Assembly: GCA_033439255.1 (NCBI GenBank)
Contig: CM065879.1
Coordinates: forward strand, 538,501 to 602,500
Reading direction: 5' to 3'
Source of the DNA: Hericium rajendrae
Lineage: Eukaryota; Basidiomycota; Agaricomycetes; Russulales; Hericiaceae
DNA length: 64,000 bases
The translations under genes and the position numbers were made by a program. Positions within the stretch are counted from its first letter, which is position 1. Each line of letters opens with the position of its first letter. The notes under the pieces were generated by a model. The model had not been told where the DNA came from. It worked only from the letters and a program-made list of their open reading frames with translations, and made no database searches. Of the stretch, positions 1-64,000 are shown piece after piece.

Positions 1-740
1 GGACCCTGTTACAAGGGATCGGTGGCGTTCTGCCCGCCGGTGCCGCTATCGTGGAAGCTTGGAATCTATGGCTGTCAAATGCACGGCTCACGTCTAGTGA
101 AGATAGAGTGAGTCGGCGAAGACAGTGGGAAATAATGCGACCCCCGAGCGCGTCGAAATCAAGATTGTGGAGCCGCGAAGCGCTCAAGGGCTGAGAACGG
201 ACCGTGTCGCCTGACTCTGAGTCCATCCACGTACCCAGGGGAATCAGAAATAGGCACTTGCATTGACGGAAGGGAAGCCCTTTTACTGAACCATTGCGTC
301 GTGTTCGGAGAAGCTCGGGTGCACGTGGATCACAGCTCCCTGAATTAGACAGAGGACTTACCGATACTGGCAGTAAAGCGCTCCGAACATGAAAAAACCT
401 GCTATTCTGAAATTTTACCTCTACATTGACACTCGCGTGCCGTCATTCCTAATGCAGAACAAAGCAGATTGGAAGTCTAAAAAGATCTGCTTGCGCCATT
501 CAGATTGACAAAACGAGAGCACCCATATAGGCCGGATACTCACCGATAATACGAAATACCAGACAGTCCTTCAACAGACGAGGTCGAGATGTGCGTCAAA
601 GACGAAATCAGACGAATTCGAGATATCACATCTGCTATGAATTGGTATCCAATAGAACGGCGAGAAACAATACAGACAGGTGTATGACGCACACAGCGGG
701 GATCATGAGAAGTCTGGAATTTCGCAGAACTCGTAGGAAT
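1..740. other. Left edge, no gene recognised
   Basis: This stretch lies downstream of the carboxylesterase gene. I see only short open frames on either strand, without recognisable motifs, and no tRNA fold or clear repeat. It may hold the terminator of the esterase gene and the flank of a gene outside the window. Confidence 0.4.
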
Positions 741-2848
741 TCAATCTTCCTCTTCAGATACCTTGCTGGCGACGAACTGGCATCGCGCATGCTCCTTTGT
801 AGGTTCCGCTTCAAGATAGCTTCCGCTCACTGTCGTAGAATTCCCTGGTCCTTGTTGTAGAACAATGCGAACCTTGCTACTCGAGATGTATGGGCTCCAG
901 ATCGGCGAACGGGGCAGCTTGTGAGCGTTTGGGTTTCCTGAACGCACGAAAGACAACCAATAAGCAATGAGTTCTTCTGCGAAAGCCGTCTCCGTCGGGG
1001 TCATAGGCGAGAACGTCACTGTTCCGTTGAAGCTGATATTGTGTGACATGCTTAGTCTGGCATAAATTACAGGGACAGGCATTCCTTACCCCGTATTACT
1101 GCCCAGGAACATCATCCAGTTCTCCGCCGCATGCGAAACGACACTTGGAGTTGAGCTAGTTGGATTCGGCTGATTATACCGATATGTGAACGTTTGACTC
1201 TGTCTCGTTGAGGCCGCACCCATCAATGCGCGCTGCCATGATACCGGTGAACACTAATGCACAGGAACGACAACAGTAGATCTCTTACTGCGCATATAAG
1301 CTCCGACTCCCCAGTCGCAACTTGGAACCTCTGATCATCACTATTGAAGTCGCTGGCGGGATATACCTCCAGGTACTGAGAAAGAGAGGCGTTGCTCAAA
1401 GACGGGAAAAACTCCTTTAGCGCCGTCTCGATGTCACTTCCGCCGGACAGTGATTCATTCGATGTCGACCTGACACGGATTTATTGATTGCAAATTCAAT
1501 AGAGATTTCGGACTGCGCACCCGACAATCAAGGGGACGTGCTGGAATTGTCCATTTAGCAAGGCTTTTGTCGGATGCTGCGTGATCAATTTGCGATCTAG
1601 GACGGGGTGGAAGGATCTGTACAGCCCATCACTTTACCGCAGGGTCAGGCAACAGATCGGCGAATCGATTAGAAAGCGGGAGAAGTCTTACAATGAGCCA
1701 TAACTAGCATTATCTTGGGCGCGAGCAAGAGCGCTAACAGTTGCATTGCGCAAGCAGGACAGCTGCACAGTAGTTGGTCCTGTGCCGCATCCAGCTGCAG
1801 TGGCGAAGAAGTCGAAAAGGGGCTATGCGGATAACCGTGGAGATCAATCATTGTCACCAAATCATGAAACCTTCAAGCCCGATGAGGGACCAACCTTCTG
1901 CTCTTGAACAGTCGGAACCGGAGTTCTGTAGACACTCTGGGCAATAGCACGGGAGAAGAGTGTCCTGTCTTGATTCGCAGTCATGTGTAATTCGACGGAA
2001 GACCCGCCTGCGCTCTGGCCGTTGATAGTAACCTCTTCTGGATTACCTCCAAAAGCATATATGTATTTTTGTACCCATTTCAGGGCCTGGATTTGATCTT
2101 GAAAGCCTACGTTGAAGTCGCCGTTTTCCGAATCAGAGAAATCTTCGACAGCGAGGAAACCGAAGGCATCCAGGCGATAGTAGACGGAGACGATTATGAC
2201 GTCCGGACTTTGGTGGACCCAATGATCGAATGACCAATTCCGTGGATTCCCATAGACGTAACCTAAAATCAGTACAATTCAATTAGCATGCGGTGGTCCC
2301 AAAGCAGAACAAGGACAGATGCTTACCACCGCCATGGAAGTAAACGAGAACCGGAACTACAAACAAAGAATCGGTGTCTTAGTGTTCCCGGGTACTGATG
2401 GAACCAGATACGTGTGCTCACAATTAGCACCCTTTTTCGCGCCAGTAGGAGCATAGATATTGACTTTCAGGCAGTCTTCGCTTCCCGCACCTCCAGCATC
2501 GCCGTCTACCATACGATATGAGCCTCTTAGTCTTACTAAAAACAAGGATTTCCAATTAAGGTGCGTACCTCCAGTGCTTCCTTGAATACAGAATTCAGGA
2601 TACTCGGTGGCATTGATAACTCCACCATGCGTAGAGGCCGTGATCCGCGTGGTGTTTAGCGGCAAAGGCGCACGCCATCGAAGAGTGCTAAGGGGAGGCT
2701 CAGCGTAAGGAACCCCGAGGTACGCAACGGCGTTCGGATAGGTCTGATTGCCCAAGTAGCTGGCATAACCAACGTCCACAACATTCGGAGGAGCTCCTCG
2801 GACAAGACCGGTAAGCAGGAAGACAGCCAAGAGGCCACGTCGCAACAT
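741..2848 (-). CDS. Secreted type-B carboxylesterase/lipase (alpha/beta hydrolase)
   Basis: This is a multi-exon gene for a type-B carboxylesterase, the family of fungal lipases and cholinesterases that hydrolyse carboxylic esters outside the cell. The chosen start gives MLRRGLLAVFLLTGLVRGAP, a typical signal peptide. Family blocks follow in order: the N-terminal GVPYAEPPLSTLRWRAP; the SEDCLKVNIYAP block with its conserved cysteine; VPVLVYFHGGG (oxyanion hole, near 2340); the nucleophile elbow GQSAGG (near 2000); the CLRNATV block (near 1750); and SHAAENW (near 1120), which should carry the catalytic histidine. The C-terminal end has the usual GNPNAHKLPRSPIWSPY pattern. Six or more short introns break the frame, so exon edges are approximate. 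The natural substrate cannot be read from sequence. The gene looks intact. Confidence 0.88.
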
Positions 2849-4775
2849 ATTACGAGAATGTCCTTCACTGAGGGTAAAGATGTCGCCTACAAGCCCTACC
2901 ACTTCCTTTATAGCTTCAGATATGTCAAGAACGCGTAACCATCTGTCCCCAGATAAAATTAGCCTCAGTTCGACATGATGCAGGATGCGGTTGGCACGTG
3001 TCCCACAAAGCCGCCCACTTGACCAAGTCTCGGCCCTGCGTCCGTAAATGGCGCTGCCTGCAGTCCAGGGATAAAGAAGCGTACGAGACCTAAAGTAGAA
3101 CAACACAGCGGGCCGCTCTCAGAGTTCGAGTTCCATGTTTACGTTCAGCACACTATGAGAACTCCTCCAGAGACGTTCGAATCGTCTGGCCAGTATACAG
3201 CGGAGACCCATGCTCTCCGACGGGTTCCAGCTGGATGCACCTGACGTGGCAGAGCAGCAGTCACGAGACGGAAAAGAATCCAATGAGATTCGAGAAGCTT
3301 CAGATGGTGTGGAGAACTTCGCATGCGTGACGAAACAATGACCTGAGGGACAAATGTCGGGGCTTGGACGAACCACTCACGAGCTGTTGACGACGATGCA
3401 AATCACTGAAAGCAGACCGCACATGACTATGGTCGCATCATAGCTTAAAGGACCTCTCCGTCTCACTACGGTTATCTAGGGTTACAATTTTTTTAAATGA
3501 ATTTGACGTGCTGGGATGCAAGATAGAGGAAATGCGCACCGAGCGATGTGATCTACCACGAAATTGCACCATACCATCCCAAGCCCTCATCATACGACTC
3601 TCCAATCAGATCTTGGTATCAGAGCGTCAGTCCCCAGACAGCACTCAGGATATATCGAACGAGATAACAGTGTACAATTCGGCTGGCCAGGAAAACATGC
3701 AGGAACGAGTTCAAGTTCGAGTTCCTCCGAAGACACAACATCGTCCACAACTGATTACGTAAACCATAGGACCGACGGGACCAAAATTGTAGAGTCAAAT
3801 GTAGACTCTTTACGAACGAAGTTACATCTATGTTGTAGTAAGTACAGTAGTCTCCCTACGAGTCAGATACGTCTATGCTGAGACAGAAAATCAAAGCGAA
3901 GTGTCGACTTTGCGTCAAGGTTAAGTATTTCAGTTATGGGCAAGTTATGGGCTTGCAGCCTTGCAGACAACGGCGCGGTCCATCTACGCCAGTGATGATC
4001 TCCACCCTCTGGCCGCGCGTCAACTACTGAAGACAGTAAGCATTCTCAAAAAACAGAGATAATCATTTGTTCTAATTTTTGAGTCCTCCTTCAACCTTCT
4101 CAGTCTTCTGAAGGTCTAGGAATAACTTTGAAAAAATATGGATCAAGACCTTGTTCGGCCGAACAAGGTTCAATACGATCACGTGAGGGGCTTCGTTCAA
4201 CTCCCCTCAAGTACTACCAGTCCGGCTTGAAAGCTCTAGCGACCGGCAGCGATGAGGATGTCCCCTCTAGTCATCAGTGAGCAAGCTAAGTAGCCTTCTG
4301 GTAAAAGGTGTCGAGCAAACACGAATCTCGCTCAAAACGCCTAGAGCTAAAAAGATAAGCATCAACCACGAACGAGGGGAAGGTACTTCTGAGTTATTGC
4401 TGGGTTCAAAATGCGCTCGGTCCCTGGGCCACGGCTGCTTCTCGTGCAATTCTACGACTTGGCAGAGCGTGTAACTCCGCCCCCACCGGAAGAGTGACAG
4501 GTAAGGCCGAAGTCAACGAAACCACTGGTGGTGGAAATCCCGATGCCACGTCCAACGGCAGTGACAATCGAGGCAAATTGATTGACAGACTTACGATATG
4601 TAGAGAATGCATCCATCATAACTTTCTGCGGTCTATTATCTCTGGATTGGGAACTGGGACAGACGGTGTGAATTAGACTCTGTAAGACCACAAGGAAATA
4701 GTTTCAGATCCAGAAAACAGAAACTTGCGCTTCCAAGGCCCGATTTCCGAGTCAGGGCAAGATTATTCACCAAGT
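2849..4775. other. Intergenic region, 1.9 kb
   Basis: This lies upstream of the carboxylesterase and downstream of the kinase-like gene. Open frames here (for example 3508-3881 and 4277-4691) are short and overlap on both strands without domain motifs. The one clear structure is the palindrome at 4148-4169. The esterase promoter should lie in the first few hundred bases. Confidence 0.4.
4148..4169. repeat. 22-bp perfect palindrome
   Basis: The two 11-bp halves (ACCTTGTTCGG and its complement) meet without a spacer. A perfect inverted repeat of this length could be a binding site for a dimeric regulator or a small hairpin. No gene starts within 500 bp, so a promoter role is uncertain. Confidence 0.6.
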
Positions 4776-6196
4776 TTACTTCCGTGCCTCCGCACTAGAA
4801 TCAGAAAGCACAGGAATAGCCTTCTTGCACCTCACAAAATCAGCCATAGTCCGCCTCCCGTCCGGTGGCAACAGGCGCTTCCATGCATACGGACTCGGGT
4901 GCCATGGCTTGTACAAGATCCTCCAGCGCAACCTCCACCAGCACAACGAACCTGCGATGTCTCGAAATTGAGTGGCCGCCTCGTCTATCGTAGGTCGTTT
5001 GGAGGGCTCAGGGTGGCACATCCTCTTTACTAGCGGCATCAAAAAGCGCAACCCATGGTATTGCTATATCATTTCGGTCAGCGAGATAGCGACGAACGCG
5101 AAATGGATCTTCGCACCAGGATAAGATGACGAAAGATGAACACCCCCAACAGATAGACGTCGCGCGGAAACTGAACGTGTGCATCAGCGTTCACTGACTT
5201 ACCCCATCCGACCGCGGGTTTCTCAGAAACATTGTTAGGCGTGACGCTATTGCAAGCTGCGCCACAAGGAGCTTGCTTGCCGCAGTAGACAGCCTCACGG
5301 AAATTGACGAAGTAGTATCGCGGCGTGTGCCGGGTGCGCGGAAGGTATGTGACGGAGCCAGTCCAGTCCCTGCGCTTTGTCTCCACGACAGGATGCCATG
5401 CCTCCGCGCATAGCGCCGTCGCGTCCATCAGTATGGGTGTACTGCTCGTAATTCTGTCACACCCGATTAACAGTTAATTATCAACGCCTTCAATGAACTT
5501 ACGGATATGAATAATTGTTGTGATGCATATACTGCAACGCCTACCCATGAACCAAATCAGACTTCTCGTCAACAACACCCCAAACCAACCCACCTCGAAC
5601 ATCTGATCCAGAAACGCGACCACCTCGGCGCACGCTTTGAACTTGAACCTGTCGTAATCCATCAGAAGCGGCATTACGATCACCACCGTCTTCGCCTCGC
5701 CCGGGACGTCCAAGAAAGCAGATATATCGGCAATGTGGCTCTCGAATTTGGATCTATGGGAGTCGCCGGAGGCCGTGACGGCCATGATGTGCTCGCGAGC
5801 CTGCTCGGGCACGTCCAGGCACAGTCTCTTCAGCATCATGAAGGCGCCGTCCGAGGTGCGCGTCGCATCCATCAGCCTTCCAGACCTCGAGTGCTGCAAG
5901 GAGAAAGTCGCGCATCTTCATGTCAGTGACGATCAGTTTCATCAGGACCGCTCTGCGCTCACAGCCAGGGGTATCCCGTCTTCCGTGTCAAACGGCCAGT
6001 AGTCTGCGTCTGGGTTGGCCTCCCAGGACGGCACCCAGCCTGGCTGATACCGCGGCCGGAGCTGGTATCCTTGCGCCTGGAGCCAGGCGTGCTGGTCGCG
6101 CCACCATGTCTCCGTCTCGCTCAGCTCGGCGGCGCGCGCTCGTACCTGCTGGTCCAGTTCATTCCAGCCCGTCGGTATGTCAGTGGGCGCGGCCAT
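4776..6196 (-). CDS. Agaricomycete kinase-fold protein, probable pseudokinase
   Basis: This belongs to a large basidiomycete family of protein-kinase-like proteins of unknown target. The start at MAAPTDIPTG gives the family's N-terminal pattern WLQAQGYQLRPRYQPGW. Then comes DATRTSDGAFMMLKRL, whose lysine matches the ATP-anchoring lysine. The C-terminal lobe ends in the usual VKRMCHPEPSKRPTIDEA. The catalytic loop, spliced across about 5420-5510, reads MHHNNYSYP followed by ITSSTPILMDA. Relatives have HRDC-x3-N there, so the catalytic aspartate and asparagine appear to be absent. The DFG site (near 5305) reads NFR. I infer an inactive scaffold or regulatory protein. In-frame ATGs further upstream (to 6337) are less likely because the family pattern begins near 6196. 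Confidence 0.75.
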
Positions 6197-6927
6197 AGTC
6201 AAGACTCGTTTGAAGTTGACGTAGGGAAAAGGCGAGTAGTGTTTAGTGTGGACTTCATGCTGCGTCATCGGTGCTTTAAATATTCCGGGATCAGAACAAC
6301 AACAATAACAGCATATGAAGAACAAGACGTCGTCCATAGGAACGCAGAATGTGGCGACACAATACCTCGTCCACTACGGGAAACGCTCGCAACGTAGGCA
6401 AACAATAGCGTTCAGATCTACTCCGCACAACGGACAATAGCGATGCGCATCTCCAAATCCATCAAGACGGGGAACCTACCACTTTGAACAACGGCTTCAC
6501 GATAAAATACACCTAGAATGGTGACAACGCGTCAATCAGTGCCGCACCGCGCCGCGCCGCCCTCGGCGTCTCAGATCCGCTGTCTCCGCGCGGGGAGTCA
6601 GGTATACCAGCGTCAGAGGGTGAGAGCAAGGAATGATTATATTATGATGGGTCCTGGCTCTGAATGTTAAATTAGAAGACTGCCACACGCCGTCGATCCT
6701 ACTGTAACCTGATCCTGATGTCATTGTGCCTTACGGATATGATAGACGTCCATCTACGTCCATACCCTGCCAAACATGGAGTATCTTCAGGGTCTGCATT
6801 GTGGAACAAGAATCTACCACGTACCTCGCTTCATGTATTACCTGAGTTAGCTTCATGAGCATCGCCAAACGAGGGAGTCGTTGAGCTCCCAATCACCTGC
6901 TTGAAGGCGCCCATAAAGCAGACGCCT
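6197..6927. other. Intergenic region between the kinase-like and mitochondrial-type genes
   Basis: This holds the presumed promoter of the kinase-like gene (right side of its start at 6196) and the 3' flank of the next gene. I see no coding pattern, RNA fold or strong repeat in it. Confidence 0.35.
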
Positions 6928-8011
6928 TCACGCCGCGGCCTTCGCCTCAGCACGCGCCCGCTCTTCCAGCACCTCCTTGAGCTTCTTCGCCAGCCCATCC
7001 GTAAGCTGTGTGATGCCATCCGCGGTACAGAGCCTGTACGACGGCATCGGAGAATACGTCTGAGGGAGCATCTGCAAGCCACGTTAGATGACTGCAACTG
7101 CAGTGCACGGCTGAAAGTCTAGCTGACCTCGCCATCCTCGACAAGGACGGTCCCGAGGATGTCGTCCGGATCGCCAATTCGTCCCAGTGCAGGAATATTT
7201 CGATCATCTTGTTATTAGAAGTATTTGAAAGAGGCGAGGACAAGCAAAAATTCGACAGACTATTTAATAATGAAGGACTCATGAATTAGGAGGAGATGCA
7301 CCATGGATATGCATCCAACCCTGGCCTATCTGCTTTGCCCCGTTGATCTGGATGTCGTCGACACCCTCAGCGAGGCCTTTGGCAATGGCTTCTTGGAGCA
7401 GCTCGCGGAAGTTCGCTATACGGATAAGCAAAGTCAGAGGTCCGCACTCCGTATTCAAGGCCGACCGGGAATTCTCAAACAGGCGTAGCGTCATAATTGA
7501 CAGAAATAATACCAGCAGAGATTCCATAGAGGCAGAGACACTCACGGTTTTCCCGGAAGTCGTTGAGACCCGCGTCTTCGCCCGCCTCGGCGGGAAGCCA
7601 GCCCATAATCGTGTCCGAGTCGGGCGTTGGGGGAGGGGTTGGGAGTATGGAGACGGCAAAGACGGGGCCCGCTAGTGCTGTCAAGGACTGGGGAACAGGT
7701 ACAAGATGGTAGAAGAGATCAGGTCGGGTGGGGTCCGCGAAGGAAATCGTTTCCTGTTCGCCGTGGCCTTGGTCCTCTGCTCGAGGCCGTGTCAACGTGA
7801 AGTGACGCAATTGCATAGTAGTCAAAGTGGGTTGACGAGCAAAGGATATCCTGGTAGATGATAAAGTGCTATTGGAAAGTTGTCTTTTGGGTAGAGTCGA
7901 AATTCCCCGAGCTTTCGTGACGGCGGAAGACTGCGGTCGGCGGAGACTTGTAACGAGGCTAGGTTTGGTCCTCGACACCGCAGGTTTTGCGACACGGAGA
8001 CTGGACAGCAT
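6928..8011 (-). CDS. Conserved fungal protein with a mitochondrial-type leader
   Basis: I recognise the general pattern of a protein conserved in basidiomycetes but cannot assign a function. The first 75 residues are rich in Arg, Ser and Thr with few acidic residues, like a mitochondrial targeting sequence. A conserved core follows: SFADPTRPDLFYHLVP, then TIMGWLPAEAGEDAGLNDF, then after a short intron ANFRELLQEAIAKGLAEGVD and GWMHIHG, then GRIGDPDDILGTVLVEDGEV, and finally MPSYRLCTADGITQLTDGLA with a charged helical tail. At least three short introns are present. The gene is head-to-head with OST4, with about 360 bp between the start codons, so the two may share a promoter. Confidence 0.72.
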
Positions 8012-8371
8012 CGTGATCTAGTTCCTAAACAAATAGAATGAAAATATTCTGCGTTCAATTGGGATGCGATGGCGAAGACACGGTTCGAACTGTGGAAGTG
8101 TTGGCGATGGAGGAGGTGATGACGTCGGAACGGAAGAACGCCTCGGACTTCCGAGGTCCGCTGTTCTCACGCTTCTCAGACGTGGCGTTCCTCGACTCAG
8201 CGGCTGCTAACGAGCTGCTCTATACATCACAACCAAGTATACAGCACCTGCCATCCAATATCCTGGTCAGTGTCAGAGATTTAAGCTGACCTACTGTATA
8301 GTACGACTTTATCCTGACTTTATTATCGCAGCGCAAACCTGTGACCCTCGCTCCTTACCCCACTGCGCACC
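8012..8371. promoter_or_regulatory. Shared intergenic promoter region
   Basis: About 360 bp separate the start codons of the minus-strand gene at 8011 and the plus-strand OST4 gene at 8372. Both promoters must lie here. I see no clear TATA box. An open frame at 8038-8289 crosses it without recognisable motifs and is probably chance. Confidence 0.45.
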
Positions 8372-8494
8372 ATGACCCACGACTCGCTTTACTCGCTCGC
8401 CAACTCTCTCGGTATTCTTGCCATGATCACCGTCGTTGCCTACCACTTCGTGGCAGTAAATGCGAAATACTTGACAAAGAGCGAGGTGCACTAG
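8372..8494 (+). CDS. OST4: Ost4-type subunit of oligosaccharyltransferase, 40 residues
   Basis: This mini-gene encodes 40 residues from one exon. MTHDSLYSLANSLGILAMIT is followed by VVAYHFVAVNAKYLTKSEVH. Ost4 proteins are single-pass membrane proteins of 30-40 residues in the endoplasmic reticulum. They hold Ost3/Ost6 and Stt3 together in the complex that transfers N-glycans to nascent proteins. The family features are all visible: a short polar N-terminus, the LANSLG segment, one hydrophobic helix (about residues 9-28) and a charged tail. The start context CGCACCATGA is a good Kozak-like match, and the frame runs without interruption to TAG. Such short genes are easily missed. Confidence 0.85.
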   Translation: MTHDSLYSLANSLGILAMITVVAYHFVAVNAKYLTKSEVH

Positions 8495-9769
8495 AAGACC
8501 ACTAGACGCTTTCGGTTCGGGAGTAGGTGCGTATTCACGTATTCGAATGTTGAAGGTGTCTCTTATTCTCAATCTATAGGATGACTCCAGTGTTCATTCT
8601 GTAATACATATCGACTTCTTGCGGACAGTGGAAATGGCATTTGGACAACTTTATGCCCATCAAGGAGGGCTGTACCATCCGCCAAACTACATCGGCGTCA
8701 TCGGTAAGAACCTCTACATGAGATATCCTGAGCAAGGGATCGTTTCTACAATATCCACGTCGCAGAGATAACTTAGATATTGCCTCTGCAAACTCCGGAT
8801 AACCGTCGTTCGTCTTCAAAGATCGAGTCGAGTGGGTCATCGCGCTGTATCGCCCAGGGTTTGCACCTGTAGTCATTGCACATCTGTTTTCAGCCTGGTC
8901 ACGACATGTGCGGGTCCTGTACGTCTACTCATTCCGACGATGCCAACAGGGTGAAGTGTCAAAGTACACGTCCTGCAAGACCGATGTCACCAGCTAAGCT
9001 CTCAATTAGCAATTCTTGACATCAAACGAACTGCTCGCGACTGCTCCGGCGGACCTACGGCGGCAGTGAGACGAAAGAGCCTATTCTACTTCCCACTTTG
9101 ATCCTTCGTCCAACATAACGAGATACGAACGTGTGCAACCGCACGCTTTGACCCTCTGCTTACTCCGGCGTACCTCCCGGTGCTTTCATTTGCGGGTCTC
9201 ACCGCCAGTGGAAAAGGCGAGCATCTTCCCCTCAACGGTCAGAGGTAAGTAACTGACTTGGACGGTCTGCGAATCTGGACTCTGCACGTTTTATTTCGTC
9301 CACCTTCCAATCACTCTCTTCGTGTTCTTGCCAACATCCTCCTTGGAATACCTGTCGCATGAACCATACATACACAGTGCAAGACCAATACTGCCCCTCA
9401 CACGTCCCATATAGTCCACGGGTCTCATGGCAGAAAGGATGTCAGCATGAGTTGCACATTCTTCATTCTGGTGTCGTGAGTGTTCTAGATGTGTTCGCCG
9501 TGTTTCACCTCGAACATGACAGATCTACCTATTTCACAGTGAGTGTCGGCTGATCTTCCCTTTCGATTTGCTTCTTGTGGACTTTGCTGCCACTACGCAC
9601 CTTTTAATGGTATGCTCATATCCCCTTTGTCCAGGCTATGAGCCAGCCGTCCTCCCTTTGGCTGCAAGACGGTGTTTGTATGGCTCATGAGTGACTTGCG
9701 GAGATCATAGCACCGGGACTACCGGAGGCTGCTTCCGAATATACGTCTTCCACACAGGATTCATCCAGG
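8495..9769. other. Intergenic region, possible gene remnants
   Basis: No gene can be supported over this 1.3 kb. Short stretches look coding-like, such as MAFGQLYAHQGGLYHPPNYI near 8633 (followed by a GTAAGA) and a frame near 9150-9240. They do not join into a recognisable family and may be remnants. From about 9600 the sequence resembles the promoters of the other DUF5648 genes (the TTTGTCCAGGCTA block), so that part belongs to the next gene. Confidence 0.35.
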
Positions 9770-9775
9770 TATAAA
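9770..9775 (+). promoter_or_regulatory. TATA box of the first DUF5648 gene
   Basis: TATAAA lies 57 bp upstream of the ATG at 9827. The DUF5648 genes and copies starting at 26155, 27919, 41386 and 42802 also have TATAAA 35-60 bp upstream, which supports its use. Confidence 0.6.
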
Positions 9776-9826
9776 GGCGGGGTATGGATGCTGAGTACCG
9801 ACAGCTCTGAAGCCTCCAGCGCAACC

Positions 9827-10439
9827 ATGAAGTTCTTCGTCGCTCTCACCGCCGCCCTCGTCTCCCTAAGCCAGACTGTCGCTTCGCCCATCGAGGCTCG
9901 CGACGCTCTCGAGGTCCGTGTCCCTGCCCAGCAGAGCCGCGGAAGACGCTAACCGCCCACTGCATCCACAGGTCCGCGCCGACGAGACCTGCGGCGACCC
10001 CAGCGCCGCCGTCGGCTTCCTGAGGGCCTACAACGAGCTCGAATTCGACCACTTCTACACGACCAAGGTCTCCGAGATGGAAGACGAGGTCTCCAACGAC
10101 GGCTACACCTCCCAGGGCATCGCCGGCCTCGTCTTCGACACGCACGCGCTGTCCACCGTCCCGCTCTACCGCCTCTACAGCGTCAGCGCGATCGACCACT
10201 TCTACACGACGTCCGCGGCGGAGCGCAACGGCGCCGCCGAGCGGGACGGGTACATCTACGAGGGCATCGCCGCGTACGTGTACCCGTCCCACACGTGCGG
10301 CAGCGTCCCGCTCTACAGGGCGTGGAACGCGGTCGCTGGGGACCACTTCTACACGACGTCGCAGGGCGAGTGGCAGGATGCTATTAACCACAACGGATAT
10401 GTCTCTGAGGGCATCGCGGCGTATGTGCTTCCGGCCTGA
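9827..10439 (+). CDS. Secreted DUF5648 repeat protein, copy 1
   Basis: The protein has 184 residues from two exons. Exon 1 (9827-9913) encodes a signal peptide, MKFFVALTAALVSLSQTVAS. A 58-bp intron (9914-9971) follows, and exon 2 runs to the stop at 10439. The mature part is three tandem repeats of about 45 residues, each with the core DHFYTT (first copy FDHFYTTKVSEMEDEVSNDG) and ending in a GYxxEGIAxYV-type strand. This pattern fits DUF5648, a fungal and bacterial secreted domain resembling beta-trefoil-like repeats; its biochemical role is not established. Two cysteines could form a disulphide. The promoter resembles those of the paralogues near 26 and 42.8 kb, so this gene belongs to a local family expansion. 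Confidence 0.85.
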
Positions 10440-10768
10440 GTGCGAGGTGAGGACATCTCCGAAGTTATCATGAAGCCCCGATACTTAGCTTTATCGACCT
10501 GGCGCGCAACATGCAGGTGATCAAGAAAATCGCGCTTTGTTGAAGGGTTTTAAGTGATGCTCTAGCTATGATTTTACTTTGTGATCTGTTTGTCCCTTAG
10601 GATCATTAGAAGTTGAAACGAATCAGATATTGTGCTGCATCTATAAGTTGGGTTGAGACTCGAATGCTAGACTCGAATGTTTCTTCAAGTTTATTTCGAA
10701 CTACCCTGCACGTAAAACAGCAGCAAAACTGAATCGAACAAAAAGAAGCCAGTACATGGCTTACAGAC

Positions 10769-10839
10769 TGCATTAAGGGGGAATCGAACCCCCGGCGGGT
10801 CGATGGCAACGACCCAGGTTACCACTACCCCATTGATGC
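10769..10839 (-). tRNA. tRNA-Gly (GCC), copy 1
   Basis: This 71-nt sequence folds as a cloverleaf: acceptor GCATCAA/TTAATGC, D stem GGGT/ACCT, anticodon stem GGTCG/CGACC around loop TTGCCAT (anticodon GCC), and T stem GGGGG/CCCCC with loop TTCGATT. It has no intron. Unlike the other two copies, acceptor pair 5 is a C:A mismatch. A run of five T follows on the transcribed strand about 25 bp downstream, a possible Pol III terminator. The mismatch may weaken processing. Confidence 0.9.
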
Positions 10840-11069
10840 TTGTAAATTCTTCCCAATATTCATAATATGTCAATATAATGGTCAAAGGTACTACACAACG
10901 TGGCCAAACGGGACATCTCTCCGATAAAGGTACCTGTTTGAAAATCATAACATCAGTATGTACAGCATATTAGATTATGATTCAAAATAAGACTCTCGCG
11001 CAGCCTGCGATGTATGCCACCGCCAGCTGTCTCCTCGTTTAACACGTTTATTGCATGTTTAGATTGGGT

Positions 11070-12869
11070 TCAGATATCAGAGAACGGAAGCATCCACACT
11101 TTAATCTGCTTATCTTCCTCGCCCGGAGCCTGCCAGACAGTGAGAATTGTTCGATCCACATCGAGTTGCGTCAACTACTCACCTCCTCTGCGATGAACAG
11201 ACCTTCCTCCGTGATCAGAACGGGCACCGAGAACCCCTCCGTGTCGTCCCAGCCGGCACAATCACTGTCCTCACCAAGCACGGATGCTTCACCACAATAT
11301 CCCCACCACGCGCCGATGAGCTCCGTTCAACATGCTCTCCAGGACCCAAGCCCCGCGCCTCCGCCCGCGCAACCCGCCTTTCGTTGAAGTCGCGCACGCA
11401 GAACGCCAAGCGCCCGTCGTCGCCCACGCGCGCCCGCGGCCCGACGAAGCGCATCCCCGCGACGCACTGATCGCGGCACGGGTCAAAGTCGGCCACGTCT
11501 GCCGCCCAGCGTACGCAGTCGCGCCATTCGTCCCATTGCACGACCCGCGCCGCACTGCGCGAGCGCGCGCGAAAGGCGCGCAGGAGCGCCGCCGTCGAGA
11601 CGAGCATCCGGAGGCCCTTCCAGCCGTCCCACGTCACCTCCGAGATGAGATCGAGCATCAGCAGGCGGTCGGCATCGGCATCGGGCGGGAAGAGGGACGC
11701 GCGCGTGCGTTCTGAGGGTGGCGAGGCGCGCGAGATCGTCTGCGGGTGCGAGTTCGAGGCGTCGCACGTTGTAGCGGCCGCACAGAATGCAGGCAGCATG
11801 AAGGTGCAGCTGCCCTGCGCGTCCTCTGCGGAGGCTGGGAGTTCCGTCTGCGTCGTGAAGTCGAAGATCATGAGTCCGTTCGGCCGCGGGCGCGCGTAGC
11901 GCAGGGCATCGCGCTGTGTGCCCGACACCAGGAGTACATGTGCGCCGTTGACGAGGTCAAACAGGTTCGAGAGCGGCATGCGCTGAAACGGGCATCAGCA
12001 CTAGCCTCGGACTTGGATGCGGTAAAATGAGGTCACCATGTGCAAGCGTCCAGTTTTCCAGTCATACACGATGCCAACGAAACGGGGGAGGCGGTCGTCG
12101 AGGAGGGTGTTCATACAGAGAACGGCGACCGTGTCGCCCCGCACCGTGAGGTGTACGATCTCAACTGCTGTCAGCGGATGCACGTCCACCACGATTTCGG
12201 GCACCGCTGTGAGCGGGTGTGGCCCGTCCGCTGCCAGCGACCATACGCGTATGCGGGGTGGCCCTTCCACTCTAAGCGCGTTGCAATGAATCCCTCCAAC
12301 ACATATAAGAGAGGAAGACGTACTCAACGCCGGGCACCGTTACCAACAAGTCCTGCAGCGGATCTACAAACGACATAATCGAATTGTTGCCCCCCGGACT
12401 CGCGAGCGTCGTGTCCATATCGCGTGCATACGCCAGCCCCGGGCCTAACTGCTTGAAGGACACTGCGTCGTCCGACGGGCGTCGGTACGAGACGACCTCG
12501 CCTGTGAAGTGCACCTGGCGCTCGAGCGTCGTGAGTAGCGGCACCGGCGCGCCGATGGCGAGCGTCCGCCAGGCGGTCTGTGCACGCTGCAGGGCCTGCA
12601 GGCGCTCATCTAGGCTCATCGCCGCAGGGCAACAGTCCTGCACTTGGTGCACGGCACGCTCGATGTGATATTGCAGCTCAGCCGTGTCCCGGATGAGATC
12701 GCGCCAGGAGCGGCAGACCTGCGGTGACGGTATGGGTTGAGTAGGAATTCGAGAAGGGGAGGGGACCGACCTTTTGGCATCGTAATAGAGATCGGAAGTC
12801 AAGCCATTGCAGCACTCGCACGATGACCTCGGGTGGTAGCATTTCGGATATCGGAGACGGGTTAGACAT
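11070..12869 (-). CDS. F-box protein
   Basis: This is a basidiomycete F-box protein, likely a substrate receptor for an SCF ubiquitin ligase. The start gives MSNPSPISEMLPPEVIVRVL, then QWLDFRSLLRCQKV, an intron, and VCRSWRDLI; together these are a classic F-box (residues about 9-50). The rest is the long, poorly defined recognition region common in this class, with segments such as GPGLAYARDMDTTLASPGGN, LPRFVGIVYDWKTGRL and VTWDGWKGLRMLVSTAALLR. Four or more short introns are used. The final exon ends APGEEDKQIKVWMLPFSDI. Between about 11215 and 11300 the reading frame changes without a normal-length intron (see findings). The partner substrate is unknown. Confidence 0.75.
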
Positions 12870-13191
12870 AGATATCTGAGAAGTTGTCGAGCTCCCAGAG
12901 AACGTAGACGCTCTAAAGTGTAACTCTGTCACAAAATTCACCTCGAGCCTCAAATCTGAAATAAATACCACTAATGATGATTGTCCATTTTTCCTGGATA
13001 TAAAGGTCTCGACCTAGATTATAAACAAGACGTCGAAGGAGTGCGCTCAACATAGTGTAGATTTTAAAAGCAGGGAAATAAAGGCAGCAAGCACTTCCGG
13101 CATACAGTACATGATCAAGAATTCGGAACTGGCGTCGATGACCGTCGGACGATTAATGCTGATGAATATTCATTTCGTAAAAGCTCAACAA
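12870..13191. other. Intergenic, F-box gene promoter
   Basis: This 320 bp should hold the promoter of the minus-strand F-box gene and the 5' flank of the tRNA. No TATA box or strong repeat stands out. Confidence 0.35.
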
Positions 13192-13262
13192 GCATTAATG
13201 GGGTAGTGGTAACCTGGGTCGTTGCCATCGACCCGCCGGGGGTTCGATTCCCCCTTAATGCA
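13192..13262 (+). tRNA. tRNA-Gly (GCC), copy 2
   Basis: This is a full 71-nt cloverleaf with acceptor GCATTAA/TTAATGC, D stem GGGT/ACCT, anticodon loop TTGCCAT (GCC) and T stem GGGGG/CCCCC. All stems pair perfectly and the discriminator base is A. Internal A and B box positions are intact. T-rich sequence follows within 25 bp. This is the best-formed of three near-identical copies in the window. Confidence 0.95.
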
Positions 13263-13725
13263 TTATCATATGTAGGATATATGATCATTTTCTAAAATTT
13301 TATTTTTGTTACAGCTCCCAGGTACCTGATTGTTAATGTTGCTGCGGTTAACACGACTAGTAGACTCCGTGACTTCAATGTGGACTGAACGGGTTTGAGT
13401 CGAGTTCATGTGGGTAATTGTGCTGTTGGCGCGATCTCACAAGGGGTAATTAGTCTTTTGGGCAGGGGTAAATTCAAACGGACAGTTGCGAGGGCCCTTC
13501 ACCTTTGCGAGTGTGATCAGTAACATTGACAAGGTCTACAGAATCGACACAGAAGAGAGTCTCCCATTCGAGCTGGCCCATTTCGATCATACACTAATCA
13601 ATAATGATACGTTCTACCGATTTTCAACTGTCTTCAACGACATTTAGCTGAGACTGTACTCTACTATAAGGTGTACCAAATAACTTCAATTGATTTAAAT
13701 GAGGCTTCTAGATAGTCATCTAGCT
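13263..13725. other. Intergenic region
   Basis: AT-rich 3' flank of the tRNA and of the minus-strand ATPase/methyltransferase-like gene. I see no coding frame or repeat of note. Confidence 0.35.
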
Positions 13726-16700
13726 CTAAATTATGGCCCTTCTATCTCTCTCTACCTTTACTCTCTTCCTCGGACGCGTTGCCGCGTCATCGAGTTGGTC
13801 TTCCTCTTCCTCTGATTTAGGTCTCTTCTCTCCAACGGCGGGATCCGTTGGCAGACAGGCTTTCTCTTCCTTGCCTGCCACAGACGCAAAAGTGAGTACA
13901 GAATAGTTTTCCAGGAGCACCTTGCGCAGCTGCAGCGCAATAGCTTCGACAAGAAGCGGCGGAATTGCTCCAGCTATTTGTTTGAATTGATCAACAATTG
14001 GTCCAGCGAACAGGTGCGCGTCCTGTACATCATAATGAAAGTCAGAATGCGAATAGTATAAGCATCGTGACGAGAACTCACGGAAAAAGACACGATGCGA
14101 GCAAGCTCTCGAGGCGTCAAGAGCTCGTTGGTAAGACCTGGAGATGATGTGTTCAAACAAAGCGATCGAGGGTCTACGACTGAATGCTCATGTACGCACG
14201 AGGATGGCAACATGGCTGGCCTTCGCTTCGTCGAGCTAATAAGGCTAGTAGATAATTTCAAGATGAAGTAAATTGAAGACATGCATTCGGACGCACTTTG
14301 GCATGGTTTATCATAATCTGGTATGTTCTTCTCTCCGGTCCCAGCTAGCCCTGTCGTGTGATGAGTCACCATATCCTGTACACCTGCCCCAAGAGACACG
14401 GCATAGGGGGTCGGGGGTATTTGATTGTTGTCATTGATATTAGAGCAGTACACGCTACGCCCCTCGTACGACGCGTTGGCCGGTTGTCGCGGGTTGCGCC
14501 ATTCTAGATCTTGTATGGCGTCGCGAATGCTGACGAACGGCTTCAAACCGTCATTAACATCACCATGTGTCGAAGTAGGCCAGTCGGGTAAGCGGAGGCC
14601 AGAGACAGCCGCGGTGAGGATCCAGCGACCGCAGTCGGTGGCGACACCATAATTGGCAGGGGTGAGGTATCTATATGTGAGTGAATACTTTCTTGAGAGG
14701 AGATCCAGCTCCATAGTCTGACATTGTCTTCGATATCTAGAGTTCAGAATGGACTAGGTTCGGTCAAGTAAACATCAAAACGTCAAATCAGGTATGTAGC
14801 ACTCACTGACGAGATATCCATGACCTTGAAACGTAAATATCAACGTTCAGCGGGATCTGCATAGAACTTGACTGAACTCACGATATATGCGGGATGCAAC
14901 GTATCAATAACTCGCCCGATAATCTCGAGGTGCTGAAGATCTTTAAGCTGTTGAACTTGAATCCCGCCATTGGCGACCGAGTGGGGTGTGGATAATGACA
15001 GCACGGCGATCCGCCCAGGAGAAGGAATCTTCTTCGTCTCGACATCGCTTAGAAATGCTTGTACGCTTTCCGCATGCATGACACGATCTGGGAAATTGAG
15101 CTAAATAAGATGTAAATATCTGCTCCCAGATTCAATCCTTGGAAGCCGAGCACACCTGCCAGCTGGTCGCTGCATGCGGCTGCTCTTCCACAGCGGCAAG
15201 AATGCGGAATCCAGCAGAGTTGAAACCGTGCGCAACACTGCCGCAGCCAGCAAAGAAGTCCACGAATGTGGCATCTGCCGCAAGCGCAGGCTTCGGTCCA
15301 TCGAAGGCCTCTGGAGACGCAAGCCGAGGATCGAACTCAGGATGACCAGAGAATTCCATGAGCTTGACTGTATTCGTCTTCGTGCTGCTCGTCAGCGCCC
15401 AACGACATCCATATGTTTTTGGTGTTCCCGGTGCAGAGGGGAGGTCATCCGTCGGAAGTGCGCCGTGCCGTATAGTGATCTCTGCCTCCTCCAAGCTCTC
15501 GGCTTTGGTCTCACTGCGCAGTATCCGGCAGCAGTCGACTTCACCGACACGTACTCGCGCTGCAGGATTTTCGATGAGTAGTATGAGTTCCTCCTTTTCA
15601 AGGGCCTGGTGTACCCCGTAGATGTCGTTGAAGTAATCCGAGGCCCATATGTAGCGAACGGCGTGGATGTAAGTGCCAGTCCCAGGGTTCGATACGACTT
15701 CATGGATTCTAAGCACTTGTCTTGACCCATGGACAAAAAGACGGTGCGTCTTGCCTACCGTGAAGTCGAGGTTATCATTGATGGCATTATCGACTGGGTT
15801 GACTCCGTGTCGCTCTAAACTTCTATTCAAGTCAGGGTTGAATAGATTGAACGCTGGGACCTGTCTTACAATGAGCACGTTCTTTCATGCAGGAACATGT
15901 CATCATAGTGATACATACGTTGAAGTTATTAGCCTCATCCAAAGGTTCGTCATCGTCGGCATCATCAAAGCCCAACATATCATCCGGAGGATGGGCTGCA
16001 TAGATGTCAGAATCATCATCTTGCTGGACATCCATAGCAGGCTCTGCGCCGATAAATGGCTCGGGAGTCGATGAAATGCCACGATAAGGTGAATCCTGTA
16101 TCCCAAAAACTGCTCTGTCCCCGTCCCGAGTTCGATCGTCGCCCAGACCAGGATCCGGCGCAGGTGAGTTCAGAGTCGACGATGGAGGCGAAGCCCCCGC
16201 CGACAAAGCGCGGCTGGCTGATGGCGACTTCGGACTGGGACTCCGGCTGGGGCTCGTGATTTGTGCATTCATATGCATGGGGATATCTGCTGCAAGCTCC
16301 GAAGCAGCTGGAGAGGGGTCACGAGACGGCTCTCGGACATTGACAGACGCCTCAGCGGAGAGAAGACATTTGTGGCCATCTTGCGCGAAAGAGTCCAGTC
16401 GGACGGTGGAAAGAACAGCATCACCAACGACATCTTCCCACTGACAGTCTCTGAGGCCATCTAGCGATTGAATAGCTCCACCGTCCGGGTCTATGAGATG
16501 AAGGCTGTAAGAAGCAGCTCCGGCCGCTTCGTTCCATCGCACGCGGACGCGCCCAGAGGGCAATGTCTCAATGGCTACACCGGACGGCGTCGCTGGAGGA
16601 ATGGTGAATGAGAATGGAACGCTCCAGATGGCTATCTTCGAGTCGATGCGGACTTGAATCGCATGTCTTCTACCGGCCCTTAGTTCCACATCGCCCAGGG

Positions 16701-18970
16701 AGAGTGAAGCATCCTGTGCGTCGATCAGGAGGGGCTGACCTGTTCTGGCATATTCAAGGTATGACAAGTGTTCAGGCTCGAAGTAACGTACCATTGCGTG
16801 GGTCGACTTCATCGTTAAGTCCTTCTGGTGGGTGCTGGTCTGATTTGTGAATCAGATCTGCGTTGGGTGCTGCATCGAATGCGTGCTCGACAATAGCTAC
16901 AATGAACCCGATCTCTTTGGGAATGTGTTCACGAGTGCTCCACCGTATAACCCTGCAATCCCAAGATGGATCATGACCGCCGATATCTTGGTCTTCGATC
17001 AGGAAGTTCCGTGGCATCTGTTCGATAAGGTTTCTTTGCTGAGCTGTGAGGTCATCCTTAATGGCCTGTGTCAGCCTGAGCTCGTTTGTCAGGCGATTTG
17101 TAATAAGCAGACAGTAGCAATCGCAGGGCTTCTCCGAGGATTCCGAAGATTCGCGCGCAACGAGACACGAGCTGTATCCCTGCTTTTTGTGCACGTACTC
17201 CGACTTGAGCAGGTTCGCACTGAGATGCACCTGCTCACCTCTTATCGAGATCTCAAGGATTTCGAAGTGCCCCGACTTGAAAGAGATCGACTTTGCGAGG
17301 CGCTGTGTGAGAGGATCCAGATGTAGAAGTGCACGGAGACAGTGCATGGTGTGGCGGACAGCGGGAGAGCCGTTCTCGTCTACTTCGAAGGCATCAAGGG
17401 CACGGAATGCGATTTCATGGGCCTCGGCAGGAGAGAGAATCGTATTGTGCCGCCTAAGAGCATTATAGAACATCTTCGTGAGCAAGAACGGTTTCTTCTT
17501 TAGATTATTTTCTATGATCCTTCTCTCCTCGGTCGTTTCTTGGGCATAAAAGAAAAACGCGTCCTGTCCATGCCGTTCCCGCAGCTCCTTGAAAAGCAAC
17601 TTGGAACACTTTGAGCTAATGTGACGCTCGATGCCTTCAACGTCCAGCGATCTGTCGTGGTTGAGCAGCAGGTCTACATAGCGGCTCCGAGCATTTGCAG
17701 AGCTGGAGATCAGGGGTTCCCAGATCGCATAGATAGCCTTTGCTGCAGCTCGTCTGTCTTCGAGAGCAGAGCGATCGCGGCTCATGGCGATGTCTCCAGC
17801 GATATTCACACCGTAGACGAGCCCTGTCGTGTCGTCATCTTCCTCGCGGATAAATATCCCTTTCACCTGGATGCAGTGCGTTGGCAAGTAGAACTTTCAA
17901 GGAAAAGTCAAGGGAATGAGCGCACATATATCTTGGACTGAAGCCTCTGATCCAGCAAGATGCACCCTTGTGACCATTCCCCGCCGTTCTTAGATATATG
18001 TTCGATAGGCGGTCGAAGGAAGAGGAAACGGTCCAATCCTATGCTGTCCCAAGGTATATTGTAGACCTGAACGAGAACCCCATCTACGACCCTCTTCGAT
18101 GTCTTCTTGTTGAATGTCAGGCTGTTTCTTCGATATCCGAACAACCAAACATTCTCATCGGTGTGGTACAAGACACTTGCATCTTCTCTCATGAGCGCGT
18201 TGATGCCTAGGTATAAATCAGTCCCCGACAGGTCAGGTATATATAGATAGTGCAAGAACCTATCTTCAAACCGTCGCCATACTGCCCAATGAGATCAGAG
18301 TTGTTCTTTTTGGTAGAGCCTCCCATGGTCCATGCTGATACGGTAATCCGTCCGACATTGTATAGTTCGAGATCACCGTATCCAGCTTTGTCCGTCGAAG
18401 GTCTCCAAGCAGCATATGCGACAGGGCGAAGCTTGCCGCCTCCTGAAGTCGATGCAGCCGCTTTCTGATCGTAGAGGAAAATCTTGAGTGGATGGCAAGG
18501 CGGCGTAGTAGACATGGCGCTGATATCCTCGGCTGTGATAGGCTTTCCGCTGTACATCTCTTCCACTCGTATGTCGCGCAGCCGCAGGTTCCTGGCCTGC
18601 ATGGTGCCGTCGATCATATTTTGGACCAACTCTCGAACACCAGCCTTAGAATCCCAGTTGCTTTTGGAATTACGCGACACTCCGTATTCCCGGCTCATGT
18701 TGAGGTGGTGAAATCGCTTCTTGGGCTTTCCGGGCGCGTTACAGTCGGGCGCTGGGAATTTCAGGAGCCGAGCACCTCCACCAACGCGCCACGGAATAAG
18801 CTCCTGCATTTCATCAGAGGACTTTTTGTTCTCTGCAGTCGATTTGCATCGAGCACCTTGAGCTGAGAGGCGAGATAGAGTTTAGGTGCGAGAAGATGAG
18901 CATCAGTCAAGCAGATAAAACAGACAATCAAGTACGTACCAACAGCCTCCCCTGGTCCAGACATAGACAT
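13726..18970 (-). CDS. GHKL/MORC-like ATPase fused to a C5 DNA methyltransferase-like domain
   Basis: This is a long multi-exon gene (roughly 1,500 residues). Exon 1 encodes MSMSGPGEAV and splices into ENKKSSDEMQELIPWRV. Visible regions in order are: a GHKL ATPase with N-box ELVQNMIDG (residues about 78-86) and G2-type box LIGQYGDGLKIG, then VKGIFI and SRDRS blocks as in MORC/Hsp90-like proteins; a helical middle; a fibronectin-III-like stretch (RVRVRWNEAAGAASYSLHL); an acidic linker; a BAH-like region (RYIWASDYFNDIYG); and a C5-methyltransferase fold. SAM motif I is present (VDFFAGCGSVAHGFNSAGF, near 15260). Motif IV reads LSTPHSVANGG instead of PPCQGFSxAN, motif VIII reads YGVATDCGRW, and motif X reads QFKQIAGAIPPLL. 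The catalytic cysteine therefore appears to be absent. I infer a chromatin protein, perhaps a non-catalytic methyltransferase homologue. Exon edges are approximate. Confidence 0.7.
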
Positions 18971-19338
18971 GTCGTCCTGGTGCCTGTGGACTGCCAAATC
19001 TGTAGTACGGTGCTCAGCAATCCTGAGCCCTGCAGGAGCGCTACGAATGACGTTGTGAACAGCACCAAAGAGGCCGTTACTGTACAGTGGCAGGTCGAGC
19101 TTGGGTCGAGCTGAAGGCCAAATTCAGCAGCGCGCGTAGCGAGAGCATACCAAAGCGCGTTTCTTCCTAAGACGCGTCCACCAGCATCCTCTTGCCTGCC
19201 CCACGTTCAGCCTGTGTACTAGGTCTCTGTGAAACTAGGACGTTTATCTCAACGCTAGTCTCAGAAACAGGTATATCATTCTACACAACTCCAATTTTGG
19301 CCAGGCCTTGTGCCGTGGGCTTTGAAGGCTCGTGAAGC
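18971..19338. promoter_or_regulatory. Divergent promoter between the ATPase/MTase-like gene and VPS15
   Basis: 368 bp separate the two start codons. The half next to the ATPase gene (up to about 19123), with its first exon, is also found as a diverged copy at 40588-40764. No clear TATA box is visible. Confidence 0.5.
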
Positions 19339-22300
19339 ATGGGTAACACACAGTCTGGCTATCCTTTGACGCGCAATGCTGGTGCTCTCGATTCATTTGT
19401 CGCCGAGCTGGGACCGGACATCGTCTACGAGAAAAGGTACGCGTCTATCTACGGTGAAATGTCTTCCTTGCCTGACGATATCGCAGCTTAGGCTCCTCGC
19501 GCTTCCTCAAGACAGTCCGATGTCGCCACCGGAATGGCTTCCTCCTGGCCAAGATCTTCATCAAACCAGATCCCGGAGTGAGTCTCAGGAAGTACCAGAG
19601 AAAGCTCAAGAGTACGTCTCCCTTCTTTGGGATGTACTTGAACTGCTAATACGATGTGTTTCTGCATCCAGTCGAACGAGAAGCCCTGTTAGATATTCCA
19701 AACGTCTACAACTACCAGCTTTTCGTGGAGACAGAGAAAGCAGGTTATCTGATACGACAATGGGTCGCAAGCAATCTCTATGATCGAATCAGGTGCGTCC
19801 GGGCCTCTATATTCTGATATTCACCTATTGACTAGTGCTATCCAGCACGCGACCCTTCCTGAGCTTAGTCGAAAAGAAATGGATTGCTTTCCAACTCCTG
19901 ACAGCCCTTCGCGATGCTCGCGCCCGCAAGGTCGCCCATGGAGACATCAAATCCGAGAATATCCTCGTCACATCTTGGAATTGGATCTACCTCTCCGACT
20001 TTGCATCGCACAAGCCGACCTTCCTCCCACTCGACGATCCGTCGGACTTCGCGTTCTACTTCGACACGTCCGGGCGGCGCACCTGTTACGTCGCCCCGGA
20101 GCGGTTCTATGCGGCAGGCGCGAAGCCGGAGAGCACGCCCGCTCCCATCGAGGGAAGTGGGCGCAAGGAATCTACGGTGACGGAGGCGATGGATGTGTTC
20201 AGTGCGGGGTGTGTCATTGCCGAGCTGTTCAGAGAGGGTGCGCCGCTGTTCACGCTCAGCCAGCTGTTCAAGTATCGAGAGGGCGAGCTCAACGTCGATG
20301 GTCTCCTATCGAACATCGACGACGTAGGCGTTAAGGTATGTTTGGTTTACTTATCATCATCTATGGACTCGCTCATTTCGTTTGCGCGAGTAGGACCTTA
20401 TCAAGGAGATGATCGCTCTGGATCCAGCTGCCCGCCCCACCTTCAATACGCTCCTCAACAACGCACGGGGCACGGTCATCCCGGAATCCTTCTACTCCTT
20501 CCTCCATACCTACGTCGCCTCGGTCAACGAGCCTCCCACCAACTCCATCATCTCTGCAGCTCCGCAGCCCGTTGTGCCGGGGACTTCTACCCCATCTACG
20601 TCTACCCCGACAGGCACTGTTAAAGGCGGGACCGGGACGCCCACTCCCGCGCCGACTGCGGATCCACATGCGACTGTATTGCCGAGCGATGCAGACCACA
20701 GGATGGAGCGAATATGGGCGGATTATAAGAGCGTGGAGCCGTACCTGGTTGAGGAAGAGGAGAGTGGCGAGCAGACGGTGACAGACGTTAAAGTCGAGTA
20801 CGCGGAGGCCGAGGAGACGTCGCATCCTTTCCAGGTGAGATCATCGATTTTTCGAGATCTAGGTGGTCCTGAACGAAGTCAAGGATATATTCCCAGTCGA
20901 ATTGTACGTGCCCAACCGCGACTCGAAGCTACTGCGCACCAAGCGACGCGCTGCTTTGGAAGGTGGGTCTAAACACGTTCCAGCACTATTATTCTTCGAC
21001 GCTTATGTGAGTATTAGACGGACCTGCTCTCATCGTCCTCGCGCTTGTATGCGCAAACGTGCGCAACTGCACCCAGCCATCAAGCAAGCTTCGGGCACTG
21101 GATGTCTTCTTGGCATTGGCGACGCATCTTACGGACGAAGCGAAGCTCGACCGGATGGTGCCTTACATTGTTGACCTGCTGCATGATGATGCAGCCGTTG
21201 TGCGTTCAGCGGCTCTGCGGACGCTCCTACAAGTGGTATGTCACATTAAGAAAAGGTCATACAATAACAGCAGTGATTCACTACGGTCTGGTGTAGCTGA
21301 TGCTCGTGACGGTCATTACTCCGTCGAACGCCTCCGTTTTCCCTGAGTACATCATCCCCAACATCCAGACACTTATCCAGGACCCCGAGCTATCCGTTCG
21401 CTGCATGTATGCGCAGTGCATCGTGCCACTGGCCGACACGGCCGTGCGCTACCTGGAAATGGGGCAGGCGCTGAAGGCACACGGGACGTTCAAACTGCCC
21501 GCAGATTTAGTAGAGTACGATGAAGCCCACTTTGAGGTACAAGATCTCTAAATTGTCTCCCATCGCACGGCACTGATAGCTCATCAGGTATCATACGATG
21601 CGACCCTGCAAGATCTGCAAACGTCCATACAGGACCACCTCTCTGCTCTGCTCGTCGACCCGTCAAGCGTCGTCAAGCGCGCGGTCTTGCATGATATCTC
21701 AAGACTATGCATCTTCCTGGGTCGCCAACGGACAAATGATGTGCTCCTCAGCCACATGATCACGTACCTCAACGACCGTGACTGGCTTTTGCGATACGCG
21801 TTCTTCGATGCGATCGTCGACGTCGCTGCCTGTGCTGGCGGGCGGAGCCTGGAAGAATACATCCTGCCGCTGATGATACAGGCGCTGTCTGGTGAAATCT
21901 TTCTCGTACCGTTAAACGACTCAAAACTTATCATTTGGGTAGACGTGGAAGAGAGCGTCGTGGCCCGCGTCTTGGGCGCACTGACGAGCCTCTGCGAACT
22001 GGGTCTGTTCCAGAAGATGCGGATATGGGAGCTGATGAGTGCTACGCTCGGATTCTTGTACCACCCTAATGTGTGGATACGACAAGGTATGCATCGGACT
22101 TCCTTGCGTGGCACTCTGAGGCTGAAGTGGAATACAGGAGCAGTTGCATTCATCGCCTCTGCTGCGAAGCACCTGCCGACAAGCGATGTGTGGTGTATCT
22201 TGTATCCATCTCTCCGACATTTCCTGAGGTCCGACGTGCGGGACATCGACCAGATGAGTTTGCTTATGACCATGAAACCTCAGGTAAATGTTTGTCCATT

Positions 22301-25133
22301 TCGGATCAATGGTCACGATTTAAATGCCCTGTGATAGCTGTCTAGACAAGTATTCGACGCTGCCGTGCAGTGGGCTATGAAGGCCGATCGAACAGCTTTC
22401 TGGAGAGGCCATCGGCGCACGACGTCGAAGCTGGACTCGCCGCAGAGTAGCGTTGCGTCCTTGCGGCGGACCGGGAGTGGGGCTGGTGTGCCACGAAACC
22501 ATAAGTCTGAGGAGGACGAAGCGCAACTCATCAAATTGCGACAGCTTGGTATGACGTCGACGGAGGAAGCGAAACTAATGGCTATGCGTGATTATATTCT
22601 GAAGCTGGCGAACAATATCTCTAGGTATGTTTCGTCGCGGTTCTTAGATTCAAACGTCTTTGACTTTGATCGTAGTTTTGCGACGCGTCTCAAGCCTGAA
22701 GACGAAGCCGAGAATCTAAAGACAACAAGCGACATCGAGCTGCAGAAGCTCGGGGTTGTCCCTCAGACCGTGTTCCTCAAGTCTCGCCTTACAGACATTG
22801 CGCCTCGCTCATCGCGCGTAGTCTCCGCAGCTCGCCAGCCTACATTCGACTTGACGCGTTCTCCGACGGGAACACCGCGCATGTCGCGCCCGCCGAGCAT
22901 TGACTACGCTTCCCCCGGGGCACCGTTCGAAGACCTCCGCCGTCGGCTCACCGCGATAAACGGCTCCGTCAACTCCCTTCCCTCAGCCGCACGCGAGTCA
23001 CGCAGGGCCTCCTCGACGTCGACAACACAAAGCCCGCTTCTCGCGGCCGGCCCAACTATGGCCGACCTTCCCCTCGTCTTCGACAGACCGGGCAGTCCAA
23101 CCGACTCGGTGCTGTCGAATACCAACTCCGCAGCTATCCGCGCGGGCATGCATCGGCTGTCTCTCGGTGCAGGCGCGGATGGTCAGAAGGCGGCGCCGGC
23201 AGTTGGGTCTTCTAGGGCAAGTGCGACGGGTCTTTTGGAGCCGACGTCGCATATGCGCTCGGAGGGCTCGCCGGAGAGGTCTGGGCGCTCGTCGCCTGTG
23301 TCTGCTGCTGGGACGGTCCGGGGCCAGCGTCGTCGGCGAACACCCTCGGTACCACCTATATCGACATACGGTGAGTCACTTTGCTGAACGAAAGCCGCCT
23401 CGCTCAGTATTCGTGATACTTGCAGATGGTCAAGAACCTGGAGTCAACAATCTGCTCGAGCATTTGTACCTTGATGGAAACCGCGAGTACCAGCTCGACT
23501 TCGGCCCCAAGGTCCACGAAGGGCCCGTCCGCCGGCGCAACGCCGTCCGCCACAGCTTCGCGCCCCGCGACGGCACCTCGCGCCGCCCGGAAGCGAGCCT
23601 CATCGCGCACCTGGCGTCGCACACGGACGCGGTGACGGGCCTCGCGGTGGCGCCGGACCACCTGTTCTTCGTGTCCGCGTCGGACGACAAGACGGCGAAG
23701 GTGTGGGACACGGCGCGGCTCGAGCGCAACGTGACGAGCAAGCCGCGGCACACGTACGCGCAGCACCACGCGCGCGTCAAGTGCGTGTGCATGCTCGAGC
23801 GCGTGCACTGCTTTGCGAGCGCGGCGGAGGACGGGAGCTTGCATGTCGTGCGCGTGCATGTGGTGCAGAGCGGCGCGCTGCCGAAGTATGGGAAGCTGCA
23901 GGCGGTGCGGGAGCATCGCGTTGACCGGCCGGGGGAGTATATCACTTGCATGGCGCATTATGAGACGGGTGAGTCATGGTGGTGGCTGTCGTGCTGCGCG
24001 GTGTGACGGCTTACGTGTTTGTAGATTCGACGTCGAATCTGGTCTATGCGACGACGCATTCTTCGATATCGATCTTGGATCTGCGGACGATGAGGGTGCT
24101 TCAGACCATGGAACATCCTAGTCACTACGGTTCCATCACAGCAATGTGTCTGGATCGAAAGCGCGCCTGGGTCATCACCGGCACGGCTCAAGGGATTCTC
24201 ACTTTGTGGGACATCCGATTCGGGCTCTTGTTGAAGAGCTGGAAAGTCGGCGTTGCGACTGCCATGGGTGCAGCACGGATATATCAATGCGTCGTGCACC
24301 CCACGCGCGGCAAGGGACGATGGGTCATGGTCGCTCTTGAAGCCGCGCAATCGACCTCTGAGACGACGCCTACGACGCTCGTCGAGGTCTGGGACATCGA
24401 GAACTCCGTCATGGTAGAAAGTTACGGAACACGCACTGTGTCAAAGACGTCCGTCGCCGTCGATGCGCCGCATCCACTCGCGGGAGGGGAGGCAGAGCCG
24501 AGCGCGGCGTCCGCCATCGCTGCCCTTGTCCGCTCGCGGCAGCAGGGTCCTGGTGCGGGCTCGTCGCGGCGGTCGTCGGAGGCGGCGCCGCTGCTGAGCT
24601 CGCCTTCGCCTGATATTCGCGCGATCGTGGTGGGGACTGAGTTCGGTAGTCATTCGTCTAGGGCGGCGGTCTCGCAGTCTGGCGGGGACGGTCAGGCGGC
24701 TGGCGCGCGCGGGTTCATGGTGAGCGGATCAGAGGACCGTATGCTTCGGTTATGGGATCTTGGGAGGATAGAGCGCACGACGGTATTGAGCGGCCTAGAG
24801 ACCGACAGCGAAAAGCCAACGTACAGGTGCGTGTATATCTCATTCGTGACGTCTAGCCTTCTCATAATGCCACTCAGTGCTGTACGCTCGGATACACCAT
24901 CGGCCACTGCATATGTCGAGACATGGCTCCATCCTTCTCAAACGACCTCCCAGAGAAATCGACCGCCCCAGCGCATGTCATTGATCAACAGCAGCCAACA
25001 GAATCTGTTGAAGCCACATCAAGACACGATCACAGCCCTGGCCTGCATTGATTCTCCGTTCCGCGGCGGTATCGTGAGTGGCGATCGGGCCGGGGTGATC
25101 AAAGTCTGGAGGGTCGACGGCGCGGATTCGTGA
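19339..25133 (+). CDS. VPS15: Vps15, regulatory kinase-like subunit of class III PI3-kinase
   Basis: Vps15 (PIK3R4/p150) anchors and activates Vps34, the kinase making PI3P on endosomes and autophagosomes. The start gives MGNTQSGYPL, with glycine 2 available for myristoylation as in the family. The kinase domain is distinctive: HGDIKSENILVTSWNW (near 19935), SDFASHKPTFLP and FYFDTSGRRTCYVAPERF. HGD for HRD and DFA for DFG are normal for Vps15. HEAT-type helical repeats occupy about 20860-22620 (for example MVPYIVDLLHDDAAVVRSAA and VIPNIQTLIQDPELSVRCMY-like blocks). A Ser-rich linker (22800-23380) and C-terminal WD40 repeats follow (HTDAVTGLAVAPDHLFFVSA, then DDKTAKVWD; last repeat GDRAGVIKVW). 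About ten short introns are used. The gene looks complete. A diverged copy of the locus near 40.5 kb lacks exactly this gene. Confidence 0.93.
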
Positions 25134-25540
25134 TGTACGCGGAGGATATTTATCGGACAACTCTTGGATTATTGGTGTAGACCTACTTGTCAATGCACTC
25201 GATGTAAAGTACAATCTAATTGACTAACTTTCTTACATTCGCGCACATCTCGCTTCGCTGGCAGTGAAGTGGCTTAGGTTTCGTCGGTCTCCTAAGTAGT
25301 TCCACATGACCCGTTTGAAGCGGAGGACTGATCACGATCTAGAAAATGCGTTGGCATAGAACAATATTTCAAAGTATTTCCAAGGATCATGGGGAGGCTA
25401 TATAAACAGATACAGGATAATTCTCGACGAGAGCCTAACTTCGATTCCCGGATTCTCTTGGTCAATCATAAAACTGCACACAGGTCGTCAACATCGGAGC
25501 GTGGATAATAAATTCGGACGCACTCTCACCTCACTCACAT
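25134..25540. other. 3' flanks of VPS15 and of DUF5648 copy 2
   Basis: Two genes converge here. Positions 25188-25272 reappear inverted at 40506-40590, and 25262-25540 reappears inverted near 61590-61878. The break point of the circularly permuted copy therefore maps to about 25262-25272. Confidence 0.6.
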
Positions 25541-26155
25541 TCATGCAGGGAGCACATATCCAGTGATGCCCTCAGAAGCATAGCCATACTTGGCGATGGC
25601 ATTCTCCATCTCGGCTGCCGACGTTGTGTAGAAATGATCCACGCCAGACGCACTATAGCCCCTCAGCAGCGGGACGCTGCCGCAGACCTGTGATGAGTAG
25701 ATGTATGCCGCAACCCCTTCGTAGACGTAGCCATCCTGCGCGGCAGCGTTGTCGCGCTCGGACAACGAGGTGGTATAGAAGTGGTCGATCGCGTGAACGT
25801 TGTAGAGGCGATAGAGGGGTGTAGTGAGTTCGACTTGGCCGGGGAATACCAGGCCCGTGATTCCCTCGGACTGATAGCCGTCGTTGGCGATGGCATTCTC
25901 CATCTCCGCAACACTGGCGGTGTAGAAATGGTTGCGTCCAGAGGCGGAATAGGCTCTCAAGAAGGCGATGGCTTCGTCGGGATGGCACGTGTCAGCCGCT
26001 CGCATCTGCGAATCAAGTCATGGTCAATTTTATCGAAACAGAGATAACTTCCTGGAATTAAGACAGACCTCGAGAATATCATGAGCAGGAACGGGCGAAG
26101 CCGCGCTCTGGCTCAGGGAGAAGAGCACAGCGGTAAGAGCGATGAGGAACTTCAT
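25541..26155 (-). CDS. Secreted DUF5648 repeat protein, copy 2
   Basis: The protein has 183 residues. Exon 1 (26069-26155) encodes the signal peptide MKFLIALTAVLFSLSQSAAS, followed by PVPAHDILE. A 63-bp intron leads to exon 2 (25541-26005). Three repeats carry RNHFYTA, IDHFYTTSLSERD and VDHFYTTSAAEMENAIAKYG, ending GITGYVLPA. Intron position and phase match copy 1. The TATA box (26207-26212) is 52 bp upstream of the start. A disrupted paralogue lies at 42802-42854 and 61008-61588. Function of the domain is not established; secretion is inferred from the signal peptide. Confidence 0.87.
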
Positions 26156-26206
26156 GCTTATGCTAGAGTCTTGAGAACTGCCAATGTTGAGCCTCCACAT
26201 CGCAGC

Positions 26207-26212
26207 TTTATA
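26207..26212 (-). promoter_or_regulatory. TATA box of DUF5648 copy 2
   Basis: TATAAA on the minus strand, inside the block GAGGTATAAAGCTGCG. The same block occurs at 42742-42757 in the duplicated promoter. Confidence 0.65.
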
Positions 26213-27309
26213 CCTCGACGAACCCGGTGTGGGAGACAGTTCTTCGTAATTAGTGTCCGATTCCACCGGGTGTGTACCTTGCCATGCTCTGCGCAGATAC
26301 CCCACGAGAGCCGGCCAAATACCATATTGCATCTAGAGGGAGAATGGCTCACTCGTAGCCTGGACAAACGAGGCATGAGCATGCCATTGAAAGGCTGATA
26401 GCTGCAGTACGATCCGAAGAGGCGCTGGCGGAGGTTGAAAAGAGCTACTCAGGCGACTAGCAATATGAAAGTACGCTGTTAGAATGGTCAAAATGTGACA
26501 CAAAGGAGACTCATACTTACTCATGACATTCGGATCGCCAATGTCCAGCTCATGTCGATGCCTCGCCCGCAATCAGACATGGACAAACAGTAGAGGACAC
26601 GCGCTGGGATAATTCGTCTCGTTCCGCATGTATTCGCCCGATGTTCGTAACAAGGAGAGTGGAGGCAAAGGTACACGGAGAACAAGCAAAATGCTCGATA
26701 GAATGAAACGTACGGAATCACGATCGATAGACTATCCAAGTCAGTGGCGCTCAAGTCTGATTGAAAAGGCTGGCCACTTACGGAAACGGCAGCAGAAAAC
26801 CACAGACGAAAGGCCTATGCGTCTATGTCACAATTGACAGACGTCAAAGCAGGTAGTTGCACATGCTCGCATCTCGTTATGCAAGACGAATGGACACAAT
26901 GGTAAAAATCTTGAACTCTCCCAGTCTTCGTGCCGTTGTAGTTCCGCGCGGGGCGCTCGAGGTACATAGACTCGGATTGGCTATTCGAGGGCAAACTTGT
27001 TGACCTTGCGGAATTGATGAACAGTTCTTCGTAGTAGCATCTCAAAGCTTGACCAGAGTCAGGCGCAAACGGACCTAAAATGACTGGAGTTGCCACAACG
27101 GTTCAAGTCCAGAAGTGCTATGGCATATCGAAGACTGGAAAAGCTGAATAAGACCATATCAAGTGAAGCAGCGTATCTGCACGTCCTTCATGCTTCCATA
27201 TCGTTCGACGTAACCGATTAAAGGCCACATCACCAATTGAAGCCTGCACTGTGTCCGCGTCAGTCTCATCAGATAGAACAAATCCCATCTCGCCTCACCT
27301 CTCGAACCC
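26213..27309. other. Intergenic promoter region of DUF5648 copy 2
   Basis: This 1.1 kb lies between two minus-strand DUF5648 genes. I see no gene in it. It is matched along its length by 41670-42743 (inverted). Shorter, more diverged matches to its left part occur at 61910-62430. Confidence 0.5.
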
Positions 27310-27919
27310 TCAACCCGGAAGGACATACCCAGTCGTCCCCTCAGAAACATACCCAACATGCAGAATCGCATTCTCCATCTCGACGTCCGACGTCGTATAG
27401 AAATGATCCGTCCCCTGCGCGCTCCACCCCCTCAACAACGCCACGCTACCGCACACCTGCTCCGGGTACACATACCCCGCGATGCCCTCGTAGACATAGC
27501 CGCCGACGGAGTCGCGCTCCTTCGCCGACGCGGTGTAGAAGTGGTCGATCGTCGTCGGGTTGTGCAGGCGATAGAGCGGGACGCTGCGTTCGACGCGGTC
27601 GCGGAAAATGAAGCCTGTGTTCCCTTCGGCGACGTAGCCAAGCGTTCTGGTGGCGATGTCCATCTCGGTGGCATTGGTCGTGTAGAAGTGGTCGCCCGCG
27701 CTGGGGTTGAGCGCCCTCAGCAGGGGCGCGGCTTTCTTGCGGTCCGCGCATTTGGCAGCTTCCGGTGCCTATGGAGAGTCTTGGAGACAAAGACTCGTGT
27801 GTGGAGTGTAATGGAATGCTGACCTTGAATATTTCGCTGTTGCCTGCAGCCTCGGCATTTACGTAGATGTAGACATAGAAGACGAGAAACGCTGCCACGA
27901 GACCGATTATCGACTTCAT
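27310..27919 (-). CDS. Secreted DUF5648 repeat protein, copy 3
   Basis: The protein has 184 residues. Exon 1 (27824-27919) encodes MKSIIGLVAAFLVFYVYIYV and NAEAAGNSEIFK, a more hydrophobic leader than in copies 1 and 2. It could act as a signal peptide or signal anchor. A 55-bp intron follows, then exon 2 (27310-27768) with three repeats: AGDHFYTTNATEMD, IDHFYTASAKERD and TDHFYTTSDVEMENAI, ending GTTGYVLPG. The middle repeat is shorter than in copy 2. TATAAA sits at 27961-27966. A shortened paralogue lies at 41386. Confidence 0.86.
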
Positions 27920-27960
27920 GGTTGGACTGGTGAAGTTGCTTTCACGTCCATCGCCACGTA

Positions 27961-27966
27961 TTTATA
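27961..27966 (-). promoter_or_regulatory. TATA box of DUF5648 copy 3
   Basis: TATAAA on the minus strand, 42 bp upstream of the start codon, within TATAAATACGTGGCGATGG. The same sequence is kept upstream of the copy at 41386. Confidence 0.65.
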
Positions 27967-28535
27967 CGAGGGACTGAACGTGATACGAAGCGAAGGCCTT
28001 GTCGTTGTCCGCCGTGACGAATGCAATGGAGAAACCTGCAACAAATGGACGGTCTGCGAGGTCTGCGCTCCATTGAAGCATATGGAAGTCAGACATGTAG
28101 ACTGCACAGAAGCTCGTCACGTACTCAAGCTAGAACGCTGCAGCTCGGAATGAAACCCTGTCTGCACTCCCTGCGAAGAATATGGAGGCCATACGCATAG
28201 GCCGCACGGAAGCCCGCCACTGCCAGACATATTGCAGAAGCCAGACGGCTTGGAACGATGCACATGCGCAAAAGCACATCGCGATGCTGAGAAACACCTC
28301 GCACGATGCCTGTCGAGGTCTTCCGCGTCAGGACCACCTGTGGATAGACAGTTGCGAGGGATAGCTCTCCGTCGCTAGCAGTGAAACCCCTCCCAGCATG
28401 TCGAGCTTCCGCGCAAGAATCATTGATCATTCGTAAGCGGACGGTCGGGAGGAAAAGCTCTACGAGAAGGTTGGCACGTTTAGAAACTGAAAATGGCCGG
28501 CAATTGAACTGAACGGATCCACAGTGACCTAGATT

Positions 28536-28996
28536 TTGCACCATTCCATCCATAAGCTGACCCGTCCGACTGACTTCCTTTCCTTCCAAACCGTCAGATA
28601 TGAGTGTCAGAAGGCGGGAACACAGCGCACTAGCTGAACTGGAAGTGTCAGCGGGGTTGCAGGACGACTTCTACGCACTGGAAGCCTGGAAGCTGGTGAG
28701 GGAGCAGCGTATTTCGAGTACGCAACACGGTGTGAGTGCAACGCCCTTGTAACAGGATGCAGCACTCAGCAAAAGCGTCCGAGCGGGTCTTCCAGCTGGC
28801 AAATGCATAACCACCAACCGAACGCAAATCTCGCAGAAACACCACTGATATCGCACACACAGCTGAAAGAGTAGAGTCCAAACACAAAGCGCATCGTGCG
28901 CGCCGGCGGCCGACGTCGAGCAGTGTTCCAACCAAGCCCTTAGCCGACCAACTTCCTCAATTGAGCTTTATATGATATGTAATTGCCTCTTTCTAA
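28536..28996. other. Intergenic region left of the third tRNA
   Basis: Overlapping open frames of about 90 codons occur in two frames of the same strand (28648-28935) without motifs. I do not support a gene here. Confidence 0.3.
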
Positions 28997-29067
28997 GCAT
29001 TAATGGGGTAGTGGTAACCTGGGTCGTTGCCATCGACCCGCCGGGGGTTCGATTCCCTCTTAATGCA
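28997..29067 (+). tRNA. tRNA-Gly (GCC), copy 3
   Basis: Identical to copy 2 except for one C-to-T change that turns a T-stem pair into G:T. The cloverleaf is kept. Anticodon loop TTGCCAT gives GCC. A run of 17 T begins 24 bp downstream. Confidence 0.93.
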
Positions 29068-29090
29068 GTACCTTAGGCCAAACTTCAAAG

Positions 29091-29107
29091 TTTTTTTTTT
29101 TTTTTTT
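29091..29107 (+). terminator. T17 run, probable Pol III terminator
   Basis: A 17-T run on the coding strand, 24 bp after the tRNA-Gly 3' end, is a strong RNA polymerase III stop signal. It is much longer than needed and may also be a microsatellite. Confidence 0.6.
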
Positions 29108-29719
29108 CTCTTTCTTCTTCCAGCATTCCTGGTTTGCCATACACCCTGACACATGCACGAGAAGAGCGAAATTATACAGCTGCGACGTATGAGGTATACT
29201 CTACATGGCGGTATAGTACGTGTCTATAGTGAGCATGGAATATCTAGTGCGATACGCAAACAGTAGGTGCGCAGTGCTACAGGACGAGACGAAGCGACAT
29301 TCAGATATCGAAGCGTGCATTAGGGTAAGTGCATGTATTTGTAAATTCGTAAATTCGTAAACTTATGCGCATCTGCGCGAGGAACGGGCGCCGCATGGTC
29401 AAAGCCGTGGAACGCCCGGGCTCATCGACATGAAACGTGTCGAGTCAGAGGAGATAGAGCGGACGTGCGGGGGGTATACCCTGCAGTGGAGAAAGAGCGG
29501 CATCTGTGCGCACAAGCCATCATCAGCCGGGCCGTCGAATAAAGCGCATGCATATACGGCGGGAACGCACCTCGAGTGGGTACAATAGACCTCAGCTCCG
29601 GGCACGGCGCGCACGAGCCAGAGCATACAGGCGGCCAAAGACCGCGCCATGGCTGTACTGTACACTATGAACCACGTTTCGCGCCGGCCGGAGCAAGGTG
29701 CTACGTGTCGCGCGGCCAG

Positions 29720-30050
29720 GAATAGCGACGGACGCGAGACGTCCAGGATCGACGAGAATGGCCTGGCTGCGTGGCGACGCAAATTTTATGTCTGGTAGAC
29801 GCGCGAAACCTCGTGCGACGCGGGACTTCCAGGATCGACGAGAATGGCCTGGCTGCGTGGATCCGCGGTGAAGATACAGAATTGCGCCGTGGCAGACGCG
29901 CGAGGATTCGCGAACCTGCGCACATGACAGCGACGCGAGACTTCCAGCATCGACGAGAACAGCCTAGCTGCACGGATCCGCGCTGAGGACGCAACTTTAC
30001 GCCTCGCTAGGCGCGCGAGGATTCGCGAACCGTCCGGACGACTGCGCACG
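29720..30050 (+). repeat. Degenerate tandem repeat, about 90-115 bp unit, three copies
   Basis: The block GACGCGAGACTTCCAG, then GATCGACGAGAA, then GGATCCGCG recurs starting near 29729, 29817 and 29931. A companion block GCGCGAGGATTCGCGAACC occurs twice (near 29898 and 30012). Spacing varies, so the copies have diverged and gained indels. Confidence 0.7.
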
Positions 30051-30164
30051 CGTGTTTCTGCACCGCCCAACACGATCGACGCGTCACCGCGCATGGCAAA
30101 GAACCCGAGAACACCACTCCAGTCTGTTTCGCAGCGCCGCAGTGTGACGCGTCTGACTCGCGAC

Positions 30165-30300
30165 GTCATGCGGGAACGAGGCAGCACACGGTGCTGCGTG
30201 TGAATCATGGCCAGTGAGAGCATGACCTGAGGTGAGCAGCTGCCGGGAATAGGAGGCTGAACACGGTTCTGCGTGTGAATCACCATAACTCAGACTATGA
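30165..30300 (+). repeat. Imperfect direct repeat around CTGCGTGTGAATCA
   Basis: The block CACGGTGCTGCGTGTGAATC near 30188 recurs as CACGGTTCTGCGTGTGAATC near 30264, with related flanks. Two copies only. Confidence 0.55.
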
Positions 30301-30884
30301 CCCAAAACATACGAGGCTGCAGCTCACCTCAACCGGTCCAGCACAGAAAGACAGACAGCTAGGGCCGCGATATTGAAACATGGCAAGCTGCATGTCCTGA
30401 CTCGATGCGCCGAAACTGCGCATGAGGCGGGAAGGTGGGACAGTGACACAGCAAGCGGAGACCGGGCTATCCCCGGACGGAGCAAGCGCGCGACATGTCG
30501 GAGGCGGGCGGTGGGTGTCGCGGGCTGCTGGGAGAGTCCGGTCAGGGGATGGCGACGTGGAAGTAGTGGACCAGCCACGTACCTCTCGATGCGCTTGCAC
30601 GTTACAACCGAAGAACCAGGAAAGAAAAGAGAAGAAAAGGAAAGAAAAAGGAATAAAAAAGGAAAAGAAAAACGGCCAAAGCCCCAGGACGCGAAAGGAT
30701 GAAGGTATATGTCCAAAGGGATTATGAAGAACATTAGTAAGTAGACTGCGACAATATAGAAGGGATATCGAGTACAGTACACTACATTAGCAAACTCCAA
30801 CCCAAAGTCAAATGCACATGGCATAAACATGCGTTAAAAAGAGTCCAAAACGAAACAGAAGCACGAACGAAAGCGAGAGAGGCG

Positions 30885-31902
30885 TCACTGTCCCGGTGGC
30901 CCCGGCCACGAGTACCGGAACGGCGGGAGCGCGCTCCACGCGGGGCCCTGTGGCTGCTGCTGCTGCGCGGGATGGGGCTGCTCATACGCTTGCCGGGGGT
31001 CCTCGTATTGATGGGGTTCCTCATACGCTTGATGGGGTTCCTCGTACGCTTGGCGGGGCGGGTGGCTCCAGGGCGGGCTCACGGGCGAAAAGCACTCCTG
31101 CACGGTGTCGTGCGCGGCGGAGGGACCGGGCGCGGGCGGGATGCGCGGCCATGAGATGGCGAGCATGCCATCTGTGAGGCTCGCCGATATGTCTTTTACC
31201 TGCACCCATCCATCAGCATCCGCACACGAATCAAAGAAGGAGTAAGCGCACCTCGAGCCCGCGCGGGACGTCGACGCTGCGCTCGTAGCGCCCATAGCGC
31301 AGCTCGCGGACGGGGTACGTCGTCGTGGACGACGCAACGGCGGACGTGGACGCGGTCGACGACGAGGACAGGGATGCAGAGGGGTAGAAGAACGCGGGCG
31401 CGCGGCGGTCACCCGAGACGGTGAGTTTGCCCGCGGGCGTGAGGTGCACGCTGATCTGGTCCTTGCGCAGGCCGGGCAGCTCGAAGAGCGCAGTGACGTG
31501 CGGCGCGGCGGGCGTGTCGCGCAGCTCCATGCTGCATACCAAAGTCAAAGTCAGTCAGAAGAAAGGAGAGAGAGGGGTAGGGGCGCACCGGGGGCGGAGG
31601 ACGGGCGCGTCGGGGTGCTGGATGGCGCGGAGGTGGGCGGCGTGGCGGTGTGCGATGACGAGCTCGAGGTAGCGTCTCGCAATGGCGCGATCCAACTGGT
31701 GGAATTTTTCGTCGTTGGTCTGCTCTTCGGGCGCGTCGGGGTGCGGAGTGGTGGCGGTGGTGGACGCGGTAGTGGTGGTGGGCGTGCGGGGCGGGGGCGG
31801 GCGGGGGATGGGATGGTCGCGAAAGTCGTCGCGGTTCATGATCTTCTGGAGGAAGCGGGCAGAGGTGACCTTGCGCGGGGCCTTCTGCTGATGAAGCGTC
31901 AT
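30885..31902 (-). CDS. Hsp20/alpha-crystallin-type small heat-shock protein
   Basis: The product has three exons. The N-terminal part (from MTLHQQKAPRKVTSARFL) is basic, then Pro/Thr-rich, then helical (HQLDRAIARRYLELVIAHRH). The alpha-crystallin domain begins at SMELRDTPAAPHVTALFELP with GLRKDQISVHLTPAGKLTVS, and ends with RYGRYERSVDVPRGLE, an intron of about 50 bp, then VKDISASLTDGMLAISWPRI. A Ser/Thr-rich insert splits the domain. The tail carries repeats of QAYEEPH and a Gln/Pro-rich end. Small Hsps bind unfolding proteins without ATP. TATAAA (31940-31945) lies only 38 bp above this ATG, so translation may instead begin at the in-frame ATG near 31839. Confidence 0.82.
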
Positions 31903-31939
31903 CAGCGGGTGGGTGTCCTTTCGTGAGCTGAGGCGATTA

Positions 31940-31945
31940 TTTATA
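31940..31945 (-). promoter_or_regulatory. TATA box of the Hsp20 gene
   Basis: TATAAATAA on the minus strand just above the Hsp20 start codon. It implies a very short 5' leader if the first ATG is used. Confidence 0.55.
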
Positions 31946-32544
31946 AGAGGGAGGATGGAGGAGCAGGTCAGGGTGGATCGGGCCGCGGATCTGGGAGTCG
32001 GGGCGCGTCGAGTCATTCTGCCGGGGCTCATTCACTTGGATCTCAGATCCAGATCCGGGTGCGCCTTGCCCCGCATCCGGCCGTGGTCATCCTGTCAGCT
32101 CTCGCGTCTGCTCCGTCAGCTTTGCACTGCACAACCCTCGGAGCGCGTATAGCTGAGGATCATCCACTCCACATCACCTCTCCTGTGCGCTTGTGGTAGT
32201 CGCCTTGCTCGGTCAGGCTGCTGTGGTGTCGCTGCTCCAGCAGCTCCCCGACTGCGGCGCGCCGGGCACTGCTCTGTATCAGATCGCACCATCCCGGGCC
32301 ATGCTGCGGGCCTGGTGCGGGCCTTGTAGTCAGTCGTCGGGGTAGTGCGGCGATCTATCGCGCGAAAGAGGTCGTTCGCAGCTAGTGCTGCTGTACGTAT
32401 AGGCTGCGCTGCATACCATGTAGCCGTTGCACCCGGATGCAGGACCAATAGCACACCACGCCGACTTTCGACCGCACGCGGATAGCACAGTTAACTGCAT
32501 GACTTCCCCAAGAGAAACTCGTTGCTCAACGTCTCTAACCCACC

Positions 32545-32690
32545 TCAGCCGAGCGCGCGGCATTCATAGTACTGCAGACTCAGATGACTGTAACCCTACA
32601 CTAACCCCACCTCAGCCGAGCGCGGCATCCGTACATACTGCAGACTCGGATGACTGTAACCTTACACTAACCCCACCCAAACGGCGGCTC
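32545..32690 (+). repeat. Short tandem repeat, about 66-bp unit
   Basis: CCACCTCAGCCGAGCGCG occurs near 32540 and 32608. ACTGCAGACTC followed by GATGACTGTAACC and TACACTAACCCCACC occurs near 32571 and 32637. The unit is repeated about two and a half times with few changes. Confidence 0.7.
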
Positions 32691-33439
32691 GTTCTCCCAT
32701 CCTCGCCGCGCCTCGAGCCTTCCGTCCATCCACACGTACTCGAGGCGCGCGATCGCGCTTCGAGTGCCTTGCTGCCATTTAATTTACAATTTACCTCCGG
32801 CGCCCAGATCCGCGGCGCCAGATCGCGGCGGTCGCTCGAGGATGGTGTGCGTGCGCCTGCCACTGCAGTTTACCTCCGTGCGCCCAGATCCGCGGCCACT
32901 CCCGGCACTCGCCCAGGCTGCATCGCCACGATGGCGCGTCCGGAGCATCACTTACAAGTAGCATTCATTTGGCAGAGCGGTGCATCGACGGGCATCGCGA
33001 GCTAGATGCAGAACGGGGCCTGTGCGGTCGAGGTGGGGTGGGGGACGTGGAGCCGGCGCGCTCGGGGGTCGTTCAAATAAGGTCGACAGAAGAATCGCTC
33101 GATTCGGATCCTGCAGATCGGTGTATCATAATTTATATAAATTCAATAGAATGTTGCGAATTCGGGATTCTGGAGTTCGGTACGTATCGCGTGGGTACGG
33201 GAATAGATTCGATGGAACGACGCGAAGCCGGCTCGAGGGTGCCAGAGCGTACGATAACCCACCGCGAGGAATCCGAGGAGGAGGAGAAATTCGCGCGGTG
33301 CCGGCGCGAATGGACGCGCAGGGGGACGTCCAGAACGGAGCAGGGCTCAGATTGAGTCGGACAGACGGAACCTAAAATTTTGTACCAGGAGATACAGTAC
33401 CAAACTTCTCGACATCATGTTTCAAGATAATGGTAATGC

Positions 33440-34180
33440 GTCGTCGAAAAAAAGAATCCGAAAGTAAACAACACCATATGGCTCCATCGACAGTTTCGTG
33501 AGTGCGAATGGAGACACACGGGCATGTGCAGGGCTCTGAGCTCTCGATTCGGGAATCAAAAAAATCTTGTATGATGCTTCTGAGGTTTTAAGTCCATGTC
33601 TGACAATGACAACGTAGATAGGCTGAGAAAAATCCGATACCACAAGGGCCATCATCAACCTCATGCGAACGGGTCTAAATAGCGCAATCGGAGGAAAGGA
33701 GAGACTCGCAGAACAGAAGCAAGATCCTCGATTCGACGGACGGAATGGAAAAAAAGTCCACCCGCAATTTCGTGGACGGGCTCGAGAAAACACGAATAAA
33801 CGAAAACACAAAGAACCATCCACGATTTCATGAGCACAAGGCCCACGCAAATGGAGACATACGGGATCTGCAGAACAGAGGCGAAGCTCGATGCGAACAG
33901 ATGGAGCAAAAAAAAATCTGCGCGACTTCGTGTGCGGGCTGCTGAAAATCCGATCACACGTTCGGAACCCACAAGGGTACGCCGTAATCTCCTGCGCACG
34001 GCACACGGTGAAAGCACACGGACACGCACGAGCTGCAAAACCGGAGCAGAACTCTGGATTCGGGCAGACAGAATGAAAAAATCTCGTATCATCTTCTCGC
34101 CATGACATCCACGGGTTCCTGAAAGCCCGAAAACCCACGACACCACAAGGGCCCATCCACAATTGGGTACTTACAGCGAG
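33440..34180. repeat. Degenerate repeat array, period roughly 130-200 bp
   Basis: Related phrases recur: a CATCCAC(or CATCGAC)-nAATTTCGTG block (33480, 33760, 33815, 34150), AATGGAGACA (33507, 33850), CTCGATTCGG or GGATTCGGGC (33541, 34055) and AAAAAATCT (33557, 33910, 34078). Antisense frames through it look long only because the repeat keeps the frame open. It is probably a decayed satellite or mobile element relic. Confidence 0.45.
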
Positions 34181-34689
34181 CAAAGGCCCCTGCACAGGAT
34201 GCACCGACGCACGAAGCCATAGCCAACTCCTCGCCGGCGCTCCCCGCCCCCGGACGCTGCAGCGCCAACATCAGCGCCAGGGTTAGGGTCCGGCATCGCC
34301 CGCGGCGCGACGGTGGCCGCTCCTTCCTCCTCTGCACCGTTCGATGCACACTGCGCTCATCCCAGTCGACTCGCAACACGTTCACTCCGGTACGATTTCC
34401 TCCTTTGTTCGTGTTGATGCGGCTCAAGCGAATGGGGTGCAGGTTCTGCTTTAGTGTGCAGCTGAGAGTTAGGCTAAGGTAGTGGTTCCGACGCAACTTT
34501 GAAGATCTACGAGGTATCCCCGAAGTACCGAGACGCTTCGGTTCTGCGGTGCACGTACGACAGACACCGACACCGACACAGACCACAGGCACACGCTCCG
34601 GCTTTCCTATCCCAGCCTACCCCACCCCCGTCGTCATCGAAATCACACGCACGCCAGACCGACACCACACACCCCCCTCACACGCAGCC

Positions 34690-37033
34690 ATGAGCAAAGT
34701 CGTATTCGGTGCGCCCCATCCCCTCTCCTCCTTCCTCCCCAACGCCGCTGACGCCTGCGCATTCGCAATTGTCCCACCATCGTCGTCACGTGACATGCGG
34801 TTTGCTGACATGTTTGCGTGGGCGGCGTGCAGTGGGCAATGTCCCGTATAATATGGGCGAGGAGCAGTTGATTGATGTGTTCAAGAGCGTGGGGCAGGTT
34901 GTTGGGTTTCGGTGAGTCTGCTTTTTGGTGTCCGTGTGAGGTGCAGGTGTTGGTTGGGAGATTTTTGGTCTGCGGCGGGCGGGCGTTCGAGATGCTGTAG
35001 CCGATGCAGTTTTCGCATCGCGATTATGCTTTTGGTCCAGTCTTTAGTGCATCGGCGCGGCGCTGCCGCATGCCGTTCAGATTTCGAGTCGTGGACGTGG
35101 AATGCGCGTCGGGTCTGTTCTGTTGGATATTCAGCCCGTGTCCCGGTACAATCTGCTGTCTGCACGCCTGTGTGCTTATGCCTTTGTGCTGGACGGCCCT
35201 CATAAGCTACAATGGTGCGGGCTCTACCCGCCACCAGCCGCACTCCTTTGTCCTCTCTTTCCAAGCCCAAAAGGCGCGCCGGGCACGCCACCGCCCGCCC
35301 ACCCCACCCGCACACAACACACTACCACCCATGCCTCCCCGCCCACGCACTAACACCCATCCCCACAGCCTCGTCTTCGACCGCGACACCGGCAAACCGC
35401 GCGGCTACGGCTTCTGCGAGTTCGCGGACCACGCGACCGCCGCCTCCGCCGTGCGCAACCTCAACGCCGTCGACGTCGGCGGGCGCCCGCTGCGCATCGA
35501 CCTCGCGGACAGCGACCCCTTTCTCGAGGGCAAGACGACCGTGCGCGGCGAGCTCGTCGACTCGGGCGAGACGCGCGCGCAGTGGCGCGAGCGGCAGGGC
35601 GGTGTAGCAGGGGTTGGAGGAGGTATGGGTGCGGGTGCGGGGAAGGAGGCGTGGTTGAAGAGGCTGCCGGGGGGCGTGCCGGTGCCTGTGGGCGCGACGG
35701 CGCTGGATGTGATTAGCCAGACGCTGGCGACGATGCCGCCGGCGGACCTTATTGAGGTGCTGGCGCAGATGAAGGTGCGTGCGGGTTTCTTTTGTGTTGG
35801 GGTTCTTTCCTGCGGTGCTCGCGTGTTTGATGGACGCGTCTTGTTCTGGGAAATGCGCAGACGCGCTGGCTCTGGCAGTGTCTGACAGCACGGACGGTGA
35901 CTCGCGTGCATGCCGTGTGCATACGTAGCCCATGCGGCTGTACTCTTTTCTCCTGTCTGGCATATGAGGCGCGCGGCAGTTGGTCGGAGGTGCGAGCCTC
36001 GCGGCGCGGACCAGCGCCAAGTGACTCACCCCGCCGCCTAGGGTGTAGTTGCCATGTCACTCAGGCGCGTTCCCAGTCCGCCGCTTCGGTCGGCTTGTGC
36101 CTGCCGCGACTGTCGTGTCCCGAGCGGATCGGCATGCCAGTGACTCACCCCGCCTCGCGCACGCGAGCACCCGCTTCTGTGCCCCTTGCGGGTCGGAGCG
36201 GTGACTCGACTCGTTCGCGACGTCTTCTCGCGCCGGAGACGCGGCTTCGCTGGCTCCGCGGCGCCTGCGCCGGACGCGTTCTTGCGTGCCGATGCGTTCT
36301 CGTACCCTAGACGCGTTTCTGCACCCCACACGCGTTTTTGTCACACTGACGCTGACGTCGACGCGCACATCCGCAGGCCTTCGTGATCACGCACCCAGAC
36401 GACGCGCGCGCGCTGCTCGTCGCGCATCCGCAGATCGCATACGCGCTCTTCCAGGCGCTGCTGCTCAACAAGATCGTCGACCCCGCCATCCTCGAGGTGC
36501 GCGCGCCCCTTCTCTCTCCGCGTTCCTACTCACCATCCATCCGCGCAGCGCATGCTCTCCGCCACGACCGCCTCCGTACCAGGCCAAGCGCCTGCGCGCC
36601 CGCCGCAAGTGCAGCCGCCCCCGCACGTGCCCACCCCGCCTTTCCACGCCCCACCGCCCGCCGCCGCCGCCCCCCCGCCGTTCTTCCAGCCGCCCCCGCA
36701 GGCCGCCTACCAGCCCCCGCAAGCCGCCTACCAGCCCCCACAAGCCCAACCCCAAGCCCCGCCCTTCCAGGCGCCGCCCCCCATCCAGCAGTACGGCGGG
36801 TACGGCGCGCCGCCGCCCGCGCCGCCGACGCCCGCGCGGATCGAGAACCTGAACATCGACCCGGCGCAGCGCGCGATGCTGATGCAGGTGCTGAGCCTCA
36901 CGCCGGACCAGATCGCGCGGCTGCAGCCGCACGAGCGGGAGACGATTTTGAATCTGGTGCGTGCTTTCTTTGTCTGTTGCGGTGCGGGTCTTGATGCCGG
37001 GTTTTGTAGCGGTCGCAGTTGGGTGGGGCGTAA
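34690..37033 (+). CDS. RNA15: Cleavage stimulation factor subunit 2 (CstF-64/Rna15 homologue)
   Basis: This protein binds the GU/U-rich element downstream of poly(A) sites in pre-mRNA 3' processing. Exons are about 34690-34708, 34833-34911, 35369-35774, 36377-36496, 36549-36956 and 37010-37033. Domain order matches the family: an N-terminal RRM (MSKVVFVGNVPYNMGEEQL with RNP1-type KPRGYGFCEFADHATA), a hinge helix region (TLATMPPADLIEVLAQMK, VITHPDDARALLVAHPQIAY, then FQALLLNKIVDPAILERML), a Pro/Gln-rich segment with repeats of PPQAAYQ, and the C-terminal three-helix domain (AQRAMLMQVLSLTPDQIARL) ending ETILNLRSQLGGA. All splice junctions keep frame. Introns 2 and 3 (about 457 and 602 bp) are long for this genome. 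It converges on the ThrRS gene. Confidence 0.9.
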
Positions 37034-37331
37034 CACGAGGAGACGGTGAGTAGTTGAAAAGACCGAGGAAGTGGAGTCCGCGTTTGTCTGGTGTCGCGCT
37101 CGGAATGCAAGTACGCGCGCGACGTGCCGCCGATGGGAACCTTTCGCTGTGCGCGATTCTGTGGTTTGGTCCTGTCGCATTCTCTGAACAGTGTAGTATA
37201 ATAGCTTGGCTCGACTCATCATCCGTGCATATACAGTTCAATTCATTCGGTTGCTTTGTTATGATGTACCGCACAATTTCTCCGTTATTTCTGTCTACAT
37301 AGATCGCCCGCACGCGTCCCACCCGCACTGT

Positions 37332-40300
37332 CTACGCGGGCAGCTTGTTCTCGAGGCTGCGCGACGCTTTGAGCGCGACGAGCTTCTCGACGATCGTGTC
37401 GAGCGGGACCATCTCCGTCTTGGCCTTCGATCCGACATCGTCCCGATTACGCACATTGACCGAGCGCCCGTCGAGCTCCTCCTGCCCGACCACTGCCGCG
37501 CACACATGTCAGTACGCCCTACAGATCCCCGAGAGAAGGCGGACGCACCGAGGATGAAGTTGTACTGCGCGATCTCGCCGTTGCGGATCTTCTTCGGCAG
37601 GGTGTTCTCGCCGTTGTCGACGTCGGCGAACAGCCCGCGCGCGGCGAGCTGCGCCGCGACGTCGGATGCGTACTCTTTCTGTAAGGATTTGCAGGCTGTC
37701 AGCACGGAGATATGTGGGACGCAGATGGACGCCACTGACGTAGGGCACCGCCACGGGGATGACAAGGACCTGACGCGGCGAGATCCAGAACGGCCTGCAC
37801 ACACAAAGCAAGCCGTCAGCATTCCTAACGCCTCGTCAGACCGCGGGAGCACGCACCACTTGCCGGCAAAGTGCTCGGTGATGATGGCGATGAAGCGCTC
37901 GAGAGAGCCCAGGATCGCGCGGTGGATGATGACGGGCCTGCTCGCGGGGCGGTCAGGGTTCGCGGCCTCGTCCGGCGCGCGGTACTTGAGGTCGAAGCGC
38001 TCGGGCAGCTGGAAGTCGAGCTGGATCGTCGCGCACTGGAAGGAGCGCCGCAGCGCGTCGCGGATCGTGATGTCGATCTTGGGCCCGTAGAACGCGCCGT
38101 CGCCGGGGTTCAGCTCCCACTTGCCCGGGTACTGCTTGTCGAGCGCCGTGCGCAGTTGCTGCAGGTGGGTCAGTGACGGCAGCACGGGGTTTCATGGGCA
38201 GGGACGTACGTCTTCTGCGGCGTCCCAGGTTTCGATGGTGCCGAGGTAGTTGTCCGGCCGCGTCGAGAGCTCGAGGCTAAAGTCGAAGCCGAAGAGGCCG
38301 TATGTGTGTTGCATAAAGTCGAAGAGCGCGCTGAGCTCGTCCTCAAGCTAACTCGCACTGGCCGTCAGCCCCCGCCGCACACCCCGAGCCCGATACGCAC
38401 CTGCGTGGGCATGCAGAACACGTGCGTGTCGTCCTGGACGAAGCGCCGCACGCGCGTGAGGCCCGTGAGCGCGCCGCTCGCCTCGTTGCGGTGGATGATC
38501 CCGAACTCGGCCATGCGGATCGGCAGCTCCTTGTAGCTGCGGTCGCGCGAGTCGAAGATGAGGCAGTGCCCCGGGCAGTTCATCGGCTTGAGGCCCCACT
38601 TCTCCTTCTCGATGTCGAGCGTGAACATGTCGTCCTTGTAGTTCTGCCAGTGCCCGGACGTCTCCCAGAGCTTCGAGCTGTACATGTTCGGCGAGATGAC
38701 TGGCCGAGCGAAGTTGGCTCGGGCAGAAGACGGCGCGTGGATGGACAGAACTTACCTTCTTGATATCCGCGCTTGTAATACTCGCCCTACCAGGGCGATG
38801 AGTTTTAAAAATTTGCTGAGGATTCACGTACAGACTTACCCGCATCATTTCCACGAGGGTATTGTAGATCCTTGTACCGTGCGGCAGGAAAAATGCGCTG
38901 CCGGGGCTGTGGTCATTGAAGAAGAACAGTTCTTGTTCCTGTCAGAGCCGTCAATGTATCTCCTTTCGTCCAGCGGAGCAAGAGCGTACCTTCCCAATCT
39001 TGCGATGATCCCGCTTTGCGGCTTCAGCGAGGAAGGCCTTGTACTCGGACAGGGCCTTTTTATCGGGAAACGAGATACCATAAATGCGCTGCAGCGAGTC
39101 GTTCTCAGCGTTGCCGAGGAAATACGAGGCCGAGTTCTAAACACACTGTCAGCATGACATACGAGGGGATTTAGGTGCAAGCATGCCTTGGTGATCATCC
39201 ACGACTTGATCTTTCCTGTATGGGGAATGTGCGGGCCCACGCATAGGTCCACCATGGGGCCGCAGCGATAGACAGTCGTGGACGTCCCATCGGGAATCTT
39301 GGACTCGATGAGATATTTCTTGTACTTATTGTACTTTGAAAAGACGTGTCAACATTTGAAAAATGGAGACATCTCCCTTACTTACCCCGAACATCTCTAG
39401 CAGAGTCTCCTTCGACACGACCAAACGCTCGAACTTCTGCTTTTCCTTGATGGCGCTCTCCATCACCTTTTCCAGCGACGCATAATCTGCAGTGGTCACG
39501 AGCCTACAAGTATTAGGCAGGCTGAAGCCGGTCGGTGCGAAGATGAGACGCACCTGTCGTCGGTCATGCCCATCTCGTAGAAGAAGCCTTCATCCGTCGG
39601 AGGCCCGAGACAGAGATGGCAGCCATAGTGGCGCTCGGTAGCCTCACCAAGAACGTGCGCAGATGAATGCCAGAATACCTTCTTGCCTTCGGGGTGCTCA
39701 AAGTCGAGCAGCTCCAATTTGACGGACTTTTCCAGCGGTCGTTCCAGATCCCACAGCACACCGTCGACCTGCAGCACAACCTATTCATATTTCTATAAGT
39801 GTGAACGAAACAGGGTAACGCACCTTGGCGATAACGAGCCGATCCGGAAGACTCTTCGAGATCTCCTTCGCGACGTCCAACGGACTCGTCTCCCAGCTCG
39901 TGCCTTTTCTCTCTGCACCATCAGGCAAGGTGATGGTGATCTCCTCACGAGGTTGCGCTGCAAACATAGCATATGAAGCATGATGCACAGTCCAAAGCTT
40001 CGAAACACACCTTTCACGAATTCATCGTACTCCGCCTTGAGCTTGTCGAAGATTTTGATTCTATGCTCAATGTAGTCTGGTCTAGGTTGCACCTTCGGTA
40101 CGCATAAGCGCCATTCTGCACGGCAAGCACATCGCACATACCTCCAGAGGGAACGGTGAGACCGTCTCTGGCTTCCCCTTCTTCTCCTTGGGTTTCTTCG
40201 GGGCAATTCCGTCCAGATCAGCGTGCACACTCGCATGTAGCGCCTCCAGGTGCGCCGGGTGCGAAGTAGACGCGACAGGGTGGGCCGCAGTGGACGACAT

Positions 40301-40402
40301 TGGACGGTACGAGTGGTATTTTGAGGGTAGTTGATGCCAGCGAACAGACTGATATATACAGCGGGGGTTTTGACGAAGAAATCGATGGGAGAGGCTGAGC
40401 AT
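37332..40402 (-). CDS. THS1: Threonyl-tRNA synthetase
   Basis: This class II enzyme charges tRNA-Thr. Blocks in order are: a TGS domain ([20 protein letters not shown]); the N2/SAD editing domain with HSSAH ([19 protein letters not shown]); the linker [17 protein letters not shown] with [20 protein letters not shown]; the catalytic core with [20 protein letters not shown] (motif 1 side), the zinc-site segment [10 protein letters not shown], and motif 2 [19 protein letters not shown] followed by [28 protein letters not shown]; motif 3 around [20 protein letters not shown]; and the anticodon-binding domain ending SLENKLPA. About a dozen short introns are used. The first ATG (40402) adds an Arg-rich leader ([20 protein letters not shown]) before a second start at 40300 (MSSTAAHP), suggesting both mitochondrial and cytosolic forms. 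Confidence 0.92.
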
Positions 40403-41385
40403 ATGGGACTTGACTCCGTTGTCCAGGTTTACATCGGCAGATGCCGCTTAGCTCCTCGACGCGCCGTCGAATCAATTTGATCGTTTCTCGCCTCGCCTGC
40501 TCGCTGGCCACTTGTCACTGCCAGCGAAGCAAGGTGTGCGCGAATGTAAGAATGTTAGTCAATTGGGTTGTACTATACACGATTGCACTGAATTTGGCCT
40601 TCAGCTCGACCCAAGCTCGACCTGCCACTGTACAGTAACGGCCTCTGATGCCGTCCACAACGTCGTTCATAGTGCTCCTGCAGGGCTCAGGAATGCTCAG
40701 CGCCGTACTTCAGATTTGGCAGTCCACAGGCACCAGGACGACATGACTATGTCTGGACCAGGGGGATCTGGTCACTGTAAGTCCGTTCAATTCGATCGCC
40801 AACCGTCTATTCAGCCATCCCTGTAGAACTACCCCACGCAACTGTCCGTTTACAAATGATTCCTGCGCGGAACTGCGCGACATGCTGGGAGCTATTTTGT
40901 CGCGGGCGACGTAGAGACATCCCTCGCAACTGTCTATCTACAGGTGATTCTTGCGCGGAAGTCCTCGACACGGTATCGGGCTAGGTATTTCTCAGCATCG
41001 CGACGTGTTTCTGCGTATACGCATCGTTCCAAGCCATCTGGCTTCTGCAACATGTTTAGCAGTGGCGGGCTTCTGTGCAGCATATGCGGATGACTTCTGA
41101 TGCTTCACAGGTAGTGCAGGCATCGTTTCGTTCCCAGCTGCCGCTTTCTGGCTTCTCCAGTATGTTGGACAGCGGTGGGCTTCTGTGCAATCTACATGTC
41201 TGACTTCCATATGCTTCAAAGCTAACGTAGACCTCGCATCGTTGGCCGTCCATTTGTTGCAGATTTCTCGATTGCATTCATCACTACCAACAACAAGGAT
41301 CTTGCTTCGTATCACGTTCACCGCACGTCAGTCCTTCATATAAATACGTGGCGATGGACGTGAAAGTAACTCCACCAGTCCAACC

Positions 41386-41700
41386 ATGAAGTCGATAATC
41401 GGTCTCATGGCAGCGTTTCTCCTCTTCTATGTCTACGTCTACGTAAATGCCCAGGCTGCAGGCAACAACGAAGTATTCAAGGTCAGCATTCCATCACACT
41501 CCACACACGAGTCTCTGTCTCAAAGACTCTCCATAGGCACCGGAAGCTGCCAAATGCGCGGATCGCAAGAAAGCCGCTCCCCTGCTGAGGGCCCTCAACC
41601 CGGCGTCGGCGACCACTTCTACACGACCAATGCCACTGAGATGGACATTTCCACCAGAACCCTTGGGGTTTGTTCTATCAGACGAGGCTGACCCGGTCCC
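41386..41700 (+). pseudogene. Shortened copy of DUF5648 gene 3
   Basis: Exon 1 is kept (MKSIIGLMAAFLLFYVYVYV), as are the intron position and the first repeat (CDS text for DHFYTTNATEMD is present). About 400 bp holding repeats 2 and 3 are missing relative to the gene at 27310-27919, so sequence passes from the end of repeat 1 straight into the former 3' flank. The promoter with TATAAATACGTGG is intact. A short secreted peptide could still be made, but I regard it as a pseudogene. Confidence 0.75.
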
Positions 41701-42743
41701 AGTGCAGGTTTCACTTGGTTATGCGGCCTTCAATCGGTTAGTATGTCGAACAATATGGAAGCACGAAGGACGTGCGGATACGCTGCTTTACTTTATATGG
41801 TCTCATTCAGCTTTTCCAGTCTTCGATATGCCATAGCACTTTTGGACTTGAACCGTTGTGGCAACTCCAGTCATTTTAGGTCCATTTGCGCCTGACTCTG
41901 GTCAAGCTTTGAGATGCTACTACGAAGAACTGTTCATCAATTCCGCAAGGTCAACAAGTTTGCCCTCGAATAGCCAATCCGAGTCTACCTCGAGCGCCCC
42001 GCGCGGAACTACAACGGCAGGAAGACCGGGAGAGTTTAAGATGTTTACCATTGTGTCCAGTAGTCTTGCATAACGAGATGCGAGCATGTGGAACTGTATG
42101 CCTTGACGTCTGTCCATCGTGACATAGATGCATGGGCTTTTCGTCTGTTTTTCATCTGGGGTTTTTCGTTGCCGTAGGTGGCTAGCCTTTTCAATCAGAC
42201 TTGAACGTCACTGACTTGGATAGCCTGTCGATTATGATTTTGTAGGACTTATTCTATCGAGCGTTTCGTCTGTTCTCTATGTTTTTGCTTTACCTCTCCT
42301 TTGTCATAAACATCGGGCAAACCCATACCTGGAATGAAGCGAACTATCCCGGCGCATACCTCATACTGATGGTTCACATCTCATGGTGGACCAGGCATAG
42401 GCATGAGCTGGACGTTGGCGATCCGAATGTCGTGAGTAAGTACGAGTCTTCTTTGTGTCATATTTTGACCGTTATGACAGCTTAGTTCCATATTGCTTGT
42501 CGCCTCAGTAGCTCTTTTCAACCTACGCCAATGCCCATTTGAATTGTACTGCCGCTGTCACGCCTTCAATGGCATGCTCATACCTCGTTTGTCCAGGCTA
42601 CGAGTGAGCCATTCTCCTTCTGGATGCAGAATGGCATTTGGCTGGCTCTCATGAGGTATCTGCGCAGGTCATGGCAAGGTACACACCCGGTGGAATCGGA
42701 CACTAATTACGAAGAACTGTCTCCCACACTGGGTTCGTCGAGG

Positions 42744-42749
42744 TATAAA
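42744..42749 (+). promoter_or_regulatory. TATA box of the disrupted DUF5648 gene
   Basis: TATAAA in the block GAGGTATAAAAGCTGCG, copied from the promoter at 26207. It is 53 bp above the ATG at 42802 and now drives transcription towards the LTR element. Confidence 0.6.
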
Positions 42750-42801
42750 AGCTGCGATATGGAGGCTCAACATCGGCAGTTCTCAAGACTCTAGCAGAAG
42801 C

Positions 42802-42854
42802 ATGAAGTTCCTCGTCACTCTTACCGCTGCGATCTTCTCCCTCAGCCAGAGTGC
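42802..42854 (+). pseudogene. DUF5648 copy 4, 5' piece, interrupted by the LTR element
   Basis: Encodes MKFLVTLTAAIFSLSQSA, the signal peptide of the copy-2 paralogue, up to the insertion point. The remainder of exon 1, the intron and exon 2 lie at 61008-61588, beyond the 18.15 kb element. Confidence 0.85.
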
Positions 42855-43874
42855 TGATGCACCCTTTAGCGCGCCTTGCAACGGCATTGCCCACTCCCCG
42901 CTTCCTTGCCCGTCCCGCTTCACTTCACCTCAGCCGCACCAAGTCCGCCCACCGCGACGTTGCTCCCCACACAGGACAAGCGCCCCCACGGGTTCGGGAC
43001 CGACCGGGTCGGACTAAAGCCGGTGTCCCGTGGTCCGATGCACCGAACGGGCTGGAGATCAACCGGCCGGACGAGTCAGCGGCACAGGAACAGAAGCGCG
43101 CCCAGAGAACCAGCTGGCTCAATCAACGCGCCCTCGAATGCCCACACGCCCCCGGATCACGAGCGGCGCCCGCGACAGTGCGCTACTGACGCCATCCCAG
43201 CCATTCCAGCTCGACGTGCCCGCCGTTCCCGACGCACGCCCGGGCGACGTTGTAAGGTGGCACCTTTGATTCGTTCGTACCACGCGCACGCCCTCTGCCC
43301 TGCACGGGCTGAGCCGCAACAACTCCACTCGCCAAGGGACCCGAAGCAGGCAGGATCAGGAAGGAATTGGAGATTGGGTCGGTCAGCGGGAGGTTGTCGT
43401 AGAAAGTCGCGCCAGGCCGCCAGAGGCGGCCTTGCCCATTTGTACTGTAGCTACTGACTTGGAGAATCAGAACGGAATCTGTCTTTTTCCCCTCAGAGCT
43501 CAGATCTCACAAAGCCTGCCATTTGACGTTCTCACCGCCAGTTTCTAAGCACGTCTCAGACGTAGCCTTTCTCACTTACTCGTTTTGTTCCTCGTATTCA
43601 TCGTACTCATCGCCGCGCCATTATCTACAAGCCGTATCACCTAAGACCCATGAGTCTTGTCGTACCGTCATCGTCCCTAGCAGAACCGCGTCGGAAGTCG
43701 CCCGCACGCAGCAAGCTTGCCCTCCGCGGTCTTGCTCCCCTGCCCGTAGTACGGTCACCCGTCAGCTACACTTCCCGGCGCTCCCCTCTTGAGACACTTG
43801 GTCCCCTTGCACCCCCCGGTACTCTGTTGGTTTTGGTTTTGGCTGCCGCCTCCATTCCCAGGGTCCACACATCA
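42855..43874 (+). repeat. 5' LTR, 1020 bp
   Basis: Begins TGATGCACCC and ends CCACACATCA. It aligns to the 3' LTR over its full length without gaps. All 26 differing bases fall at 25 CpG, TpG or CpA positions. Confidence 0.95.
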
Positions 43875-44735
43875 TTTTGGAGCCCACCGCGAGGGTTCCA
43901 TACTCAAAATAGAGCCGCGTCATACTAGGAGTAGCGCACGGTCGAATCCAGATTGTACCCTCAAACAAGAAGTCCGTGTTGCGACTCAGGACCCTCAGCA
44001 AGTTTCCCCCGACCTACAGTCACCTTTCCCACCGGTTCCAACTCCCACTAGTCCCCTTACTCCCATTGACGAAGAGTTCGAAATTCCCGAGCTCGAGCGC
44101 TCCTTCATCGTTCCTACTCCACCCGTATCGCCAACCCCGGCGCTGCGACCCCTTGCCGGCCCCTCTGCTACCGCGGGTCCTAGGACAACGCCGCACCAGG
44201 CGACTTTGCCTGCTACCCCCCGTCCCCCTTCTGCTACTCAACAACACAGCCCGCTAGCCCCTGCACGTTTCCCCTTCCCCAGGCCACCAAGTATCCAACC
44301 AGTCATGCCGCCCCCCTCCATGCCTATGCGCGGCGAGAGCGGTGCTCCTAAGTTCGACACCAACTCCCCCCGCTGTCACGGATCGCTCCATTTCTCTCCG
44401 CCTTCTTCTCTGCCATCAAGGCATCGCGTCGGTCATGTGCTCCAGCAGCCCCATCACATGTTCACTTCCTCACATGACCTGGGGCTATCCTTCACCCATG
44501 CCCTTGTTCCCCTTTGGGACATCCTATTGTTCTCCCTCCCATTGTTCTCCTTTTGGCCACCATTGTTCTCACTCTATTGTTCGACCCGTTATGGTGTCCA
44601 TTGTTCTTTTCCCATTGTCGTCCCAGTACTTATAGGCTCCCTGTCGCTCGCCTATTTCCCTAGATTGTCCATTTCGTCTGTACCGTACTGTACCTCCAAT
44701 ACAGGTCACTGCGCTGCTAGTCGCTCTCTGCTCTC

Positions 44736-47240
44736 TTGCTCCCATCATCGCTGGTGACTTGGGTGGTTCTCTGCTGTCTACGACCGAGTCTTGACACCCG
44801 TGAGCTGGGCTGTTACTTCCTCGATCTCGAATTTTGTTTTCAGCATTCCTCCGTGGCAGATGACGTGGAGAAAAAGAGTCATGCGGTCCATCTCCTCTCA
44901 GACGTTGACGCACAAGAGCTGTGGCGGTCCGAGGCCAAGTACGCCGCCAGCACTTGGGACGAATTCAAGAAAGCTATCCACGAACTCTACCCGGGCTCGG
45001 CTAAGGAGAATACCTTTTTGCATCAAGATTTGGAGTCACTCATGCACCGAACCGCCGAGTCCACCCTCAGTTCCGTCGGCGAACTTGGTGCGTTCTCGTG
45101 CGAGTTCACGGTCATCATGCACTACCTGAAAGGCAAGAACTGCATCTCCGATATCAAGGAACAACGCTGGTTTTTGGCGGCGCTCCCCGAACGTCTTCGC
45201 CTGTGGGTAGAGGACCGCCTTGCTCTTACCAAGCCTGATCACCATCCCGACGATCTGCACCCGATCAACGACGTCTATAGGGCCGCAGAGTGGTGCATGT
45301 ATGGCACTGCCATCACCCCCGACCCGTACCTGCGTGGACCGTCTTCAACTCAAGCCACCGCATCGTCATCAACCGCTGATGCAGGCTCAGGAACGACTAT
45401 CCAGATTAAGAGTGAGCAGTTAGCATCACTGGCCAATATCCTCTTGAGGAGCGCGCAGCAGCCATCGCATCAACCGATGGTCTCCGGAGGTAATCAAGGC
45501 GCGCCAATGCGCGGGCAAATGGGGTCAGATCAGTGCAACTTCTGTGGGAACGTGGGGCATTTCGTGCGCGAATGCATGACAGCCCGGGAATACATGGCCG
45601 CCGGCAAGTGCAAGAAGGACATCCAAGGCAAGATGGTCTTACCCTCTGGGGCTTGGCTCCCGCAAGGACCCCCAGGCACGACTATGGCCGAACGGATCGA
45701 CGAATACCACCGTATGAACCCCAATCAGCGAGCTACGGGTCAGCTTATGATGGGTGTAGCCGGTACCCACCAGGCAAGTTCGCCGCAGGCGGGGCTCACT
45801 CCCTACGGCTATCGCGTCGTGCCGGCATACGCTCAGACCACCGCGTCCCCCTATACCCAGGTCCAGGCAGGGTTGTACCAGCTCACCACAGACGTGCGGA
45901 TCAAGAGCCTGGAGGGCGAGCTACGGTGGTTATACCAGTTGAAGGACGCCTCGGTTGTGCCCCCACCCAATGCCGTGGCCAGCCGTGATAGGGCTAACCG
46001 GGCATTGGAACGAGCTCGCAGGATGGAAGAGCCTGCCCGCCAACCAGCCCCTCCACGATTGCCCCGTGTGCCGCCGCACCTGACCATCGAGGACAAACCA
46101 GAGCCGCCACGGGCGTCCCTGCCCCCTCCACAAGCTTCACCGGCCCCAGGCCCGGAGCGAGACGTCCCCCCCCACCTTCTGTCTCAACCTGCAGTACGTG
46201 ACAACCTCCGCGACCCCGATGGTCCCATCCACCCGTTTGCCAGAGCCCGCGACGGTGCAAGGCCCGTGCAAGTCCCAGTGATCGAAGTAGTCGAAGAGAC
46301 GGGCCCAACCCGCCGTGCACAAGACTCAGTCGGGCAAGACGTGCTGGACCGCATGTTCGCGCACGCCATGTCCCTCCCTATCGAGGTCACCCAGGGCGAG
46401 CTCTGGTCCCTGGCGCCTGCACTACATGCGAAATACAAGGAGGCAGTCTCACAGCGTCACACGCGTCCGGTGGTGGGACAGAACCTGTTGGAAGTCCTTA
46501 CCGAGACTGACCTGCTCTCCGAGCTGCCAGGCGAAGATGCAGTCGAGGAGCTGGCCTCGCCGGCGCGTCAAGTAGAGCTCGCTGCAGGTATCCAGTTCGC
46601 GAGCGAGCCCGCCGAAGGTGACCGTGTGCAGCACCCAGCCTCGCCCCCTCATCCACGGGTGTCTATCCTTTCGCACCAGTGCGCCGAGCCGCCGGAAGGT
46701 GCTGTCGTCCTCCCGGATCCCTACGAGCAGTACCTCAAGCAACTCCGCCCGGACGAAAAGCCTAAACCCCTGATCGTCTCGCGCGAGTCTGCGGCGCTGC
46801 GCTCTATTGCAGCACTCATAGATCATCAAGAACCGGTCGAGTGCATCTTGGACCCAGGTTCTCAGGTCATCTCCATGTCAGAGAGCGTTTGCTACACCTT
46901 AGGCCTGTCGTATGACCCCACGATTATCCTCACTATGCAATCCGCCAACGGCGAACTTGATGACTCGCTGGGCCTGTGCCGAAATGTGCCTGCAGTCTTC
47001 GGCAACATTGTTCTCTACCTCCAAATACACGTCCTCCGGTCGCCCGCCTACGATATCCTACTCGGACGCCCCTTTGATGTGCTTACTGAGTCCGTCGTGC
47101 ACAGCTACTGCAATGAAACACAGACCATCACCATCTTCGACCCAAACACCGGTGAAGCAGCCACGATCCCCACCCACCCGCGCACTGACATTCAGTATAC
47201 GCTCGCGGCAAAGGAGGATTTTCACACTTCGATGATTTGA
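44736..47240 (+). CDS. LTR element gag and protease region
   Basis: This is a long open frame in the Ty3-type element. It contains a capsid-like helical region, a CCHC zinc knuckle of the form C-x2-C-x4-H-x4-C (CNFCGNVGHFVREC, near 45535), a Pro-rich stretch and a retropepsin-like segment (ILDPGSQVISMS, near 46850). The pol frame overlaps its end in another frame, an arrangement this family commonly reads through by frameshifting. It is treated here as part of a retroelement fossil. Confidence 0.88.
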   Translation: MLPSSLVTWVVLCCLRPSLDTRELGCYFLDLEFCFQHSSVADDVEKKSHAVHLLSDVDAQELWRSEAKYAASTWDEFKKAIHELYPGSAKENTFLHQDLESLMHRTAESTLSSVGELGAFSCEFTVIMHYLKGKNCISDIKEQRWFLAALPERLRLWVEDRLALTKPDHHPDDLHPINDVYRAAEWCMYGTAITPDPYLRGPSSTQATASSSTADAGSGTTIQIKSEQLASLANILLRSAQQPSHQPMVSGGNQGAPMRGQMGSDQCNFCGNVGHFVRECMTAREYMAAGKCKKDIQGKMVLPSGAWLPQGPPGTTMAERIDEYHRMNPNQRATGQLMMGVAGTHQASSPQAGLTPYGYRVVPAYAQTTASPYTQVQAGLYQLTTDVRIKSLEGELRWLYQLKDASVVPPPNAVASRDRANRALERARRMEEPARQPAPPRLPRVPPHLTIEDKPEPPRASLPPPQASPAPGPERDVPPHLLSQPAVRDNLRDPDGPIHPFARARDGARPVQVPVIEVVEETGPTRRAQDSVGQDVLDRMFAHAMSLPIEVTQGELWSLAPALHAKYKEAVSQRHTRPVVGQNLLEVLTETDLLSELPGEDAVEELASPARQVELAAGIQFASEPAEGDRVQHPASPPHPRVSILSHQCAEPPEGAVVLPDPYEQYLKQLRPDEKPKPLIVSRESAALRSIAALIDHQEPVECILDPGSQVISMSESVCYTLGLSYDPTIILTMQSANGELDDSLGLCRNVPAVFGNIVLYLQIHVLRSPAYDILLGRPFDVLTESVVHSYCNETQTITIFDPNTGEAATIPTHPRTDIQYTLAAKEDFHTSMI

Positions 47241-50200
47241 TCGAAGATCAAGGAGAGGTCGCCTTCATCGTTGATTTCGACTCGGAGACGCCGCAAATCA
47301 TGGCTTATGCCGCTATACCCCCAGAATGTTCCGAAAACCCAGAAAAATGCCAAGATCATCTTCAATCTCTTTATCTCTATGCCTGTGATGCCTCGCTTCT
47401 CGACTCTAGTCCGGGGGCTCCTTCGCTTTCGGATGCCCCCGATAAATCTAATTTGTTGTCTGCCTTTCTCTCCGCTACAGCCTGCAAGTCCGCTTCTGCT
47501 TCCAAGCAAGGTCGCCCGAGTCTGCCGCCTCCTGGCGCAATGGATACTGGTCCTCCTGTCGCCTCTTATGCCGCAAAGAAATACAAGCCAGTTGCCCAAA
47601 AAGTCTGCCCAGTATTTACAGACCTCCCCGAGCGTTTTCGGGTTCTCCGTAACATCAAAGGCGACCCTCTCCAAGACCTGCTGGAGTTATCTCCCAACCC
47701 GCCCCCGTTCGCTCCCACCGCCCGCTATACCGAAGAAAGAAAAGCGGTTATCGATCGTGCCCATCCAGAAGGTTTCCTCTGGCCCGCCGAGCATGACCTA
47801 CTCCACCATTTCATGTGTCTCCACGATACCGCCTTCGCCTGGGACGATTCAGAGCGAGGACATTTCCGCGAAGACTTCTTCCCCTCAGTGGTTATGCCGG
47901 TGATACCGCACACCCCCTGGGTCTTGAAGAACCATCCAATCCTGCCAGGCATCCATGACAAGGTCTGCGAGATTATCCGTACCAAGATCGCCGCCGGCGT
48001 ATATAAGCCTTCGTCGTCGTCATATCGCTCACGCTGGTTCTGCGTCACCAAAAAGGATGGTACAAGCCTGCGCATTGTGCACAGTCTCGAACCGCTCAAC
48101 AAGGTCACCATCGCTCACTCGGGTGTCCCGCCTTTTACCGACCAGCTCGCCAAGCAGTTCACCGGGCGTGCTTGTGGCGGCATCCTCGATCTCTATGTTG
48201 GTTACAATGAGCGACTCTTGGCGGAGGAGTCCCGCGACATGACCACGTTCCAAACCCTGTTCGGGCCCAAACGGCTCGTTACGCTGCCCATGGGGTGGAC
48301 GAACTCCGTGCCTATCTTCCACGACGACGTTACCGAAATCCTCCAGCCAGAAATCCCAGCTGTCACCATGCCCTATATCGATGATGTCCCCATTAAAGGC
48401 CCAGCTACCCGTTACGAGTTGCCTGGCAAAAATTTTGAAACTATACCCTGGAACCCAGGTATTCGTCGCTTTGTCTGGGAACACTTCCAGGGCGCAAACC
48501 GTGTCGTCCAACGCATGAAATATTGCGGTGGTACCTTCTCAGGGAAAAAGACTGTCCTTTGCGTGCCAGAGATCATCGTCGTCGGTCATAGATGCACGCC
48601 AGCAGGCCGTTTGCCAGAACTCAGCAACCTCGCCAAGGTCAGCAACTGGCAACCTTGTACCGACCTCTCGGACGTTCGCGCTTTTCTCGGGACCATTGGC
48701 GTGGCCTGCATCTTCATCAAGAACTTTGCAAAATGTGCTCATCATCTGGTACGGCTTACGCGCAAGGACACCCCATTCGAGTTCGGCCCAGACCAGTTGG
48801 CTGCGCAGGAAGACCTTAAGCAAGCACTACTCGCATCACCCGCCCTGCGCGCAATAGATTACGAGTCTCCCGCCTCAGTGATCCTGGGCGTCGACACCTC
48901 CTATATTGCCATCGGTTACCTACTCTGTCAACAAGATGTGGACGACCCCAAAGTTCGCCAGTATGCCCGCTTCAGCTCTATCGCCCTGAACGACCGTGAG
49001 GCGCGCTTCTCCCAACCAAAGCTGGAATTATATGGCCTATACCAGAGCCTTCGCGCACTCAAACTCTGGCTCATTGGCGTTCGCAACCTGATTATCGAAG
49101 TCGACGCCCGTTATATATCCGGCATGCTGAATAATCCCGATCTCGCCCCTAGTGCGTCCATGAACCGGTGGATCGTCGGCATCCTCATGTTTCAATTTAC
49201 CCTGGTTCACGTCCCTGGCGAGAAGCATGGGCCGGATGGCCTCTCCCGGCACCACCCCCAGGACGATGATGCGCCCGAACCCGACGATGACTTCGACGAC
49301 TGGGTCGACCGTGCTTATGGCTTTGTACACATGATAAATGTGCCTCGGATCGGCCACGACCGCCCTCAGCTGGCCCAACAGCTCATCTTGACCAATGTCG
49401 CCGCCGGCGATTTTGTCGCGCCTCCTCCGCAAGACCACTTGGCGTCCTACGCAGATGTTCCAAGGTCCAAAAAATCCCTCCTCACAGATGCCCGACTGCA
49501 CGCCGTCACCGACTTCCTGCTCCATCCGATCCACCCTGACGGATTGACGGACCGGGAGTACGCTCGCTTCCTGCGTTATTGCCGCGACTTCTTCATGAAA
49601 GGTGGCCGCCTCTGGAAGCGCGACAAGACAAATGCGCACAAACTAGTGCTCCCGCCGACCGGCCGCTGGGCTGCTCTCGTTGAGACTCACGAGTCCGCGG
49701 GACACCGTGGCATCGCCGCAACCGCCCTCCTGCTCGCGGTCCGTTTCTGGTGGCCTTTTATGGGCTCGGATGTCACTTGGTTCGTCCATTCGTGCCATAT
49801 TTGCCAGGCGTTCCAAATCCGCAAAGTTCTTATCCCGCCGATGGTTGCAGTGCCCGCGCCTTTATTTGCGAAGATGTACATGGATACCATGCACCTGCCG
49901 AAATCCAACAATATGCAATACCTGGTCCAAGGGCGCTGCTCTGTGTCCCACTTTCCCGAATGGTGCATGCTGCGCAAAGAATGCAGCGAGCACATTGCTG
50001 ATTGGATTTACCAAGACATCTTGTGCTGCTGGGGTATGCTCACCGAAATCGTGTCCGACAACGGCGGCCCGTTCGTTAAAGCCTTGACACAGCTGGAAAA
50101 GAAGTACCACGTCCGGCATATCCGCATCTTGGGCTATAACTCGAGAGCCAACGGCATCGCTGAGCGTGCACACTTTGACGTACGCCAAGCCCTGATCAAG

Positions 50201-50449
50201 GCCACCGACAGCGTGGAGAAGAATTGGAGCTACTCAGCCCACTCCGTGTTCTGGTTGGAACGTATCACCATCTGCCGGTGCATGGGCTGTTCCCCATACT
50301 TCGCGGTAACCGGTACGCACCCCCTGATGCCGCTCGATATCGCTGAAGCCACCTACCTGCTACCGCCGCCCGAGGCGATCTTGTCCTCTACCGACCTGAT
50401 CGCCTCCCGTGCTCTTGCCCTGCAGAAGCATCAAAAGGACCTTCAGTGA
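47237..50449 (+). CDS. LTR element pol region (RT, RNase H, integrase)
   Basis: This long open frame holds reverse transcriptase (with the YIDD box near 48385), RNase H (from about 48880), the integrase zinc-binding HHCC region (HESAGHRG with CHICQ, 49690-49810) and the integrase core (near 49870-50180). RT before integrase is the Ty3/gypsy order. The region past 50449 continues integrase-like sequence up to the first nested insertion. Confidence 0.9.
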   Translation: MIEDQGEVAFIVDFDSETPQIMAYAAIPPECSENPEKCQDHLQSLYLYACDASLLDSSPGAPSLSDAPDKSNLLSAFLSATACKSASASKQGRPSLPPPGAMDTGPPVASYAAKKYKPVAQKVCPVFTDLPERFRVLRNIKGDPLQDLLELSPNPPPFAPTARYTEERKAVIDRAHPEGFLWPAEHDLLHHFMCLHDTAFAWDDSERGHFREDFFPSVVMPVIPHTPWVLKNHPILPGIHDKVCEIIRTKIAAGVYKPSSSSYRSRWFCVTKKDGTSLRIVHSLEPLNKVTIAHSGVPPFTDQLAKQFTGRACGGILDLYVGYNERLLAEESRDMTTFQTLFGPKRLVTLPMGWTNSVPIFHDDVTEILQPEIPAVTMPYIDDVPIKGPATRYELPGKNFETIPWNPGIRRFVWEHFQGANRVVQRMKYCGGTFSGKKTVLCVPEIIVVGHRCTPAGRLPELSNLAKVSNWQPCTDLSDVRAFLGTIGVACIFIKNFAKCAHHLVRLTRKDTPFEFGPDQLAAQEDLKQALLASPALRAIDYESPASVILGVDTSYIAIGYLLCQQDVDDPKVRQYARFSSIALNDREARFSQPKLELYGLYQSLRALKLWLIGVRNLIIEVDARYISGMLNNPDLAPSASMNRWIVGILMFQFTLVHVPGEKHGPDGLSRHHPQDDDAPEPDDDFDDWVDRAYGFVHMINVPRIGHDRPQLAQQLILTNVAAGDFVAPPPQDHLASYADVPRSKKSLLTDARLHAVTDFLLHPIHPDGLTDREYARFLRYCRDFFMKGGRLWKRDKTNAHKLVLPPTGRWAALVETHESAGHRGIAATALLLAVRFWWPFMGSDVTWFVHSCHICQAFQIRKVLIPPMVAVPAPLFAKMYMDTMHLPKSNNMQYLVQGRCSVSHFPEWCMLRKECSEHIADWIYQDILCCWGMLTEIVSDNGGPFVKALTQLEKKYHVRHIRILGYNSRANGIAERAHFDVRQALIKATDSVEKNWSYSAHSVFWLERITICRCMGCSPYFAVTGTHPLMPLDIAEATYLLPPPEAILSSTDLIASRALALQKHQKDLQ

Positions 50450-51976
50450 CTTCACAGCCGCGTCTATGAGGCCCGCCTCCAGGCAGCACGAAAATTTGAA
50501 CTGGAACATGAACACACGATCCACGACTTTGACTTTCGCCGCGGCGAACTGGTACTTGTCCGCAATTCTGCGTACAGCACCAGCCATTCCCGGAAGACCA
50601 AACTGCACTACCTAGGCCCGTACCTCGTCCTCGGCTGCAACAAGGAGCGTGCTTACCTCTTGTGTGAGCTCGACGGTATGTTATTCGACCATCCCACCGC
50701 AGCCTACCGCGTTGTCCCGTATTTCGCCCGTACCATCCTCGATCACCCGCCATTGGAAGATTTCCTCGATGTCGGCATCGAGCAGTTTGAACGCTTACTT
50801 GCCTCCACCGTCACAGACCCGGATGACGAAACCGCCGCATCTGAGAAAACTGAATTTTATATAGCTGCAGGTTATATTATAGGTGCTATCATTGAGCTAT
50901 ATAAGCTATGTAGCTTGCCTATCTAGCTATGTAGAGCTATGAGAGCTTCCATAGCTTCCATAGCTAGTAGTGTCAGTTATATAATGCTACCATAGCTTCC
51001 ATAGTCAGCAGTTGGAGATATATAGCACTATCACACTTGCTAAGGTAAGCTATGACTGCTATCAGTACTATTAACACTATGTCAAGTCAAATAGGTACCA
51101 AAGTACCAAATGTTCAAAGTCAAAATTGATTATATTCAACATAACTACTACTACAGACAAGTACACTATAATAACAAATACCGCAGGCACACGCGCACTG
51201 GCAGGGTACACACACGCACGAGGCGCGGCGTGACGCGGCAGTCGTGCGCGAGGCACGGCCGGCCCGTGCGAGAGGCGCGTGGGCGGAGAACGAGGGGCGA
51301 CGAGGCATCGGGCGGGTAGAGGCACCGCGAAGCACTCGGGACAGCCGGGCGCGCGCGCGTATGAGGCACGGGATCAGGCGCGAGGTATCAAACGTGTCGC
51401 GAGGTGAAGGCCTGCGGCGGGCTCATGCGCAAGGCGCGAAGGCGGGCATGCGGGGTATGACACGACGTCGCAGGAGGCCCGCAGGGCGTGCACGAAGCGT
51501 CTGGAGCGGGCACTGTGCACGAGGCACGGGAGACATACGGACGCGGCGCGTGCGTGACGCGGAAGGCCCGCATGCCGGCAAGACGCGGGGACATGCATGA
51601 GGCATGGAGACGCACGCGAGACACGGAGGGGCACGTACGTGAGTCGTTGTGCTGCCGCGGGCCCGTGCACGACGCGGCAAGCCTGCGCACGCGGGAGAGC
51701 GGCGCAGGGCACGAGATGCGGGGCAGGGGGGGCGCGGCGTGACTAGGTGTTGAACGTGTACGTCTCGGGGCATGGGGTGTAAGGCGGGGGACGTTGCGTG
51801 CGCGCGCGGGCGTTGTGCGCTTGTCCGGGGTACTGCGGGCGCGTATCCGAGGCGAGAGGGCGTTGCGCAAGTGCGGCGAGCCCGCAGGACGTGGATCTTG
51901 GGTGCTGCAGCCGTTCGACACGTCAGTGACACGGCGAGGGTGTTGAGGCGTGGCGAGAGCCAAGGGATGATGTCCC

Positions 51977-52004
51977 GAGTCTCGTTGCCACGGCAACGAG
52001 ACTC
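51977..52004. repeat. Hairpin A1, 28 bp
   Basis: Arms GAGTCTCGTTGCC and its complement around a 2-base loop. The inner 12 bp of each arm are identical in hairpin B2 (55878-55905) of the other insertion. Confidence 0.9.
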
Positions 52005-52342
52005 TAGGCGCGCGATGAGCGTTGGAAACGGCGCGCGATGGGCGGTGTAAACAGCGCGCGGCGGGCGGTGACGTGGCGAGTGCGTGCGCCACAGACTGTG
52101 CGGAACGGCGTTGGTGCGTCGTCCGTGGTCGTGCCTGCGTTGCCCGCGGCCGTGCGCGCAAGTAGGGGGGGTCGGGGTGCGGTTGACGTAGTGGTTCGGG
52201 CGCGGGATGTTGAGGTTGCGCGCGCGGGAAGCAGAGGGCGATGGCGGCGTCGTTGGGAGCGCGGAGGGGGGGAGTTGAAGGCGACGGGGGCAATGGGGAC
52301 ATGGGACAGGAGATGGGAGGAGTGGGGGTGTCAAAAGAATGA

Positions 52343-52366
52343 GTGTCGCTCGAAGACGAGCGACAC
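52343..52366. repeat. Hairpin A2, 24 bp
   Basis: Arms GTGTCGCTCG and complement around AAGA. It corresponds to hairpin B1 at 55733-55765, whose arms contain GAGTATCGCTCG. Confidence 0.9.
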
Positions 52367-52811
52367 CCTGCGTAAATACGAATGAACACGAAAGAATAAC
52401 TTTTTTACTTACCTGCAGCCCCTCAGCTTACTAAATCCCAGCCCGATCCGTCTTGACTGTCGATAGAAGGAGGAGTGAAGCGAGGCGAGCGAGCGGAGCC
52501 GGAGAGGGACAGACAGAGTGAGGGAGGAGATGAAGACTGAGCAAGTGCGAAGTCTCGACGCGCGTTCGGTGCTTCAGCCACCGAACGAGCGAAGCTACGT
52601 TGTTCGACCTCCGACAAATCATTTAAAATCGCATAAATCTCACAAAAACGAATACGAGTACAATTACTACATTGTATCGAAATAAATGAGGACATTGTGC
52701 ATCTACTGTATTGTACATGTCCGGGTAACAAAGTCAACTTAGTCAACTCTGCGGGCCCAGTCCCTGACGCGTCGCTCGGCAGCCACGATTCCCGGCTTCG
52801 CCCGGGATTCG

Positions 52812-53230
52812 TATATAAGGCTTGCGCGACGCGCGTTGCCTCTTGCTCCTAAACCCCCACCATCTCTCTTGCCACGTCGTCCTCGACGTCGTCACTCTCT
52901 CACTCGACGTCGTCACTCTCTCACTCGATGTCGTCCCTGCCTCTCTCGTCGTCGCTGCTGTCTTTCGTCGTCGCTGCTGTCTCTCGTCGTCGCTGCCTGC
53001 TTTCGGTAATTATTCTTAGTCTCTTATGTTTAATGCTGATGCTTTTATACTTGTTCTACAGCACTTTTGTATGCTTATCAGGTAAGCTATGTTATGTCTT
53101 TACATTCATGCAGGGTTTAGCTTTCTTGTTAGTTTGGTAAGTCTTATGTTATCTTTATCATCTTGTAATACTAATGTCTTTTCTTTATATTTTCGCTTTT
53201 TATAGTTGTTGTAAATTGGTATCTTTTATA
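52812..53230 (+). promoter_or_regulatory. TATA core and intron-like series in insertion A
   Basis: GTATATAAGGC followed by TTGCGCGACGCGCGT leads into CT-rich DNA with 23-bp and 19-bp tandem repeats. Intron-like units follow: GTAATT...TTCTACAG, GTAAGC...CATGCAG and GTAAGT...TTTATAG, the last with a CTAAT branch-like site. The same TATA core and GTAAGTCTTA donor occur reversed in insertion B. No coding frame runs through it. Confidence 0.45.
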
Positions 53231-53699
53231 TTTATGTAGTGGTCTTTGTAGTGTTAGTTATATTTTGTAATAAAATTATATAAAAAATATAATGATTTTT
53301 AATCTTTAATATTTGTGATTAAAATGTATAAAGTTATTGAGCTAATAATTTGGTTTAACATCCTAGAATCACATATTTGATAGAAGTGATATAGAGTGGA
53401 TAGAAATCTTACTGACTAGATATATTATAACAATAGTGATATAGTATATAGTTAATATAGCTTCTATAGCTATTTTATACTATGATAGTTATGACAGCTA
53501 TGATATCTTATACTCTATGCTATAGTAGCTATGTAGCTTAGACTCTATGCTATGATAGCTATGGTAAGCTATGATAGCTATGCATAGATTACTTGACAGC
53601 TATGAGACTGCTATGTAGAAAAGAGGACAGCTATGGACCTAGGAAAGCTATATAGCCTACATAGCCTTATATACCAATGGTAAATTTCTCAGATGCGGC

Positions 53700-54462
53700 A
53701 GCGACCTCAGCGAATTCGACAGGTCCTGACCAAGTTCGCCCGCGGCGTCCTCTGCCCACTCGACTAGCGAGGAGGACTGAGGGCAGTCCATTTTTCAGTT
53801 AGGGGGAGTAGAGGCCGTCAGTCAAGCATGTCAACGACCTTGGACGCCCCACCAATACCCACACGCATGAAATAAATCTATTGTTACTTGCATTTCGACA
53901 AACTCGCCTTGGGCGATCTTCATACCATCCACCACTCAGATTTTACCTTCACCAATCGTATAGGCCCTGACAAGATCGCCTGGGGCGACTTTGTTTCTTT
54001 CTGGTTTTCCCTTTTAGATTCACACAGGTTCAGACTTCAAGATGGGCTCCCATTTGGCAGGAGCAACGATACAGTAGGACTCGGCGTCCCGATTACGAGC
54101 AACCTATAGTAAAAAGCCGGGCCTAAGGCCCGGGCAACACAAAATGTATGCGACAACTTCCACAACGACAAAACAAGATAGCAAATTTGAAAGGGGAGGG
54201 TCTTTCCCTCCCCGCGCAAAGCGACAGCCCCGCTCGTCAGGAGTCAGCCGGCACGACTTCCTCTGACACGGTCACCTCAGCGACAGGAGCCGCCGTCGGC
54301 TCCAACGGCTCACCAGGACCTTCGACCAAAGGAACGGGGGACTCCCTTGCAAGCGGGCACGAAGACGGACCCACGGTGGGACTCGCCACGGCCTCCTCCT
54401 CTGCGTCGCTAGCAGCGTCCGCAGGCTCATCCTTGGCGACCTTGCCCTCTTCATCCACCTCC
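53700..54462. other. LTR element segment between the two nested insertions
   Basis: Belongs to the Ty3-type element. It holds a second copy of the polypurine-tract motif (TTTTCAGTTAGGGGGAG, 53793-53809) and, further right, antisense-oriented acidic coding sequence (54237-54458). Confidence 0.6.
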
Positions 54463-55732
54463 GCCCATCAGGAAAATGTAGAGGTACTATATAGTCCTAT
54501 CAGAGTTATATAGAGTTCCTAGGGCCATAGCATTGCCCTTTACTCCATAGCCTATATAGCTAAGGAGAGATGCTATATAGTGCTATAGAGCTTAAGAGGG
54601 ATACTATGAAGTGCTATCATAGCTATCATAGCTAACTATGCAGCTATCATAAGACATGTAGCTATAGAAGCTATGAATGTTATGTCACTGATATAAGCTA
54701 TGTCCATAAGATAGACTTGACATATCTATATAAGCTATGTTCATAAGATAGACTTGACAGATCTATAAAAGCAATGAAAGCTATTCATATTATCTTATCT
54801 ATAATTAGACCACAAACAAATTTTCACACAAGTTTCAAATCAACAAAAAATCGAAATTTTAAAAGACATTATGATTCATCAGATAGATTAATACATGAAA
54901 GAGTATTACATTATACTAAAAAATTAACAAGCTTATATATATTTACAAGTGTTAAGTCAAACTATATCAAATAAAAATAAAAATAAACACAAGACTTATC
55001 TCAAAGACAATAAAAAGCGAAAATGAAACCTTAAAGTCAACAACTGATTGTAAGTAAACATAGAAAGAAAGAGCACAGTAAGTAAGACTTACCAAAGAGG
55101 GAAAAAAAGCGAAAATATTAAGTCTACAAAGATAATACATAAGCAAAAGTATAAGTTAGCAATACAACAACATAGGAACTTACTAAACAAAGAAAGTTAT
55201 AGAGAGAGAGGGAAGAGAACGACAAAAGACGGGAGATGGTAGTGGTAGGGAAGAGAGAGAGGACGCGCGTCGCGCACGCCTTATATATGTGAGCGCATCG
55301 GAGCCCGAATTGTGGCTGGCCGGCGGTTGCCGGATGCCGCGGCAGAGGCTACTAAGTTAGATTTCAGTAAGTTAGGTTCATTGCTGAAGGACATACAGTA
55401 TAGTAGATACTTATCTAGCTCATTTATCTTGTATAACTAATGAATTTATGTGTGTTCCGTTTTTCTCGTATTTTAAAAGATTTTATTTGATTTGTTGGAC
55501 TCGAAACTGCCAGCCGCGCGAGTCCTACACTCGACGCGCGACTTCGTGCGTTTCTTCGTCCAGTCCATTCTCACTCCACCCAACCTCCACCTCTCCCTCC
55601 CTTCTCTCCCTCCCTTCTCTCTCTCCATGCGCGAAGTACGACGTCCGTCGACGGTTAGGAGGGTTCGCAGGGCATTCGGGGGGCTCAGGTAAGTAATAAT
55701 ACGTTTTTTTTTGTCTTTTCGTGCTAATCAAA

Positions 55733-55765
55733 CGAGTATCGCTCGTTGCTAACGAGCGATACTCG
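55733..55765. repeat. Hairpin B1, 33 bp
   Basis: Arms CGAGTATCGCTCGTT and complement around GCT, a perfect 15-bp stem. It follows a GTAAGT splice-donor-like site at 55689, as A2 does on the opposite strand. Confidence 0.9.
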
Positions 55766-55877
55766 TGTGTCGTCTCGCGGACCCCCACTCGCCTTCAACA
55801 ACCCGTGCCCACACCCATGAGTCCGCCTTCCGCCTCATCCCACTCTCCTCGACAACGCCGTCGTCGACGCTGTCGTC

Positions 55878-55905
55878 GAGTCTCGTTGCTACAGCAACGA
55901 GACTC
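55878..55905. repeat. Hairpin B2, 28 bp
   Basis: Arms GAGTCTCGTTGC and complement around TACA. The arms equal those of hairpin A1 while the loops differ. Confidence 0.9.
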
Positions 55906-55989
55906 GGCCAAACGTCGTACGACATGCATCCCCTTCGCGCCCTCCACCACACCACCACACCCGTGCCCCACCCGGCTCCACGCCCACGC

Positions 55990-56800
55990 CTACGTCTCCG
56001 TACGCAGTCCGGTGTGCGACCCCGCCTACGCGCGCCCGGTTGCATGCGCCTGGCCCTGCTTGCACGAGCGGGGCCATGCACACTGGCGACTGCATGCGCA
56101 CGGCCGCGGACGACCACGTAAGCGTGCGCGCGTGCACGCATGCTCGGCATGGGCAGCTGCGCACGATCCTGCCGGTGCGCGGGCGGCCAACGCACGGCCC
56201 CTCCTGTGCATGCGGAGTCGCGCCCAGCGGTGACTGCGTGCCCCCGGCCGCGGACGACCGCACGGCGCACGGTGCGGACAGTCACGCACGGCCGCGTCTG
56301 CGTGTGCAAGGCCACACACACCAGCGACGGCACATGCACGGCCGCAGACGACTGCCAGGGCGTGCTGGTCCGCGCACGCCGGTGACGGCGCCATACGGCC
56401 GTGGACGACCACGACGGCACGGACACGCTGCGCGGGCAGCTGTGAATGGTCCCGCCAGCCCGCGCATACACGTTCAGGCAGCCACGGACGGCCCCGCCTG
56501 CGCGCGGGTAGCCATTCACAGCCAGGCACGGTGGCGGCTGGGTGTGCACGGCCGCGCACAACCCCAGCCGCGGGGCTTTGTTGCATCGCGCACGGCCTCC
56601 CTTTTCGCGAGTGATGCCGCCATGTCGCGCATGGCCTTCGCGCATGGCTCACGCACCTCGCGGTGTAACCCGTCGACCTGTGCGTACCGCCGCCGACCCG
56701 CGCATGGCCCCGTTATCTCAACATGTCGCGCGCGGGCGCACGGCCCTCGCATACCGTGCGTGTGTACAGCCGCCGCGCCCCGCGCATGGCTGTGCCGTGT
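55990..56800. repeat. GC-rich degenerate array in insertion B
   Basis: Units around CACGGCCGCGGACGACCACG recur near 56095, 56245, 56335 and 56395 with uneven spacing. The sequence alternates purine and pyrimidine over long runs. Open frames on all strands are by-products of the repeat. Confidence 0.55.
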
Positions 56801-57174
56801 CGTGCACATGTAGCTTCTACTACTGTATTTACTTGTGTGTTGTAGCTACAATGTCCCTTAGTAGGAATCATTGAATATATAATTTTTCTCATGCTTTCAA
56901 GTGTGCAATATGAGACTTGACTGGATGGTTATGGAGTCTAGTGCACTTAGTGTAGGAGCCATAGGGACCATAGTATGCCAACAAGTTTATATAGCAATCA
57001 TAGCTGCCCCTCAGGAGTATATAGCACTATATAGCATCTACCTACTGCTATGAAAGCTATGATAGGCCTTATAGCTCTACATAGTTGAGAAGGATAGTTA
57101 CATAGACCTTATAGCACTCTAATAGGACACATAACTTAACACTGGACTATGTAGAATTCCAATTTCCCTGATGC

Positions 57175-59987
57175 CGCGATATACTCGCCGCGCATGCCCA
57201 TATAGAGGGCCATGACGAGCCTCTCGACGGCGAGGATCTGGCCGTGGTTCGACATGCGCTGGAGGTACAAACCGACGAGCTGCCGCTCGGTCTCTGCGAG
57301 CAGGGTGCGGCGGAGCGACGAATCGCACGGAATGCACGTGTAGGGGTCGACGTAGTCCCAGGCCCCTGGACGGAAGCCGTTGGAGACCGGGAATGGAAGG
57401 CGAGATGCGAGCGCCTCGAACGGGGCTGTAGGACGGTCACCCGGTCAGCAAACGCGTAGCAACAGCGGGGTAGCGACTTACGGAGCACGCCCGCGGGGTC
57501 TGGTATCCCCAGCAAGACCACGGGGGAGTCGACCACCTGGTCGCGACCAGAAGAAGCTGCAGCAGCGCGCGCAGCAACAGGATCCACAACGGGCGCACCC
57601 ATCCACGTCAGATGTGCGTTGAGGTCGACGCAGGCGAGGCAGGAAGTGCACTTCTCGCTGCACTCGCAGCATCGCTCGTGCTTCGCGCACCCGACGTTCT
57701 TCGCAGGAAGGACCCGGCGGAGGCACTCCTTGCCCTCGTTGATGCACGCGGTGCACCACTGCTCGGGCAAGCACTATGCAAACAGAAAATTAGCGTCGAG
57801 CACAGGTGGAGGGGATGGGTACTTACTGGGCCCCACTTCTCATCGGGCTCCTTGGCCTTGGCCTTCCCTTTCCCCTCGTTCGCAGCGACGGTGCCAGCTG
57901 GCCCCGTACGCGCCCTCTTCGCCGGCGGGGGCACCTCGACAATCTCGTCCCCCGCCTCCTCCTCCTCGACAGGTGCTACGGCCTTGCGCTTGGCCGCGCG
58001 AGTCGCGGCGGACACTGGAGCATCCAGAGCCGGGTCATGTCCCGCTCGGCGGATGCGTCTACGACACCGGTGGCGGTCAACAGGGCGGTGACTTCGAGGC
58101 GGTCTTGCTCACCGGTCTGCGAGTGGGGCGGCGACGGAGCCCTGGTGCGCATGGAAGACGAGGCCTGCGGGGTCTCGTTGGTTGGCGCGGCTGCCTTTTT
58201 ACCCTTAGGGGGCCCTGTCTTGCGCGTTGAAACAGGCACGACCTGCGCGGGCCCCTTGCCCTTGGGTGTCGCGGCCACGAGCAGGGTGTCATCATCGCTC
58301 TCCTCGAGCTCGTCAGTCTCCCAGTCCTCTGTCTCGGTCGGGTCTTCGGGCGGCTCGAAGACGTCGAGCACCTTGGCACCTCACTTGCGGTCGGACTTCA
58401 GCTCGAGGCGGCTGAAGACTATACGGGCGTCAGCGATCCCGCGACGGAAGAAATCGTTGTCGAGGTGGGCCGAATTCGACCTCAAGAGCGGGCCCTGTCA
58501 GGAGTAGTGGTCAGCGGGGACGGAAGCAAAACGTGCGCCGGCGGACTCACCAAGCAAGTGGCAACCTGGGTGATCCACTCTGCCCAGACATTGCCAGGGT
58601 CGCCTTCGCGCGGGTGGCCTGACCCAAAGAGGCATTCGAGAGCCTGAATACCCTTGGGGCGGTTGTCGACGTACGCACGAGCCATGAGAGACGAGGTGCT
58701 GAGGAGCGAGTCGCCTCGCGACTCAGTGTTCATAAGGACTCCGCGACAAGACGGAAGCGCCTGGCGAATTGCCTCCGGAGAAGTCCCCACGTACAGGTAG
58801 CTTTGCAGCTTCGCGCAGAAGCCCGCGACATGGGCACCCAGCCAAAACAGTTGTCGCTTCGGACTCAATCAGGATCTCAGGCCCCGATTGGTGCCCATTT
58901 GTCATTTCAGCCGCGTCTCGTGAACAGGAAGCCTATTCGGCGACGGGCAGGTCACACGGACAGCATAGTGTGCTTTTGCACCAGAATAGTTCAATTGAGT
59001 GGCAAGGCATACTCGCCATCGGCGTACATCGTACTATACTAATCCGCAGCCCCTCCCGCGACCCTGTCGCGGGCTCCCTCCTCGTCTGCTCGGTAGGGCG
59101 GAAGCCGCAGCAGCTCGGCCAGGTCGAGTGCCTCCGCCACTAGGCGGTGCATCGTCTCTAGCTCATGCGGATCCTCGCTCACCTCTCCCCCGGTGTCTTC
59201 CCATGGCAACTCCGGCGCAGAGACCGCTTGATGCAGCCTGGCGAACAACGGCTCCAGAGCCCGCTTGCAGGCCTCCGCGTCTATGACGTCATACTGGTAC
59301 TTGCGGCAGGTGATATCGATTTCCTCCAGGGCCACCGCGCGGCGCGTCTCCCACAGCTCGGACTCGGCCACAGACAGGCGGTCCGTGGCATCTACCTGAT
59401 TGTGCTCCAGGGAATCGAGCCACTCGCGCTTCAGCGACGGCATGAGGTACCAACCCCAGTCGAGCCAACGGCGGACTTTCCCGGACGCGCAGGCGGCCTC
59501 GGACAGGAAGTGGTCCGACATCTGCGTGATGTCATCCTGCAGACCCACGTTGATGGCGCCAGCGTAGCGCTGGTAGTCCTTCTGGAGTCCCGAGATTAGC
59601 AGGTATGCAACAACGCCGCAAGCGAGCTTGGACGTACTACGGCAACCATGAGGTCTCGACCCCAGATCTCGTGTTCCCGGATGACCGCGTCGCACTTGGA
59701 CAGCGTGGACACATCGAGCGGGGCCCACGAGTGCTCCGCAAGGAGCCAGGTCACTTTCTGGCAGAAGACTTGATCAAGGAAGGTGTTCATCGGGACAAGA
59801 CTGCCGGGCGTGAAGAGGGCTCGGAGTTGAGTGCCCTCCCGGGGCGTAGATGCCTTTTATAGGCTCACTGCAGCACACCCGCCCAGGGCGCCGTCGCACA
59901 ATCAGCTTCATGCATGCCCGTGCCCGAATCCCTCATGGGGCTCCAGATTAGACTACAGAGAGTCTAAATTTTCAGTTAGGGGGAGAA
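57175..59987 (-). mobile_element. Antisense coding region of the LTR element
   Basis: Between the second insertion and the 3' LTR, long frames lie on the minus strand (within 57147-57770, 57976-58371, 58482-58868 and 59039-59790), opposite to gag-pol. They include a cysteine-rich, possibly zinc-binding stretch (57640-57770), an acidic stretch (58270-58370) and a helical stretch (59100-59600). I do not recognise a family. Some fungal Ty3-type elements carry an extra reverse-oriented gene here. It is treated as a fossil part of the element. Confidence 0.55.
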
Positions 59988-61007
59988 TGATGCGCCCTTT
60001 AGCGCGCCTTGCAACGGCATTGCCCACTCCCCACTTCCTTGCCCGTCCTGCTTCACTTCACCTCAGCCGCACCAAGTCCGCCCACCGCGACGTTGCTCCC
60101 TGCACAGGACAAGCGCCCCCACGGGTTTGGGACCGACCGGGTCGGACTAAAGCCGGTGTCCCGTGGTCCGATGCACCGAACGGGCCGGAGATCAACCGGC
60201 CGGACGAGTCAGCGGCACAGGAACAGAAGCGTGCCCAGAGAACCAGCTGGCTCAATCAACGCGCCCTCGAACGCCCACACGCCCCCGGATCACGAGCGGC
60301 GCCCGCGACAGTGCGCTACTGACGCCATCCCAGCCATTCCAGCTCGACGTGCCCGCCGTTCCCGACGCACGCCCGGGCGACGTTGTAAGGTGGCACCTTT
60401 GATTCGTTCGTACCACGCGCATGCCCTCTGCCCTGCACGGGCTGAGCCGCAACAACTCCACTCGCCAAGGGACCCGAAGCAGGCAGGATCAGGAAGGAAT
60501 TGGAGATTGGGTCGGTCAGCGGGAGGTTGTCGTAGAAAGTCGCGCCGGGCCGCCAGAGGCGGCCTTGCCCATTTGTACTGTAGCTACTGACTTGGAGAAT
60601 CAGAACGGAATCTGTCTTTTTCCCCTCAGAGCTCAGATCTCACAAAGCCTGCCATTTGACGTTCTCACCACCAGTTTCTAAGCACGTCTCAGACGTAGCC
60701 TTTCTCACTTACTCATTTCGTTCCTCGTATTCGTCGTACTCATCGCCGTGCCGTTATCTACAAGCTGTATCACCTAAGACCCGTGAGTCTTGTCGTACCG
60801 TCATCGTCCCTAGCAGAACCGCGTCGGAAGTCACCCGCATGCAGCAAGCTCGCCCTCCGCGGTCTTGCTCCCCTGCCCGTAGTACGGTCACCTGTCAGCT
60901 ACACTTCCTGGCGCTCCCCTCTTGAGACACTTGGTCCCCTCGCACCCCCCGGTACTCTGTTGGTTTTGGTTTTGGCTGCCGCCTCCATTCCCAGGGTCCA
61001 CACATCA
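59988..61007 (+). repeat. 3' LTR, 1020 bp
   Basis: Begins TGATGCGCCC directly after the purine tract and ends CCACACATCA. It has the same length as the 5' LTR. Confidence 0.95.
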
Positions 61008-61588
61008 GCGCGGCTTCGCCCATTCCTGCTCATGGTATCCTCGAGGTCTGCCTCAATTGCTAGGAATTGTTTCTGTTTCAATAAAATTGACCATGACCTG
61101 ATTCGCAGACACGAGCGGCTGATATATGCCACCTCAACGAAGCCATCGCCTTCTTGAGAGTCTATTCCGACTCTGCACGCAACTATTTCTACACCGACAA
61201 TGTTGCGGAGATGGAGGGTGTCATCGCCCACGCCGGCTATCACTCCGAGGGCATCACAGGCCTGGTATTCCCCGGCCAAGTCAAATTCAGCACACCCCTC
61301 TATCGCCTGTACAACGCTTGTGCGGTCGACGACTTGTACACGACCTCATTGTCCGAGCGCGACAAAGCCACCGCACGGGACGGCTATGTCTTCGAAGAGG
61401 TTGCGGCATACATCTACTCATCACCAATCTGCGGCAGCGTCCCGCTGCTGAGGGGCTATAGTGCATCTATCATGGATCATTTCTACACCACGTCGGTGGC
61501 CGAAATGGAGAACGCCATCATCAAGTATGGCTATGCCTTTGAGGGCATCACAGGATATGTGCTCCCTGCAAAAATGCGATCGAGGTGA
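61008..61588 (+). pseudogene. DUF5648 copy 4, 3' piece, beyond the LTR element
   Basis: Holds the end of exon 1, an intron and exon 2 of the copy-2 paralogue. The three repeats are recognisable (ARNYFYTDNVAEMEG, VDDLYTTSLSERDKA and MDHFYTTSVAEMENAI), ending GITGYVLPA followed by a short extension. The repeats diverge from copy 2 by many amino-acid changes. With its signal peptide cut off by the retroelement it is unlikely to work. Confidence 0.82.
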
Positions 61589-61878
61589 GACTGTATTCGA
61601 TTTCATTGTCCACACAATGATATTGACAACCTGTGTGCAGTTTTATCATAATGATAATGCAAGAGAATCCGGGGATTGTGCCGGATTGAAGTGGTCCGAA
61701 GTCAGACTCTAGTCGAGAATTTACTTGTACTTGTTCATATAGCCTCCTCATGACCCTTGGGAATGTTTTGAAATGTTCTTCTGGTCAAACAATTTCTAGA
61801 TCCTGGTCAATCATCTGCTTCAAACAGGTGAATTGGAACTTCAACGGAGACCGAGAGAACACAAGTCATTTCCCATGG
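61008..61878 (+). repeat. Right part of the permuted copy
   Basis: Matches 26106 down to about 25265, inverted. It ends near the position where the left part begins in source coordinates (about 25270). Confidence 0.7.
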
Positions 61879-61879
61879 T

Positions 61880-62430
61880 GTTCATCTGTCTCCCGTTATG
61901 GCGTAGTTTTCAGAGCTTTTTATGTGCGGGTTCCTCTTCGTTTCCGTAAGTGGGCCAGCTTGTCCTTACGATAAAATGTCACTGATTCACACGGTTCACA
62001 GAACCACCGGTTATGTCTTCCGTGGATTCGTTTTATCAGAGGAGCCTGACGCAATTGAAGTCTAGGCTTCAATTGGTTACATTGAATGATGTGGGCGCTT
62101 GAAGCACATGCGGATATGTGTTGCTTTTTGTGGTCTAATTCAGTCTCTCAAATTCTTAACGTGCGGTATTCACTCATACGGGTTTGTTTCTGATCAGATG
62201 AGACTGGCACGGCCAGAATTTCAGGCTTAAATGGTTCATGTCGAACGATATGGAAACACGATGCGTATGTGGATACGTTGCTTCTTTTTATGGTCTTGTT
62301 TCAGCCCTCCAGTTCATCAATGTGCGATGACGCAGCTGGATGCACGGACTTGAACCGTTGGTGGCAGCTCTGGTCATTTTATGTCTGTCTGCGCCTGGCT
62401 CCAGCTTGGATGGCTTGCGCGTTTGGCCAA
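61880..62430 (+). pseudogene. Older relic of DUF5648 locus flanks
   Basis: TTTCCGTAAGTGGGCCAGC (61943) resembles the complement of 26780-26800. Text for a DUF5648 C-terminus (TGYVFRGF, near 62010) is followed by two diverged copies of the gene-3 downstream flank (about 62035-62160 and 62190-62420), both containing GGATA followed by GTTGCTT. Divergence is greater than in the permuted copy, so this is probably an older duplication. Confidence 0.5.
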
Positions 62431-62853
62431 GCTCAAAGGTGCCGCCCCAACTCACTGTCAATAAGATAGGCGACGCGCAAATCCCGCACCCCCTTATGTA
62501 AGCACGCGGTACCCTCGACGGCGGTGACATCTCCTCCGCGGTGCATCAACTTGCTGCAAATCTGCTCTCTGGGAGCCATAGAATAGATGCTTGTTAATGA
62601 ATCCCTGGAGACCGTTTTCGAAAATAATAAGAAGTGAAAGAGTTATAGTCTCATCTATTCAAAGTCACGAAAAACTTCGGCAAACAGCTTTTTCGGAGGT
62701 TCTGAGCCCTCTGGAGCATTTTTATGTTTTCGACCTCACAACATTTGGCGGCGTAAGCGCCCAGCATGTGACTTAAGCGCCCTACACGTGATCGCATTGA
62801 AGTTCGCCGTGCAGGGACCATAGGCATACGAAACAGCACCAGAAAGTGTCAAG
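62431..62853. other. Upstream region of the transposase-like gene
   Basis: No gene is seen. GGCGGCGTAAGCGCCC near 62749 and TTAAGCGCCCTAC near 62774 form a short GGCG/CGCC-type inverted and direct motif. They could be part of the left end of a DNA transposon starting here. Confidence 0.35.
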
Positions 62854-64000
62854 ATGCCTGCAAAGTCGAAAGCCAACCGCGCGCACGCAAGAAATCTTCG
62901 TTCTCGCGGCCAGACTCACCGTGATCCCATCCCAGAGATTCAATTTCCCGAGCCTGTCAGTCGAGATGACCCGGAATCAGACTTGGATGCCGAGTGGGAT
63001 TCAGAATGGGACGAGAACGACTCGTCAGCTCTCACAGATGTCCCGGACGACGATTCCGATCTCGAAGTCGAGCCGGATCTGGATGAAGAAGAGAAGCGCG
63101 TCCAAAACGAGGCAGATCTTGCCGCGTTCAATAACCGCCTCCGAAAAGGCCTGGCTGACGCGCTTGCCATCGAGAAGCACGAGAAGCAAGAGGGGAAGAA
63201 GCGCAGAGGGACACGATATGACAGATTAAGCAAGCGGACTGCCGAGCGCAAGCGAGCGAGGACGAAGAGAGAGGCAGACGATGACGAACGGCGTGGTTTT
63301 CGACAGATGTCCTTAGCAGCCATGTTTCATTCAAGCTCTGCTCCAAGCGAGCCCGAGCTGCCATCAGATTGTGAGGAGGTGAGTGCGAGAATTGTCTGCC
63401 TGAGCAAATCAGAAGGACTGATGGAAGGGCAGATTGATTGTTCCCAGCAGGATCTTCTCGACGATGGGACAGATGTTGACGAAGCAGAGTCTTCTGATGA
63501 GATTTCTGTTTCTCAGAAGCTCTCGGCTCTGATGGACGAGTATCGAGCACGAAAGAAGATGCCCAGCACAGTCGCATTCCTGCCGGCTGCTGATGCTGAG
63601 GCTGCGAACATCTCAGTGAACCAATATCATCACGAGGACAAGGAACGCCTGAGGCGCGCACGCAACGAGCTCACCAAACTCGCAAAGAGCAAGAAACTCG
63701 ATGTTCTTTTCCGCTCCCGCATCAATTTGATGGTCGGCAGCCTCAATCTTTTTCTCAATGCGGACACATCGTTCTCCTGGCGCGAAGCGTCAGCAATTGT
63801 CGCGAAAACAGCCGAGCGCAAGGAGTCGACGGCGCGAAGCATTCGCGACTGGATCCATGCATATCTCACATCAGGAAAGCTGCCCCTGCATCAATATGGC
63901 CGCTTCTCGAGCTCAATATTGGAGGAAGAAGATTTTGCACAGCAGATTCAGCTCCATCTCTTGGAGATCACCAAGGATGGCTATGTTCGGGCCCAGGACA
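62854..64000 (+). CDS. Probable DNA transposase, N-terminal part (cut by window edge)
   Basis: The frame is open from MPAKSKANRAHARNLRSRGQ to the window end. The N-terminus is basic, followed by an acidic region (DLDAEWDSEWDENDSS) and a Lys/Arg-rich helical segment (KRRGTRYDRLSKRTAERKRA). Near 63790-63990 it reads WREASAIVAKTAERKESTAR, SIRDWIHAYLTSGKLPLHQY and GRFSSSILEEEDFAQQIQLH. That is the DNA-binding/helix-turn-helix lead-in I associate with Agaricomycete DDE-endonuclease transposases. The DDE core would lie beyond the edge. A 69-bp stretch (about 63379-63447) has consensus splice ends (GTGAGT...CCCAG) but also stays in frame. Family assignment is from pattern memory. Confidence 0.55.
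   Translation, partial: MPAKSKANRAHARNLRSRGQTHRDPIPEIQFPEPVSRDDPESDLDAEWDSEWDENDSSALTDVPDDDSDLEVEPDLDEEEKRVQNEADLAAFNNRLRKGLADALAIEKHEKQEGKKRRGTRYDRLSKRTAERKRARTKREADDDERRGFRQMSLAAMFHSSSAPSEPELPSDCEEVSARIVCLSKSEGLMEGQIDCSQQDLLDDGTDVDEAESSDEISVSQKLSALMDEYRARKKMPSTVAFLPAADAEAANISVNQYHHEDKERLRRARNELTKLAKSKKLDVLFRSRINLMVGSLNLFLNADTSFSWREASAIVAKTAERKESTARSIRDWIHAYLTSGKLPLHQYGRFSSSILEEEDFAQQIQLHLLEITKDGYVRAQD

Follow-up and report, generated by a model that had tools for sequence, protein, structure and literature searches.

A Ty3/gypsy-type LTR retrotransposon of Hericium rajendrae with two CpG habits: integration at V-CG-B targets and a decay that points to CpG methylation

The two long terminal repeats (LTRs) of a retrotransposon in the fungus Hericium rajendrae differ only at CpG sites, and its target also contains a CpG. 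Why should one dinucleotide mark both where the element landed and how it has changed since? The element lies within a stretch of 64,000 nucleotides, here called the window. Its 5' LTR (42855..43874, forward strand, TGATG...CATCA) and 3' LTR (59988..61007, forward strand) are each 1020 bp long and align without gaps. The alignment has 25 differing bases, which fall in 24 CpG sites. The preliminary description had counted 26 bases at 25 sites, one too many in each case, and its split of about 11 and 14 losses was also off by about one, since the 5' LTR has lost 10 sites and the 3' LTR 13; that both LTRs share the losses holds. It was also right that every difference is CG against TG or CA, that one site is CA against TG (42968-42969 and 60101-60102), and that there is no transversion, indel, or non-CpG change. 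Non-CpG differences were looked for, and there were none in the 806 other positions, compared to 25 in 214 CpG-site bases (Fisher p = 3e-18). The LTRs are not CpG-poor, with observed/expected ratios of 1.03 and 1.01. The target-site duplications likewise differ by a CpG transition only. The left copy is GTGC (42851..42854, forward strand), which we read as decayed GCGC, and the right copy is GCGC (61008..61011, forward strand). An uninterrupted paralogue of the target has a single GCGC at 26103..26106 on the reverse strand (coordinates counted from alignment output).

By its sequence features the element is an LTR retrotransposon of the Ty3/gypsy type. It has direct LTRs with inverted TG..CA ends, a target duplication, and a polypurine tract, AGGGGGAGAA (59978..59987, forward strand), directly 5' of the 3' LTR. 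The primer-binding site is expected just 3' of the 5' LTR (43875..43905, forward strand, TTTTGGAGCCCACCGCGAGG...), and no tRNA matched this region. A gag-protease frame (44736..47240, forward strand) is followed by a pol frame with reverse transcriptase, RNase H, and H2C2 integrase (47237..50449, forward strand). The domain order of protease, reverse transcriptase, RNase H, and integrase is that of Ty3/gypsy elements (Metaviridae). Ty3 Gag-Pol is the top PDB match across reverse transcriptase and RNase H, with H2C2 and the integrase core downstream. Two matches fall below the Pfam cut-offs: an aspartyl protease at the end of the gag-protease frame (curated cut-off), and a gag zinc knuckle in a sister copy. 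The pol of the window copy has 1070 amino acids, compared to 1234 in the sister copy L065. A chromovirus would carry a chromodomain at the integrase C-terminus, but Pfam at E up to 10 gave neither a chromodomain nor a methyl-CpG reader in the full 1234-residue pol of L065. An errantivirus would carry env as a third frame; frames 57806+, 57147-, and 59039-, which lie 3' of pol in the window, had no Pfam match. Pol has relatives with 60% identity in other fungi, and none were found in viral contigs.

Three other elements have inserted into this copy. A solo LTR of another, near-identical LTR family (44374..44796, forward strand) has a 5-bp duplication, CCCGC on one side and CCCGT on the other, and alignment to the sister copy showed that it interrupts the start of the gag-protease frame. 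The site is unoccupied in the sister copy, where it reads CCCGCGAG. A DNA transposon with termini CATCTGAG..CTCAGATG (50838..53695, unstranded) is flanked by a 2-bp duplication, CG. It was considered as a second CpG-targeting element and rejected, as the ten relatives that were read have non-CG 2-bp duplications. The other DNA transposon (54466..57172, unstranded) has the termini CATCAGG..CCTGATG; these PlavakaB-like ends were classed from the accessible text of PMC12730594.

Loss of CpG is found throughout the family. Thirteen further LTR pairs have 79 CpG changes and 9 others, and together the 14 pairs from this genome have 104 CpG changes, 7 other transitions, and 2 transversions. CpG changes about 40-fold faster per site than other change. 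The losses are balanced between the two LTRs (49:50) and between the strands (50 CA:49 TG). In all of the stretches compared, CpG loss is greater in the window copy than in the sister copy, for example 138 versus 8 in one 6-kb stretch. Gene paralogues that flank the element lack such a CpG-only pattern, as CpG transitions make up 127 of their 529 substitutions (24%); this comparison is not age-matched, since their divergence greatly exceeds that of the LTRs. Among all 40 LTR copies scored, from 190 candidate matches, 148 variable columns are explained by CpG and 84 are not, showing that ordinary change is plentiful between subfamilies.

The best reading of this pattern is slow deamination of methylated CpG, which the preliminary description had proposed and which gains support from the 13 further pairs and from the genes of the host. 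The genome has matches to PF00145, and gene pieces indicate DNMT1-RFD-like and DNMT5-like genes. Maintenance methyltransferase genes, as CpG methylation and deamination would need, are present judging from these pieces. In addition, 38 of 46 TET/JBP matches are above the cut-off. The accessible text of a 2026 review (PMC13297926) describes DNMT1-RFD and DNMT5 as the toolkit by which Basidiomycota methylate CpG in transposon-rich DNA. The gene content resembles that of Agaricomycetes with CpG-methylated transposons, such as Coprinopsis, Laccaria, and Agaricus (PMC13297926 and PMC12730594, in excerpt), which have DNMT1-RFD-like and DNMT5-like genes and many TET/JBP matches as well. In contrast to those transposons, methylation of the present element is inferred from mutation alone.

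Two other processes could also produce changes at CpG. The first is a RIP-like hypermutation of repeats in the sexual cycle that acts on CpG, possibly a very weak form of RIP that has no context bias, in place of slow chemical deamination. CpG-centred (TCG) hypermutation of repeats is described for Pucciniomycotina in the accessible part of PMC12730594, and here too the affected DNA is repeated and the transposon changes are at CpG. However, the dense, context-biased C-to-T mutation of repeats that defines RIP was not found in the 14 LTR pairs. TCG is not preferred (13 of 527, versus 34 of 751 for ACG), and sequence context has no significant bias overall (chi-square p = 0.09). The losses are graded, from 0 to 25 changes per pair and at most 24 of 107 CpG sites. 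The same source, as far as its text was accessible, reports hypermutation to be undetected in Agaricomycotina, and the present decay pattern bears on that group. We consider RIP unlikely. The second process is miscalling of methylated CpGs in long reads, which would account for the limitation to CpG. Yet 82 derived CpG states are common to at least two separate elements, while 4 occur in both LTRs of one element and 65 in a single LTR. Most simply the shared states were inherited through transposition; recurrent change is possible. The number of differences also varies, from 0 to 2 in copies containing about 115 CpGs to 25 in the window pair, which is not what a uniform miscall would give. Based on the shared states and the spread among copies, an artefact was rejected as having almost no probability.

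The insertion sites show a separate preference for CpG. On insertion, 4 bp of the target are duplicated, and a CpG lies at the centre of the duplicated motif, V-CG-B. CG could be read on a side of 66 of 75 insertions, the remaining nine had only CA or TG, and none had anything else (p about 3e-61 against the 8.3% CG dinucleotides of the window). At 92 outer ends there were 79 CG, 7 CA, 5 TG, and 1 GA. Only 3 of the 92 have T in the first of the four positions, and only 3 have A in the last, compared to 25% at CGs of the window. The CG at positions 2-3 carries about 1.6 bits, with no more than 0.13 bits anywhere beyond the 4 bp. In 28 insertions the duplication was read on both sides. The two 4-mers are identical in 24, differ by a CpG transition only in three, and do not match in one (L009/L015, with CCGG opposite TGAC), which is counted among the 66. 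In two insertions both copies have CA or TG (GCAC and ATGC), which may reflect rare targets without CG instead of decay. Further ends were taken from the first 100 of 172 places matching the pattern. Left ends were readable in 6 of 20 stretches (1 internal, 5 outer), and none was obtained for 3 of 9 others. For the eight right ends fetched later with only CA or TG, the left side gave nothing in six cases, an internal end in one, and ATGC on both sides in one. L140, a mutated internal end, is excluded from both the 92 ends and the 75 insertions.

Other mobile elements of this genome do not share the rule. In a second LTR family, CG occurs in 2 of 10 five-bp duplications (acgag and tccgg), and in a DNA transposon family none of 10 two-bp duplications is CG. 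A genome-wide habit of inserting at CpG was rejected from these ten insertions each. The two families also speak against the possibility that the CG targets are a by-product of random insertion into CpG-dense or methylated chromatin, for which the CpG richness of the window (8.3% of dinucleotides) could be cited. That possibility is further contradicted by the base-exact position of CG within the duplication, and CG is still chosen in flanks with CpG observed/expected as low as 0.55. It is very improbable, but a chromatin tether may act on top of the CG rule.

The rule looks like a CpG-only form of that of prototype foamy virus. Among solved integrases, foamy virus scores highest by sequence, with Ty3 close behind. 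Foamy virus DQGAAF aligns with DNGGPF in the integrase of the element. The position that we take to be foamy Ala188 is Gly in the element. Foamy virus has a 4-bp stagger and the rule VYRB, with V first, B last, and a pyrimidine-purine centre; its preference is weak and allows any YR, in contrast to the CG centre found here (PMC4422553, in excerpt). Sequence-specific palindromic targets are a feature of errantiviruses, and the element has one. ZAM-subgroup errantiviruses of Drosophila, also of the Ty3/gypsy type, have a 4-bp palindromic, GC-rich target, CGCG (PMC5408687, in excerpt), and ZAM is tabulated with a 4-bp duplication in the available part of PMC3276498. Unlike ZAM, the present element follows V-CG-B (66 CG and 9 CA/TG in 75), and its host is a fungus with CpG methylation genes.

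A further, unlikely possibility is that targets are chosen by an epigenetic mark, with methylated or oxidised CpG being recognised by the integrase or by a partner protein. It would fit with the DNMT1-, DNMT5-, and TET-like genes of the host and with a strict CG in place of any YR step. Also, 43 insertion flanks have an average CpG observed/expected of 0.97, compared to 1.09 for the window, and part of the targets may therefore be in DNA that is methylated and has decayed. On the other hand, the full pol gave only RNase H, H2C2, a weak SH3, and one chance-level match at E up to 10. Also, the gene that received the window insertion is one whose paralogues, as noted above, are not changed at CpG only. 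Quite speculatively, the integrase might recognise 5mC or 5hmC in this TET/JBP-rich fungus, chasing the silencing mark and placing a new CpG in every duplication. Target choice and decay would then form one loop, but we regard this as doubtful.

We prefer, with a probability of about 80%, two separate habits: V-CG-B integration, followed by methylation-driven CpG decay. The integrase joins the element ends to the target with a 4-bp stagger across V-CG-B, and therefore nearly every insertion duplicates a CpG. The likely agent is an intasome similar to that of foamy virus; it would require a flexible pyrimidine-purine step in the middle of the site, but would tolerate CG alone where foamy virus takes any YR. 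After insertion the host would methylate the CpGs of the element, and 5-methylcytosine would slowly deaminate to T. The CpG changes observed are spread about evenly over the two strands and the two LTRs and arise, per site, at roughly 40 times the rate of other change. The copied target CpG would decay by the same route as the CpGs of the element.

These habits have uses for the study of integrases and of element age. In the literature found, as far as its text was accessible, the only LTR retrotransposons described to integrate sequence-specifically are insect errantiviruses and elements derived from them. No CpG-targeting retrotransposon was named among the matches listed (titles and starts of abstracts, with few subscription journals covered). 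A near-absolute, very short CG rule in a foamy-like V..B frame in a fungus allows a direct search for the integrase residues that make a weak pyrimidine-purine preference strict. The 14 LTR pairs serve as natural clocks within a single genome, for which the ratio of CpG to non-CpG rates has been measured. The non-CpG divergence of the window LTRs is 0 in 806, and therefore their 2.5% divergence overstates the age of the element several-fold, in agreement with the preliminary description. In this genome, dating by LTRs is misleading unless CpG is masked; no literature on LTR dating with CpG bias was found in a search that covered few subscription journals. The GCGC that received the window element, now GTGC on the left, lies in a DUF5648-type gene. 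Relatives of this gene have at most 62% identity and are mostly from Agaricomycete genera (best 120 of 236).

The two LTRs of the retrotransposon (42855-43874 and 59988-61007) differ only at CpG sites, as the preliminary description had claimed. They align without gaps, and the base-by-base alignment holds 25 differing bases in 24 CpG sites, one fewer of each than the 26 bases at 25 sites counted earlier. Ten of these sites are lost in the 5' LTR and 13 in the 3' LTR, while one is CA versus TG. Outside CpG sites, 806 positions contain no differences (Fisher p = 3e-18).

The CpG-dominated pattern recurs in other LTR pairs of the genome (46.77 Mb, 19 contigs), in which the window spans C2:538501-602500. 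The 5' LTR matches at least 41 places, scoring having covered 40 of the 190 candidates. A matching 99-base piece was left out, and the remaining 40 matches yielded 14 LTR pairs with 25, 2, 5, 1, 4, 0, 3, 5, 12, 10, 11, 5, 4, and 17 CpG changes. The pair with no changes, L015/L009, is possibly not a single insertion, as its flanks disagree. The totals are 104 CpG changes versus nine others, comprising 7 transitions and 2 transversions; two or more of the nine adjoin an alignment gap. Each pair also has 0-4 indels. Per site, CpG change exceeds other change 40-fold in the full set of pairs, or 30-fold once the window pair is set aside. Losses in the pairs fall 49:50 on the 5' and 3' LTRs and give CA and TG in a ratio of 50:49; by context they are 34/751 for ACG, 25/941 for CCG, 27/943 for GCG, and 13/527 for TCG (p=0.09). 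Pairing all 40 LTRs with each other yields 12,960 transitions at CpG, 4,937 transitions elsewhere, and 2,485 transversions. CpG change explains 148 variable columns and leaves 84 unexplained. Since these all-against-all counts are rich in non-CpG change, the CpG-only pattern is a property of time since insertion and not of divergence between subfamilies.

The decay extends beyond the LTRs: in each listed body stretch of 300 bases or more, from comparisons with eleven sister copies, more CpGs are gone from the window copy than from its sister. For example, over 6 kb of L065, a sister copy, 138 CpGs are lost in the window copy versus 8 in L065. The same stretch has 32 non-CpG transitions and 11 transversions, which are read as subfamily divergence. 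Three inserts in the window copy (44374-44796, 50838-53695, and 54466-57172) are absent from L065. The CpG-only pattern is not a general one, as gene paralogues in the window show: CpG transitions make up 127 of 529 substitutions in the six of eight aligned stretches that exceed 100 bases. These paralogues are 65-93% identical and therefore much older than the LTR pairs, so the comparison is not age-matched.

The genome has candidate genes for cytosine methylation, with PF00145 matches in five places. A DNMT1-like gene on contig C12 has an RFD match along with apparent BAH-like and catalytic motifs. The best PDB match of a DNMT5-like gene on C4 is 7r76, which we take to be the Cryptococcus DNMT5. 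Two pieces on C1 belong to a gene that is presumably DNMT2-like, judging from its motifs. The fifth is inside the window (15156-15269, minus strand). There are also 46 TET/JBP matches, 38 of them above the cut-off. At 13977-18881 (minus strand), gene pieces appear to link the PF00145 methylase piece to a start that we assume from a motif to be GHKL-ATPase-like; that start has no Pfam match. This gene resembles a methyltransferase, lies about 24 kb away from the element, and is possibly inactive; its methylase piece seemingly lacks the usual PCQ motif. Relatives of pol and of DUF5648, together with the TET/JBP expansion, suggest an Agaricomycete-like host.

The family inserts almost always at CG. 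Positions 2-3 of the 4-bp duplication are CG at 79 of 92 LTR outer ends, CA at 7, TG at 5, and GA at 1. Forty-two of these ends are from the 40 LTR loci and 50 are from 78 ends fetched later, the other 28 being internal. Among 75 insertions, CG is present on a side read in 66, only CA or TG in 9, and anything else in none. The single GA end belongs to L009/L015, counted as CG by its opposite side, CCGG. Both sides were read for 28 insertions: 24 are identical (two of them GCAC and ATGC), three differ only by CG to CA/TG (the window element, L037/L036, and L199/L092), and one is mismatched. T is avoided at position 1 and A at position 4 (3/92 each). The unoccupied site in the window paralogue has a single GCGC, showing that the CG belongs to target DNA and not to the element. 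The outer flanks of L009/L015 (G000:C16:899816-911944) disagree, CCGG versus TGAC, and this element is perhaps a recombinant between copies. Some LTR ends are about 4.4 kb apart (e.g., C2:1758560/1762946 and C3:869903/874265). These copies, recognised by the spacing of their LTR ends, are perhaps non-autonomous derivatives sharing the LTR end, and they obey the same CG rule wherever an outer end was read (e.g., L075, L085, L091, and L110).

The strict CG habit belongs to the window retrotransposon's family. In control insertions picked from longer lists for having both ends in view, a 423-bp LTR family has the 5-bp duplications ctatt, agcat, ctatc, gaagg, cttcc, acgag, attga, ccctg, taatt, and tccgg. 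CG is present in two of these ten and in that of the window copy (CCCGC). The nested DNA transposon has a 2-bp CG duplication in the window, and none of ten relatives has CG. The 423-bp family (44374-44796 in the window) looks like a very recent burst, with 40 of 40 scored full-length matches about 100% identical among 397 candidate places.

The pol of L065 (1234 aa) contains no chromodomain. Its RT-RNase H part matches Ty3 best, while its integrase part matches foamy virus best with Ty3 close behind. Foamy virus prefers VYRB targets (PMC4422553), whereas the fungal element uses VCGB. Integration is probably carried out by a foamy-like intasome narrowed to CG. A short inverted repeat, TGGAGCCC..GGGTTCCA, lies just 3' of the 5' LTR (43875-43905) and might form a fold covering the putative primer-binding site.

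The element interrupts the signal-peptide-like part of a gene copy. In the paralogue at 25541-26332 (minus strand), a signal-peptide-like start is followed, in a different frame, by a DUF5648 domain, and we infer that the two belong to one gene with an intron between them. An inverted duplication surrounds this type of gene (25465-27977 versus 41328-42867 and 61007-61649); its ungapped arms are 82-96% identical, and one copy is split by the element. The window also has three tRNA-Gly (GCC) genes, at 10769-10839, 13192-13262, and 28997-29067.
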